From positions 11,266,001-11,330,000 of the forward strand of contig NC_089735.1 in the NCBI RefSeq assembly GCF_035083965.1: a DNA stretch of 64,000 nt, written 5' to 3'. The notes below the pieces were generated by a model. It made no database searches, was not told the DNA's origin, and saw nothing but the letters and a program-made list of their open reading frames with translations. How positions within the stretch are numbered: position 1 is the first letter of the stretch; every line of letters begins with the position of its first letter. Origin of the DNA: Branchiostoma lanceolatum. Lineage: Eukaryota > Chordata > Leptocardii > Amphioxiformes > Branchiostomatidae. The position numbers and the translations under genes are program-made. Positions 1 to 64,000 of this stretch are shown here, in pieces.

Positions 1-1135
1 TGTTCCCCACAACCCCGCCATTTTCCCAGGTCCATTCCTTAACACTAGCCGCAGCTCCCGCTGGCGTTTTGTCTTGCAAACTCTCGCTTATCATTAAACT
101 ATTCGGAGGGCAGACAATAATAGATTTTCTTCGGTCATTTACCCTTTCAAAGCTAACCCCAAACCGTCACGGTTCAACTTTAAAGCTAATCTAACACGGC
201 AACAGCCATTATTTTGCCAAAATCTGCCAGCCAACTGGACCAGATCCAATTTTTGACACTGTACACCAAATCCTGACAAAATTTCCTCAAATACCAGTAA
301 TATAGCTGTATCCGTTTTTATGATATCAAAATATATAATCAAATATTACAGCTGAACTAAACAGGAATACAGTTGAACTTGAACTAACAGGTGACCTCCT
401 TATCTTGGGTCTTTTAAAGTAAATATTGGGCTGTGGACTTTATTCAACAGTCGATTTTTCATTGTACTTGCCCCGGAAGGAAAACATTGCACCCAAACAC
501 TTGATTATTTATATACAGGATATAGATATACATATATAGATATACATATCTAACAAACAGGTAGGTACATATTTTATTCAGTGACATCTCGCTAAGGTCA
601 CCACGTTCGTGTTTAAAGGTACTGAAGAACCACCCCCATGGGCACTTTCCTTGTTCCACGTAGCACTTTCAGCGTTTCTTAACAAAAAGGCCAGGTCTGG
701 TATACATTAACTCGAATGCACTAATGACCTTGAACTGAACTCCCATCTTTCAAATACTGTACCTCCTGACCTACACCCTCTCCTTGCACGAACCGCATTT
801 GAATACGAAGGTCAATATTTGACAGCGCGCCGTATTTCACTATTCACTTTTAAGTGTGTGTTTTGTGTTGACTGGTGTGTTGGTTTATCGTACGTAAAGT
901 TTGTTAACGTTAGTTTTTTGAGTACAGTTAAGCTAGAATCCAGACTATTGCCAGGGTCAATACAAGCCAGCTCTTCAGCTCCAAGTCTGACAAACCCCCG
1001 AGGAAATTTTGTCTCAGCCCCCCCTTGGAAGGCCCTGAACGAGGCAGACAAAATCACCAGGGTTGGCCAGGCGGGGAAAACCTAGCTAACGTCACTGGCG
1101 ACCAGGCTACACTTGTCTACAGTCAGCATTTCGCG
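1..1135. other. Upstream spacer and 5' flank of the SLC7 gene
   Basis: I see no protein-coding gene here. Open frames are short, overlap one another on both strands and match nothing I recognise. The last few hundred bases before 1136 are probably promoter and 5' UTR of the downstream transporter, but I found no convincing TATA box or splice acceptor that fixes a transcription start. Confidence 0.5.
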
Positions 1136-1739
1136 ATGGCGGCCAAGGGAAATGTTACGGCTGCGAAAGACGCTCCCAGTCCCGACGACAAGCCTTCCAC
1201 AGGAGGAGGTGAGGTCGTGAAGCTGAAGAGACGCATCAACCTCTTCAACGGGGTAACGATCCTCGTCGGAACAATCATCGGGTCGGGAATCTTCGTCTCC
1301 CCGAAGGGAGTCCTGCTGAACTCCGGTGGTTCAGTCGGGGTGGCGATGATCGTCTGGACCCTGTGCGGCGTCCTTTCTGCTTTCGGCGCCTTGAGTTTTG
1401 TGGAGCTCGGGACCTCTATAACCAAGTCTGGAGGCGACTACGCCTATCTGTACGAGGCCTTCGGTCCTATCCCTGCTTTCCTGCGACTGTGGACGCAGAT
1501 TGTTTTGATCCGGCCGGCTGTGATGGCGGTCCTGTCGCTGACAGCTGGACGGTACATCCTACAGCCGTTCTTCCTGGACTGTGAAACGCCCGAACCCGCC
1601 ATAAAACTACTGGCTGCAGCGGCGATCCGTGAGTTTATACCTTCACAGTTTATACTATCACTCTTTCGTTAAAGAATGCCACCAACAGACAGACAGGCAG
1701 ACAGATAGACAGACATGCAAACGCACACGCAAGCATACA

Positions 1740-1795
<56 letters not shown>

Positions 1796-3255
1796 TACAC
1801 ACAGACACACACAGACACACACAAACACACACACATACACACAGACACAAACACATACACATACACACGCAAACAAACAAACAGACACACACACACAAAC
1901 GCACGCACACTTACAAAAATGTAGGTTCTTTCAATTATACTTTTATATTCTGGATCATTTTCTAATAACAAATTAAAGTCATAGGTCACACTACGGACAT
2001 TATATAGTGTCATAGTCAAATAATGTCCTTGGTCACATAAATCTAATTTTGGTCGCTGGACGGTCGCTTAACGGTTTCAATCCAGTGGATAGGGGGCAAT
2101 AGGGACCGCACATTTAGCAATCTAGAATACATGCAAGTCATTTACCGTTTACTGTTTACATTAAGTCTCCTGTGTTGGTTTAGTGTGGCCTCCCCAATAT
2201 TAATCTTATCGCCTGGTAAATGTACCATATGTCCAAGCCTTAAAGAGGGTGTGTCAACAACCCTTCAGCTAACACTATGGTTGTGTGTCAAAATGGGTCA
2301 AAATGTCGTCAAGAAAGAGAAGGGGGAGGGTGATCTCTTCCGTAGTGCTGTGACTGTGAGTGTACTAATAGTCAACTTCGGAGCCCAGAATTGAAAATTT
2401 CCTTCATTTTACTTAAACATAATATCCACATATCAGATATAAAACATATCCATCTACGGGTTCTCGAGTTATGTCCACAAACAAGCCCACAATCGGCACC
2501 GACAAACATGAACTTCTTGCTGAAGGCAATAATTAAGTTACATCACTCTGGTTTTGAGAGAAAGAACAACGCTGGTTTAATCTACTCGCACTGTGATTGG
2601 TTCTCAGAATTATCATGTGATACCTTTCTAAATAGTGCATTCGTAATACTTTCTACATCTATCTAGTAAGTTGTCTTGGGACAATGCATTCATTTGTGAA
2701 GCTTAGCATGTGTCTATTCTAGATTGATTGGAACGTATCTGGACGTCATTGAGAAAGAGCTTTGTACTTGCACTATGCTAATGCTTTTGTGTAAGAGCAG
2801 AACAAACATTCCCATTAAATACATCCGCAATAACGCAACGTTAGCGTGCATTGCATCAGAGTTTTCCAAGCTCGAGGGGTAAATTCAAACCATCGTTAAT
2901 CAAGAGAGCCTTGTATATCTTTACATAGAACTCGTACGGGGTATGTACTCGGAAATGTCGACTTCTATGGTGATTGATATAACACGGAAGAAGGTGTTGC
3001 CTAACCGATAAGATTACGGTCTGCACATGATACGATGGGGGTAAAGAATGGATCAGTTACATTGACAAGTGACCCTCTATTTGTGATATGATGGCAAAAG
3101 AGGACGAAAATCACCACAATGGAAGGCAATTAGAGAGAGACTTATAATATTCAATCAGCCACCTTAACGTTAAGCGCCCTCTGGTAGATCCAGAACATAC
3201 AACAACTACAGTGCTGAAACAACACACACATACATACACACACACACACACACAC

Positions 3256-3308
<53 letters not shown>

Positions 3309-3313
3309 CAGAC

Positions 3314-3365
<52 letters not shown>

Positions 3366-6300
3366 GGATATATAGAGAGATAGATAGATAGATAGAGAGA
3401 TTGAGAGAGACATGCAAACACACACACTTACACAGACACCACTTCTCTCCCTTGGTTAACAGATCAATAATTACACTTTCTCCGACAGTTGTGCTGACGT
3501 TCATGAACTGCTACAGCGTGAAGCTGTCCACCTGGACACAGGACGTGTTTGCCGTGGGGAAGGTGCTCGGACTAGGGGTCATCATAGTCGCAGGAATCGT
3601 CCAACTGGCTAACGGTAAAACACAGTACAATGCAGTTGAGTGATGGATGTCACTCGAAACTTTAAACTTTAGTTATCTCCGTATATTCTCCAGTTATAGA
3701 GAGTGACTAAATTGTCCTTAGATATTCATTGTTTCCTGGATTTGTAACTTTCATAAACTTAACAGTACACGTACTTACATGTAATACATGAATGGTATCA
3801 TCAGGTTGGTTCAATGGTCAACAAGTTCTTAATACACAACCCGCCAACGTCTCGGCAGTCCGTCTACTACCTTCTGTGGGGCGATACTGACTGGTTCTGC
3901 TAGGTGGCGCTGCTAGGATGCGATACCAAACGTGACTGCTTGTATTCCCCCTCATGTTATACTTCTACGTAGGACATGTCTAATGTACTTGTCGTACTGG
4001 TATAGGTTAGGGTGCAGTCACATTAAAGGACTCTTTAACAAATTATGTTTCCACTTAGGTTCCACCGAAAACTTCCAGAACACGTTTGAAGGGAATACGA
4101 TCTCACCAGTAGGAATCCCTCTCGCCTTCTACTCGGGCCTTTTCGCCTTTTCGGGATGGTAAGAATGTACTCCAATTTATTTCACTTTAAAAACAATCTG
4201 CTATAAGAAACCGTTGCCAGCTTTACCGAACTCTCAACAACGTCTTGCCCTTTCATCTTTTCTTCAGGTTCTACTTGAATACGTTGACAGAAGAAGTCCA
4301 GAATCCGAAAAGGTACGAGTTTAGGTCGACAGATCTACATCTCCTTGTTCCTAACCTTGGCCTTCGATGACACTCTAGATCTGTAAAGCCCGTGAGCCAC
4401 ACATAAGGAAAAGACGGTCTCTGCTCGCTCTATGTTTGGATCATTGTGCGATGTTTATGTATGGGCGTTGTTTGTGGGTCTACGAGCTTGGTCCAATGGT
4501 AGATTTTTGGCGAAAAATATAATTGACTATCTGGAGAGTTTGAAATTCTGTGACCTGGCAATCGCCACAGTTGGTCGAATGTAGTCTGCTCTTTGACAAT
4601 TTGATTGATATACCAAGGCGTGAGGGTTTAAAATGATAATACTATTATCGATGTTTCTATGTCAGAAACCTCCCTCTGGCCATCTTGATCGGGGTGACTG
4701 TTGTCATGGTGATCTACCTGCTGACTAACATTGCCTACTTCACCGCCATGACAGCTCAGGAAGTCCTGACGTCAGAGGCTGTGGCAGTGGTGAGATCACG
4801 TTTCTAATGACGTCAGTTTTATAGAAGACGAAATTTCGGTACCCAGATAAGCTTGAATGTAGATGGGTGTTAGGTTAGTTAGGTTACCGGGGCTCACGTT
4901 ATGATCAAACAGCTAGCTAGGATGGCACATGTACACAAATTTATGTGCTTGTTCTTTTGTCACCTATATACTTAGCCAAATGGGATGATAAGGTTTATCA
5001 GTTATAAGTGTATAAGTAGTTCGATATTATCCTGTTTTAATGATATTGATAGAATGGGCAGTACGTACTTTTCTGACAATGTCTACATGAACCTTACCAA
5101 CACGGAGCAAACGGTAACATAAAGAAGAACACTGTAAAAACAGTCTTCCTAAATTCTTTTCAGACCTTCGCCCAGCGCGTACTCGGGGTGATGGCCTGGG
5201 TGGTGCCGGTGGCGGTGGCTGTCTCCTGCTTTGGCTCGACTAATGGCATTTTGCTGTCTGCATCGAGGTGCGTATCTATCCTCAAGGCTATTCGTCCATT
5301 CGTGCAACAGCGTGACAATGAGTAGTTTTAACAAAAAGTAAGGTAGTTTTTTGTCGGAAAGTCACTGATTTCATACGTCAACAATTTGTTTAAAGATATT
5401 TTTACCCAATTCATTTTGCCTGTACATTAATGATAATTTAGAAAACAAGAAATGTGTTACAGTACTAAGTAATCTTTGATCGAAAGTTTTGTATATTCGT
5501 GTTTTTACGTAATATATATATAAGTATAAAGAAAACACGAATATACAAAACTTTCAATTAAAGACCTTGGAAAAGATAGATAACAAATGAATACACAAAT
5601 GACATTTAGCACATGTTTAATTTACAGCAACAGGTTTCGCAGACAGCTATGTTGAGTAAATGTAACAGTTACTTTCGAACTGTAGTTTCCATATGTTCCG
5701 CCAGAGGGTGCCTATTGTCAAGGGGGTGAAGTCGGCCATCTCTGATTGTGTTGTTGTTTTCAGGGTTACGTTTGTAGGCGCCCGTGACGGATATCTACCC
5801 GACCTGCTGGCCATGATACACGTCAATCTGCTCACGCCTCTGCCCGCGGTCGCGCTACTGGTGAGTTGCAGCATGATGCCATTGGTCGGTTAGCTAATCC
5901 CCAAGCAGATGTAAGGATCCGTCTCAGTTTCAATGTTTTATACGTGTTTTCGAACACACACACACACACATACACACACAGTCACAAACTCACAAACACA
6001 CGCGCACACACACACACATACACACATACACTCACACGGACATACTCACACGGACATACACACACTCCCTCAGAAACACAGCCAGCTAGCCAGCAAGCCA
6101 ACCAGACAGACCGATCTGAGACAGACAAACAGACAGAGATACAGACAGTCACAGTTAGACAGACAGGCAGACAAACAGACAGATAGAGAGATTGACAAAG
6201 ACATAAACACTATCTAATTTTCTTGAAGTGAAGTACAATGTGATAGTGTACTACCTACTAGGTATTCTCTCGTTTTGCTACAGTGTCCAATAGCTCTCCT

Positions 6301-7460
6301 GATGCTGACCACCAATGATGTGTACAGGCTGATAAACTTCCTCAGTGCAGTACGGTGGCTCTTCATCGGCCTGGCCACCGCCACGGTGCCGTACTTACGC
6401 TGGAGGAGGCCGGACATGCACCGTCCGTGGAAGGTGAATACTTACGCAAGTCAATGTATCATATTGTATGGTTAAGTCTCACATAGAACCACGGTAGAGT
6501 GGAACTCGTTTTAACTACCATCAACGGTACAATAGGGGCATTCTCAAGCTTGAATTACAAGAAGCCTAGAGCTAGCCTCTACCAGGCCCCGTCCTATCGC
6601 TGGGAAAATAGTAGAAATCGACCTAGTAGGTAGTCCGCTATACAGGGTAGTCCACTATACAGTGAAGCTTCACTAACGATAATGGAGCTTCACTGTATAG
6701 CGGACTGCCCTGTATAGCGGACTACTTCAGCCGATTTCTACTATTTTCCCAGCGATAGGACGGGGCCTGGTAGAGGCTAGCCTAGAGCTACATGTGCAAA
6801 TGTTAAGTGTGACAGGCTAGGTCCTTCAGTGTAATATAACTAGCAGTGTTGGGAAACATGAATGTTGGTAAACATGTTCAAGTGCAACCTGTGCGATTAC
6901 ACCGTTGCGTTATCTGAAACTTCTTTTCCCAGGTGCCACTTGTGCTGCCCATCATCTTCTCCCTAGTGTGCGCAGTAGTAGTGGCCATGTCTCTGTACTC
7001 CGCCCCGGTGGATGTCGGGATAGGCCTGGCGCTCACCCTGACCGGAGTTCCCGTGTACTGTCTGGCGGTCTGGAACAACAAGCCGGGATGGCTGATACGG
7101 TTTACAGGTTAGTCTCACCGACAGACGCTAGTCTGGGGCTTTGTATGCAGTAGCGTCCGAGGTTAGTGACCCTATTAGTGGTCGGGGGTTATCCGAATCT
7201 TTGCCAGTGTTGTCGGTCACCAGACATGCACGCTACTGGTACTCCCCAAGCAGAGATTGCCTATCATAATCAATTGTTGACAGGTTCCGTTTTTTTTCCG
7301 TACAGCATCAGCTACACGGGCGTTACAGAGTACACTTCTCGTTGTGCCACAAGAATCGCCATCTTCTACCCCCAAGAATCCGCAAGGAACACCGCCACAA
7401 CTTTTGTCTGCCTCCAAGACGCAACCAGAAGATACCAGCAGTGTCTCCACGTATCTGTAG
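1136..7460 (+). CDS. SLC7-family heteromeric amino-acid transporter light chain (LAT/y+LAT-like)
   Basis: Ten exons join in one frame to 522 aa: 1136-1628, 3489-3614, 4059-4158, 4268-4312, 4666-4789, 5164-5267, 5764-5860, 6284-6433, 6933-7107, 7306-7460. All introns are GT-AG. The product is a polytopic APC-superfamily amino-acid exchanger of the plasma membrane. Visible marks are the TM1 motif IIGSGIF (about 47-53), GGDYAYL in TM3, and a Cys at about 149 in [10 protein letters not shown], the position at which light chains form the disulfide to the heavy chain (4F2hc/rBAT). [23 protein letters not shown] and RNLPLAI also fit the family. Resemblance is closest to the LAT1/LAT2/y+LAT group, including the GxSATRxLQ-like start of the cytosolic tail. 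A further in-frame ATG lies upstream at 1025 but would add about 37 non-family residues; 1136 has the better context (gcgATGGCG). Substrate specificity cannot be read from the sequence. Length is usual for the family. Confidence 0.93.
1741..1912. repeat. (CA)n microsatellite in SLC7 intron 1
   Basis: A pure CA run of about 50 bases is followed by interrupted CA, CAGA and CAAA variants. It explains the His/Thr-rich and Cys/Val-rich open frames on both strands, which are not genes. Confidence 0.95.
3226..3402. repeat. (CA)n followed by (GATA)n microsatellite in SLC7 intron 1
   Basis: A short CA run grades into about 35 GATA/TAGA units with two CAGA interruptions near 3307-3316. It ends 86 bases before the acceptor of exon 2. 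Confidence 0.95.
5474..5563. repeat. Short hairpin MITE-like element in SLC7 intron 6
   Basis: The left arm starts CTTTGATCGAAAGTTTTGTA and the right arm is its near-perfect reverse complement ending at 5563. The arms are about 35 bases long and flank an AT-rich (TA)n core. No coding capacity. Confidence 0.75.
5951..6062. repeat. (CA)n-rich microsatellite in SLC7 intron 7
   Basis: Interrupted CACA and CACGGACA units follow exon 7. They continue into a CAGACAGA-rich tract to about 6190. Confidence 0.9.
6564..6788. mobile_element. Foldback MITE with 9-bp target duplication
   Basis: The element runs 6573-6779 and begins TAGCCTCTACCAGG. Its terminal inverted repeats match perfectly for about 48 bases. 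The interior is also palindromic, so nearly the whole 207 bp can fold into one hairpin. It is flanked by the direct repeat GCCTAGAGC at 6564-6572 and 6780-6788. A related element with the same ends and an internal CGCTGGGAAAATAGTAGAAAT block lies at 61821-62007. It is non-autonomous and lies in SLC7 intron 8. Confidence 0.85.
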
Positions 7461-7959
7461 GACAAAGTCGAGATGGCAGTCTTCAAACCCTTACCCATAC
7501 TGCTCAGTGCGATCCTTACCGTCCCACTGATAAAGCAGCAGTGGGGATGTATGCCAACACTGCATTGAGTATATTTGGAATCGCAGAAACGCAGAGCGCG
7601 TTGCATCGGGTTCTTTAATTGTTTTCGGTCTTCTAAGTATAGGTTTTGACTAATAATTAAAATCTGAATGAGCGAAAAGCATAGTGAATACTGCCAAGAG
7701 TTGAAACTGATCTTAAGTTTAAAATCAGTATGATTACCGATTCCGACGTGGTAAGGAAAGCGTCAAGTCGGATAAGGAGAATTCGGAAAGAATTTCTTTA
7801 AGTAAATGTTCAACCAAGGATGAAGAGGACATGTAGATTTTACGAGTAGAGAAATATACCGTTAATCAGCGCCCCTCTCTCCCTAAAATTTTTTATTCAT
7901 TGTTAACTCAAGAAGTTGTGAATACATCGTGTCATTTGGTACCTTAAGATCTTTCGGTT

Positions 7960-9140
7960 TCTTGACAGTTTAGTCATACCGAACGCTGACATCATGCCAT
8001 GACTCTTAAGACTGACCTTTGACAATTGACCCACTTTGCATATTGTTGGGTAAAATATATAATACATGTACATGGCTAGAGCAAACCGACGGCTATTAAT
8101 CACTTACGTCTTGTGTCCAAGTAAAATAAATATTGTGTGGGAAAGGATGGACGTGTCCTAATGCTGACCAGACTGTTCCAAACCCAACGCCAGTCTTGGT
8201 TCGGTCGTGGTCTGTAGAAGGTCCTAAGCTTGTGAGAGTGGCTGTAGCATAACTAACAGACTAAAAAGTCGATTATCCTACAATATTACACTTCACTACA
8301 CAGCACTTAAACTGAAACTTAATGCCTAAGATGCCACGGATTACGCTTAACCACCCCTATAACTCAGTGGGCAACACCTGAGCTGAGGTATCCACCCACA
8401 TGTACAGCTAGAATAACTTATGAACACATCACACGGTCTCTTTTGACCCGTGTGTTCCGAGGAAGAGGGCACGGCAACTGAACTCTCAGGTAAGGACGTT
8501 ACGATGCGTGGTCTACCTTCCGCACTGATACTGGAATTCACACCAAGATGAAGCTATGGAATTTAAGTATTGACCATGCTGCCGTGCGCATTGTTGAACA
8601 AAGGTTTCTGCAAAATTTCTGACTTAGAATTACAAAATGGCCAGAAACCGAAATTTGATCATTTCCTGGGTTGACCATGACAAAGTTGTCATTTTGTCTG
8701 TTAGCGGTTTGGGAAAGATAGTTTGATTGAGGCACAAAAACGATCAAAATTGTTGAACTTTTGACCTATACACATTTAATCTATTCAGTCTGAACATACG
8801 GTGTCCGGCCGACGTCAGATAGGTCAAAAGTCAGGATTGTATCTACTGCAATTCTTCTTGTCATTTTAGGCTCAGACTTTTGCTATTAAATGTACATGAC
8901 AGGTGACATAAACGTTCTCGACAGTGCTTTTAAGACCGACCCCTATGTACCAATTTGTGTTTATTTATTTCGATTTACCACATTTGTGGAAGGATTGACA
9001 TAACAGGTGACTATCACCTTTTCAAGACGTCATACCAGACCAGACTGTAAGATGTGTGAAAGCAAAGATGCTGCAAGGAACGCAAAAAGTGTACGAAAAC
9101 GTAAAGCCTTCAATGTCACTTGGACGGTACAGGTAACGTT
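7960..9140 (+). repeat. Dispersed repeat, copy 1
   Basis: Blocks at 8040-8320 (shared string ACAGACTAAAAAGTCGATTA near 8259) and at 8790-9135 recur in the same order and orientation at 9530-10050. A third partial copy of the first segment is at about 15537-15665, sharing GCTGACATCATGCC and the CACTTTGCATAT and CACCTGGCTAGA-type blocks. No open frame spans it. Confidence 0.65.
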
Positions 9141-9529
9141 ACCAGTAACGGGAGGGTGGCAAAATTCGACAACTTGTCTACGTGGATGCGCACGCCTTTT
9201 AGTATTGTACATTTGATCCTCTACCCATCAAGACTGAAGCTTTAGTCTCATGGTAGTCATATTACTGTGATTTAAGCTGCACGATCGTGGAGTATATTTG
9301 AGTTGCACTAACTTTTGTTCCATCATATATGAATGGTTTATTGAATGAACTCTCTTTGCAGCCCAAAAGATCCGAATCGCGAAATTAAGTACATGTACAT
9401 AATCTCAACTATGCTTAGCGTGGGATTTCCCATACATAGAAAATACGACAAATCAAATCTCACTGTACATTGAAATCAACACTATACATACAATTACAAT
9501 TTTCAAGAGGTTGACGATATAGGGCAGGG

Positions 9530-10055
9530 GACATTTAGCATACCGCTTCGTGGTAGTTGTTGGGTCAATTACACAACACCTGGCTAGAGCAAACCGACTA
9601 CTGTAAATTATTAACTCCAACTATTGTGTGGGACAAGATAGGCGTGTCCTAAAGCTGCCCAGACTGCTCCAAATGCAACGCCAGTCTTGGTTGGGTCGTG
9701 GTCTGGGGAAGGTCCTAAACGTGTGACATCGGCTGTAACATGACGCACAGACTAAAAAGTCGATTATCCTACAATATCAAACTACACTACACAATACTTA
9801 AACAGAATCTAAAATACCACAGAAAATGCGTGTCAATGATTAACAATACAGCTAGAATCAGGTCAGATGTCAAGACAGTATCTATTGCACTTCATATTGT
9901 CGTTTTGAGGGTCAGGCTTCTTACTTATGTATATTCTCAATACCGCTCTTATAAGGAAGATCCATATATACCGATTTGTACGAAAGAAAAAATGCTAGTA
10001 ATGCATAGGATGTACGAAAACTAAAAGGTTACAATGTCACTTGGGCGGTACAGGT
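9530..10055 (+). repeat. Dispersed repeat, copy 2
   Basis: Same block order as copy 1 but shorter: the middle 400-500 bases present in copy 1 are absent. It ends with ACAATGTCACTTGGGCGGTA, matching copy 1 near 9112-9130. It sits directly upstream of the EcKinase-like promoter region. Confidence 0.65.
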
Positions 10056-10070
10056 ACGAGCAATCCAGAT

Positions 10071-10136
10071 AAATTGTACCGTTACCGGTAAACCACATAA
10101 ATTGTACCGTCACCGGTAAACCACATAAATTGTACC
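10071..10136. repeat. 28-bp tandem repeat, 2.4 units, upstream of the EcKinase-like gene
   Basis: Units start at 10071, 10099 and 10127 with AAATTGTACC and differ at one base. Each full unit contains the palindrome ACCGGT. The array ends about 30 bases before a TATA-like sequence, so it may carry promoter elements. Confidence 0.85.
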
Positions 10137-10167
10137 TTTAAATTCGATATCATTGGGAAGCTCATAG

Positions 10168-10176
10168 TATTTAAAG
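10168..10176 (+). promoter_or_regulatory. TATA-like element of the EcKinase-like gene
   Basis: TATTTAAAG lies about 150 bases before the chosen ATG at 10328, a distance that would allow a short 5' UTR. The call rests on position and sequence only. Confidence 0.35.
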
Positions 10177-10327
10177 AAAAGGAGCAGCTGACTCAAAGTG
10201 AAGTCAAGTTCAAGCTTTGTCTCTCTGTTGTTTTGTCATAGAACATACGTTCTACAAATGCAAATGTCAAGAGTTTCCTAAACATTGTCTTTTCCTGATA
10301 GATAGAGAAATACATCTACTACCAAAG

Positions 10328-12460
10328 ATGACAACGACCACCGAGATCGCCATTCCGCAGTCTGCAGAAGACATCGCCCCCTCCTGGGTGCAGCAGGTAC
10401 TGCAGAAGGACATCCCGGGCGTCACCATCACCGACGTCCATGTGAAAGGATCCATCAGTGAAGGCGAGGGATTAATGAGTGACATCATCGCCTTTGACGC
10501 CGAGGGGACAAGGAATGGTACAAGTCAGCACTACAGTCTCGTTGCTAAACTGACAAATTTCAAGCTGCCGTTGACTGTAATGAAACAGTTTCCAAAAGAC
10601 CTTCATATCAAAGCCGAGACGACTGAAGTTAAGTTTTTCTCCGATGCTGTGCCAGAGCTCCTATCTGTGGCAATCCCGAGCACAGAGCGCAAATCCAAGC
10701 CTAAAGCAGGGAATGAAGATGACGAAAACAACCCTCCTGCTGATTCCTGGTTCCTCCCCAAATGCTACTTCGCCGCCACCGATCCAAGCTCCATGGTGTC
10801 CGTCAGGGTTATGGAGAACCTGAAAGCTCAGGGGTTCTCCATAAAACCTGACCGCCAACCGCTGAGCCGTGAGGAGATGATGCTGGCAGTCGAGGCCCTG
10901 GCGCAGGTACACGGCCTGTCACATCAGCTGGAGGTCCGTTCGGGTAAACCCCTTCCTGAGAAGTACGACTGGATCATTACTAGCTCAGATCCTGCAGTTG
11001 TGATGGCTGCAGCAACGTTAACCTACCAATATCAGAACGCCGTGAAGGGATTCGCCGCAGCTTTTCCTGACCAGGTAGATCTTATAGCTCGTCTGGAAAA
11101 GTTAGACCCCTTGTTGATGATAGAGGAGGACCCAAGACCTAAAGTGCTTTGCCATGGAGACTGTTGGCTCAATAACATCATGATCAAGGTAGGACATCAC
11201 ACTTATTTCTTCCTTGTTGAAATGTAAACATTGTGATTTCTTATTGTGTTTCGCTTGTTAAAACTGCGGTCTTTGTCCCAAACACAGCGCGTTGGAGATG
11301 TGCCCACTGACGCAAGGTTGGTGGACTGGCAGACAACCAAATACAAGCCGCCAACCTCTGACCTGACGCTCCTATTTCTTTGCAACACGGGCTGGGACGT
11401 CTTCCACAACCACAGGGACGCTATCCTGGCCCACTATCACCACAAACTGCAGGAAACTCTGGGTCCAATCGGTGAGAATCTTCATAATACGTTACAAACT
11501 GTTAGTTCCATTGGCCAGCGGATAAAAGACATTTACTTCCAAACGTGTCTAAAAGAAATACATAACGACAACAAAGGTGGGGCTGCCAAAATTAAGTTAA
11601 GATCATATAGAGTATTTAAAACTACATAAAATGAAGAAAAATATTTAATAAGTAATGCAAATATGAGGGACAGGAATGCAGTCACAAGATTAAGAATCAG
11701 CTGCCACAAACTACATATTGAAACGGGAAAACATACCCGCACTCCTCTAGAACAACGATTATGTGAACATTGTACTTTGAATAGAATAGAAGACGAATGT
11801 CATTTTGTGGTAGAATGCAGATTATATACCCAAGAATGTATGGAGGTGATAATGAATTGTATAAGCTTGTACAAAACCTATTTCCATACTCCACACATTT
11901 AGGTACTGTACAAAAATTCATATTCCTAATGCGACTAGACAAACCTCCTATTGAAAAACGTGTCTGTTCTGTTATATCTAACGTTACTATAACTGTCACA
12001 AGCGAGCAGTAGAATTTATCTAAAGATAGTCATATTCTTTTTGTATCTGTTAACTGTACTTGTTATTTTGTTTTGTTGTGACCTGTACTTAGCCAAGTGT
12101 GGCAGAAACATGCAATAAAGGTCTCAATTCATTATCACTATGTACACATTCACAGCAAAACGTTAAAGTTGGATGCTACGTGTTCTTTATTTTGTTTTTG
12201 CATTGCTGTAATGTTATTTACTCACCAATCAAGAAGAAGGAATATTGATGGGTGGTTGTGATAGTACACGTTCCAACGGATACCATTTTCTTCCAGAATC
12301 CTCTGGCCTACAAAACTACACGCTGGAAGAGTTGAAGGCCGACTTCAAAGCCGACTGTTTGCCGGGGGTGATCAACCGTTTCCTACACATGGTGGTCCTG
12401 CCTGCCGACCAGAATCTACTGCGGATAATACAGGAGATCCAGGAGTGGGGGGTCATCTAA
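10328..12460 (+). CDS. EcKinase/CHK-kinase-like protein (small-molecule kinase fold)
   Basis: Three exons (10328-11188, 11288-11471, 12297-12460) join to 402 aa, normal for the EcKinase-like/DUF1679 family. The family has an aminoglycoside-phosphotransferase-like fold and phosphorylates small hydroxylated substrates; ecdysteroid 22-kinase is the type member in insects. The N-lobe shows a Ser/Gly-rich loop (ISEGEGLMSDI, about 43-53) and a Lys in LVAKL (74). The C-lobe has the catalytic block VLCHGDCWLNNIMIK (His276, Asp278, Asn283) and the metal-binding Asp300 in RLVDWQ just after intron 1. I chose the ATG at 10328 because the family N-terminus (acidic start, APSWVQQVL) follows it directly. 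The real substrate in a chordate is unknown. Intron 2 carries a LINE fossil. Confidence 0.92.
11500..12125 (+). mobile_element. Degenerate 3' end of a non-LTR retrotransposon in EcKinase intron 2
   Basis: Open pieces around 11512-11629 and 11664-11902 resemble the C-terminal zinc-finger region of LINE reverse-transcriptase polyproteins. Marks are RLRISCHKLHIETGKHTRTP followed by EQRLCEHCTLN and EDECHFVVEC (C-x2-C...H...C). Frames are broken. A tail containing AATAAA at about 12114 ends the fossil. It is in the same orientation as the host gene. Confidence 0.7.
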
Positions 12461-14386
12461 AGGTGCACATTTCAGTACGACTGTTAAAGGCAACCAAAGC
12501 AATATAAGGGCCCAAATTATGGAAATAGAAGAAATGCTGATATCTTGATGGTAGTGACATTTACTAACACTATTTGGCACATTTGCGTAATAACTTTATA
12601 CTTTGAGCGTTATTTTACAATCGCGCAAAAACGTGCCGTGCAATGATTCCCTTAGTTTCTCGAGCCAACAGAAACCCCGGCGACGATTTTCAGTGAGTTC
12701 TCACATCACAACGACGTCGTATTTTTGCATGATGGACGTCGCTATACATTGTGGTAGTGTAATCATGTATAGAAATGACTTAATAAATTGACTTTCAAAA
12801 TCCGATTTTCGGACCCTAATATCATGCTTGAGTTTCCTTTAACATCGGTAAAGCCGATGGCTAGTCCTTCAACAGTCAGTTCTTGTGTTTGTTTGTCAAA
12901 GAAGGAGAGAAGCGTAAATTCTTTTGTTGGGAAGATGTAAACTGTGATCATACAGATCGCCAAATCATCTTCTCGTGTATCACGTTAAATAAACAATACA
13001 GACACTCATTTATCAATTAAGCGAATTTGAGTCATAAGTTGGAGTTTGCAAGTAACATGGCTGTTGGTAACTTAAGTTAGGATGTGACAATATACTTAAT
13101 TTCGATTCATAGATATAGACAATTGTATAATAATTGTATACAAAACATGTAACCATGCATTACTTAAGGTCTTGCATTTCTGAACGAGTAACGTCTTTGC
13201 TAACAACTCAAAAGGATAACTTTATGAAATATGCAATATATCGCCATGACATCTACATCGTTATCGCTGGGATTGATATTATTGTAATAGATATATTGTA
13301 TTTACCATTATATACATTTTAATGATATGATATAATCAAGCTAGATTTTACTGCCAAAGTTTCCGATGGCAGTACGACTTCTTCACAAGCACATAGATTT
13401 GTGCACTATAGACTATATAAGATTTCCCTGATAAGAAAACCAAGGATAGATTTCATTCATTAGATAAAATGATTCGCCAGGCAACAACACAAATGGCTTT
13501 AATAACATCAATAGATTCACGGTTGAGTAACATAATTGAAGGACTTACTGAATATTTTATGTGATGTTACCGTTACCTATATCAGAGAGACTAATGTAGT
13601 TAGTCTTTTCGTGTATCCGATGACACACATCATAACACCAATAAAGAATTGTTGTTTGCTTGATACACTGTGTTCTGTGGTTCAATTCGCAATACCAGCT
13701 TTGTAGTCCTGTGGTTTAGCTGGAATTGCTGGAATTTTCTTTTTAGTTTTAGTAATAATAAGTTTATCGCAAATTCCTGCCCAAAGGCTAATTGCAAACA
13801 ACATACATAAAATAATAGGGTATTAAAAGAGGCTAGACTAGACTATACAAACATAATTGTCTATCCAGAGGATGTCATCTATAAAATTAAGGTGGTGTGG
13901 CCCAACAGAGAAAATCGAAGCATGATAAGCTATAAAATACATATTTTGTATGCTGTGAAATGTATTGAACCGTTACAGTCTTCGTCGTACAGATATTTCA
14001 GACACTAGATCATTAACCTTTATCAGTTCGTCTTGCTACCATCACCTGGAAATGAGCTCATCGCCTAAAATACATCCGCTCTGCCGGTCGTTCACCTTTT
14101 GGTTCAGGTCAAGAGTCAAAGGTTACAGTCACGGTTTATCAGCTAGTTTAGCAGCTCTTGCAGACAGAGTAAACAGAACTGTGCGTCACATTTCTGTAGC
14201 GTTACACTAAGTCATCGGGTTTAATTGGGTGCATGTCGTCACTCTAGATCTATCTAATAGACAAAATATCCCTTTAAGAAGCGCGGCCCACAGTGGAATT
14301 GTGCAGTTCACTTCCTACCTGGCCGATTCTGGTACCACATATCGGTCCCCGTATCTGACACCACCTGGTTAACTCAGCCTTCAACA
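12461..14386. other. Spacer between EcKinase-like and P450 genes
   Basis: AT-rich and without a supported gene. A possible polyadenylation signal, AATAAA, lies at about 12782 for the upstream gene. The bases just before 14387 are the P450 5' flank. Confidence 0.55.
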
Positions 14387-17300
14387 ATGGCGCTGGACTT
14401 CCTGCCCATCCCGCTGACATGGATCCTACTGGCCTTACTACCTGTGCTCTTTTACCTGTGAGTATTAATTCTACAGTGTCTATGTTGCACTTAGCGCCAT
14501 CCTATTTCTACCGGGGCTCCTACACTCGCTTCCCTCAAATAGGATGGCACCCGGCCCAGGCTAGGTTGCACTGGGTTAAGCGTCTGAGATTTATTATACC
14601 AGGTCTTTTAATACCCGTTTTTACCTTTCATGATCATTGAAATCGGCTGGTCAGTTTTCAATGAAAGGTAAAAACAGGTAAGGGTCAGGCCAGGTAAGGA
14701 TTAGACGCTTTGGCGCCATGAGGTGCAGTTCAGTGAGATGCCGCCTTATTTACGAAGTTGGAATCTGTAACGTTAATGATATTGGTTGAAACTGTGATTT
14801 TTTATGTGATTTTTGTTAGTTCGGTTACTTTAGGACACAGGCATTGCAGAGTGAATAAAAAAATATTTTTCATCTTCATGTTTCATCTTGATCAGAAAAA
14901 ACAACAACAGTAGACTCGGAATTCCTGGTCCAAATACTAGGGGAAAATCTAATACTTTCACGTCCCTCGAATAGGATGTTAAATGGAGGTCCTGTGTTTG
15001 AGGAGAGCCACACCTCGAGCACGTTAAAGAACCCACCATACTTATCGAATTTAAGAGTAGGGGTCCTTACCGATGTGAGTGGTTCAAAACCTACAGTCCT
15101 ATAGCCGCACATGGGGCAATTGTCGTATTGAGGTCACCTGAGTTTAAGCGCCGAATGGCAGCCGCTCCAGACCCTTGCAATCTAGGCCCGCCAATTGTGC
15201 GCTCCTCGCAATTCAGCCCCTGGCTGCGAAGAGAGAGTACCGGTAGTCGGCCTACCCAATAATGATAATAATAATAATAGTAATAATAATACTTTCACAT
15301 GTTTTTAGTAGAATAAGAAATATTTCGTCACCCAGTGGCCCCTCCCCCAATTTTTTAGATGCTAACTTGAGAAGCTAATACATTTTGTACATTCAATGAA
15401 CTTTAGTGTGACATTTAGTATCTTAACTTAAGCTTCTCCCTGCTGCCTAACCTTGATAACCAATACAAATTTTGTGCCAAATGGGTAACCTTAGCAGACT
15501 GAGGGTTAATTAACATCTTTTAGTATCTTGATAGTTCAGTCAAGGAAGGCTGACAGATGCTGACATCATGCCTAGAAATAGCGATGACAGGTAACAGCAA
15601 ACTGACCTATGTCCCACTTTGCATATGGCGGCCATAGGTTAATTCCACAACACCTGGCTAGATTAAATTGATTCAAACTTCTACTCTCCTTGTAGATAAC
15701 CATTGTGTGCATTTGTCTTTTTGCTGCCTTTTTATGCATAATTTTGGTGGTACATTTTCATTCTTTCTTTGAAATTTAAGAAAAATGTGATGATACAGTA
15801 GAAAGGTCAGCTAGGCTGAGACTGGCCTCCCACATAGATACAGACAACAATGCAAATATACTTAAGTGAACACACATCAAACAGATGTAGCAAGCACAAC
15901 TTACAGATCTAACTAAAGTAAAATGACTGTACAAAATGTTAGCAAATGTGTGGAGTGGAAAATATCTAAGACCACAAAAAATTAATATGATTAAAGAACA
16001 TAACAATCAAGATGGAAAGGATGGCAGGTTTGTAGGGGTGATCGGAAGTTTTGTCTTTTCAGAAAATCTTATCACTTGTTAGGTAACTTGTTACTGCACT
16101 TGTGGTGCCAATTACACACAAAACTGAGCTGCAACCACACATCTGCTTAGAGATGAATTGACTGGGACCAGGTAGCCTGACGAATTGCGCTCCTACTGGC
16201 CAGCCGGTCCTGTGACCGCCAACCTCCGGCCGAGAGCTTAATGTGTTAACACAGGCTAGGGCCCAGGCACCTGCTTTGAGCCCATATTTGGGCATAGCAG
16301 AAGGTTCTAGTTTGCTGACTTGCTGCGGGGGTCAGACAGAGTTCAGAAAAGAGGTCAGAATACAATACCTCATTAAAACACCTGGTGGTACGGGTATGGT
16401 TAAGGCCTGGGGGAAAAAGTTGTGTTTCCGGTTTCCCGATTGGCCCTAACAAAAACCTGCCGACCCCAGCTGCAGACTTTTTTTGGGATCAAAGGCATTT
16501 TTGATTTAACATCTGAGTGATGAAATTCAAAACAAAATTGAACAGTTGATGTGATGTTATCACTTCTGTGTTAGATTTTGTGCAACATTTAACGTTGGGT
16601 AACCTAAATTCGGGATTTTTCCGATAATGGTTGACTGAAATCAATCTAGCAGAACAATAAACCATCCTTTTTTCTATTATTCTGTCAGTATCATGTACTA
16701 TCTTTGCACTAATCATATATATGGTAGATTTTGTCTCTAGTCGTGCTGACACCATAATATTTCAACTTCAAACTACCGTCCGCCGCACGCACAATTACGG
16801 TGCTGTCGGACAGGGGGGCACATTAATTCGGGAGAGAAGATTCGTCTTGAATATCTTACCGCTAATCACATTTTATACAGCAGCTATTCGTTCTATCCTT
16901 GGCTTGAGGAGAGTGCTATGGATATAGACGTGTCCAAGTAAAAAAAATACACGAAAAAACGGCCGTACCGCACACATCAGGCCAGTTCGGGAACAACCCG
17001 TGTGTTGAGTCGGTAGAACTTCACTCAAAGTCGGCCCATCGTCATCATCGGGCAACGTGTAACGTTACATTATTCATGGGAAGTTAGCTGGATGCCGTAG
17101 CAATGGTAATACCACTATGTCCATGTGTTCCTTGTTGTGTTAGGAGCAAAATTTGAGGAAAATATCTTCCTCAGTCCACTATCACACGCAGCATTTAGAC
17201 AAAAAGTGTTCCTCACAAACCTTTGTCGTCTGCTTGACAACAGGATTCTGGTTAACAATATGGCGGCGGGAAAATACACGTGCCGTAGGTTGTAGCAACA

Positions 17301-20300
17301 GAGAGGAGTTTTGATGATTGATCACACTTAGAATCCAGTTGCAGGTTAGCAAAAGAGATTGTAATAAGTTGTCTTATAAATAATTGTGTTTAGCAGGCAG
17401 GAGATGTGACATTTGTCTTATAAACCAGCGAACAACCGTGCTGGGTGATTCTCCCACGAAGCCCCCAGACTCTGTCAATAAGGGACGGAGAGTTTTTGAC
17501 GTCGCCAACTTCTAATGCATGGTTATCGAAGCTTTTCAGCCAGTGTTCTGAATACGTTAGTCTATCTGCTTTGCATTGCTGGCGTTATAACTGATTTTGC
17601 ATCTAGCACATATCCCTAAATACCCCGTTTTCGAAAAATGCCGACTTTAAGTACCCCACGAATTTAGGTTACCCAACGTTACTTCCACAACCACCAACTC
17701 AACTAGCCTTTCTGTTTCATCCCTGAAACCTCTTTGTCATAAAATTATATTCTAAAGATATTTCTGATCATGGTCATTGCTATATCCTTTAAGCCCCTAG
17801 CTGTCACATGGCTGTACGTATACAATAGGTTTGCAAAATCAAAGTCAGGATGCTCTTGGGACAGTCATGGATGTGTCGTATAGGATTCAGCTGCCTTTTG
17901 ACGGAAAAGGTTGCCATAAATCTTTGATGATCTTTTCTGTCATAGCCTCCCTGAAAATCAGACATATCCCTCTAATGATCCCTCGGATAGGATGTCCCTG
18001 ACGGATAGTACATTACATTAAATGGAGGTCTTATGTTTTAGGAGAGCCACATCTCAAGCACGTAAAAGAACCCTTAGGTAAATCAAAAGGAGTAGGGGTC
18101 TTTCCCAATGTGAGTGGATCAAATAGATATATACTGGATATCGGATATGCAGCTTGTACTCTTCAGTACAAACCTGGTGTGTTACGCCATGAGGCATTTT
18201 ACCGGGTATGCAATACAAACTGTTGTTATAATTATGCTTTGTTATCATGAGTACTTTTGATTGCACTTCTGTGTGTATTCATGCTCAGTTCATTTAAGTT
18301 ATTTATGTTCTTGTCAATTACATTACTTTTGGTTTCCGTGCATACATTACCCAGATTATTTAAAGTTTCAGTTATCTTCAGTTCAACCTCTGACCTCTCC
18401 TGCTCACTTTTAAGTTCATCATATTTGATTGAAGTTTTTGTTCTTGTACTCCAGAATGAATAGTGTGAAATTATGGATAACGAACACTAATGGAGATCTG
18501 AATAAAACAAACAAACAAACAAATTAACTGCCTTTTCAGGTATGCTATACGGCCCCAGCAATTGCTGAAGAAGATGGGAGTCCCCCACCCCAGCCCACTG
18601 CCGATCATAGGAAACATGCATCAGACCATGAAAAATGTGAGTTCTGTGTAGGCTCAGCTGTAGTCTCCGAATTTTTGAAACCAATTTATCAAATTGATCA
18701 TAAAGGAAGTACAGAATTAACTTGGCACTACAAGTAGTACTAGTAGTATAATATAATAATAAAGTTTTCTGTGTTGTGAAAATCTTGATAGTATTTATCA
18801 TCTACAGGGAGTCTGGAACCCTGACGCACAAGTGAAGAAGATGAAAGAGTTTGGCGCTGTGAGCGGGTAGGTTGAAAAAACCCTGACAGTATATTTTACA
18901 TTGTTCAACATATTTTATAACAGCATTGATAACTTGAAGTGTAGATTGTAACGTTATATCTGTAGTACTTCTCAGTCACCACAACTCGATCCTTCTTCTT
19001 GCACAGAGTCTATATGGGACGGACCCCATATGTCACCATCTCTGACCCAGAAATGCTGCGAGAAGTCTTCGTCAAGCAGTTTCATAAGTTTACCAATCGA
19101 GCTGTGAGTACATGAAATTGATTTGATTTCAATATGCTCGGCAATGCATGGGATATTCCTGATTACTCTCTTGTCAAATTTCAAAGCCATACAGTCTGAA
19201 TGAATGATTTTATTTGCACAGCAATTGCATCGGTGACAATGTACATGTATGGCAATGTACTGATAACATAATTAACAATCTAGGTGTATTTTTCCACAAT
19301 TCTAATTACGACTTTATTATATCAAATGTAATCTACAGTGATAACTAAACGGAACTATTCTAGATATTGCATTGCATATTTCTAGGCTACTTTGCGACTT
19401 ACTTAAAGTTTACAAATGAAATCAAACCACAATACTAGTAGTTCTTAATTTCCAAAGACAACCAAATGAATTATATTATCTGCACTCACACTTTTTAACA
19501 CACTGAATGAAATGTTTTCATGTTGAACAACAGAATAGACATGGACACAACATTTAGTTGTGACGAAATGTCTAGAATGCTCGCACCTCCAATGTGAATA
19601 CTGTGATGTCAGAGTTCACTGCATCCAATGGAGTAATGTTATCTGCGCTTAAATGCTCCTGTAAATCGTCCAGATTCCACTGTACTGATTAGTTTGTTCT
19701 TATCATTCGGTCCTGGTAAATTTGGGCCCTTACACCACAACAATTAAGGTGGAAGTGTTGGGAGCCAATGTTTGGGCATCCCAGCGAGGGATCATAGTTC
19801 GTTCTTGTCAATGAACCCCCCCCCCCAAAAAAAAAGACTAGAAATTTACAAGGAGTAATAAATGTTATGTTGTTGATTGTGTTTATTTCAGGCAACTGGG
19901 ATGTCCCTGAATGTCAAGCCGCAGTGTCGTATGCTGACGGATCTGGTGGATGAGGACTGGAAGAACGTACGAAGCACCGTCAGTCCAGCCTTCAGTGGTG
20001 GCAAGCTGAAACAGGTGTGTCATATAGTCTTGACATGTCTAAATATTCTACCTTTCGAGGAGAGGATACTGGTTTTGAAGCATACCTTATATGTAAGATG
20101 TTCAACATGATGACAAATCTTCTGCTTCATAAATATTCACACCTTCAATTTTAAAGTTCCATGTTTGCCATAGTCTCCATGCAGTCCTTCCAACCAACCT
20201 GCAAGTTGTACATTGCATGTATCCAGTACAGATTTTTCACATTCGAAACAATGCAATGTGACAGTGAAATTTAACATTTGTCATGTGTCGATCATGAATT

Positions 20301-20661
20301 CTATTTTTCTTGAAGACAAAATGAGACATTTAAAAACAATGTCATAGTGGTTGATAGATTGTAAGAAAAGGCAAACCATTTTGTGGTTCTTGTGTGTAAG
20401 AAAAGAAAAATAATAGCCATGCAGGGCAACATCTCACTCAACCAGTGAGTAGTAGTGTATAACTCTATGAATAGTTATCACTATGACAGATTTACCTTGT
20501 TTCAACAGATGGCAGGAGCAATGAACACCTGTGCCGACATGCTGCTTGAAAATCTTGGCAAGTCTGCTGAGAAGAAAGAGTCTTTTGACGCTAAGGAGTG
20601 AGTATCATCTTATTACCTTCGCCGAGAAGGTTCTATTTTCGTCAGCCAGTGTGTGTGTTTG

Positions 20662-20701
<40 letters not shown>

Positions 20702-23700
20702 CATGATAACTCAAGAATTCTTGGATTGTCTTCATACTTTTTATTTGGGTAGGTCTTCTTGAGCCCTTGAAATGATTAGATTTTGGGCCCCCTAGTAGAT
20801 TGCTATGGTACTGCAGCGGAACTTTTGGGTTTGATATGTCGTGTTCTGGACATGCTATATGGTCATGATTTTGAGTAGTAGATAGCTCTTGACAATGTGT
20901 CTTTTATTCTCAATGTTGATATGAACATTAGATATCCGCATTAATGCTAATTTAGAAGACATGGAGAAAAAACTGCTGACAGACATTCCTTGATTAAATT
21001 ACTTTTCAGACTGACAAGTGGGTTCACCACAGACGTCATTGCTCGCACAGCTTTCGGTTTGGAGGTTGATTCGCAGCGGAACCCCCAGGATCCCTTTGTG
21101 GTGCATACAAGGAAACCTTTCGCTGTTGCATTCAGGAACCCATTGTTCTGGCTCTTCTGTGAGTTAATGTCTGAATGTGTATAATTCAAATATTCTTAAG
21201 ATATCACTGTTGTTGGTGTAGCACACAACACGCTATTGAGAAATAAACATTTACATAACAGCAAGCGGTTATCAAATATAAGCATCATACCCGAATACAA
21301 GTAAATGGATGAAAATAACAACCTAGCAGTGATTTATAGACGACATGAAAGTAAGAAAAAAAACCAAAACAGATTCATTTGCGCGGTCTATACATAGCCA
21401 TGAACACATGTACATGTTGTGTTTGCTTTGTAAAACGTTTGATATCTTTCAGTATTGCCAGATAAATACATATTCTAAGATCATGAACAATTTCTCACTT
21501 TTCTGCCACTGTTTTCCTCTGCAGTCCTTTTTCCCAAGATCATGAAACCTATTCTGGAGACGTTCCAGTATGGTTTCTTGGACAAAGATGTCTCAAGCTT
21601 CTTCTACAATGTAGTTGACCAGGTGATGGAAATGAGGCAAATGGAAGGCCAAGCACATGTAGGTATCTGAGTCTGTAATCATATCTGATCTCAACTCCAT
21701 TATATAGACTTAACATACAAATTCATAGCTGAAGGCCAATTGCAAATGAACATTTAGTAATTGCAATCTATATAATGTCCTTGGTAATTGTTATCTATTA
21801 TCTATTAGGTATGCAAACATACAAACAAATGAAAGGTATTTGTATCGTTCAATCCGTGGCACATTGGGCAGTAAGTTTCCTTGCTGTTTCAGTAGCACTG
21901 GGTATATTTTTACATGGAGGGGTTGCTTAAGCCCTTCCCTTATGACGTGTTCGCGGCACCTCCTCAAACACAGGACCCCCAATTTACATCCAAGTTACCA
22001 ACTACATGTAATTGGAAAAAGAAGCCCAACTGTGAGGCTGCTACCAGTTGAGCCGTAGGTATATCCATTAATACTGTAAATGCAGAAATGTTTGCGGTGG
22101 TCTTATGTTCATGGTTTTTGCTGTGAAAGTTCAGCGTGAACCCTTAAGCTGCCAGTCCCGACTTAACTAGGGATACAGAAATATGCCTTGTGTGCTGGAC
22201 CCGGTTATAACCGGGATAGGGTATTCCCCAGAACAAAACAGCTTTGCGTGCGTGTAGCGCACGAAGCCGGGAAGTTAGGGGAGTTAGCGCCGCCGGGTGT
22301 TTCGCGTGTTTCGTGAGGGAGGTCAGGGGTCAAACATTTTTGATTTTTACTTGGCTAAAAAACCTGGCAGCTTAAGGGTTAAAACCCCCCGCGAAACTTA
22401 CTGCCCAGCTATGACTGTAGCGCTTAAAACTATTGTTTCAAACGCGAACTTCAAACCACTGCGAACAGTCTATTTTCTCCCTACCGAAAAATAAAAACAA
22501 TGCAAACTTAAATGCATTTACAGTATTATGCTAGAAATTGATGTTGTGCCAACTGTATGCATGTTGTCAGTTGTTGATTTGTAACCCTGTGTGTTTGAAG
22601 GGACGTGTGGACTTCATGCAGCTGATGATGAATGCTCACAAGTTTGATGAAGACGACAACAAGGAAGAAGGGATTCAAGTGCAAGGAGTCAAAAAAGGTA
22701 TGACTGTTTGTAAGCATAACCTATAGACTTCCTTTAAGCTTTACATGTAGGTATAGTACGCCTGGTCCAATTTTGCACAGTTTGGTGCCAGCTTCGTAAG
22801 ACCAGACTGTAAGGCTTGATCCACTCATTACAAGATGGACCTCTAAAAATGTGGTGGGATCTTTAACATGTTCGATGTGTAGCTGATGGGGACCCCAGCT
22901 TTGAATAATGTCTCATCCATGAGGCTGTCTCTAACCAAAGATAGGTACTCATTTTCACCTGGTTTGAGTGAGGAAATAGGTGTTAAGTGCCATTCCGAAG
23001 GGCACAACATTGTGGTCTGCTCCAGGGAATCAAAGCCATGCAGAACCAGAACAACCCTGACCACAAGACAGCCTTGTAACCTTGTTAACATCTCACAAAC
23101 ATCTTACATGCAGTCTTCACTTGTTTTTAAGAAACACCTTACCCTGGTGAATGTATTATTTTTTGTTAAAGCTTTCTGATAATTGTTATCATTCAATGAT
23201 CTTGTGTATTGATGTAGCAAGATCTTTTAAGTCTTTGATAGATGACTTTGAACCTTATCATGATTCTGATTTCAGCACTGACCAGGGACGATGTTGTGGC
23301 AAATGGATTCCTTTTCTTCATCGCGGGTTACGAGACGACGGCACACACGATGGCGTTCACGTTCTACAACCTGGCCTTAAACCAGGAAGCTCAGGACAAG
23401 GCTAGGGAGGAGATTAACCAAGTCATGGAGAACAGGGTATGCTCCTGGGTGTTTGCTACATTCCTTATTTACCATTTATGTCTGAAATCCAGCCATAGTA
23501 GCTCTTAGCTGCTCACCAAGTCAGGTATGTAGCAATGAAGCGCAGACAAAGCTGATACATGTACGTTTCCGGTTCAATGGCCTACCAGGTTTAGCCTGCT
23601 GTATCTAAACCTATCATAGCTGCAAAGATTCTTCATCTTCTTACACAAATAGCGTAAAAGGACAAAGAGACTAGACAGCTATGATTAAGGTTTGGATACT

Positions 23701-26564
23701 GGGCTGCTAGGGGGTTACGTGTGTTTGTCTTGTATTTGAAAGGTAGGGAGTTCAAAGCCTGTCCGGGTCATGCCAAAGACTTGAAAAATGATACATAAAA
23801 TCATTGTTTTCTCTTCTTAGTACCTACACATCAAAAGATGTGGGACGGATATTTACAAGCCATTAAGTACTCGACAGAATAAAGACCAAATTGAATATTC
23901 CCTGGTGTTGTAAGAGCTTTTAATGACTAACTTAGATACACTGGTCTGTATATAGGAACTGGTTGACTACGAGGCTGTCAACAAGATGACATACCTGGAG
24001 ATGTGTATCAACGAGACCCTCCGCATGTATGCGCCAGCTTCGGGGTAAATCATCATACGATTCACATAATACACACACGCACGCACACACACACACACAC
24101 ACACATATAAATCTTTAGTTATTCAAAGACGTTTTAACAAACATTCTTCATGCAAGAGGACTAAAAGTAAACCTTTCCTCATGTATTATTACGTATACCT
24201 TGATCTTGAGTAGTGATGTGTACATGAATGTAACATCATCAGGTACTGGGTACAGGTACTAGTACAGACTGGTTTAGGTATAGGTCTGGACCTGTAGCAG
24301 TCCTTAAATTATTTGACAAAGTAACCTGTGGTTTTGATGACAGATAACATGAATAAATGGTTAACATGTACAGAATGTTTTACTTATTATCTAGACTTCA
24401 GGTATCTTATGCTTTCCACTAGAAGATGGTTTCAAAATCAAAATTAATGCTTATTTCATCTATCACACAATACATACATAATTTATACATGTACTCACCT
24501 TTCTCCAGTGCTTAGACTTTGCCTCTTTGTTGAAGGAAGAACACATTTTTAGTTACAAAATTATATAGTTCTAGTAATTATAACAGAAATGTACATTTGA
24601 GTGTTACAATACGTCTATTCGAGTACACTGCCAGTGACATCGGTGTTCCCGTACCTAGATGATTTTCATGGTACCTATTCATGTCCCTTTTATTGAGGTA
24701 TTTTGAGCCCTGATATTGGAAATTGTATTTTCAGCGTTGTCCGTGTTTCTAGTGATGAGGTCAAGATGAAATGGCTAACTATCCCCAAGGGAATGAATGT
24801 TATTGTTCCTATTCTCGGAATCCACAACGACCCGGAACGATGGCCGGAGCCGAAAAAGTTCATCCCAGAAAGGTACATTGTCTTGAACTCTCACAATTCT
24901 GCAACGCAATCCTCAGACCACCACATTAAAAGAAATGGTGGTATTGAGGCCTCCTAAAAATGTCTTCAACATCTGGAGTGTGTATCACGTTAATAGTCTT
25001 GTGTCTAAAGAATGATGTTTTGATGATGTAACATTCAATTGAAAACAATGGTTCCCGTATATATTTGGCAAAAAACACATAAATTGAATAATACTATTGT
25101 TGTTGTTGAATATAATAAAAAAATGTCGTATTTTGTTGTCATATGGTCTTAACATCAAGCATTACTTGCATAGCCCAGTGGTCAGTGACCCTGCCTCTAA
25201 ACCAAGAGGTTGTGAGTTTGGATCATGGCTGTTGTCACTCACCCAGCTTGTATGCTACTAGAAAGGGTCACAGTCCTATAGCCGGCATCACAATTCATGC
25301 GGGCGTTGGCCGACTTTGTAGATCGCCCGAAGATCGCCGAATTTCAAAATTGCCCGAGCGTCCACTTTTTTTTCCAATTTTGACGTCCGTCGAAGACTAA
25401 AAATCCCACATGAGATGGTACCATCTCTTGGGCATGGATGAAGTCAGTATCGACTAACCTGGTAAAAGGCCAATATTTGGATTAAATTTTATTTCTAAAA
25501 ATCGACCGAAGCCCGCGTAATCGACAGGACGTCGGCCGTACTTCGGCCAAAAATGCACATTTGAAGCTCGCCAACACGTCGGACGAGCTCAATTTCTTAT
25601 TTGTGACCGGGGCTTAAGGACAGGAAGTTAAGCCATGGTTCACTGTTCATTATGCTTGTTGAAAAGAACTAAATAGGAGGGGAATTTCCATGGTTCCATG
25701 AACCTGTAGATATTGTACCGAGTGGCTGTCTTCCCTGTCATGACTAGTGGAAGAGAAGCTCTTCAGTGAGCTAAGCTAGATTGAGATCACTCTCTAATTT
25801 TCCTTCACACCATGCTACTGTAGGTTCACGAAGGAAGAAAGGGAGAAGAGGGATCCGTACGACTGGCTACCGTTCGGGGCGGGGCCGAGGAACTGCATCG
25901 GGATGAGGCTGGCTCTGATGGAGCTGAAGGTCGGACTGGCCAATGTGCTGATGAAGTACCGCATCGTGACCGGACCGGACACTGACGTACGTTCTTATAA
26001 CGATACAATAACTTTGTACATCTTATGCAGACATGTTCCCGTGGTACAATTGGTTTAAATGCAGTCCTACTGGATCAAATTTTGTGTATCCGTGGGCGGA
26101 GGTTTGATCCCAAGGTTGGCCCCAGCTCAGAGATGTTGTTAGGGATCCGGATTGCATTCCTCATTTTGGTTGGTGATATAAATCTGGCAGCACGAGGAGC
26201 ATCCCAAAAATTCAAACTTTCTGGCGAAGTGTGTTCTTATTTGCCTGGAACAAAGACATCATATCAAGAGTAGATTACACAAAATTCTCTTGATGGTATC
26301 TTTCTTTTATGTAAACTGGAAGGGAAACATAACACTATAATTGCTTCACTATTACTACAACATTGGAACAAGTTTAATGCAGTCTGATAATCACCTGTGC
26401 AATGTACAACTTACTCTAAGTACTTTGTTTGCTATGTTTATTTATTGTTTACTTTGATGTGTTTTCTTCAGATTCCATTGAAGATGATGAAGTTCAAGCA
26501 GTTCCCCACCCCTGAGAACGGGATTAAACTGAGGGCGGAGCTTCTGCAGTCCGGGGGTGACTGA
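14387..26564 (+). CDS. Cytochrome P450, CYP3 clan (CYP3A-like)
   Basis: Fourteen exons join in one frame to 519 aa: 14387-14457, 18540-18636, 18808-18866, 19007-19103, 19892-20014, 20509-20597, 21010-21158, 21525-21658, 22601-22697, 23276-23436, 23956-24044, 24735-24872, 25824-25986, 26472-26564. The product is a microsomal haem-thiolate monooxygenase. It has an N-terminal membrane anchor (first ~25 residues, LTWILLALLPVLFYL), a proline-rich hinge (PHPSPLPIIGN), and the WKNVRSTVSPAFSGGKLKQM C-helix region typical of CYP3. The I-helix is AGYETT (322-327), the K-helix ETLR (Glu379, Arg382), followed by PERF (about 433-436). The haem loop is FGAGPRNCIGMR with ligand Cys459. All key residues are intact, so it should be active. 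Xenobiotic or endogenous substrate is unknown. Introns carry SINEs and MITEs. Confidence 0.95.
14577..14713. repeat. Inverted-repeat MITE-like element in P450 intron 1
   Basis: The left arm (AAGCGTCT...TTTTTACCTTTCATGATCATTGA, to 14640) is matched by the reverse complement of about 14656-14713 (TCAATGAAAGGTAAAAACAG...TTAGACGCTT). The arms are imperfect, about 60 bases each. A second small inverted pair, GCGCCATCCTATT / AATAGGATGGCAC, lies just upstream at 14490-14551. Confidence 0.65.
14960..15290 (+). mobile_element. SINE-like element ending in an (ATA/ATAATA) tail, P450 intron 1
   Basis: It contains the block GGTCCTGTGTTTGAGGAG, also found at 21958-21982 on the minus strand. It continues with GAGCCACACCTCGAGCACGT and AAGAACCC, shared in diverged form with 17983-18122. 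The ATAATAATA run at 15261-15290 looks like a SINE tail. Confidence 0.6.
17983..18125 (+). mobile_element. SINE-like fragment, P450 intron 1
   Basis: Diverged copy of the 14960-15290 element. It has AAATGGAGGTC, AGGAGAGCCACATCTC and AGCACGT...AAGAACCC in the same order, followed by the shared AGGGGTC..CAATGTGAGTGG string. Confidence 0.6.
20609..20895 (+). repeat. Dispersed repeat with (GT)n, P450 intron 6
   Basis: A (GT)n run at 20666-20699 is followed by ATAACTCAAGAATTCTTGGA, TTTTGGGCCCCCTAGTAG and GGTACTGCAGCGGAACTT. The same ordered blocks recur at about 42550-42800, so this is one dispersed family. Confidence 0.7.
21845..22062 (-). mobile_element. tRNA-derived SINE, P450 intron 8
   Basis: On the minus strand an RNA polymerase III A-box-like string, GGCTCAACTGGTAG, begins near 22054. 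About 75 bases on comes the block GGTCCTGTGTTTGAGGAG shared with the 14960 element. This is the copy that shows the tRNA-like head. Confidence 0.6.
22069..22528. mobile_element. MITE (outer) with a second MITE nested inside, P450 intron 8
   Basis: The outer element has perfect 16-bp terminal inverted repeats, TAATACTGTAAATGCA (22069-22084) and its complement (22513-22528); similarity extends to about 31 bases. Interrupting it is a 238-bp inner element at 22141-22378 with terminal repeats CCCTTAAGCTGCCAG. TTAA follows the inner element on the right and TGAA precedes it on the left, so a decayed TTAA target duplication of piggyBac type is possible. Confidence 0.75.
22765..23040. repeat. SINE-like remnant in P450 intron 9
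   Basis: The stretch shows GATCCACTCATTACAAGATGG, GGGATCTTTAACATG and TCGATGTGTAGC. These are diverged reverse-complement matches to the GTGAGTGG, AAGAACCC and CACATCTC blocks of the SINE family at 14960 and 17983. It ends before exon 10. Confidence 0.4.
24067..24105. repeat. (CA)n microsatellite, P450 intron 11
   Basis: Short CA/CGCA run just after the exon 11 donor. Confidence 0.9.
25165..25620. repeat. tRNA-like head plus GC-rich dispersed repeat, P450 intron 12
   Basis: TAGCCCAGTGGTCAGTG near 25171 resembles a Pol III A box and GAGTTTGGATCAT near 25212 a poor B box. From about 25280 to 25615 the DNA becomes GC-rich with many CG-containing words (GTTGGCCGAC, GTCGGCCG, ACGTCGG), ending in GACCGGGGCTTAAGG. 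Similar CG-rich text ending in GGGGCTT is at 58270-58510. Confidence 0.45.
26034..26115 (+). mobile_element. tRNA-like SINE fragment, P450 intron 13
   Basis: GTGGTACAATTGGT (26041-26054) fits an A box and GGAGGTTTGATCCC (about 26098-26111) a B box. The separation is longer than in most tRNAs and no cloverleaf closes, so a SINE relic is more likely than a functional tRNA. Confidence 0.4.
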
Positions 26565-28290
26565 GCCTTTATCGGTTGACAGAAAAGAAAGGCCACAACT
26601 TTTACATGTTAAAAGTTTTCACAGTACTGTGATATCCTATACTAACAAGTCACATTTGCAAAAGAAACTCTACATGTAATTCCTTTAAAGAAAGAAATGT
26701 TGACCAATCCGCGATGTTCTGAAAAGGAATGTATAACTTTCTCAGTGTTCAAAATGCTGGCCCAAGAGATGTAGCTGGTAATTAACTATCAAGCAATGTA
26801 ACCCATCGGAAATTGTGCCACATCGAGATCCAGTGCTTGCCACATTAAACCTTGACATTTTGATTGTAAACCCACATGTAACCCTTGCAAGGCAGGGAGT
26901 AACAAATGATTAACTGGATTGAGTGAATGATTGAATGAGAGTGAGTGAGTGAGTGAGTGAGTAAGTGAGTGAGTGAGTGAGTGTGTATGAGTGAGTGGGT
27001 GGGTGTGTGAGAGTGAGTGAGTGAGTGTGTGTGTGAGAGTGAGTGAGTGAGTGAGTGAGTGAGTGAGTGAGTGAGTGAGAGAGAGTGAGCTGGTGAGTCA
27101 ATTCAGTAAGCATTTCAAAAATGACACATACTTGAATTTCAGTGAACTAGTAGATGTAGCCTGCCCAACAAGAAAGGCCTGCATGACTTTTCTAAAAGGT
27201 GTAATCAGGCAAAATTACTCATAATGGGACCATTCTAATTAAGTGCTTGTATTAATCAATTGGTGGGTGGTTAGGGATGTTTCTGAATATACTGTATTAT
27301 GTATGCAAAGAATTTGCATAATTTGTAATGCACAGTTGCCCTAGCCTGAACTCAATCAAGCTCCTGTAACGGCTTGCAGCCCTGTAACCGCATAGCCCCC
27401 CGGGAAGGGGACAGAAATCCCCGGACAGCTGGAGTTTGCGTTATACAGACTACAGTTGCCCTTGCAATCCTCCATCAAGGGAAGTATGCTAATGACTGTC
27501 TGAGTAGGACACACTAAACTATGCAAATGTCTTGAATTAATTACATGTATGTCTGCTTGGAGCAAAGCATAGTTATAGCCATTTGAATGTGTACATTTAA
27601 TCTGGAGAGCAGAATCTGATTGTCCTTGGTCTGAGACCAATTTCTTGCTTTATTTCAAATATTAGCATAATGTTATATTTGTCTACTACTAGTTGTTGCT
27701 TGCAACTCTAATTCAATTACACTCCACACAGGTGTTGTGTATGATTTAAGTAATACTATAATGTTGTGGTGAATTTTTAAATCCAATTCTACGATGGTTA
27801 ATAATTACTTGTTGATTTCAATGAGGCCAACATGATAGCAATGATTTATTAAATGCATTTAACAAGGGCTCTTATATCTTAATGATAATAACTTTATTGC
27901 ACAACAATTGTACAAGGTACAAAGTATGGCATCCACTGGTACATTATAAGAAAACATTCTATTAGGCTAATCAATCTATCTTATACAATATGGTGTAGTA
28001 GTATTGGATGACAATGGGATTTTACAATCATTGGAGGAGTTTCTAACGTCTAGACATTCTTTGATATATTTTCCATTGTATACCATGCAGGGGTTGTCAC
28101 ATGTCATTATGTACAATTTGCTATTCAAGTCCATTGAGATAAATCCGACAGATAGCATTGAGTATAGTGAATTACGTATATCAAAATATTTGGGACAAAG
28201 AATCAAAAAGTGATATTATATACAAGGTTAGACAATAAAAAGATATTTCAAATCAAGACATGATTTATCATCCTTCTCTCTTTCTTTCTT

Positions 28291-28328
<38 letters not shown>

Positions 28329-28565
28329 CAAATATAGTTTGTATAGCATATGTGTTAAAATCTAACTAGTTAAGGTTCCATGGTGGATATGGGTGGTGCC
28401 CATCCCTAGTCCATTGGTAGTGGAGTGTATTCAAACTCCCATACTCCTCATAAATGCTGTACTCAACATTGCACAACGATGCACAGGGAACGTTCTACCT
28501 CTAAGCACCGGTGGTTGACTGTACATTGTAGGGGTAGTATGATATTACACTGTCGTTTGGCAAGT
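26565..28565. other. Convergent spacer between P450 and IAP-1
   Basis: No gene is supported. It includes the P450 3' UTR, a (GAGT)n tract at 26937-27090 and a (CTTT)n/(CT)n/(TA)n tract at 28269-28328. Confidence 0.6.
26937..27090. repeat. (GAGT)n minisatellite
   Basis: GAGT units with GTGT and GGGT variants. They produce a Ser/Leu/Thr/His-rich false open frame on the minus strand. Confidence 0.95.
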
Positions 28566-28604
28566 TTTATTCTAGGACCTTTGGCAGCACATGGGACATC
28601 TCCC
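28566..28604 (-). pseudogene. Relic of a RING-exon 3' end beside IAP-1
   Basis: On the minus strand, AGGGAGATGTCCCATGTGC is identical to the sequence coding RCPMC in the IAP-1 RING exon (28770-28790). The following CCAAAGGTCCTAGAATAAAACTT aligns with that exon's CCAACGCGTCCAGAAGACTT with small gaps and an in-frame stop. It is probably a decayed partial duplication. It also contains AATAAA, which may serve as the polyadenylation signal of IAP-1. Confidence 0.4.
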
Positions 28605-28730
28605 TGCTAATGTAGGGTTCAGCACATCTTAGCACTAAGCTACCCTGAAAATATATTTCAGGGTAGCGAGTGTAGGAGTACTACTAGTCCCGGTAGTAAT
28701 TGGATAGCACCCAGGCCACATCTCAGGGCC

Positions 28731-31685
28731 TCAGGCGACGAAAGTCTTCTGGACGCGTTGGATGCGGGCCCGGCACATGGGACATCTCCCTCCGCGCGTG
28801 CGCAGCATCTGCACACAGTTCTCACAGCAGCACATGTGTCCGCACGGAATGAGCACCATGCACGCGGTCTCGTCCATACAGATCTTACACATGCGCTCTT
28901 CCATCAGCTGCTGTAGCTGCCGCTGGAGGCTGATGACGTCAGAGGGAGCTTGCTCCTCCTCACCTGTGGTACCTGTGTGAATGTTCAGGTAACAACTTTG
29001 ATTATTAGAAGAAAAAAACATGAATTCAGAATTTAGTTAGACTGGAATCGACCCTATTCTAGCTCTGGTTCGCTCCTCTGAGCGCTTCCCTGCGAATATC
29101 AGGCCATATCATACATGTAGCTGCAATATAGGATGGAAACTGTACTACGTTAACGTTCTGAGATTTAGATAAGTGCAAAACCGCATTCCCAGTAACGTTA
29201 TGCATTAGAATGATATACAACCGTAATGACAATATCGTACCTTGCGCCTCGCTCGGAGCCGGCAACGGGGCCTGTGCTCCGGACACAGCCTGTGCTCCGG
29301 ACACAGGTGGATTTTCCTGTGCGGTCTGAGTCTTTGTTTCAGACGCGTTCATCTTTTCCTCATCCTCATCGCTGGTCTGACCCTCCTCGTGAGCTAGGAG
29401 AGCCTCTACAATGTCCGTCATCTTCGCGAACGGTCTCCCGTTCCTTCTCAGCTGCTTCTGGACGATTTTTTCAACCTGTTGGCGCTCGAAGCCCATCTCG
29501 AGAGCGCTCTGTATCAGGCGTGAGTCCATAGCTTCCTGAAACATGGCTTGGTACGGTGTCTCCGCCTGTGGGTCCTGTACACCGGTCTGTTGACACCCAC
29601 TGGCGGCTGGGCCATTCGACACAAAGGCTTGCTTGAACGTCTTTTCCTCATGAGGCACCTAGCATATTGACAAATAGACAAACACGCTTTCAAAATAACG
29701 CTATCACTCCACATAATATGTTGCTGCATCATGTATTTAGTTCGAGACAATAGCTCATTGAAGTCATGAAAACCTGATACTACATTAAAGCGACTCCTTA
29801 TACCGATTATTATATTCAGTGCACGTGAAATAGAATTGTGTCAACATGTGACAGCTATAGCCATTTTGCTTTTCTCCAGTGTATCTATCACCCATTGCAC
29901 TTATCGCGTGCTAGTGTGAAGACACTGTTAACTTTGGTAACATTTCAACGACAATTTAAGCTTGTTCTCGCGTACGAACGCTGACAAATCAAACATACCT
30001 GTCCAAGCACTGGATGACGTCGTTTAACTTCTTGCACAAAGCTGAGCGTTTTCTGGCGCAGGACAAAGTCACACTTTTCGCCGTACCAGCGCGCATGCTC
30101 CGTCCACGGGTCGTCCTCCGCCTGCCAGTCCTTCAGTCCGCCATCGCACCAGAAACATCTCACCTGGTCATCCACATCTGGGGAGGAGTCAATGACAAAC
30201 GTTATTACCCTTTCTATCTCTTTGAAACTACAAGTAACAGTCCTATAGACCTTTGATCGATCTGTTTAAACATTGGAACATAGATGCCCTTGGTGCTGAA
30301 CACACCATCCACACACAAACACGCCTGTCCTTGGTGCTGAACACACACCCCCCTCCCACACACACACGTCTGTCCTTGCTATTAGACGCCGAACAAACAA
30401 ACAAATACACCTGTCTTTGGCGCTGAACACTACGCACGTAAACATACAAATATACCTGTCCTTGGTGCTGATCACAATCCACAACATTAACCACTTCGCT
30501 TTCTCCGCGAGCTATCACAGAATGGAACCTGTAGTCTTCAAATACGGCACAAAAGCAAATTACTAACTACAGTGTAACATGGAACAGTAAAACTTTCCCA
30601 TACTTACGTGTGTAATAAAACCCGGCCTGTGCAAGTTTCCTCGGTGCAATGGGACTGTACAGCGGCCATCTCAAGAACGTGGAGAATCGCAGTTCTTCGG
30701 ACGACAGTTCAGGATGCTTGGGTTCCTTTTTACCCTCTGTTTGAGATCGTTGCTCTTTTTCATGTGAGTAGTGACTCTGCTGCTGACGCTGTGAACTCAC
30801 CGTTGCCGACTGAGGTAAACTAGACTGTTGAATAAAGGGCGATAACTTTGCATTGCTGTTCGTATCGCCTTGTGAAGAAGACTGCGTCGTAGATTCTAGG
30901 GGGACGTTTGAAGTCGCGTATCCCCGAATGAAAGGACAGTGAGAATAATGCCGTTCATGTTCGACTTTAGGATCGTCTCCTTGCTCCCACTGGTGCAAAA
31001 CACCGCCACAAAACGCACACTCTACTTTATCTCGTACCCCAAGGTAGAAGAAACCGAGTTTTGCCAACTGTTCAGGGGATACTGGCGTGTCCATAGGCCA
31101 TCCATATCCGTAATACGTGTGTAAGCGGTGCAGTTCTGTATTCAAGTCTTTTGGGCACAAACGGTTGCACGATCGTACGTCGTTCACTTCAGTTTTCTTC
31201 AAATTCGAAGCGCCTGCATCTGTCAAATCGACCGTGCGTTCACAATTAGAATTAGGCTGTGGTCTCTTTGTCTTACATTCACCATTGACGTGATGGCTAA
31301 TTCCTCCGTCGGCAACATCTAGCGCTTTGGAGTATGAACATTGTGGATATAACCGATTGTGTTTTCCTATTGGTTCGTTATGATCTGTCCAATTTTCTAT
31401 ATCTATCGTCCCGTTACAATGAAAACATACAAGTTTGTTGCCAGTGCCTGGGTAGTAAAGTCCAGCATTGGCTAGTTTACGTACATTCATAGACATCAGT
31501 AATTGGTTTAGAGGAGCAAAAGATGCCATTCTATTCATGGTAATAGAGAGACAAATTTCCAACGGATCAGGACGGTTTTGTTGCTGTACTTTTCCTCTTG
31601 CTGCTGTCTCCGGACGGCCAAGTCTTGCCGTGTCTCTCGCTAAATCGGGTTCGTCTTGTCCTTTGGTGCCGTAACCTTGTGCCAT
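28731..31685 (-). CDS. Inhibitor of apoptosis protein IAP-1 (3 BIR + UBA-like + RING)
   Basis: Four exons on the minus strand (31685-30608, 30177-29999, 29658-29241, 28972-28731) give 638 aa. BIR1 is about 52-121 (Cys87, Cys90, His109, Cys116, with 18 instead of the usual 16 residues between Cys90 and His109). BIR2 is about 208-280 and contains ECAFCGGVLHQW. BIR3 crosses intron 1 (TFLRWPLYSP ... CFWCDGGLKDW ... EHARWY). A UBA-like region with an MGF motif spans about 464-508. The C-terminal C3HC4 RING is at about 587-625 (MCKICMDE, PCGHMCCC, CPMC), ending QKTFVA. The order matches vertebrate XIAP; there is no CARD. The expected role is caspase or Smac-like ligand binding through the BIRs and ubiquitin E3 activity through the RING, in the cytosol. 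BIR3 keeps the DW and later Trp that bind N-terminal Ala peptides. Unlike its two paralogues it lacks the intron in front of BIR3. Confidence 0.93.
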
Positions 31686-34600
31686 GTTTGCTTTGTGAGA
31701 TGTTTTTGCCTTTCTTTTTGTTTTCTTTTAATGAATAATGTGATTAGTTTGGATCACCACTATCTTCAGCCTTCATTGTTAAGAATCTTCTGTCTTCTCC
31801 ATCGCCTTGTACACGTGTTTTGCTGAAATAGTTCACATCACAAAATGTATTGGTACACTGTCAAATCAAGACAACATTTCTTTAAAATTACAAAATTCCT
31901 GTAAAACTCCGACTGCCCTGTTCCATCATGTCATTTCTTCCTCAGACCAACCTACGAGATATCAAAGAAATTAATGCATAAAGTCTTGACCAATTCTCTT
32001 TGCGCACAGTTTAGAGCTATAAAACACAAATATTATCCCGCCCATGTACACATCAAAACTGTACGGACACACTAGGCCTATTGCCAATATGTACCCCATA
32101 GACCCTACAGTGTAAGAGTCCGTTGCTTAAACACGTCTAGGAGGCCAAGTTATCCAACTTGGTAATGCCAGCCAAGATACACCTAGGTGGGTACAATGGT
32201 AAGTAGCTAAGTAAACAAAACTACAAAGCCAGAGGCAACCGGATACTCTATTGACATTACATAGGGAACAAAAGTCTGGGCTTCGGGCTCTACAAATTAC
32301 AAGCAAGCAAGCAATGTGTTAGAATAAGTTACGAAATAAAATTGATAGGCACACAGAAAATGTACTGATGCTGCGTTTTGGGGTAAGCTATTGTTACACC
32401 CAAATTAACTTGAACAACCGCCCTTGAAAAACACAGGTAAATTTCCCAGAATCCTCAGCAAAGCAATTTCTAGCTGCGTCACACGAAGTCCAAAATGGAG
32501 GCAAAATCTACTACTCATACTACTCATAAAAAAGAAGCTGTACGACTTTTCTTCACCTGTGAACCTTGGCTTTTGACCTTGACATCTTTATACGTGGCTA
32601 AGGGTCAGCTGATAGAGCCAGTGATTGGTTGAGAGGGGTTGACGGGGATGACCTGGGCGCTGTCAACCTTCCCTGTACATAAGTGGGGGTGATGACGTCA
32701 CATGGGCAGCTCAGGCGGGAAATTTCTGTGATGTCAGATTCTAAAAATAGCCCAAACGTAACGGCTGTTATGTGATTAGAAAGTGAAAGGGATTCGATGA
32801 GAAAAAAAAAGACAGGTGGAGCCAGAAATTTAACAGAAACGGATCATTGACATTGTTTTAGGAATAGTAAAGAAGGTGATAGTCTCTTGACTTGCATAAT
32901 TACTATTAAATAAGGTCAGCAGGATACGCTTTCCGGACCTCAGAAGTAAATGTTGAAAGTATGCAAACTTTAAACAATCATGTAACTATACTTGTGTTAA
33001 AAGCCACCAAGATTATAGTTCCTTTCACTTTTCATCTGAAACATTACAGATTTCTTAAAGACAGTTTTCACGACTAGGTTAATCCTAGGTTCCTGTTCAT
33101 TTATTCGGAAGTCGAAAAGCAGAACTCCTTGCAGCTCCGGATTTCAATAGCTACAAAATGCAAGGGAAGATTGAAAAGAGGAAGTGAGTCAACTCAAAAG
33201 CCTATGGTAGGGCGAAATGCTGAAGATGACTAACTGAAAAACACTGATATACAAGTCGGAAGTGTCTTCCGAATTGTGTTGCCACACAATAAGACTGAAA
33301 ATAAAGGAAGACAGAAAATGCTAAATACCATTACATAGACGAGTCCATTCAGTCAACACATGGGGGCGAAAGTAGCAGGAGTCACAAATCCACTCTTCCA
33401 GTATTCGCCATGGCCACCAAAAAGGATGAAAAAGAGGAACTCTGGTTAACCTTTCAATTTGGCATTTGGTGGTATTTCGCGTGGGTTTCGGTGCTTCACG
33501 AGATCTCACTACAAAACACATTAGTTTGACATTTGTTTGTGTCATTGATGTGCTGGAGAATAAACTTTCGTAAGAATTTCCTCTAACCAATTTATATGCT
33601 AGAAATGCGTGGCGTAATACTACAGTTAGAATGAAAGCTGCTAGAGGGAAACAAAACCATTGCCAATATGTCATGCCATGTCACCAGGGCGGTTACTTGT
33701 CAAGCCCTGTTTGGTGGAAAACATTGTGTTCACGCACTGATCACATGTACAACTGATGGCATGGCATGTTGCCAATGGTTTCTTTCCAACCTGGTGAGTG
33801 GTGACACCGGGGAATCCCCTGCAACGGTTTTTCACGACGACGGTTATACTGGGAGTGGTTGAGATTTCAAATAGTCATGCGGAGACCATTGTGCGACACG
33901 TCAACCGCGCGAAATCTCCTTGTTCAGTTGGTGGCACAAACGGCGGGGCGCGGGCGGGACACGACCATAGTTCTGCGGTGCCATCTGTCGTCAGGACGTC
34001 CATGTAACTGCACCACTCACGGTAAGAACTTTATTTTTAACTTAAACAAAGAGCTCACCCATGTGAATCTGAATGATGCACATTGGTAACGTTTCAGGTC
34101 GTGTACTCCAAGCGCTTCACACGTTTCTTTCTCATATGTTTTGTGTAACCTTTGAGTTTGGTATGCTGGTTCCCCTCTTAAATTCATGGCTTCGTCGTTA
34201 TCTCCAAGCAAAATGGCAAAGACCAGGGGCTTTTAATCCGAGGTACGTCTAGCCCTAGGATATGCGTGAAATTGACGTTACGCTGCTCTCAAAGCAGAGG
34301 TCACGCTCCGGCTTGTTTTTGACGTCTTTTAAGGCGTTTTGTCGGGATTTCTATTTCGTCAGGTTTTCTTTTTGTCCGCTAGCCGTTTGGCACTCGTACT
34401 AGTCGTAGAGTAACGCTACGTCACAAGGTTCGTTTTCCTCTTTTGCTCGGTGGCTCGCAAGTTTCCATAGTGACGACCTGTCTTCTGAGGGTCCAAAGTG
34501 GGGCGTCAATTGCTTTTTGATTACATCATTGCTATCGTTGTAATCAAACACCGGTCACCGATCTCAACATTCTGGTATTTTCTGACCATGTCATGGAGCT

Positions 34601-35032
34601 AAAATAGTCACAAGTACAGGTTATATTACTTCTCAAGTCTTCGGGGCACTACGTCTTCCTTCTCACCCTTGTAGTTGGTTTTTGTCCATTGTCTCACACA
34701 CACTAGAAATGACGCCATACGTATTCCCTCTCAGTGAACAAAAACAAACTTCTCAAAATTGAGCAGTGTACTATGTAGGTGCAAGGACATTGATTATACA
34801 GTATGTCACTATCTTCGCATGTACATGTACATACATATACATATCATTTAGAAGGATGTACTAGTACACTGGACTAAAAACAACATTTACACAAATACTA
34901 TAGGCTCTGCAACTGTGACTATCATATTTCCCAACTTCATTTGTATTGCTGCTAACACTGTAAAGATCTACATCTCTTCATAAGTGAACACACACACACA
35001 CACACTCACACACCAATATCGTTAACTGTTTG
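31686..35032. other. Spacer upstream of IAP-1 and downstream of IAP-2
   Basis: No gene is supported. A 117-codon minus-strand frame at 33321-33674 has one hydrophobic stretch but no family resemblance. GC-rich sequence around 33890-33970 and the kB palindrome at 33811 suggest regulatory DNA for IAP-1. Confidence 0.5.
33811..33821. promoter_or_regulatory. kB site, palindromic 11-mer
   Basis: GGGGAATCCCC matches the NF-kB/Rel consensus GGGRNNYYCC on both strands. It lies 2.1 kb upstream of the IAP-1 start codon. Binding is inference. Confidence 0.5.
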
Positions 35033-35038
35033 TTTATT
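35033..35038 (-). terminator. Polyadenylation signal of IAP-2
   Basis: AATAAA on the minus strand, 15 bases after the stop codon and followed downstream by a GT-rich tract. IAP-3 has the same AAATAAACAAAC context at nearly the same distance from its stop. Confidence 0.6.
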
Positions 35039-35052
35039 TCTTCATTGTCTTT

Positions 35053-38000
35053 CTAAGCCAGAAAAGCTCTCTGGACTTTCAGGATCCGTGCCCTACATAT
35101 TGGGCATTTTCTACCCCTGGATCTCATGGTGTGAGCGCAGCCCTCACAACAACACAAGTGGCCACATGGTATAAATACCATAGTAGCATCATTAGACATG
35201 CAAATTTTACACATTCTTTCCTCCTTCATTCGCTGTAGTCTCCGCTGAAGTTCCTCCATTGATGCTGGCGTTTCTGTAAGAGATGACAAAACAAGATATC
35301 AAACCACATGTCAAAGAAATCTTTCACCACAAATATCATCTCCAAAGCAAACATTCTAGTTCATCATCAAGCAACTCTTACTAAGTGGCAAAGGATTTTT
35401 ATTTGGACCTCCACCATACACATGTGTACACATGCTATTCGTTTTCTAATAACCTTACTTTAAAATACGTTCATGTACAACTGTAACTCATTAACACAAT
35501 AGATAGCGTTTGAGTGAAACATACCATCTTCAGGCTCTTCCATCTGCTCTAGAGCTGGCTCCTCCGGTTCCTGGTTTCCAGTTGGCGTTGGCCCTGTGGC
35601 GTTTCTGTCCTCTTCATCTTCTGTGTAAGGATCTTCTCCCAGATCTTCGCCTTCGTCCATTGCTAGCAAAGATTCCACGAGGTCTGTCATGGTCGTGAAG
35701 GGTCCCCTCCGCGCGCGAAGTCTCCTGCGTACTACAATCTCTACATTCTGCTGACCGAAGCCCATCTCTACAACGTTCCTTACTACTCTAGAGTCCATGG
35801 CATCTAAGACACGTTCTTCAAACTCATCCTCTGGGTCTCCGTCCCCTACTTCAACTGTAACGTTTGCAGCTCCTACTATGAAATCTTGAACGAAGTCCTG
35901 CTGTGAGTGGTGATGCGCCACCTGGAAATGATGAGAAAAAAGGTTTAGATTTTTAAAATCATTCTTTTTTTTTTAAAACTCTGCAAGTTTACATTTGATT
36001 CAATACGAAAAAACAACAACCCAGAGCTTGAAGTGGTGACAGCCGGTTTCTAGTCTCATGCCCTCTACTTGCTACTGCTTCTTTTGTTATTCTATTTGTT
36101 CTAAAATGATGATTGTCACACATGCATTTTCTGGCTGATACCCATCCATGGCCTAAGGCTTTGCAATAAAAGAAAATATCGTCTTTGAAATAGTATCGTA
36201 ATATGATTTATGTCTTATGTTCCTGACCATATAATTGGAAACCTTTTCCCATTTGCTACACCAGGGGGACTAATGTTTCATACGTCAACTTTAAAATCTG
36301 TATGTTTGAAGTACTTACTTGTACGAGTGAAGGAAAGGTGTTCTTTATCTGACGGACGTAGCCGATGCCTCGTTCCCTTAGCACAAAGCCACATTCCTCC
36401 CCGTACCAACGTGCATGTTCGGTCCACGGGTCATCCCCTGCTTGCCAGTCCTTCAGGCCTCCCTCGCACCAGTAGCACTTGACCTGGTCATCAATGTCTG
36501 GAATAGCAAGGGGGTGGCAACAAGGTTAGAATTCATTAATCTATCAGAAAGGTTTTTGTGTTTTTTCTTTTACTTCTGCTGTGGTGTTGTGATAAGTTTT
36601 AACATTCTCTATAGAGCAAGGTAGGTGGCCTGGAATGAAGTCGTGTTGTGACCTGGTTGTTGATACCTGTGGTAAAGGCGGTAACAAAGTTAGGAAAGTC
36701 TCCATTTCCAAAAGGCCTTTGTGCTTCTAACAAGCCCTGATGTGCTCAATCCTTGAATGTATGATCAGAACAAACAGGATATCATTGTTAATGTTAAGGA
36801 GAATAACTATAGCATACAATGCATATGATAAAGTATCTTTGAAAAGATCAACTAAAATCAAGTTTACAAACTTTTTGTGTCAAGTTTATATGGGAAAGCA
36901 AATCAGAGCTATTAGTGGTGACAGTCTTCCTTGCTCATGTTTTACCTACAAAATGTAGAGAACACTCACATGTATAATAAAACCCAGCCTGTGCAAGCTT
37001 GCGTGGTGATATAGGGCTGTACAGGGGCCAGCGGAAGAAAGTCGACAACCGGTCTTCTTCAGACGACAGCTCGGGATGCTTCGGACAGTCAGTTCCTCCT
37101 GGTGGCGGTGGAGGTGGTTCACTCTCTATGTGCCCAAGCCTTTGAAAAAACAAAACACAAGATTTAACTTTAAAACATATACCGGTACTTTTAGACTGCA
37201 GTAACTGGAAACCAGGTGTGAGTGTGCCATAGCTGATTAAAAAAAAAACTGATTGCCTTTATAGGTATGTTTATGCGATCAGAATAAAATAAATATATTG
37301 TAACATTCCAAGATGGCACAATATAATTTTGACTATCTGGAAATAAAAGGATGTGAATCTCCAAAATCAATCCACAAATTGAGGTAGTAGGTACATGTAG
37401 GTATTCCAAGCCATGATGCAAGCTATTGTCTTAGGGAAAGTATGGAAGTAACAGGAAAGCAATCAGCAATGATACCTCTCTGGTGGATGTTCCACTGTTG
37501 AATCCTGCTGGGCGAAGTTCCTCCACTCTCCAGTTCTAGACTGCTGCGCGGTCCCTCCGTCAGGGCTGTCCTGTGGAACATTAGAGGTTGCAGGGTTGTC
37601 CAGGGGAACGTTGGAGGTTGCACAGTCCCTTATGAAGGGGCAGTGTGGGTAATGTCGCTTATGTTCCGTCTTTGGGTCATCGCCCTCCTCCCATTGGTGG
37701 AGAACACCTCCGCAGAACGCGCACTCCACTTTGTCCCGTACCCCGAGATAGAAGAAGCCGAGTTTCGCCAACAGTTCTGGGCGAACAGGCGTTCCTTCCG
37801 GCCAGCCAAAGAAAGTATGGACCCTATGAAGCTCCGTGTTTAAGTCTTTTGGACAGTGTTCACTGCAATGTTTTAGATTTCTAGGAGTCTCTGACGTGTC
37901 GTATGCATAGAAGTCAGAAGCTGCACATGCGTTACTTGCAGTATTCATGGATAATCTTTGCATTGGTTGTATACAAGAATCGGGAGAATCGTTTCCAGTG

Positions 38001-38644
38001 CTAGAAGATTGTTGTCTAACGATGTTTAATGTGGTACTAGTAGCATTGTCTGGTATGTCAACACCACTATGTCGTGAAGAAATGTTGCTTGGAGATTGTA
38101 GGGATTGATTGTCTTTCATGAAAAGTTCTCTTGCAAATGGACAGTCTTGGTTTTCTTGGTAATGCTTTTGAAGGGGTACATCTCCGTCCAACCATCCACT
38201 AATTGTCTGACCACATTGAAAGCATTGTACTGTATCACCTTGTCCTGTGTAGTACAGCCCAGCCTTTGCCATTGCACGCGGTTTTATACTTGCATTTCTA
38301 TCTGGCCATTTTGCGAATGACCCTAATCTAACGATTTCGGTAGTATACATGGCCTGTACACTAGGTTCCGCCCCAGCCTCTACAATACTGGTCATGAAGC
38401 AGGCACTACTAAATACTGGGTTCAAAGGCACCGAGGTTGAAACTTCTCTACTAGGGTTTAGAAGTGCTTGCTCCATGACACAAGGTGAAGAGAGCAGGGC
38501 AGTATCCTGGCCATCTATGTGATCTATTGGCCGAGAACACTGCCCATGCCCTGGTGCAGAGGCTAAAGCAGGGCCTTGTGACACCCATCTAGATCTGCTG
38601 CTTAGACTTTCTGTAGTGTTAACATTCAACTCACCTATGCTCAT
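35053..38644 (-). CDS. Inhibitor of apoptosis protein IAP-2 (3 BIR + UBA-like + RING)
   Basis: Five exons on the minus strand (38644-37476, 37139-36970, 36497-36319, 35921-35525, 35273-35053) give 711 aa, the longest of the three paralogues. A Ser-rich N-terminus of about 100 residues precedes BIR1 (106-173; Cys141, Cys144, His161, Cys168). BIR2 has Cys308, Cys311, His328, Cys335. BIR3 (420-488; Cys454, Cys457, His474, Cys482) is split by a phase-1 intron after YYT. The UBA-like region with EMGF is about 549-593, then an acidic linker. The RING starts at Cys660 (MCKIC) and ends QRAFLA. There is no CARD. The third exon has no ATG of its own and is found only by reading through from the neighbouring exons. 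A Pro run (PPPPPPGG) precedes BIR3. Function as for IAP-1: caspase or IBM-ligand binding and ubiquitin ligase. Two 5' UTR pieces are visible upstream. Confidence 0.93.
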
Positions 38645-38839
38645 TTTTACTAGACTTTCAATATTACGTGCGTCACAAATGTGAATGCTAAGGTGTATCT
38701 CAACACTCTTCTTATTGGACTCAATTTTGACGATGACCGTAATATTGGCGGTGAGATTTGGATTCCAACGTTGTATTTGGGACTAGAACAACTTGTGTTT
38801 CCTTCCCAAATGACAGCACAGAAATGTTGTAGATTGAGC
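38645..38839 (-). other. 5' UTR part of IAP-2 coding exon 1
   Basis: The strong acceptor TTTCACTACAG ends at 38840. From 38839 downward the frame of the start codon meets a TAG shortly before the ATG at 38644, so this part is untranslated and 38644 is the likely start. Confidence 0.6.
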
Positions 38840-39074
38840 CTGTAGTGAAACAATGTGGGAAAAAAAGTATTTTCTAATTACTTCACTCATTAAGCAAGAC
38901 AAATACAAAATATATGATTGTATGAAGACAAAACATGTCATAAATGATTTATTGATACTTATGATGTTAAAATAAAACCACTGGAAAGTGACAGCAGCTA
39001 GACAAAGACTGTAATGTTCTGCTATACATGGATAATCTATAAGATTGTAAGACTAGTCGACAGACATTACTGAC

Positions 39075-39139
39075 CTGAATCACTTTCATATGTCAGCAGT
39101 TCACGCCACCCTGCTTTAGCCTCTGCACTAGTTCTGTCT
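39075..39139 (-). other. Candidate non-coding 5' exon of IAP-2
   Basis: A 65-base block on the minus strand lies between a pyrimidine-rich acceptor (TTGTTTTTCTAG) and a good donor (CAG/GTCAGT). It precedes the acceptor at 38840. This would place the transcription start further upstream, somewhere in 39.2-41.9 kb. Confidence 0.45.
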
Positions 39140-39199
39140 CTAGAAAAACAATAAACATACATAGATTAATGTCTGGGAGAAGACTGAAAATCAATGTAC

Positions 39200-42100
39200 A
39201 TATATCTACCATTGCTATAACTTTTCCCCCTTTTAAACACCGTGACTTTTCGGTAGTAAAAAAAACACTCATTAAAAAAATGTCTTGTCCCGTAACAGTC
39301 CTACAAGATTGTCTTTAATAGAAAAAAACATAAAACTAAGAAGCGATAAGTTTAAAATATGGGTCCAAAGTCTACATTGCTCAAATATCGGCACTGCTGT
39401 ATATCAAATCAATGGTGCCATCAGCTCTTGCTGTCCAATTGTTTGTCCAAAAAGTTGTTATGCTACTTGCCTCCGCAAGGTGCCCTTGCTCATTACCTAG
39501 AATTTGAACAGTCAGGCAGTTTTGTGACCAACCACCACACACCCCAAAAAGCTGTCATTGCTCAGGTGTTATTTAAGGCACAGGAACTGATGAAATCCTT
39601 ACTAGTAAGTTAAAATACATATTGATCCCAAAGTACATACTACATTAGGCATTGACTTTAAAACATGGAACAAATATGTTAACAACAGTATGGAACTTGT
39701 AGGCCTCAACTTTGGCATTTTGCCAACATAGGTGTTGTTTAACAAAGGTGTACTGTTTGCCTTCTTGGAAAAGTGTATTTTGGCAACTTTACATGCCCTG
39801 CGTGGATTTGTTATGTACTAAACTATGCTGGAAAACAAGCTTCGTCATTGGGAGAGTTTTTTGGGGATCGTGGTTTAAATCTAAGTTTCCAAAGTAATGG
39901 TGACTGACATGTTCAGACACTGCAACATATACCTTTGTCCCAATCATGAGTCAGAGTAACCTATGTACCTATTGTCTGATTACGACAGCTTGTGCAACAA
40001 CAAAAATGGGGCAAAACATGCAACAAAATCCTTGTAACAGTTCATTGGAAAACAATCATGGACTTCCATGTATCCTTACGATGATTTTCAATATGTTAGC
40101 AAGGCTAAATTCTGGTTCATTGTCATTCCATTTATAAAGCACCATATGCTACATCATGTATGTTACAATTTTAGCCCAGGTATGAGGTACCCATGCGCAT
40201 TCATACTATAAATCATAGCTAGAGTCTACATCAGAGTATGAAATAATTATCATGTGATTTGCTGTATCAAAAATTCAAATCCAAACTGACATGTTTACTG
40301 AAAAAAAATCCTTGGAGTGCAAAGGAAAGTTACCTGTCAACGCTGCACAGTTCAGCACCTCTAAAAGACTTAATGCCTTTGTTAACCTTTCTACTAAAAA
40401 ATTCATGGTCATGTGATTTATAGAAGTACTGACACGCACTTTGAGTTTGCATGCACACTATAGCTACTCGCCTGGGCATGTCCATGTGATAAACAGTTTT
40501 ACTTTCATCAACAACATTTCAGGCATGTTACTTACACTTCAATATTCTAAGCTCCTTCTTGTTCTCAACAAGAGGACATGTATTCCATGAAATTGTTCGC
40601 CCAAATCCCTAGCCTAGCAATTTGGTCAATGTAAGTCTGAGGGGAACGACCATCTGAAAGTCTGCTACAAAACTGTTAAGTCTTAGGCCTAAGAATCAAG
40701 ATGAAAGTAGTTTCTAAGGATGTTACACAGTGACATCATGGCAATCCCCCACCCGACTAAGAAACTAAAACATTAAAATACTGATTATTCAGCATGGAAT
40801 TTTTTATGACAAAAAGTATTTTAAAAATGTTTGGGGATATTGGTTCTATTGAAGTTCTGAGTCAGTCTTTCCTATCACTATCAGTAACTATAATTAGTAT
40901 AAAATAATTGTACTAACAAGTCATGCAGAACTGAAAAGCTGATCACACTGTAGGACACGAAACCAGTCAGACTGGTCACTGAGCAACCAAGGAGGTTAAC
41001 CTCATTGGAGCGACCAACCTCCTTGGAGCGACCAAGTGTAAATATGTTGTCTGCACGATATTTAACAGTGTATCTAACAAACATTTTCGCGTCATTCAAA
41101 ATACCAAATCAGTTCCCTTTTTTTGTTGATCGTCCCTAAAAATCTAGTGATCCAGGCCAACTTACTAGTAGAGAGTCTAAGTTGGCATTGGGCGACCAGA
41201 TTAAAGCGCGGATTTTCGAGCAGATAACAAAAAATTACAGTTTGAACTGTTAAACATATTATTTAAGTTTCAACTACTGTTCACAGTTAACCCCGACCCA
41301 AGTCAAGACCCTTCGAGAGCGTATTTTGCTGTTACCATCATGTACTAGCTGCACCCTCAAGCCAAGTTGCTCAAGCCAATGATCCGGCAAGGCTGGCCAA
41401 AGTGACCCACACTGTGCACACATACCAATGTTCACGTAGATTGTTCAAAAGCACCAACCATGACGCACGAACGCGACGGTTACCACGTTACTGCTGCTGT
41501 TATCAAGAACAAACAAGTCGCCAGAACAATTCAACCGAATAAAAGTTCAAAATGGCGGACTCGCAGCGAAAAGCGAGTGTCTGCGTGTTTGTTTTGGCGG
41601 ATCCGGTTTTGTGTTACGCAGTGCGGACTGCACTGAGATCTCTCCAATACGCTCTTGTCTATTGGTCACGTATGACCCAGCAGCTGGTCAAAGGTCATAC
41701 CAGAGACGACCATTTGACAAACCAGCGGGCTGAGGAGAAGAAATGGCTAAGAAAAACGCTCATACTCACCTCCCTCACAGTACCCCAATGTTCGGAAGAA
41801 AAGGTAATTTCAGCCTATGGTTTGAGGACTAGTTCTCACCATGCGTTACGTCATACCGTGCAGGCATTGGTTGAAACGAGCCCTCGTGCTCTTGATTGGC
41901 CAGCTAGGAGGGGATTCCCCTTCCTCATGAAATAGTCAGGTCAGCTGAGTCAGGTAGGGGACGCCCGGGTTCTAAATTAAGGGGCATGACTTTGGGGAAA
42001 ACGGCTATGGCTTCCATATGATCTCCAAGAAATGTTCAGATGGTCCAATTCAATGATTTCATAAAGTATACAATGACACATCTTACACGAATTCAACATG

Positions 42101-42500
42101 ATCGACCAGTCTCTACCATTCTTTTTTAATAGTCCAAGTAGATCTATGGGTGGCAAAGACCGTATCCAAAGGGCAAACAAGATTGCGAGACTACGCTGGC
42201 TATAGGGAGAATATTTGCCCGGGGACTGAGTTTGGCTAATCTCCACGAAAACATAATTTAACCCATGATGACAGACACCCACCCACACACCCAGCGAAGT
42301 ATATTCGTGCAAGTCTACACCGGACCACAGTTGATCTTTGAGCTCAAAGTTCAATGGTTGTCGATAACATCACGGGACACGCCAGTCTCGTGACTCATTT
42401 GAAATACACAGGCGTCATTAAAAATCCACGACCTACTCCCTAACTAGAAACTTCTAGATTTAGAGAGTCTGTCACGGAACACGATAGTGACCAGCCAGTC
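39200..42500. other. Spacer without supported genes
   Basis: I see only short open frames. One at 41552-41935 (plus) begins in a fair Kozak context (aaaATGGCGG) and has a possible donor near 41803, but no partner exon or family could be found. A kB palindrome lies at 41910-41920. Confidence 0.5.
41910..41920. promoter_or_regulatory. kB site, palindromic 11-mer
   Basis: GGGGATTCCCC matches the Rel/NF-kB consensus. It lies 3.3 kb upstream of the IAP-2 ATG and 2.8 kb upstream of the candidate 5' exon, so it is a possible distal promoter or enhancer element. Confidence 0.45.
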
Positions 42501-42529
42501 TCATGAGTTCGGTTGTTATCTCTTATCTC

Positions 42530-43560
42530 CATGAAAAATGGAGATATTGTTTTGGGTGTGTCTGTCTGTTTGTCTGTCTGTCTATTTGTGTTTCCGGACT
42601 ACTCTAGTCAGCATAACTCAAGAGCCTCTTGATGGATTATGATGATATTTCGCATGTGGGCGGGTGATGTGAAGCCGAAAATCAAGATCGATTTTGGGCC
42701 CCCTGGTATGTGACCTTGGTACTGCAGCAGAACTTCAGATTTTGTATCTTTTGGCCTGGACGTGCTGTGGTCTTGATTTTGGGTGGCAGATAGTTTGTGA
42801 TGTAATAAAGAAGTGGTATAGGTTTGGGCCCCCTAGCAGCTTCCTCTGGAACTGCAGGGGCGTTTTTGTGAAAATCTTCTTAGGAGAATAACTGAACAAA
42901 GGAACGACGGATTCCCTTGATATTTAGTATGCATGTAGCTTAGATAGAGATGTACACATTGAACTGCAAATTATGCTAATTTGGTCTTAATTTGCATAGC
43001 TAATGAGCAAAATCTATATTTGCAGTGTTTTCCATTATAAGACTCAAATACATGTAACGTATGTAGTTCATGAAAAGTGGATCATAAACAGATACCAATT
43101 ATGCAAATAAATTCCTAATCTGCATAATTAATGCAAAACACCATATCTCATCTAATTGGAAAATTATAGGACTGTCAATATGATACTTAGTATGCAGGTA
43201 ACTTTGACAGAGGTATACATAATGAAGTGTAAATTATGCTAATTGTGACTTAATTTGCATAGCTAATGAGGAAAATCTATATTTGCAGTGTTTTTTATTA
43301 TCAGACTCAAATACATGTAACATGTAGTTTATGGAAAGTGGAGCATCAACAGATACCAATTATGCAAATGAATTCCTACTTTGCATAATTAATGCAAAAA
43401 CACCATCATTCATCTAATTGGAAAATTATAGGACCGTCAATATTGCAACATGTGTAAGTTAGATAAAACTGTTTATGACCAAGCATATATTATGCAAATG
43501 TGTAGGTCATTTGCATGAATAGAATTGTTCATGGAGATATGAGGTCGTGGAACTCTTGTT
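42530..43560 (+). repeat. Dispersed repeat with a 263-bp tandem duplication rich in ATGCAAAT/ATTTGCAT
   Basis: The left part (42550-42800) matches the repeat in P450 intron 6. From about 42906 two direct copies of a ~263-bp unit follow (TTATGCTAAT at 42971 and 43234), plus a partial third ending near 43500. Each unit holds octamer-like words (AATTTGCATAG, AATTATGCAAAT, TTGCATAATTAATGCA). The end, GGAGATATGAGGTCGTGGAACTC, reappears inverted at 44447-44465. Confidence 0.75.
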
Positions 43561-44446
43561 TATTCAGTGGTTTATTGGAACCGACCACTCACTCGCAGCC
43601 TTACCTTATGACATCGTAAACACCGAAGGAAAGCGGGTCATTAACGTTATTATTATCATACAGCCATTACACGCTCCCTCCGCAGCGTCCTAATAAACAG
43701 CACTATTCCAACACTGAATGCGTGTACGAGTCTTTTCTGGAATACATTATACGCATGAGCGCCAAGTGGCGCGGCGCCTGGGTTCGTCGCACAGACGGTC
43801 CTGGGAAAGAGATCGTATTTTCCGCCAATAGCATGCTGGGAGAAGCAAACTGTCCTGGGAACGTGTTGATTATTGGCGGGAATGCCAAACTCCCTTCCGT
43901 AGCAAACTACCTTCCGTGGCTAAATCCCTTCCGTGACATAACTCCCCTTTGTGACGGGGTATCTAAACAGCGCCAACAGTAAGGTACTTTGTAAATCTTC
44001 GTTTCTCAGAACGTATCACCATTGTACAGCATTTTACCCCCCAAAATCGTCAACTTGCGTCTTGTTTTAGGCCGTGCTAGTTAGAAGAAATAACGGTTAA
44101 GGAAGATCGCCCATTCTGGCGTACTAATTCTGGCGTGCACACATAACTATTCTGAGGATCTGTCAAGAACAAACAAAACAAAAGAAAACAGACAGCTGTG
44201 AATTCTAGAAAGTTTATTTTGTTGAGCTTGATCTGACATAAATTTATTTCTAAGCCCACGATTTAAACCTATGGCTTCTCCGGGGCGCTGGGTACGAGCG
44301 TGCATAAGTACTGTAATCTTACACATCTTGGAGAATTTGTCAAGTCATAACTCAAGTTGAAAGTATAACAGGCCTACTTCTAGTATATCCAGATCCCTCA
44401 GTAAAAATACAATCGTGATCAACGTCCTTGAATTCTGTTAACTAGA

Positions 44447-44900
44447 GTTCCACGACCTCATACCTATGCCAAATGATTTTAACCTTTATGACTGAGGTCT
44501 TATGAGTGTATCTCCTCGATTATAAATCGTACAAGTTAATCATCTTTTCCACCCAAATAACAGAAGTTGTCCAAAGTATGAGCTTAAGGTAACTTTTGAT
44601 TTATCATCAATTATGCAAATGAGATCCTTATTAGCATAATCTAATTCAACGACATTCACATTCACATAAATTTCAAATGCCACAAGTATGAAATTTTACC
44701 AGTATGGAATTACTTTAGTTTCTCATTAATTATGCAAATTAGGTCTTCATTTGCATATTTTTTATCAATCAACATTACTCTCTTATTTAGTTACAAATGT
44801 CACATATTGGAATAGTCATATCATGGAACGCAGCGAGTTGTTGACATTTCCTCTTTAATTATGCAAATTAGAATCTGATTTGCATACATAAATTTTAAAT
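44447..44900 (-). repeat. Inverted copy of the ATGCAAAT-rich dispersed repeat
   Basis: It starts with AGAGTTCCACGACCTCATA, the reverse complement of the end of the 42530-43560 element. It carries repeated AATTATGCAAAT...TTTGCAT pairs at about 44614, 44730 and 44860. Confidence 0.7.
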
Positions 44901-45144
44901 ACATAAGATATAACTGTATTAGCCTGACGAATTAGCGCACCTAGCGGTCCTTCCATTTTTGGAGCGCCTCCCCCAAACTTTATTCATTACACACATTTTA
45001 CACACATTTCTTCATCAAAGGTACATAGGCAGAGAGAACACAACTGCGTTCCCTCTGAATTGTGTACCATTTGTTACAGATTTCATTAAAATCATTACCA
45101 ATGTACAAAGACAAATACAGAGCTGTTAAAAAAATTCACTGCAC

Positions 45145-46203
45145 TACTTCAAGTCAAGTCAAGTCAAACGGAAAACTGAATGTTCAGGACCCGGAAGGTA
45201 AGTTGTTGTACAGTCTGATGGCGCAATGTAGGAAGGATTGCTGCAGTCTCTTAGTTCTGGCATAGGGAACAGTGATGTTGTGACTGTTCCTTAGTGTTCT
45301 TCCTGTGGCAGAGTGTCTTAGAGCAGGCACCAGGTCGTGCAAAGGATGGTCAGTTCTCAGCATGGCCTTGAACAGAGTCACAGCAGCGGCTTCTCTTCTC
45401 TCCTTCAGGGAGGGAAGGTCTGGAATGGAGCGCCTGCCACCGCGCGAGATAATCCGGAGGGCGCGCCTCTGCACTCTCTCTATACTGGCTGCCAGCTCCT
45501 CACTGCAACCAACCAAAAGGACGTGCCCGTACTCTAGAACCGGGCGTATGAGACTCAGGTACACTTGGATAAGGTCATCGACACTCATGCCCTGCTTTGC
45601 TAGCAGACGGAGGTAGTGAAGCCTACTCGATGCCTTTGACACCATAGACATCATATGGTCACGCCAGGAAAGTTTGTCATCAAAGATGAAACCGAGCCCT
45701 TTGGCGACTCTGGTGATTGGCACAGGTTCGCCCCCGAGAGACAGAGGCGACAGTACAGGTGGGTGTCTGGTAAAGCAGATCAGCAGCGACTGACTTTTCT
45801 TGCCGTTCAAGAGCATGTCGTTGCGGTCGGCCCAGTTGTCCAGCTGCGTCGCTTCCTCTGTCATAGCATTGTCACTGTCGGCGTTCTCGACGGAAACTGA
45901 TCTTGACAAGCCCACGTCGTCTGCATAACCCACGTCTAAAGTGTTACTGTGGACTGTGGCGCGAGAGCTCATGAACAGAAGAAAAAGATAAGGCGACAAC
46001 ACTCCACCTTGCGGAACTCCTGACGTAAGATGCCGCCAACTACTGAGCTTGCTGTTGACAGCCACGCGCTGACTGCGACCCTGCAGGTAGTTATACAGCC
46101 AAGCTACCATACGTGGATTGGCCACAACGTCATTCACCCGCTGTAGTAGAATGGAGTGGTTCACCCTATCGAACGCCTTGCTCATGCCAAGACAGGATAA
46201 CAT
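45145..46203 (-). mobile_element. 5'-truncated non-LTR retrotransposon (reverse transcriptase fragment)
   Basis: A 339-codon minus-strand frame (46203-45184) encodes the palm and thumb of a CR1/jockey-type reverse transcriptase. It has SKAFDRVNHSILL (motif A region), SGVPQGGVLSP (motif B), YADD (motif C), LGFIFDDKLSW, and the C-terminal RVQRRALRIISR region. There is no endonuclease or earlier RT motif: a stop lies two codons before the first Met, so the copy is 5'-truncated. Motif A reads LGMSKAFD, with Gly where the catalytic Asp is expected, so it is probably dead. A (TTGAC)n tail at about 45149-45168 marks the 3' end. Confidence 0.85.
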
Positions 46204-46971
46204 GAATTATGACTTATCTAGGCCATCGACGAAAACAAAACAAGTTTGCAAGGTGAATATTTTGTTTATTATCATGCTTGATATAATTGGATAGACAAAT
46301 AATCACATGGTAACTTATATTCTTTACTGTATTCTATCTGATATGAAACTTCAATGATTGATGTATCAGCAAATCAACGACTTATTTGTAAGTTTTCTAA
46401 ATAAAGGCAAACCATACACAGGCTGGTCTGTATATAGATGAGAAACAATTCGAATATTTGAGAATTTGGAAAGAATCAAACAACTGTGATAGTCCTTGCG
46501 TATTTGTACAGCTAGTGGTATGATCCTTTTCAAACAGTGTTGATACTATAAAATTATACATCAAGATTTAAAACCCATGTATACAAAGTGTAGAAAAATA
46601 TATATTTACATGTTCTTTGTTCACTCCTTGATATCTATTTACATCTGCTTATACTTCATTTGTACCGAATTATGAGCTTTCAAACGTTGACAAAAGCAAT
46701 AAGATTGATACACATTTGAACGCTTTAGTAACTACTATAACATCGAATGATTTTGTCACACGATTTCAGCAAGGTTTTCAGAAAAGTTGTTTTTATCCCA
46801 AGCGATTATATACACATACACCACAACCTCTTTAATCACAAAACAGCGCTAGCTCGATTGTGTTCGCCACGTCCATATCGGTCCCAAGAATGCCGTCGAC
46901 AAAGTTAGCTGTCATAAACCTATCGAATGACGAGTATGGCAGGGCCCTTACTAGTAAGAGACACTTTGGCT
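46204..46971. other. Spacer and 3' flank of the small RING gene
   Basis: AT-rich, with no gene seen. ATTAAA on the minus strand at about 46832 could be the polyadenylation signal of the small RING gene. Confidence 0.45.
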
Positions 46972-48169
46972 TCATGTCTCCATTGGTACTATATCCTCGA
47001 TGTTTCCCTTGCACCACGGGCACACATTGCCGCGTTCCCTGACTTCGAACCCGCACACTGTACAGATAGAGTGTCCGCACGGAGACAGTAGGCAGTCCTG
47101 CTGGCGGTCCGCACAGATGAAACAGGTCTCCGGAACGGGTCGCGGTGGCGGTGGATCCTCCGGGATCTTGGACATGAAAAATATTGTTATCTATTCTGCT
47201 AAGATGCACATAAAAAGGAAAAGCATCGTGACAATATATCTGAATGACCCTTGCAAGGAGAAACTCATATTCAAGTTTTCATTATCCTTTGGTAGTTGAA
47301 TTCTTCAACTCATGATATCTCTATTCATATCCGATCACATGTACATAAACATATCTACATACTGTAAGGTTTGAAGTTCAGTGACCACGCTGTGTGGTAC
47401 ACGTACAGAGACCCTTGCGCACGCTATGGTATTATCTCTGCAAAAACAAACAAGGAAAAGGTAACAAACAACCTGAAGTAAAGCATTTACCTCCTCCCAA
47501 ATGTCTTCAAAGTCCGAGTCAGAATCCTCAGAGTCTTCCGCCTGCACCGACGCCACAGGCAAGGTGTCTCGTTCACTGAGGGCGCTCTCACGCACAGCCA
47601 GAACCACAACGTACACTTGGTCGGTCCGATCAACCATAGCCAGAAGGTCCTGTGAGCGAACATGGCAAATCAGATATGGCAGACTTCGCCCTTATGCCGC
47701 ACTATTTTGCGAGTAGATTAAAAAACAACAATATTTCATTCCCTTGAGGGTATTAGAACAGTAGATATGACCATAAACATTCAAAGGTATATCAGATAAG
47801 TCTCAAACAATATCTAAATTAAAAGCATGCTCTTTGAACAGAAACTATAACTTAAAATTACTGCGTCAAGAAGACAAAGCTGTCAGCTGTTATCTTCTAT
47901 GATTATAATACTTCCAAAGCCCTAGAGTTATCACATCATCTTACCTGAACAATGTCGTTAACATTGCTAGCTGCCCATGGGTTTCCCACCATAAGCACGG
48001 GAGGCCTTGGCGCAGGTATGTTTACATGACGCGAGTAACCCGCTCGCCGAGAACTGAACTGCAAACGAAACCCGCAGAATCCACAGCGAAGTTCATCAAC
48101 ACCGCAGGCGAACTCGTCACAGGTCGGGCAACAACCCGCAAACTGCATGTTGTTGGTGGCGACGTCCAT
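46972..48169 (-). CDS. Small zinc-ribbon/RING protein (putative E3 ligase)
   Basis: Three exons on the minus strand (48169-47945, 47649-47491, 47166-46972), all introns in phase 0, give 192 aa. The N-terminus has four CxxC-type cysteines (CCPTC at about 13-17, then CGFC at about 29-32), a probable zinc ribbon. A middle segment contains NPWAASNVNDIVQ and an acidic stretch (EDSEDSDSDFEDIWEE). The C-terminal RING is of the MDM2/IAP-like compact type: CFIC, SPCGHSICTVC, CPWC, followed by a short tail ending VPMET. I do not recognise a named orthologue. A kB site lies 74 bases upstream of the ATG, and the gene stands inside the IAP/TNF-receptor cluster. Exon 3 acceptor (CCAAG) is the weakest link in the model. 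Confidence 0.8.
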
Positions 48170-48242
48170 GTCACAGTATTCAAAGTTTGTGTAAAAGCAA
48201 ATATACAGAGGATTGAAAACAGGTATTCATCGTGGCGCAGGT

Positions 48243-48252
48243 GGAATTTCCC
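48243..48252 (-). promoter_or_regulatory. kB site upstream of the small RING gene
   Basis: GGGAAATTCC on the minus strand fits GGGRNNYYCC exactly and lies 74-83 bases before the ATG at 48169, in promoter or 5' UTR range. Confidence 0.5.
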
Positions 48253-49244
48253 GACGGAAATAGAAACGTAAATCCCCCAGGTGTGCGCTCACGGGGCTTT
48301 TTTTAACGTGACGTAACGTTGGCCTTTGACCGGATAGGTTACTTGTTTACAGTAGGTACTGTTTTGCACTGAAAAGGACTTTACGCGGAGGGTATTTGGA
48401 CTAACATAGTGAAATGATTGAATAATTCAGAAAGACTATCTACCTTCCTATGCCTGTTTTGTGCCGTGAGACACAAGAAAATAGCCAACCAATTGCTAAG
48501 CAACACATACAGCGGAGAATCATGATAGATTTGACAAAATTGTGCTTTGGGGAACCGAATCATTGAGAAAAGTTGATGAATTGGGATGAAAAGGTCAGTG
48601 ACTTTTCACCGCAACGAACCAGATCAGACTGGATCGGAACAGGAAACATAAGAAGCATCCATAACAAAGTCTCAGCCTTGGGCACGTCCAGACCTGTCAA
48701 TCTTATTTTGTTGTAACGTTGCATAGTACATGTGTGCATATAATTTATGGGATATTGATGACAGACGAGAATAGAGCCAGATGGCATATGTACAGAACGT
48801 GATCTATATATCACTGGTATCTTGTCCTGGTAGGCTGAATGTTGTTGTAGATAAACAGCATGCCCTCGATGGACTGATAGAAAGCAAAGTATACTTTACT
48901 CAAAAGGCCCTGGCTTCAAGCCAGATTTTGTTACAGACATTTCATGCACTGTTTTGTGTACTCAGATTGTAAGAAAAATCGTATATTGTGGCTTAGGCTA
49001 TAGGTTTACGCTTTCCTGTTGCTTTTCTAGTTGTCTGCTAGTCTACTAGTACTGCATGTAACGTTACTGCATACGTGATGGCAAATCAGCATTCCACAGT
49101 GGATTGATGTTATCAGTAAACACGCAGTGGTATTCAAGGGAAGGTGGCCCTACTCTGCGATGAGGCATTGAGCTTCAACAAACCAATACAGTACTAGCGT
49201 TACATACGATCCGTATCGCCAGCAGTGGAAATACCATATCGTCA
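48253..49244. other. Divergent spacer between small RING gene and receptor gene 1
   Basis: No gene is supported. It is the shared upstream region of two divergent genes, bounded by kB-consensus sites at both ends. Confidence 0.5.
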
Positions 49245-49255
49245 GGGAGTTCCCC
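49245..49255. promoter_or_regulatory. kB site upstream of TNF-receptor-like gene 1
   Basis: GGGAGTTCCCC fits GGGRNNYYCC and lies about 150 bases before the start codon at 49403. Because an acceptor precedes the ATG, the site may be in the promoter, in a 5' exon or in a 5' intron. Confidence 0.45.
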
Positions 49256-49393
49256 AAATGTTAACAAAGCGCTGTTGTACTCAGCTGGTTGTACTTGTGG
49301 GCATGCTTACTCGTGCTCTCAGAGGCCATACGATCAAGTACTGTTTCTCGTCTTATCTCATTACAATTTTTCATCTGTCTTTTTGCAGCGTCA

Positions 49394-49399
49394 ATGTGA
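49394..49399 (+). promoter_or_regulatory. Start-stop upstream ORF (ATG-TGA) in front of receptor gene 1
   Basis: ATGTGA is in frame with the main ATG at 49403 and ends three bases before it. Minimal start-stop elements of this kind can hold back initiation at the next ATG. The in-frame TGA also shows that 49403 is the real start of this exon. Confidence 0.4.
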
Positions 49400-49402
49400 G
49401 GC

Positions 49403-51251
49403 ATGCAACACCCTTCTTTGTTCCTCTCCATTGTCTGTCTGCTCTTTGCCCTTGCTGCTCGACCCGTCGCACTTCGAAGACTCGCCAGGTCAGTGCTACG
49501 ACATCGTGGCCCTTTGATCTGCAGAGAGGGCACGTACGCCAGCGAACCGACGAGGTCGTGCGAGCCGTGTGGAGAGCTTTGTCAGCCTCAGAGGGGGACA
49601 CAGAGAGAGTGTGAGTTGCGCTGCAAAGGTGAGAGGCAAAAAAACAAAGTATTCAGTACTAGTACTAGTGTAATTATGCTCTTTTTCAAAGGCTTCGAAG
49701 ACAGGTGTGTTGTTACGTATGCTGTAGATGAACCTCTCTTCTTTCCCGACTTAAGTTTATTTCATGTGAAATTTATTGAATGAATCACGTGATTCACCAT
49801 TGACATTATCCGCACTTAAACTGTGGACATGCACATAGCGGGTAAAACTGGCCGAGGACAAATATTAAGTTTAACATCGGGAAATTCCAACGAAGTCACT
49901 GAAAGGGGGTTCCCCTCTTGTTATGCCAGTGTGGCTCACAGCAGTTGCACCATACATACTGACTTAATGTGTGTAGAAAACATACCGGCAGCGACGACAC
50001 CCGATAAAAGGTGTTCAACCTTAAATGATCTATAGTTATTTACACTGTCTGTCTTTGACACCTAGGCTTCAGCATTCCGACGGTGATCGCGCCCCTGCAT
50101 GAGAAGGAGACCGCAACACAAGAAACAGCAGCTCTAAGGCCAACTTCAGTCGTGGCACCCATCCAAAAGATGGGTTCTGAAGATGTGCAGGCGAAGACAG
50201 GTCTGTAGGATCACAGTCCATATCAGTCGACGATATGAATGCAAGCAAAACGTCTTAAAAGCTCGTGAAAATTGACCAGTATTCTCTACATTTATTTGTT
50301 GACATAATTTGACCTGTTGCTGATTGTGTAGCCTAAATATTTTCTCTAACTTAAATCTACAAATGTAGGACTCACCATCTGGCAGATTGCTGAAGTACTA
50401 GCCATCCCCTTTGGATGTATAATGGCTGGCCTGGCGGTCCTTGGCTACTGCCACTTCCAATTACGGAGACAGGTAAACGGTACCTTTGCATCAATCCCTT
50501 ATTATTTCCATGGATATCTTGTGCTCAAAGCAGTAATTTATCACCATTTCCCAGTCTAATTTGGCGGTGTCGATTAATCTCTGGGTGTTTTGATGAGCAC
50601 ATCGCATACTTTTCTCATAGTTATAGCCTGTTCATGATCACCTATTTTCCCTGTTGGTTTAGGTCCAAAAGCAGAGCAGCTACTCACCAGGACCGGCATC
50701 GCTCTCTCAACAACAACCTCCAAGTGTCCATGTAGCCGTCTCAACTCCACAAGGCTTTGCCACCCCACCTTCGGTGGTTAGCGTTGGTCAGCAACCGCGG
50801 GCAGCGCCCGAACAGCCACCATTGCAGCTGCCACAAGAGAGTCCGTCACTGCCCATCATGGTCACTGCCGGTATGTCGCATTTATCCAGCGAAAGAACGT
50901 GACCTTTTGCAGAGCTTTATTTCAGTTAGCCTGGACTAGCTTTTGAATTTTGCGTACATTGACAATGTATTTCTGACCATTTCTGTCAGTTGCGCGGTAA
51001 GAGGTGTAATGGTAAAGGGTCTGCTTCATTGTCGATACAGCTAGCCTACTGTGTTTCAAAGATCTTTTGGTGACCGCCTTTGCATTGACTGTTCTTTCTC
51101 TGTTATGATAGGTGAACGGACTGCTCCCTCTAACACCGTGCACATCTACGCTACTGACACAAAGCCGCATGTGCACAATGTACAGAACGACCTTGTTGAG
51201 GAAGACCACGTGGCAGGCAGACAGAGGACACGTCAGGAGACCGAGATCTAA
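49403..51251 (+). CDS. TNF-receptor-like type I membrane protein 1 (single BCMA/Fn14-type module)
   Basis: Five exons (49403-49628, 50066-50200, 50369-50472, 50663-50870, 51112-51251; phases 1,1,0,1) give 270 aa. A signal peptide (first ~23 residues, LFLSIVCLLFALAARPVA) precedes one Cys-rich module with spacing C-x12-C-x2-C-x3-C-x9-C-x3-C, close to the single module of BCMA (C-x12-C-x2-C-x3-C-x8-C-x3-C). A Thr/Ser-rich stalk, one transmembrane helix in exon 3 (about LAIPFGCIMAGLAVLGYC) and a basic HFQLRRQ stop-transfer follow. The cytosolic tail is Pro/Gln-rich and ends with a block shared with receptor 2 (APSN.V.IY.TDTKPH...QETEI). ETEI fits a class I PDZ ligand, and TRQE fits the minor TRAF2-binding consensus. 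No death domain. An acceptor at 49387-49388 sits 14 bases before the ATG, so a 5' UTR exon exists upstream. Ligand unknown. Confidence 0.85.
49879..49915. promoter_or_regulatory. Two kB-consensus sites in intron 1 of receptor gene 1
   Basis: GGGAAATTCC (49879-49888) and GGGGGTTCCCC (49905-49915) both fit GGGRNNYYCC and lie 16 bases apart, suggesting an intronic Rel-responsive element. Confidence 0.4.
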
Positions 51252-52160
51252 GACTGCAATGACGGGATCTCCCAACAACTGTCTCTCGTACCATCCTCAT
51301 TTCCTAGATTTTGATTTCTACTAATTTAAATCTTCCTAATGTCATATTGTTGTAAGAGAATGTCAGCGATGTCAGATCTCGGTAAAGACTTTTGATCGAT
51401 AGAGGTTTATTTGCCACCATCGTGAAGTCTGCATCTCATTATGATTGTGTGTAACATTTCTTGTGTAAAACGTTAACATATTTGTCACTATACCCAACAT
51501 GAAGATGTGTTTCTGTATGATAAACTACTGCACTGACAAAGTAATGTCTGTTCACCGATGTCAGGCGGATCTGTAAACCGTGATCCTGGTCACTTAACGT
51601 TCGTCTAACGTATGACGTGGTACCTTGGTTGACGTGTGTAGTAGTGAGAGGGAAACACTTTTATGATTGTTGGTGTAACCTTTGTGACGTAGTCTTGTAC
51701 CTCGTAAACATAAGAAAGATCAGCTTGACATGTGTCTACTTATGGTTTATGAGTTTGAAAATTGCAAACAAAACTGTTGCTTTTACATCTTGTTACGTTC
51801 GTGTGATTTTCTGTTTTTTATTGATCAGTAAGGTTTGTTCTTTCTATCCCTCGTTTGTATGTCCAAGCTCTATTACAGTCCATGGTGTTACGTTGTACAG
51901 TCCCCAGCTTCTGTCTGAGTGAAGATCATTACACATCATAAACTTCATACTAATCCAAGGGGACACTTTAAACTATTGAAAAAGCCACAAAGAATCTATC
52001 CGACAAATGACCTTTCTTATACGTTGATTTCCCCGCCCCCGATGCACCGTCAAGCACGATGCTCTGTTTGTTGTATTTAGCAATTTTCTAGTTTAAAAAG
52101 GTTACATTGTGCTATCTGAGTATAAAAGAGACATGGACTCAATAGATTCTGGTTGGTTTG
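51252..52160. other. Convergent spacer between receptor gene 1 and IAP-3
   Basis: It contains the 3' UTR of receptor gene 1. No other gene seen; the open frames at 51617-51922 and 52109-52393 are shadows or chance, the latter lying over the IAP-3 RING exon on the other strand. Confidence 0.55.
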
Positions 52161-52166
52161 TTTATT
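52161..52166 (-). terminator. Polyadenylation signal of IAP-3
   Basis: AATAAA on the minus strand, 13 bases after the IAP-3 stop codon, in the context AAATAAACAAAC also seen after IAP-2. Confidence 0.6.
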
Positions 52167-52178
52167 TGAATGTCATCC

Positions 52179-55100
52179 TCACGCAAGAAAGGTTTTCTGA
52201 ATTTTCTGAACCCGTTTTCGACATATCGGACAAGATTGTTTTCTCCTGCACATTGCATTTGCACACTCGACACAGCAACAGAAATGACCACATGGAATTA
52301 GGACGACATTGGAATTGCGATACAGGCAAATCTTACAAAGACGTTCTTCTTCTAACTCACGAAGTTTTCTCTGTAGAGCATCCTTTGAAGTAGGTGTTTC
52401 TGCAAAAGATGATAAAAGTCAGTTATAAAACGTTTATTTTATGGCCCGTCACTGCGATTGTCCTTTTTGTCAGCCATGATTATATTATAAACCCTGAATT
52501 CCTCCACATAAAAGTAGACCATGAAATACTGATTACTTCGGTGGTGACATTATGTGTTTTACTCGTATTTGTATCTTTGATATCTTAAATCAACTCAGAT
52601 ATCTAAAGTAAAGGACACATCCACAAATGATACAACTGCACTACTTTCATGCTTTTCATTGAATAGGTTACAAAAGTAATAATAAGTCCCCTTACTAAGG
52701 GGAGGCCCTTACCATCCTGAATGGCATGTGGATTCTCATTGATTTCCACAGACTCCAGTTGGACAGTTGGTTCTACTTCATCTTCTGTTGTGTTATTGCT
52801 AGGCTGTTCCTTGCTTCCACCTAAATATTGAATATATATAAATGAATATCATAAAGAAAATGTTAAATCTTGAAGCATAATCTAGAGGGCTTGGGTAGTT
52901 GCTTGATAGTTATTCATTATGGTGAACAGATGATCATGAAAATTACATAACAACTGCAATTACTCAAAAGGAAATTACAATGATTTGACTTGTTATTGAA
53001 ATGAAAAATACCTTCTTTGCCACCGTCTTCGACAGCCAGCAGTGCCTCTACAAGGCTAGTCAAAGTTGTAAATGGCTGACCGATACTCCGTAGACGTTGT
53101 CCGACGACCGTCTCAATGTTATGGTGATCAAAACCCATCCCTGCAGCGTCTCTGACTACGCGAGATTCCATGGCTGTTTCCAGCTCACTGCCCTGTTCTC
53201 TCGGTAGATGATTGCCTTCTTGTACCTCTATCATGGAAGGTCCACCCATGTGGTGTTCATGTGTTTCGACGACCGTGCTGCAGTGTTTCTGCAGGTTAAA
53301 GAAGATTGTCTGTTTTTGTCTGTGCTCTAACCTTTCTTCTAAACAGCTTCGTACCAACTGTAGCTTCGGCCATTGCATATGCACAGTAACTGTCTCTACA
53401 AAACATGATTGTGTTGTGTAAAAGGGAACTCCAATTGCCTCTCAAGTCGACTTGTTTTTCTTAGTTGAAACTGTGTAACTTTGGGCGAGGAGAAAATTCA
53501 TTGCATCTTGAGCTAGCAATCAGGGATGACTCACACACTATTGTTGGTAAAGTAATGACTATACATGTGAGTGTTTTAAATCTTTGTATCTATATCATTC
53601 TTTACACAGCATTAAATAGTAGCTCCTAGAGAATAGGAGCTTAGGATCATACCTTAACATCGCTGATGTATGCAATGCCCTTCTCCTGTTGGACGAAGCC
53701 GCACTCTTGTCCGTACCATCTTGCATGTTCTGTCCACGGGTCGTCGGAGGGCTGCCAGTCTTTCAGACCCCCGTCACACCAGAAGCATTTCACCTGGTCA
53801 TCGATATCTGCATAGAGATCAAAACGATTGCAATGGTCATAGATCGTGAACATTTCATCCAGACTAGCTATGGATGATATCAAGGCCTTTGAGTTGGTTT
53901 TATCATAAGTAACAGTCACTGTATCCAATAGATGTCATATTTTCTACAGGTTTTTCGGCAACATCACTTTTAAATGAGTTTTGTTTTCGTTTGAAATAAG
54001 TTTAGATGAAGGGTGCATGCACATAAAAGTACAGAAGAGCAACAATTGGATGTATTAACAATGTTTTCTCGAAGACATTAAGATTATTGTAACTTACAGG
54101 TGTAAAAGAACCCAGCTTTCGCCAGCCGTCGTGGTGAGATGGGGCTGTACAGAGGCCAGCGGAAGAAGGTCGACATGCGCGAGTCCTCTGATGCCAGCTC
54201 TGGGTGCTTTGGTCCAGCAGCTGCCCTGACGGAAGGTTGAACTTGGCTTTCGATATGTCCGTAACTGTCAGAGATGGGGCATGTATAATGATTAGCTCAA
54301 TATACACCATGTTTTTACGATCGTCTTAAAAATCAGTTCATAAATTTTCATATCTTTTCAACGCGGCATTCCTTGGTATCAAATAACATGAATGAATTTT
54401 CAAAACTACCGTCTTCTCGTCTTGTTGAAACAGGATAAATTATGAACTAAGAATACATGTTCATTTACAATCTTGTGTAACTAAATGTTTCCACAAGGTT
54501 AGGTTTCGTTTGAAAAGGTAAGAACCTACCTGATAAACGTTGGCTTTGCTGTGAAGTAAATGGTTTCCATTGCAGACTGTCCCGTGGTTTCACCGATAGG
54601 GATATTTGAGGTAGCCATACCTCGCACGTATGGACAGTGTCTATAATGCCTCTCGTGTTCTACTCTAGGGTCGTCTCCCCGTTCCCATTGGTGGAGTACA
54701 CCACCGCAAAAGGCACATTCTACCTTGTCTCTTACCCCAAGGTAGAAGAAGCCTTCTGCTGCTAGTACTTCTGGTGTTACTGGGGTGGCAAGTGGCCAGC
54801 CATAACTATAGTATGTATGAAGGCGGTGAATTTCGGTGTTCAGGTCTTTCCTACACCTGTGATCACAAGTTCTGATATCTACAACGTGTCCTGCAGATGT
54901 GGGTGACGGTGTTTGTATGGATTGATGACGTTTAGCATGTTTTGCCTCTGCTTGATCTTTATGAAAATCGTCGGCATTAAACACATGTTGCTTAACCTCC
55001 TGGTTTATTTCAGATCTGTCAAATTTGTCCGGAACATCAGAATTTAACGGCAAATGACTTGTACAACTATCAAAACCGCCTTGTCTGCAGCTGTTTTCAG

Positions 55101-55449
55101 GTTGAAGTTTTTCAACTTTTTCTCTCGCATACTTACAATGAGGAAATAGCTCAAAATGTTTACGCAAAGGGTCCTCTCCTTCTTTCCAAGTGTTTATATT
55201 GACATTTCCATTACAGCTAAAGCATTGTAAATAGATCCCGTCACCAGGGTAGAAAAACCCGGCTTCTGCTAGCTTAAAGCTGGATAGGTACAGCGGTAGT
55301 GCGACAAAAAGGGAATATGTGGCCATTCTGCTAAAGTAATTAGAATGGTTAGGTTTATAACCACTATCTGTTTCTACCACACTGCGGTGAATGCTATCGG
55401 CACGATCTGATGTTAGATCACTGTCAGCAGAGTCATAACCATGTGCCAT
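52179..55449 (-). CDS. Inhibitor of apoptosis protein IAP-3 (3 BIR + UBA-like + RING)
   Basis: Six exons on the minus strand (55449-54530, 54264-54098, 53807-53653, 53288-53012, 52820-52713, 52399-52179) give 615 aa. BIR1 has Cys76, Cys79, His98, Cys105 with the same two-residue insertion as IAP-1. BIR2 has Cys245, Cys248, His265, Cys272. BIR3 has Cys370, Cys373, His390, Cys398. The UBA-like region with GMGF is about 455-499. A 36-codon acidic linker exon (52713-52820) is absent from the other two genes. The RING exon (Cys563, Cys566, then PCGHFCCC and CPIC, ending QKTFLA) is 221 bases, exactly as in IAP-2, and has no usable ATG, so it is easily missed. The start of exon 4 is the least certain junction (CTTTAACCTGCAG chosen). 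There is no CARD. The N-terminus MAHGY resembles MAQGY of IAP-1, suggesting these two are closest. Confidence 0.9.
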
Positions 55450-56796
55450 TTGACGACGTTTTCAGTTGCAAATTAATATGGGTCACGGGAATTTTGTTGT
55501 GGAAAAGATTTTGGTTGTAATGTCCAAGAGACTTGGAACAAAGGACTGGGAAATTTTGGAAATGGAGAAATTTCGTTGTGCTTGAGTGTTGACCTCCGCG
55601 TGACGTAGCCTGCACTTGTCGGAAAGAAACAGAAATCAGTTTTACGAAACGGCAAAGGCAAGTATAACATGTGAAAATTGATATTTAATGATACATTCAC
55701 AGCAGTGAAATAAAAAATCATATCCATGTTTGTGTCAAGAAATGTCAACGCTTGTCGTGTGATACGCATCGATATGTATGAAGTGGTTTTTATTATCTGA
55801 CAGGAGAAACATATTTTGTCTAAAATATGTCATATCACTTACACACAATTTAATATGATAACATAATTGCATGGCAAGTGTATAAGATAAGATAAAGTAA
55901 GATACGATGACTTCTACTGTATGGATATATGTGCATTTGTTTGGTGAGACTTTGGTTGAATTTCTAACACTTAGACAGTTTTGAATGCACAATCATGTAT
56001 TGTTCAATGATATGTAAACTATAAAGTAGATAACATATTATATTACATCATATTATATTATATCATATCATGTTATATCATATCATATTGAATATAGGTT
56101 CAGGTATGGAAGACGTACATGTAAAATATTATATAAACCATGCGTTCAACACTCATTGCTGCAAATGTTTCGTAATTGTCATATGTTTTCTTCCCATGCA
56201 AATATTTTTCCTTTCCGGCGGTTAAAAGTCACCGACCAGACTATTGATATTGATGATAACTTAATTGTCAATGGTCTTCGAATCACAAACGCCACAATTC
56301 CGTTAAAGACACTTTGCTCCAATAGCTAAAACCTGAGCCTCCGACATCACTTTGAAACCATTGCAATGTAAACATGTCACGGTACACCACTCTTTTGGCG
56401 GGCCGCCAAGTTCCATACCTATTACTCACCCTCGACTCGAGATCTTTGCAAACGTGTGCAAAAAACGGTGGTGACGTGTGCACCGTTCCGGTCCAACAAC
56501 AATGCCAGATTTGTCTACTGCGTTCTTCAGTTTTCAATTTCCGCCCAGCACTGCTGCCTTCTGTGGATTGTTGCTTCTAAAGGCTGGAACAAGTCGGTTT
56601 CCTTACGTCAGAGGTTGATGTAATGGAAAGCCGGCACGCAGTACATCGATGTAACGGTTTGATTTCAACTGATGAAGTCTATTCGGGGCTTAAACGTAGA
56701 TTTTAGAAAGAGAGTCACAGCAGCCTAGGCCCGCCCGGTCGGGAGACGCGGGACGAAAAGGTCTGAACAAGTGCTCTTCACTGTAAAATGTTCCAA
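55450..56796. other. Divergent spacer between IAP-3 and receptor gene 2
   Basis: No gene seen. It holds an AT-rich tract of TATCA/TATTA units at 56035-56092. The first 100 bases upstream of IAP-3 contain CGGGAATTTTG, a near miss to a kB site. Confidence 0.5.
56035..56092. repeat. (TATCA/TATTA)n AT-rich tandem tract
   Basis: Irregular pentamer and decamer units made of ATATC, ATATT and TTATA words. Confidence 0.8.
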
Positions 56797-56807
56797 GGGG
56801 ATTCCCC
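56797..56807. promoter_or_regulatory. kB site, palindromic, between IAP-3 and receptor gene 2
   Basis: GGGGATTCCCC stands inside a longer 19-bp palindrome, CCAAGGGGATTCCCCTTGG (56793-56811). It is 1.35 kb upstream of IAP-3 and 0.43 kb upstream of receptor gene 2, on opposite sides, so it could serve both. Confidence 0.5.
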
Positions 56808-57100
56808 TTGGTCACAAAACCCCACCTCATTTGTTTGCATGGACGCTGCCATTCCAGACGTCCTGACACTTTGCACGAGCTGCAATCTATTGTTTCCTCA
56901 CAACCTGTGCACATTCCTTTGGAAATAACGGGGCACATGCTTGTACGATTATCCGGCAGAATCTTAATCTTGATATTGCTGCACATAGCGATACAATTAT
57001 CAAAAGCCACTGCGAAAACTAGTAACCAAACATGTCTCGCTTCAAAAGGTCTTGTTTTCTGATTGGACGAGAGACGCAAGCGCAAGCGTTACATGGGAAG

Positions 57101-57147
57101 GGGGAATCCCATTCGTAACGCCGCCTGAGCAAGTCACGGAATTCCCC
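57101..57147. promoter_or_regulatory. Two kB-consensus sites in the proximal promoter of receptor gene 2
   Basis: GGGGAATCCC (57101-57110) and GGAATTCCCC (57138-57147, read GGGGAATTCC on the minus strand) lie 135 and 89-98 bases before the ATG at 57236. Both fit GGGRNNYYCC. Confidence 0.5.
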
Positions 57148-57235
57148 CTGCACATATCGGTACGTACGCTGACCGCAGAAAACTTTATCGACAGTATACC
57201 TTGCCTTTTTTTGTGTGAGCTCTACTGTTTTGAAC

Positions 57236-60200
57236 ATGCAAGTCTTCATCTTTGGAGTCGTCGTCTGCTTGTGTATAATCTCTGGAGCACAGTCTCGTTC
57301 GCGGCACAGACCCGGCAGCCCCCCGTTGGAGTGTGGGTTGGACGAGTACTACAACTCTGCTACACATCACTGTGAAGGGTGTAAGGATCTCTGTCAGCCA
57401 CACAGGGGCACACTTGGGGAATGTAAACGACTTTGTTCAGGTTAGACCACATAATTCTTGACAGTTGTTTTGCCTCAACAGGCATGGACAATATGAATTA
57501 GAGATATGGCTTTGTACCTGTGATTTTGGTTCTGGGTTATTGACTAGGATAAAATGAATTTTTCAACCTTGGTTTTGTAACATGCTCGTTTTGTGTTACA
57601 AATAGGAATTAACAGTATGTAGAAAGTATATATTGCGTCGACATTTGGGTCAGTTTGGCGGGAAATCCTAACCTTTAAAAAGCCATAAAAGTTCAAAGGT
57701 TATCCCTTATTTCATCATCCGGCGACACCTTATTTGCTCACCTGAGACCGGAAGTGAGTCACGGGCTGTACCACCCATCTACAGAGGGGCGGACTGGACA
57801 CAAGGGAGGGGGATTTTATTGCTGTATGTGAAGTACGTGCCTATGTCAATATGTTTATTGATCCTCACTCAAAAGTCAGTATGGGCAAGTCCAAACTGGT
57901 TCAACTCTAAGAGATGCCCCCAAAGAACGTTATGAATGTTTCAAAGGTATTCGTAACTTGCAAGTACAATTGGATTTTTGGATATTTTACATTCCCCGAG
58001 AATACAATTTTATCCACAACAATCACAAGTATGTCATGCAGGGTTGATTTTTGTTTGTGCCATGTGTGCTTGGACGTATACGTGTAGTTGCTATGTCAAT
58101 GTGGAAACAAAGACGACTGACTTGGCAGCTCTCCAAAGATCCGACAAACAGGTGTGGTGTTACGTGCCACCACTGGCGTCTGTTGCCCAACTTCCTCTTT
58201 TTGATCCCTCCATCGAAACTATCGGCTTTGCAATAGGCTAGGGTTACTGCCACAACATGTTTTCTTTCAGTCCTCAAGCCGTCACACTGTCAACGACCTT
58301 CGGCGGAATTTGTTGATCGCCAGAAGGTTGCCGAAGTTCAAAATCACAAGCTTATTTTTCGTCTGTTACATTGGACGGGGCTTGTAGACCTGCAAACATC
58401 AGGCGATTCCTGAAAATCACACAGAAAACACTTCCGACCGAAAATGTACTTTAGAGCTCGCAGAACGGTCGGGTGATCTCTTTTCTGCTGTCTGACGGCC
58501 CCTGTAGGTGTATAAACTGTCAAGACCACCTGTTACAGTAAAGCTGTCGCAGTAACTGACAGCATAGATTATTTAAGTGCCATGTTTACTGACCCAAACA
58601 CAAATTGTGACAGATCGATCGATGAGTGCACAGGCGTCTACAACAGTTTCACAGAACTTTACCATATCATCTGATTACTGAGTTGTTGCATATAAATTAA
58701 GTATTCTTTCTGTCCGTTCGTAGCCTACGAATTTCCGACAGCAGTAGTGATATCTCTTCCTGATGGAGAACAAAACAAGCCATCGACCTCTCCCGGAACG
58801 ACAACTGTCTCAGTGACAGAACCACAGGACCTGCACAGACACAATCCCGATAACGACGAAGGTTAGTCCACTTAGCTTATACACATGGATTACGTTCAGA
58901 ACACAGGAAAACAAGTCTCGAAAATTTAGGATAACCGCACAGCATGGATTAGCTGTCATGCTGACAGAGATTCAGTTCGGCAAAACCGTCCTCACACCGA
59001 GTCTCCAAACAATAGCGGCCTCTTGCGGTATTCTAAATCATTCAATCATCGATGAACGTCGAGCCTATTTGGTAATACGGCATTGAGTATTTTACGATCC
59101 CAACGAGACAAGGTGCATTCACAGTCATCTTAGCACACTTGGTTTTGTGTAGCATAGTTTGTCAAGCATTTGATGACAAGTTTTGGCTAAATCATCTCAT
59201 CTGAAGTTTGATTTCAGAAACATCTATATCAATATCAATTTCTTTTGATGCATTAGAGTCTATCTTCTGGAGGTATGGTACAGCGGGATTCACCATTGCG
59301 CACTTTTGTGTCACCCTGACATTGGTCCTCGGTTGTCTTCAACAGCGAAGGGAGGTAAAGACTTCTTATTTTCTGTTTACCCATGTATCTTTTTACTATA
59401 TGAAACGTTTCGCCGATGCTATCTGTGCACACTTCAACTATGATCAATGATAGTGGCGTGAACAAACTTGAGGGCTTAATTTCAAATGAATGAACCCTAA
59501 CTTTCACGGTATATTTAGATGTTTTCTGAAAGACCAACTTTTTTCGGCTATTCAAGATAGGCCTCTAGTAATGTTAGAATAGATTTCATCAAATTACTCT
59601 GACTCTGATCTGGACAACTGCAGGTTATAATCATAGTAGATTAGAACATACACGTGTCTTGGAAATTAAAGTCGTTGAAGTACAGTTCGGTGTTAGCAGC
59701 ACACGAATGTCCTTGAGTTAACTTCGATATCTTCACGTGTTCAAAAGGAGCTTAAAACAGGGACTGAGCTTATCAAAAGTAAACCAGATCAGAAAGTTTT
59801 TTTTTTTACAATACCACTACTTGCAGATCCGTAAGCTGTGGAGGCTTCAAAACCCTCACCAGCACCAAGTGCAGATCCAGCCTCCGGGGATGCAGCCTCC
59901 CTGTGGACTTCCTAACAACCCACCACCATACGTACCACCCATGACATGCGCATGCGCATCCCCATCAGCAAACATGACTGCCCAGCAGCAGGCTAACGAG
60001 GCGGAGCCACTGCTGACATGGGCAAGGCAAGGTAGGTCTATCATGACTGTGTCAGCAGGCTGTTCACTAGTCTCATCTAAGAATGTCCCCTGTCATTGCC
60101 TGACACTGTGTTGGCAGGTACATTTCGGCATTTTTTTCACTCAAATAAGCAGCTCTGGGGCTTGACACGTAAATGTGCGATCATAGCAAATGTATTGTAA

Positions 60201-60756
60201 TAAAGAGAATACAGAGTACCATTACAAATGGTAATGGGTAAGCTTTCAAATGATTGTTATGATTTAATGTATTGATTAAGTAGCAAATTGCATATGATCA
60301 ACCTAAACCAAGTTTCAAAACTTCCTGTTTTAGTTTTGTCATTGGACGTTCTAACCATTCTATTCTGATGATGCTGAGCCGTTCTGAAGATAATAGTGCA
60401 ATGTAGTAGGTGCACAACTTAATAACTGATATGCTAGTACACCGAGTAACATTGGCTGTATAGACTCCATACCAAACTTCTATTCTTGTTGATATTTGCA
60501 AAGTCGACATTCCAGACCTACTGTCAACAGATGTTAATCACCTTTTTTGTTTTCCAGCAAGTATTTGGTAACGTTACCTGTGAGATTTTTAACAATGTTC
60601 TTTTCCTTTATAGACGGTTCTAATGATGTTCCCACCGCCCCATCCAACCGTGTTCCCATCTACACAACCGACACTAAGCCACACACCAGCGACCAGGCTG
60701 ACCTTCTCCGACAGGATCAGTCTGCCACGCGGACTCCCTTCGAGACGGAGATTTAA
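57236..60756 (+). CDS. TNF-receptor-like type I membrane protein 2 (single BCMA/Fn14-type module)
   Basis: Five exons (57236-57440, 58724-58861, 59218-59354, 59827-60031, 60614-60756; phases 1,1,0,1 as in receptor 1) give 275 aa. Signal peptide MQVFIFGVVVCLCIISGAQS; then one module C-x12-C-x2-C-x3-C-x9-C-x3-C (CGLDEYYNSATHHC...CKRLC), identical in spacing to receptor 1. After a Thr/Ser-rich stalk comes a transmembrane segment in exon 3 (about GTAGFTIAHFCVTLTLVLGC) and LQQRRE. The cytosolic part is Pro/Gln-rich with NPPPYVPP, a PPxY (WW-domain) motif absent from receptor 1. The last exon repeats the shared block (APSNRVPIYTTDTKPH...ETEI) with the same class I PDZ ending. An upstream in-frame GTG at 57215 is not needed; the ATG directly precedes the signal peptide. 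No death domain. Ligand and adaptor are unknown. Confidence 0.85.
58270..58510. repeat. CG-word-rich dispersed repeat in intron 1 of receptor gene 2
   Basis: CTTCGGCGGAA, ATCGCCAGAAGGTTGCC, GGACGGGGCTTG and GCTCGCAGAACGGTCGG resemble, in diverged form, the GC-rich repeat at 25280-25615. The last 35 bases of the window (AAGCCCCTGTCACACTTGTG) may begin another copy. Confidence 0.35.
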
Positions 60757-61811
60757 TTTTTTTTTCCAAAATAGGCAGTGAAATGAAATTTCCTCTGTCA
60801 TGTCTTTTCTGAAAACATCTATGTAATCTTTTAATCAATTGTCTACTGTCATACTAGCTAATGAGAGTCATTTCGTGACGTCACGACCTGTTGCAAACTT
60901 GTTCCACCTAAGAGCACAAGGTAGACAACTGATTTAAAGACTACATAGATGCTTTCAGAAAGACCAACTTTTTATGTGAATGATAGAGGAAGCTTAAGTT
61001 TCATTTCACTGGCATTTCATGTTTTGTTTTCACGTCGTAGATCTGAAGGCCAGTAAGAGCAATACAAGTAACGACTTCTTTTTGTGTGTGTGTACGTTGT
61101 CGACATGTCATGTCGTGAGGTCTACCTGTTTAACGGTAAGGTTTATTTTTTGTTGTTTGTAACTTCTCATGGTCCTTCGCCATAGCCTTTATCAACAAAT
61201 GAAAATTTACATTCAAATGGTACACATGAAAGTATGGTACGGCTTATTAAGTTAAAATGGGTTTGTGTACTTTGCATCACGAATTGCAAACACGGCTGTT
61301 ACGGGTATATAAGTACTTTTCTTGTTGTAGATACATGGATATGTAGTTTCAAATATTGAAAAAACAAACACTTCTCATCTGGGGGGGGGGGGGTTCTTGG
61401 ACCTACAGGCACCGCACTGTACTGTTTGTTGATATTGATTACATTAGTTTAATCTGACCTGACGTATGTCAGATTACTTATATATTTAGACTTTTTTAGA
61501 CTTTTATTTCAACCTTAATGGCTAAGGTTTGTCATTGTTTAGTTCTATTTACTATTCTATGACCCCGTAATAAGTTATTACACTTGCGTGCGGTACTGCC
61601 GCCCATGGCCATGTCTTTATCTATGATTCAGTTGACTTATATAAAAAAAATGAGGAATTTGAAGTTGAAAATGGCAGTAGCTTCAAGTCATGTAGTGAAT
61701 GGTCAGTTACCAAATGCAATACCTGTTTCATTGTGCCTTTGCGGGGTAGTATGCGTTATCTACACTGTTAGTCTTGTCTCAGCCGAACGATCAAAACTGC
61801 TAAATGATATG

Positions 61812-62016
61812 GCACTGAGCTAGCCTCTATCAGTCTCCGCGGGTCGCTGGGAAAATAGTAGAAATTGGCCAAATAGAGTCAAATGTATGAAGGGAGTCGG
61901 CTACGGACAGAGGGTCCAATAGGCAGATGGGAATGTTATCCTCCATGGCCAAAGTCCCCCGGCAAATGTTCTCTCTATTTCCGACGCGGTTAGTCTGGTA
62001 GAGACTAGCACTGAGC
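61812..62016. mobile_element. MITE with 9-bp target duplication, second copy
   Basis: The element (61821-62007) begins TAGCCTCTATCAGTC and ends GTCTGGTAGAGACTA. It carries CGCTGGGAAAATAGTAGAAAT as in the copy at 6573-6779. It is flanked by the direct repeat GCACTGAGC (61812-61820 and 62008-62016). The interior differs from the first copy and is less palindromic. Confidence 0.8.
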
Positions 62017-63216
62017 ATGTGACGTTACATGGTGTCGTTTGTTCAAATATTCTTAGCTCACATTGAATTTGGGCCAGTGTAACATGTATCAGACGTACAA
62101 CAACATGATAATTGGTTGTACAAGATGGGTAAGATCATTGAAAATCTCCATAAGAAGCGGATATAATGACAGCTAATTGTAAAACACCTCTTGTGAATTA
62201 TCATACAGCATAGATTAGTAAATGTTCTGAATTGATTGGTTTTATGACAAAACAACCACAACTATTGTAACATCTGCGTTGGCTTCCGTTGTTGGTTATT
62301 CATGATTGGAAATATTCTATGATCATGTTATTTTAAGAACATTAAATACTATGTATTTCATATTTAGTAGAAGTAAAGTACCTTGTGATTTTTTGTCTAT
62401 CATAACGGCATAAGAGTTTTATTATGTCGTAGGACGGATGATTGTCTTATACTGTTAGAGGGTCCTAGAGTTGTGATTATTTTCATATTGCATCTTGATT
62501 TTAAGTCCGGCATATTTCATATGTATATGGTCTCCATTAGAAATCAGTTGACTTTATGATCAACTTAACTGTAGGTGTTGCACATTAGATGAATTGATAA
62601 ATAAACGGTAAGTCGAATCAGATCAGACTTTGAACGAAGTTGTTTGTACTACGGGTGCGCCATAATGTAATCACTAGTGCGCATGTACAAGTATTGCGTT
62701 GGGAATTTATTTCTGTAACTAAGGATGAAGTACAAATAGCAAACGGTTCAAGGGGCGGAATGACTAGTATGCAAACATTGAACTGCTTGCGGTGCATTTT
62801 GTGAGTAAACATAGACATGTCCTTGCATGTCTGACGTCTGATTGCCAGGTCAAACTCTTACCGACTAACTAACCTTTGGACCAACTAATACCGCTACAAT
62901 GAGAAGCTTATCAGTTAGGCAATATTCATAGGGGACAATATTTCATTTCATTTATGATGTTGGCACATTTTATGAGATGTCAGAGGGGCAAGCAGAAAGA
63001 ATACTTTTTGAATTTCCAAAGAACGAAATGGAGATCGAGAACATTCGAAATAATATCAAATGTTACTTTTAAGTAACCTCTTGATACAAATGAATAATTT
63101 TGAGTTTAGGAAAATTCGTGTGTTAAGGCCGGCCCCAGAATTGTCTTTTAATATCAAGTAATACAAAATAAATCAAGCAAGAGAAGAAATTCTCTGCAGA
63201 GTCAGACGTTTCAGAT

Positions 63217-63270
63217 ATCATCCACTGTGAAACTGATGAGAAAATCATCCACTGTGAAACTGATGAGAAT
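63217..63270. repeat. 27-bp tandem duplication
   Basis: Two adjacent copies of ATCATCCACTGTGAAACTGATGAGAA-type sequence that differ only at the last base. Confidence 0.9.
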
Positions 63271-64000
63271 GAATCTGTTACTGGTTTTCATGGCTGTTCG
63301 AAAGCAAAATATACACTACTTTCAGAGCCTCCGGCATGAACTAAAATTTGTTGACATAACAGACTTTCACACCAGAACAGCTGGAGAGTGACTACACGAT
63401 GAGTCTTGCAGAGATCTCTCTGAACTATTACTTTTTGACAGGGCAACGTCTTTTCCGTTATGCAAGGCCATTCATAAAGTCAGCTGGTTGGAGAAAAGAG
63501 TTACCTTTAGGAAAAATGCCATGAACAGAATGCCTTAAGATATCCCACTTTTCATACCATGTCACCGTGTCATGCGGATGATCGATTACCCATTGCTGGG
63601 TAATATGCGGTTATTGTTACCTTTCTTTCATTAAATAAATAAAGTCATGAAAGCAACAGAAACTTTTTACAATGCCTCAAAATTTAATAGAAAAATTAGC
63701 ATTAGTAGTACAATATGATGTTTGATGAGCATTTCAAATATCAACGCTAACATGACAGTACACATGGTTAAATGACACCTCACTAGTGCTAATGAGAGAA
63801 TTAAGTTCATCCTGTTATCATCTAAAAATCCACAGCAATGAATCCAGGTAATGTATCTAACACTACGTAAAATACAGTAATGCAGTTTGTATCACAGTAA
63901 TTGTTGATGCTATTAATTATTTACTTTATAAAGAGCAAAAATCTGACAGAAACGCACACACGTAAAGCCCCTGTCACACTTGTGCTTATATACAAACCCG

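Follow-up and report, generated by a model that had tools for sequence, protein, structure and literature searches.

Gene structures at the locus

In the window (the whole stretch of 64,000 nucleotides of Branchiostoma lanceolatum DNA that was analysed), exons were located and then joined into two genes on the plus strand, gene a at 49403-51251, encoding 270 amino acids, and gene b at 57236-60756, encoding 275 amino acids. Both genes have five exons with junction phases 1,1,0,1, and GT-AG boundaries are present at all eight introns; the gene structures given in a preliminary description of this DNA were thus confirmed by exon joining. The predicted layout of both proteins is a hydrophobic N-terminus, one six-cysteine module, a transmembrane (TM) helix and a tail of about 120 residues (Table 1). 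The putative signal peptides and TM helices were called from hydropathy alone; they agree with those proposed in the preliminary description and remain predictions. No death domain was matched in Pfam by either gene at E ≤ 10, and the tails were without any Pfam domain; this accords with the earlier claim of a short tail lacking a death domain, except that a tail of this length is not short. The genes had also been called a tandem pair, and they are indeed neighbours on the same strand; however, the term needs a qualifier, because minus-strand cIAP-like ORFs separate them. These ORFs carry two BIRs in one ORF, one BIR split over two ORFs, a weak UBA match and a RING, and the window holds three cIAP-like genes, one of which lies between gene a and gene b.

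Table 1. Positions of gene a, gene b and the intervening cIAP-like gene in the window.
Feature	Position	Strand	Content	Basis
Gene a exon 1	49403..49628	+	putative signal peptide and six-Cys module (module 49520-49624)	exon joining, hydropathy, model
Gene a exon 2	50066..50200	+	extracellular stalk	exon joining
Gene a exon 3	50369..50472	+	predicted TM helix, residues 127-145	hydropathy peak
Gene a exon 4	50663..50870	+	Pro/Gln-rich cytoplasmic region	exon joining
Gene a exon 5	51112..51251	+	conserved tail TAPSNTVHIYATDTKPH..., TRAF2-type pattern TRQE (residue 264), PDZ-ligand pattern TEI at the C-terminus	motif scan, paralogue comparison
cIAP-like gene between genes a and b	52179..55461 (outer ORF bounds)	-		ORF domain matches
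Gene b exon 1	57236..57440	+	putative signal peptide and six-Cys module (module 57332-57436)	exon joining, hydropathy, PDB-sequence search, model
Gene b exon 2	58724..58861	+	Thr/Ser-rich extracellular stalk	exon joining
Gene b exon 3	59218..59354	+	predicted TM helix, residues 137-155	hydropathy peak
Gene b exon 4	59827..60031	+	Pro-rich cytoplasmic region, PPPY at residue 192	exon joining, motif scan
Gene b exon 5	60614..60756	+	conserved tail TAPSNRVPIYTTDTKPH..., end = PDZ-ligand pattern TEI	motif scan, paralogue comparison

Motif scans revealed that both proteins end in TEI, which fits the three-residue pattern of a class I PDZ ligand. TRQE was found in the cytoplasmic tail of gene a only; a second TRAF-type pattern of gene a, ATQE (residue 92), is extracellular, and gene b had no match to any of the three scanned TRAF patterns. 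The proteins were also compared with each other by tblastn, which gave matches at E 2e-8 in the CRD exon and at E 8e-7 in the last exon, and found no third receptor-like module in the window. Silent and replacement differences were compared for these two exons only, and in both of them silent differences were saturated and replacement differences were fewer (CRD exon, 35 codons, pS 0.88 and pN 0.35; last exon, 40 codons, pS 0.89 and pN 0.26). These data indicate that genes a and b are old paralogues under constraint in the module and in the last exon, whose C-terminus is conserved. A gene-model artefact or a pair of pseudogenes could be suspected, since the models were built from genomic sequence; however, the intact frames, the matching phases, the splice sites and the shortage of replacement differences in both exons make this extremely improbable.

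Sequence comparisons of the cysteine module

The modules of both genes have the six-cysteine spacing 12-2-3-9-3, one residue apart from the 12-2-3-8-3 of BCMA, as the preliminary description had correctly noted. Across all six frames of the window, the exact pattern was found at gene a and at gene b and nowhere else, and it was absent from 60 of 60 first-order Markov windows. A search against TNFR profiles, which the preliminary description had recommended, was run with Pfam, and no TNFR family was matched at E ≤ 10 by either protein or either module. Matches of gene a to RdRP_5 (E 0.23) and LptF_LptG (E 0.54) in Pfam were far below the cut-off and were taken as chance, and the absence of an NCBIfam match for both genes carries little weight because that library is prokaryotic.

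When the gene b CRD was searched against PDB sequences, BCMA accounted for eight of the ten matches, at ranks 1-8 (best E 0.037), and the last two were toxins; as a yardstick, CRD2 of TACI reached BCMA at a best E of 0.081. The CRD of gene a matched the toxins OmTx1 and OmTx2 only and no TNFR, and a two-sequence profile matched OmTx1, OmTx2, one ribosomal protein and nothing else. In shuffles with the cysteines held fixed, gene b against BCMA gave z 4.3, with 1 of 2000 shuffles as good, and TACI CRD2 against BCMA likewise gave z 4.3, with 5 of 2000 as good; by these measures the gene b module is as similar to BCMA as TACI CRD2 is. Gene a remained within the shuffle range against BCMA (300 of 2000 as good), as did both genes against TACI CRD2. 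Against Fn14 neither module rose above the shuffles, and Fn14 was set aside as the nearest relative; kinship with it is unsupported rather than excluded, because Fn14 against BCMA fails the same test (368 of 2000 as good).

A profile that included BCMA and TACI rows gave 21 matches, of which 12 were BCMA or TACI and were found by construction; the other nine were OmTx1-3, erbB-2 (two) and BAFFR (four, E 0.19-0.64), and Grindelwald and Fn14 were absent from all 21. Since its BCMA and TACI matches were built in and neither Grindelwald nor Fn14 appeared, this profile was not counted as evidence. The matches to OmTx1-3 span only the C-x3-C-x9-C-x3-C hairpin, and in our judgement they reflect a common local shape and not a relationship. 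Sequence comparison does not prove that genes a and b belong to the TNFR family.

Predicted fold and structural neighbours

A CRD of the single-CRD TNFRs would be expected to combine the disulfide connectivity C1-C2 with D2 pairing (C3-C5/C4-C6, BCMA-like) or C2 pairing (C3-C6/C4-C5, Grindelwald-like), and the module spacing of genes a and b could fit D2 or C2 alike. The best of five AF2 models of the 41-residue core of gene a (pLDDT 83.5) contains a hairpin and two helices; the gene b model, which is weak (pLDDT 61.4, with the other four at 44-50), is also predicted to form a beta-hairpin followed by a helix-loop-helix. Foldseek ranks 1-13 for gene a, among the best 50 of 113 matches listed, were Grindelwald (two), BCMA (nine) and TACI (two), with Grindelwald at rank 1 (TM 0.71, 1.8 A, E 0.057). 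For the weak gene b model, among the best 50 of 53 matches listed, ranks 1-18 were all BCMA, Grindelwald or TACI; BCMA held ranks 1-13 and superposed poorly (query TM 0.46-0.52, rmsd 4.1-4.9 A), Grindelwald was at rank 14 (TM 0.40, E 1.0), and Fn14 was at rank 29. Neither model had a match with E ≤ 0.001. The structure prediction proposed in the preliminary description thus yielded the hairpin and two-helix fold with TNFRs as top neighbours, but at no significant Foldseek score and with a weak model for gene b. Furthermore, because the best match of the better model is Grindelwald, whose helical module is described as nested C2 (PMC8024323), the A1/D2 type named in that description is not established. 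Altogether, the spacing, the shuffle-controlled similarity of gene b to BCMA, the predicted fold and the structural neighbours speak for a TNFR-type layout with a single, BCMA-like module, although none of them is significant alone by the usual cut-offs.

These observations also bear on whether genes a and b are orthologues of the BCMA/TACI group that would bind an APRIL/BAFF-like ligand through a DxL hairpin. The spacing, the leading BCMA matches of gene b among PDB sequences and its first 13 Foldseek ranks are consistent with such orthology; however, where BCMA has DSL, gene b has NSA and gene a has SEP, so that the DxL motif is absent from both modules, which makes orthology unlikely. In addition, the fold of gene a is nearest to Grindelwald, and both proteins have a putative signal peptide, whereas BCMA, TACI and BAFFR are described as type III (PMC6001812). 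Orthology by way of DxL was rejected, and its chance is slim. The preliminary proposal of relatives of the BCMA/TACI/Fn14 group was therefore half right: BCMA-like spacing, gene b similarity and predicted fold stand, but the missing DxL and a type I appearance do not agree with it, and kinship with Fn14 is unsupported.

The genes could instead encode small cysteine-rich transmembrane adaptors outside the TNFR family, with a Shisa-like layout and a convergent six-cysteine module, in which the working part would be the Pro-rich tail with PPPY and the PDZ ligand. Shisa proteins are described as having a signal peptide, a Cys-rich domain, a TM segment, a Pro-rich tail, PPxY and a PDZ ligand (PMC10531659), to which the PPPY of gene b and the TEI end of both proteins correspond, and the lack of a TNFR match in Pfam and the restriction of gene a to helical-hairpin toxins in sequence searches are consistent with this reading. 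However, the cysteine pattern of Shisa proteins, C*C*CC*C*CC*C, is missing, no Shisa family was matched in Pfam at E ≤ 10, and the top 13 (gene a) and 18 (gene b) structural matches are TNFRs; we regard adaptors of this kind as unlikely.

Proposed function and comparison with known receptors

Taken together, genes a and b probably encode small type I single-CRD TNFRs that couple a TNF-family trimer to PDZ scaffolds. The hairpin and helix-loop-helix module would bind a trimeric TNF-family ligand, and ligand-driven trimerisation would gather tails that carry no recognisable death domain. The tails would then signal or localise mainly via the conserved last exon and its class I PDZ ligand, -TEI, and gene a may add recruitment of TRAF2 at TRQE and, through TRAF2, of cIAP-type ligases like those encoded in the neighbourhood. 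The genes might alternatively be conventional TRAF-type TNFRs, with a tail that recruits TRAF2 and the cIAPs of the adjoining genes and drives NF-kB or JNK, and with an incidental PDZ-like end. TRQE in the gene a tail and the three cIAP-like genes, one of them between the receptors, would suit such a role; however, gene b lacks all three TRAF patterns, yet the TEI end is common to both proteins, and gene neighbourhood is a weak guide to function, so that this is hardly a likely account.

A 2007 study reportedly described two amphioxus TNFRs, Bbt-TNFR1 and Bbt-TNFR2. In B. floridae, one of four groups of TNFSF genes is given as closest to TNFSF13 and EDA (PMC7674686 citing Huang 2008) and 10 CRD proteins are listed (PMC4979521); 36 TNFRSF genes are cited in PMC12843592. 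Literature searches on single-CRD, BCMA-like, BAFF-related or IAP-linked TNFRs of amphioxus or of invertebrates in general gave no recognised description of genes a and b among the matches listed, and the genes, being without a Pfam match, were perhaps overlooked in domain-based counts such as those of 10 and 36. The invertebrate history of one-module receptors, said in the preliminary description to be poorly known, is less blank than that, because Wengen and Grindelwald are already described as single-CRD TNFRs (PMC8024323, PMC6684607). The origin of BCMA/TACI/Fn14 and the relation of Grindelwald to the TNFRs of vertebrates are difficult to resolve, since a 40-residue module holds little sequence signal; receptors that resemble both Grindelwald and BCMA make these questions testable. 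As a tentative and rather doubtful extension, insect Grindelwald and vertebrate BCMA/TACI may belong to a single old lineage of bilaterian single-CRD TNFRs, of which genes a and b would be surviving intermediates, with gene a keeping a Grindelwald-like fold, gene b a BCMA-like sequence, and both a PDZ-linked tail tying TNF sensing to cell polarity; vertebrates would have lost this tail when the group passed to B-cell control. If so, the receptors around the cIAP gene would be an inherited receptor-effector cluster.

Among known systems, TACI (TNFRSF13B) has two CRDs, and Fn14 (TNFRSF12A) is a type I receptor with one CRD, as genes a and b look to be. CRD2 of TACI is a Foldseek neighbour of both models but differs in spacing (14-2-3-6-3) and in showing no similarity beyond the shuffles; Fn14, found structurally for gene b, differs in spacing (12-2-2-8-2) and in the same lack of similarity, and its helical module is described as C2 type (PMC8024323). 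BCMA (TNFRSF17), a Foldseek neighbour of both models, is nearest in spacing and resembles gene b beyond the shuffles, but not gene a, and genes a and b differ from it in lacking DxL and in their putative signal peptides. The Shisa family is similar in domain layout, with the Pro-rich tail and PPPY in gene b and the PDZ-ligand end in both, but its pattern has two CC doublets, whereas the modules of genes a and b have none. Grindelwald, the Eiger receptor of Drosophila, was compared by fold and by published description. It resembles genes a and b in its single CRD with a hairpin and helix-loop-helix (predicted in genes a and b), in being the top structural match of gene a and, as described, in the absence of DxL, but differs in its eight cysteines (X2-C2) with C-x3-C-x11-C-x3-C against six with x9 (PMC8024323), and in its lower rank for gene b. 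The intracellular part of Grindelwald is described as binding Lin7 and Traf2 in the fly (PMC8024323). By analogy, the PDZ-ended tails of genes a and b may parallel this tail, tied to the Lin7 (Veli) polarity scaffold and Traf2, and the ending common to both proteins suggests a way to test for an ancient origin of the link between Grindelwald and polarity.

Gene structures and protein layout of the putative receptor pair

Two paralogous putative TNF receptor-like genes, a and b, were modeled on the same strand (Table); all of their introns are GT-AG, and the junction phases are 1,1,0,1 in each. Exon joining agrees with the preliminary description on the five exons, the phases, and a single six-cysteine module (the CRD, encoded in exon 1) with the spacing 12-2-3-9-3 in both genes. 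A six-frame search located this exact pattern in the window at genes a and b only, and it occurred in 0 of 60 Markov windows. Both proteins are ordered as a hydrophobic N-terminus, the module, a stalk, one transmembrane helix, and a tail of approximately 120 residues, the signal peptide and transmembrane helix being putative calls from hydropathy alone. The tail, earlier called short, is close in length to the ectodomain. Similarly, the term "tandem" calls for a correction, as a separate gene sits between the two paralogues. At 49370-49403, a stretch rich in pyrimidines (ctgtctttttgcag) resembles a 3' splice site and stops 14 bases short of the gene a ATG, which suggests a non-coding 5' exon; these 14 bases contain an ATG followed immediately by TGA (49394-49399).

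Table. Features located in the window
Feature	Position	Strand	Description
Gene a	49403-51251	+	five coding exons, 270 residues
Gene b	57236-60756	+	five coding exons, 275 residues
Three cIAP-like genes	29062-38782 and 52179-55461	-	BIR domains in each
One of these three, between the receptors	52179-55461	-	ORFs grouped by proximity
EcKL (ecdysteroid-kinase-like) gene	10202-11626	+	divided between two ORFs
Retroelement reverse transcriptase domain	45187-46206	-	RVT_1
Amino acid permease gene	932-1669	+	partial
Imperfect palindrome	6557-6795		~238 bases, 89% identity to own reverse complement
Direct tandem duplication	42918-43443		~265 bases, 88% identity

In tblastn, genes a and b align with each other in two exons, that of the CRD (E 2e-8) and the last (E 8e-7). 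Across the codons compared, pS was 0.88 and pN 0.35 in the CRD (35 codons), and 0.89 and 0.26 in the last exon (40 codons). Silent sites are thus saturated while pN is lower, indicating that the duplication is old and that the compared stretches are under constraint.

Relationship of the module to known TNF receptors

The TNFR assignment made earlier found no counterpart in Pfam, where profile searches with genes a and b returned no TNFR family match. In single-sequence searches of PDB chains, the gene b module retrieved BCMA at ranks 1-8 of 10 matches (best E 0.037, itself weak; as a yardstick, TACI CRD2 finds BCMA at E 0.081 at best), and the remaining two were toxins. The gene a module retrieved two toxins only, which contain a helical hairpin of identical spacing (C-x3-C-x9-C-x3-C), and a profile built from both modules recovered only the two toxins and a ribosomal protein. 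BCMA and TACI CRD2 have ligands in common. When cysteine positions were fixed and other residues shuffled (2000 shuffles per pair), 1/2000 shuffles was as good for gene b versus BCMA, 5/2000 for TACI CRD2 versus BCMA, 300/2000 for gene a versus BCMA, and 0/2000 for gene a versus gene b. Judged by sequence, gene b and TACI CRD2 thus resemble BCMA to about the same degree, and the connection of gene a to BCMA runs through gene b only. Neither module resembled Fn14 above Cys-fixed shuffles, and Fn14 versus BCMA likewise fails (368/2000). The suggested kinship with BCMA/TACI/Fn14 therefore stands in part: gene b is BCMA-like in sequence, but Fn14 is at shuffle level, and orthology to BCMA/TACI is made unlikely by two features, the missing DxL motif (NSA in gene b and SEP in gene a at the position of BCMA DSL) and the N-terminal hydrophobic segment seen in hydropathy.

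AF2 models, built from two-sequence alignments without templates (best of five per gene, the others lower), predicted a hairpin plus two helices in both cases, at pLDDT 83.5 for gene a (a core of 41 residues) and pLDDT 61.4 for gene b (49 residues). In Foldseek searches of the PDB, the top 13 of 113 matches to gene a were Grindelwald (2), BCMA (9), and TACI (2), and the top 18 of 53 matches to gene b were all BCMA, Grindelwald, or TACI; these ranks amount to few independent observations because BCMA has many PDB copies, and the scoring draws on sequence as well as shape. Grindelwald, the Drosophila Eiger receptor, was the top match to gene a (TM 0.71, rmsd 1.8 Å), with BCMA chains in the top 13 at approximately 0.53-0.57; superposition of gene b was poor (first 13 matches, TM 0.46-0.52, rmsd 4.1-4.9 Å). 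Among the matches listed, lower ranks held LDLa and other small Cys-rich domains. Structure prediction is compatible with a TNFR-type module, of either D2 or C2 pairing, in its helices, hairpin, and top matches, but neither model had a PDB match at E 0.001 or better.

Cytoplasmic tails and neighboring cIAP-like genes

The last exons encode a conserved TAPSNxVxIYxTDTKPH (51112-51251; 60614-60756), covered by none of the few motifs scanned, and both proteins end in ETEI, a class I PDZ ligand by the pattern [ST]x[VIL]. As described previously, the tails have no recognizable death domain, the Pfam search having returned none for either protein. A TRAF2-type pattern occurs twice in gene a, once in the cytoplasmic part (TRQE at 264) and once in the extracellular part (ATQE at 92); the motif scan found none in gene b, which has PPPY. 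The intracellular part of Grindelwald binds Lin7 and Traf2 (PMC8024323). Together with the conserved ETEI end and the tail motifs, this favors PDZ coupling through the C-terminus as the probable output common to both receptors, and gene a may additionally recruit TRAF/cIAP.

The three cIAP-like genes are approximately 77-81% identical in DNA where they match; one UBA_BIRC2/3 match was above cut-off and two below, and RING was found in 2/2 genes searched for it. In the gene between the receptors, one ORF holds two BIRs, and another BIR is divided between two ORFs (one half under the Pfam cut-off); its UBA match is under cut-off and its RING match is clear. This gene is oriented convergently to gene a and divergently to gene b, and the approximately 1.8 kb separating its coding start from that of gene b (55461-57236) is a possible shared regulatory region. 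In vertebrates, cIAPs work with TRAF2 downstream of TNFRs lacking death domains, so the arrangement is suggestive of a functional tie; linkage alone is weak evidence for one.

Comparison with known receptors

Shisa, a family of Cys-rich transmembrane adaptors, has a tail similar to those of a and b, but its cysteine pattern differs and rules out identity; cysteine number rules out identity with Grindelwald. Like genes a and b, Grindelwald lacks the DxL motif of BCMA. Double mutation of Grindelwald His66 and Asn67 abolishes Eiger binding, and Thr51 is likewise essential. The longest run conserved between a and b, L-C-Q-P-x-R-G-T, spans the loop joining the two predicted helices, and by distance from the preceding cysteine, His66/Asn67 would lie in the same loop. 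Both genes have an invariant Thr three residues ahead of the second cysteine, an offset that Thr51 would share if the Grindelwald hairpin module ends at Cys54; this matching draws on published residue numbers rather than sequence alignment. A TNFSF13/EDA-like ligand group is described in B. floridae (PMC7674686).

Taken together, a role as single-CRD TNFRs is the most likely one for the two proteins. Such receptors are already known among invertebrates, in flies (PMC8024323, PMC6684607), and amphioxus TNFRs were reported earlier (PMC4979521, PMC12843592), among them Bbt-TNFR1 and Bbt-TNFR2 in 2007; what appears to be new is a receptor pair that lies between two known groups and has a PDZ ending common to both members.
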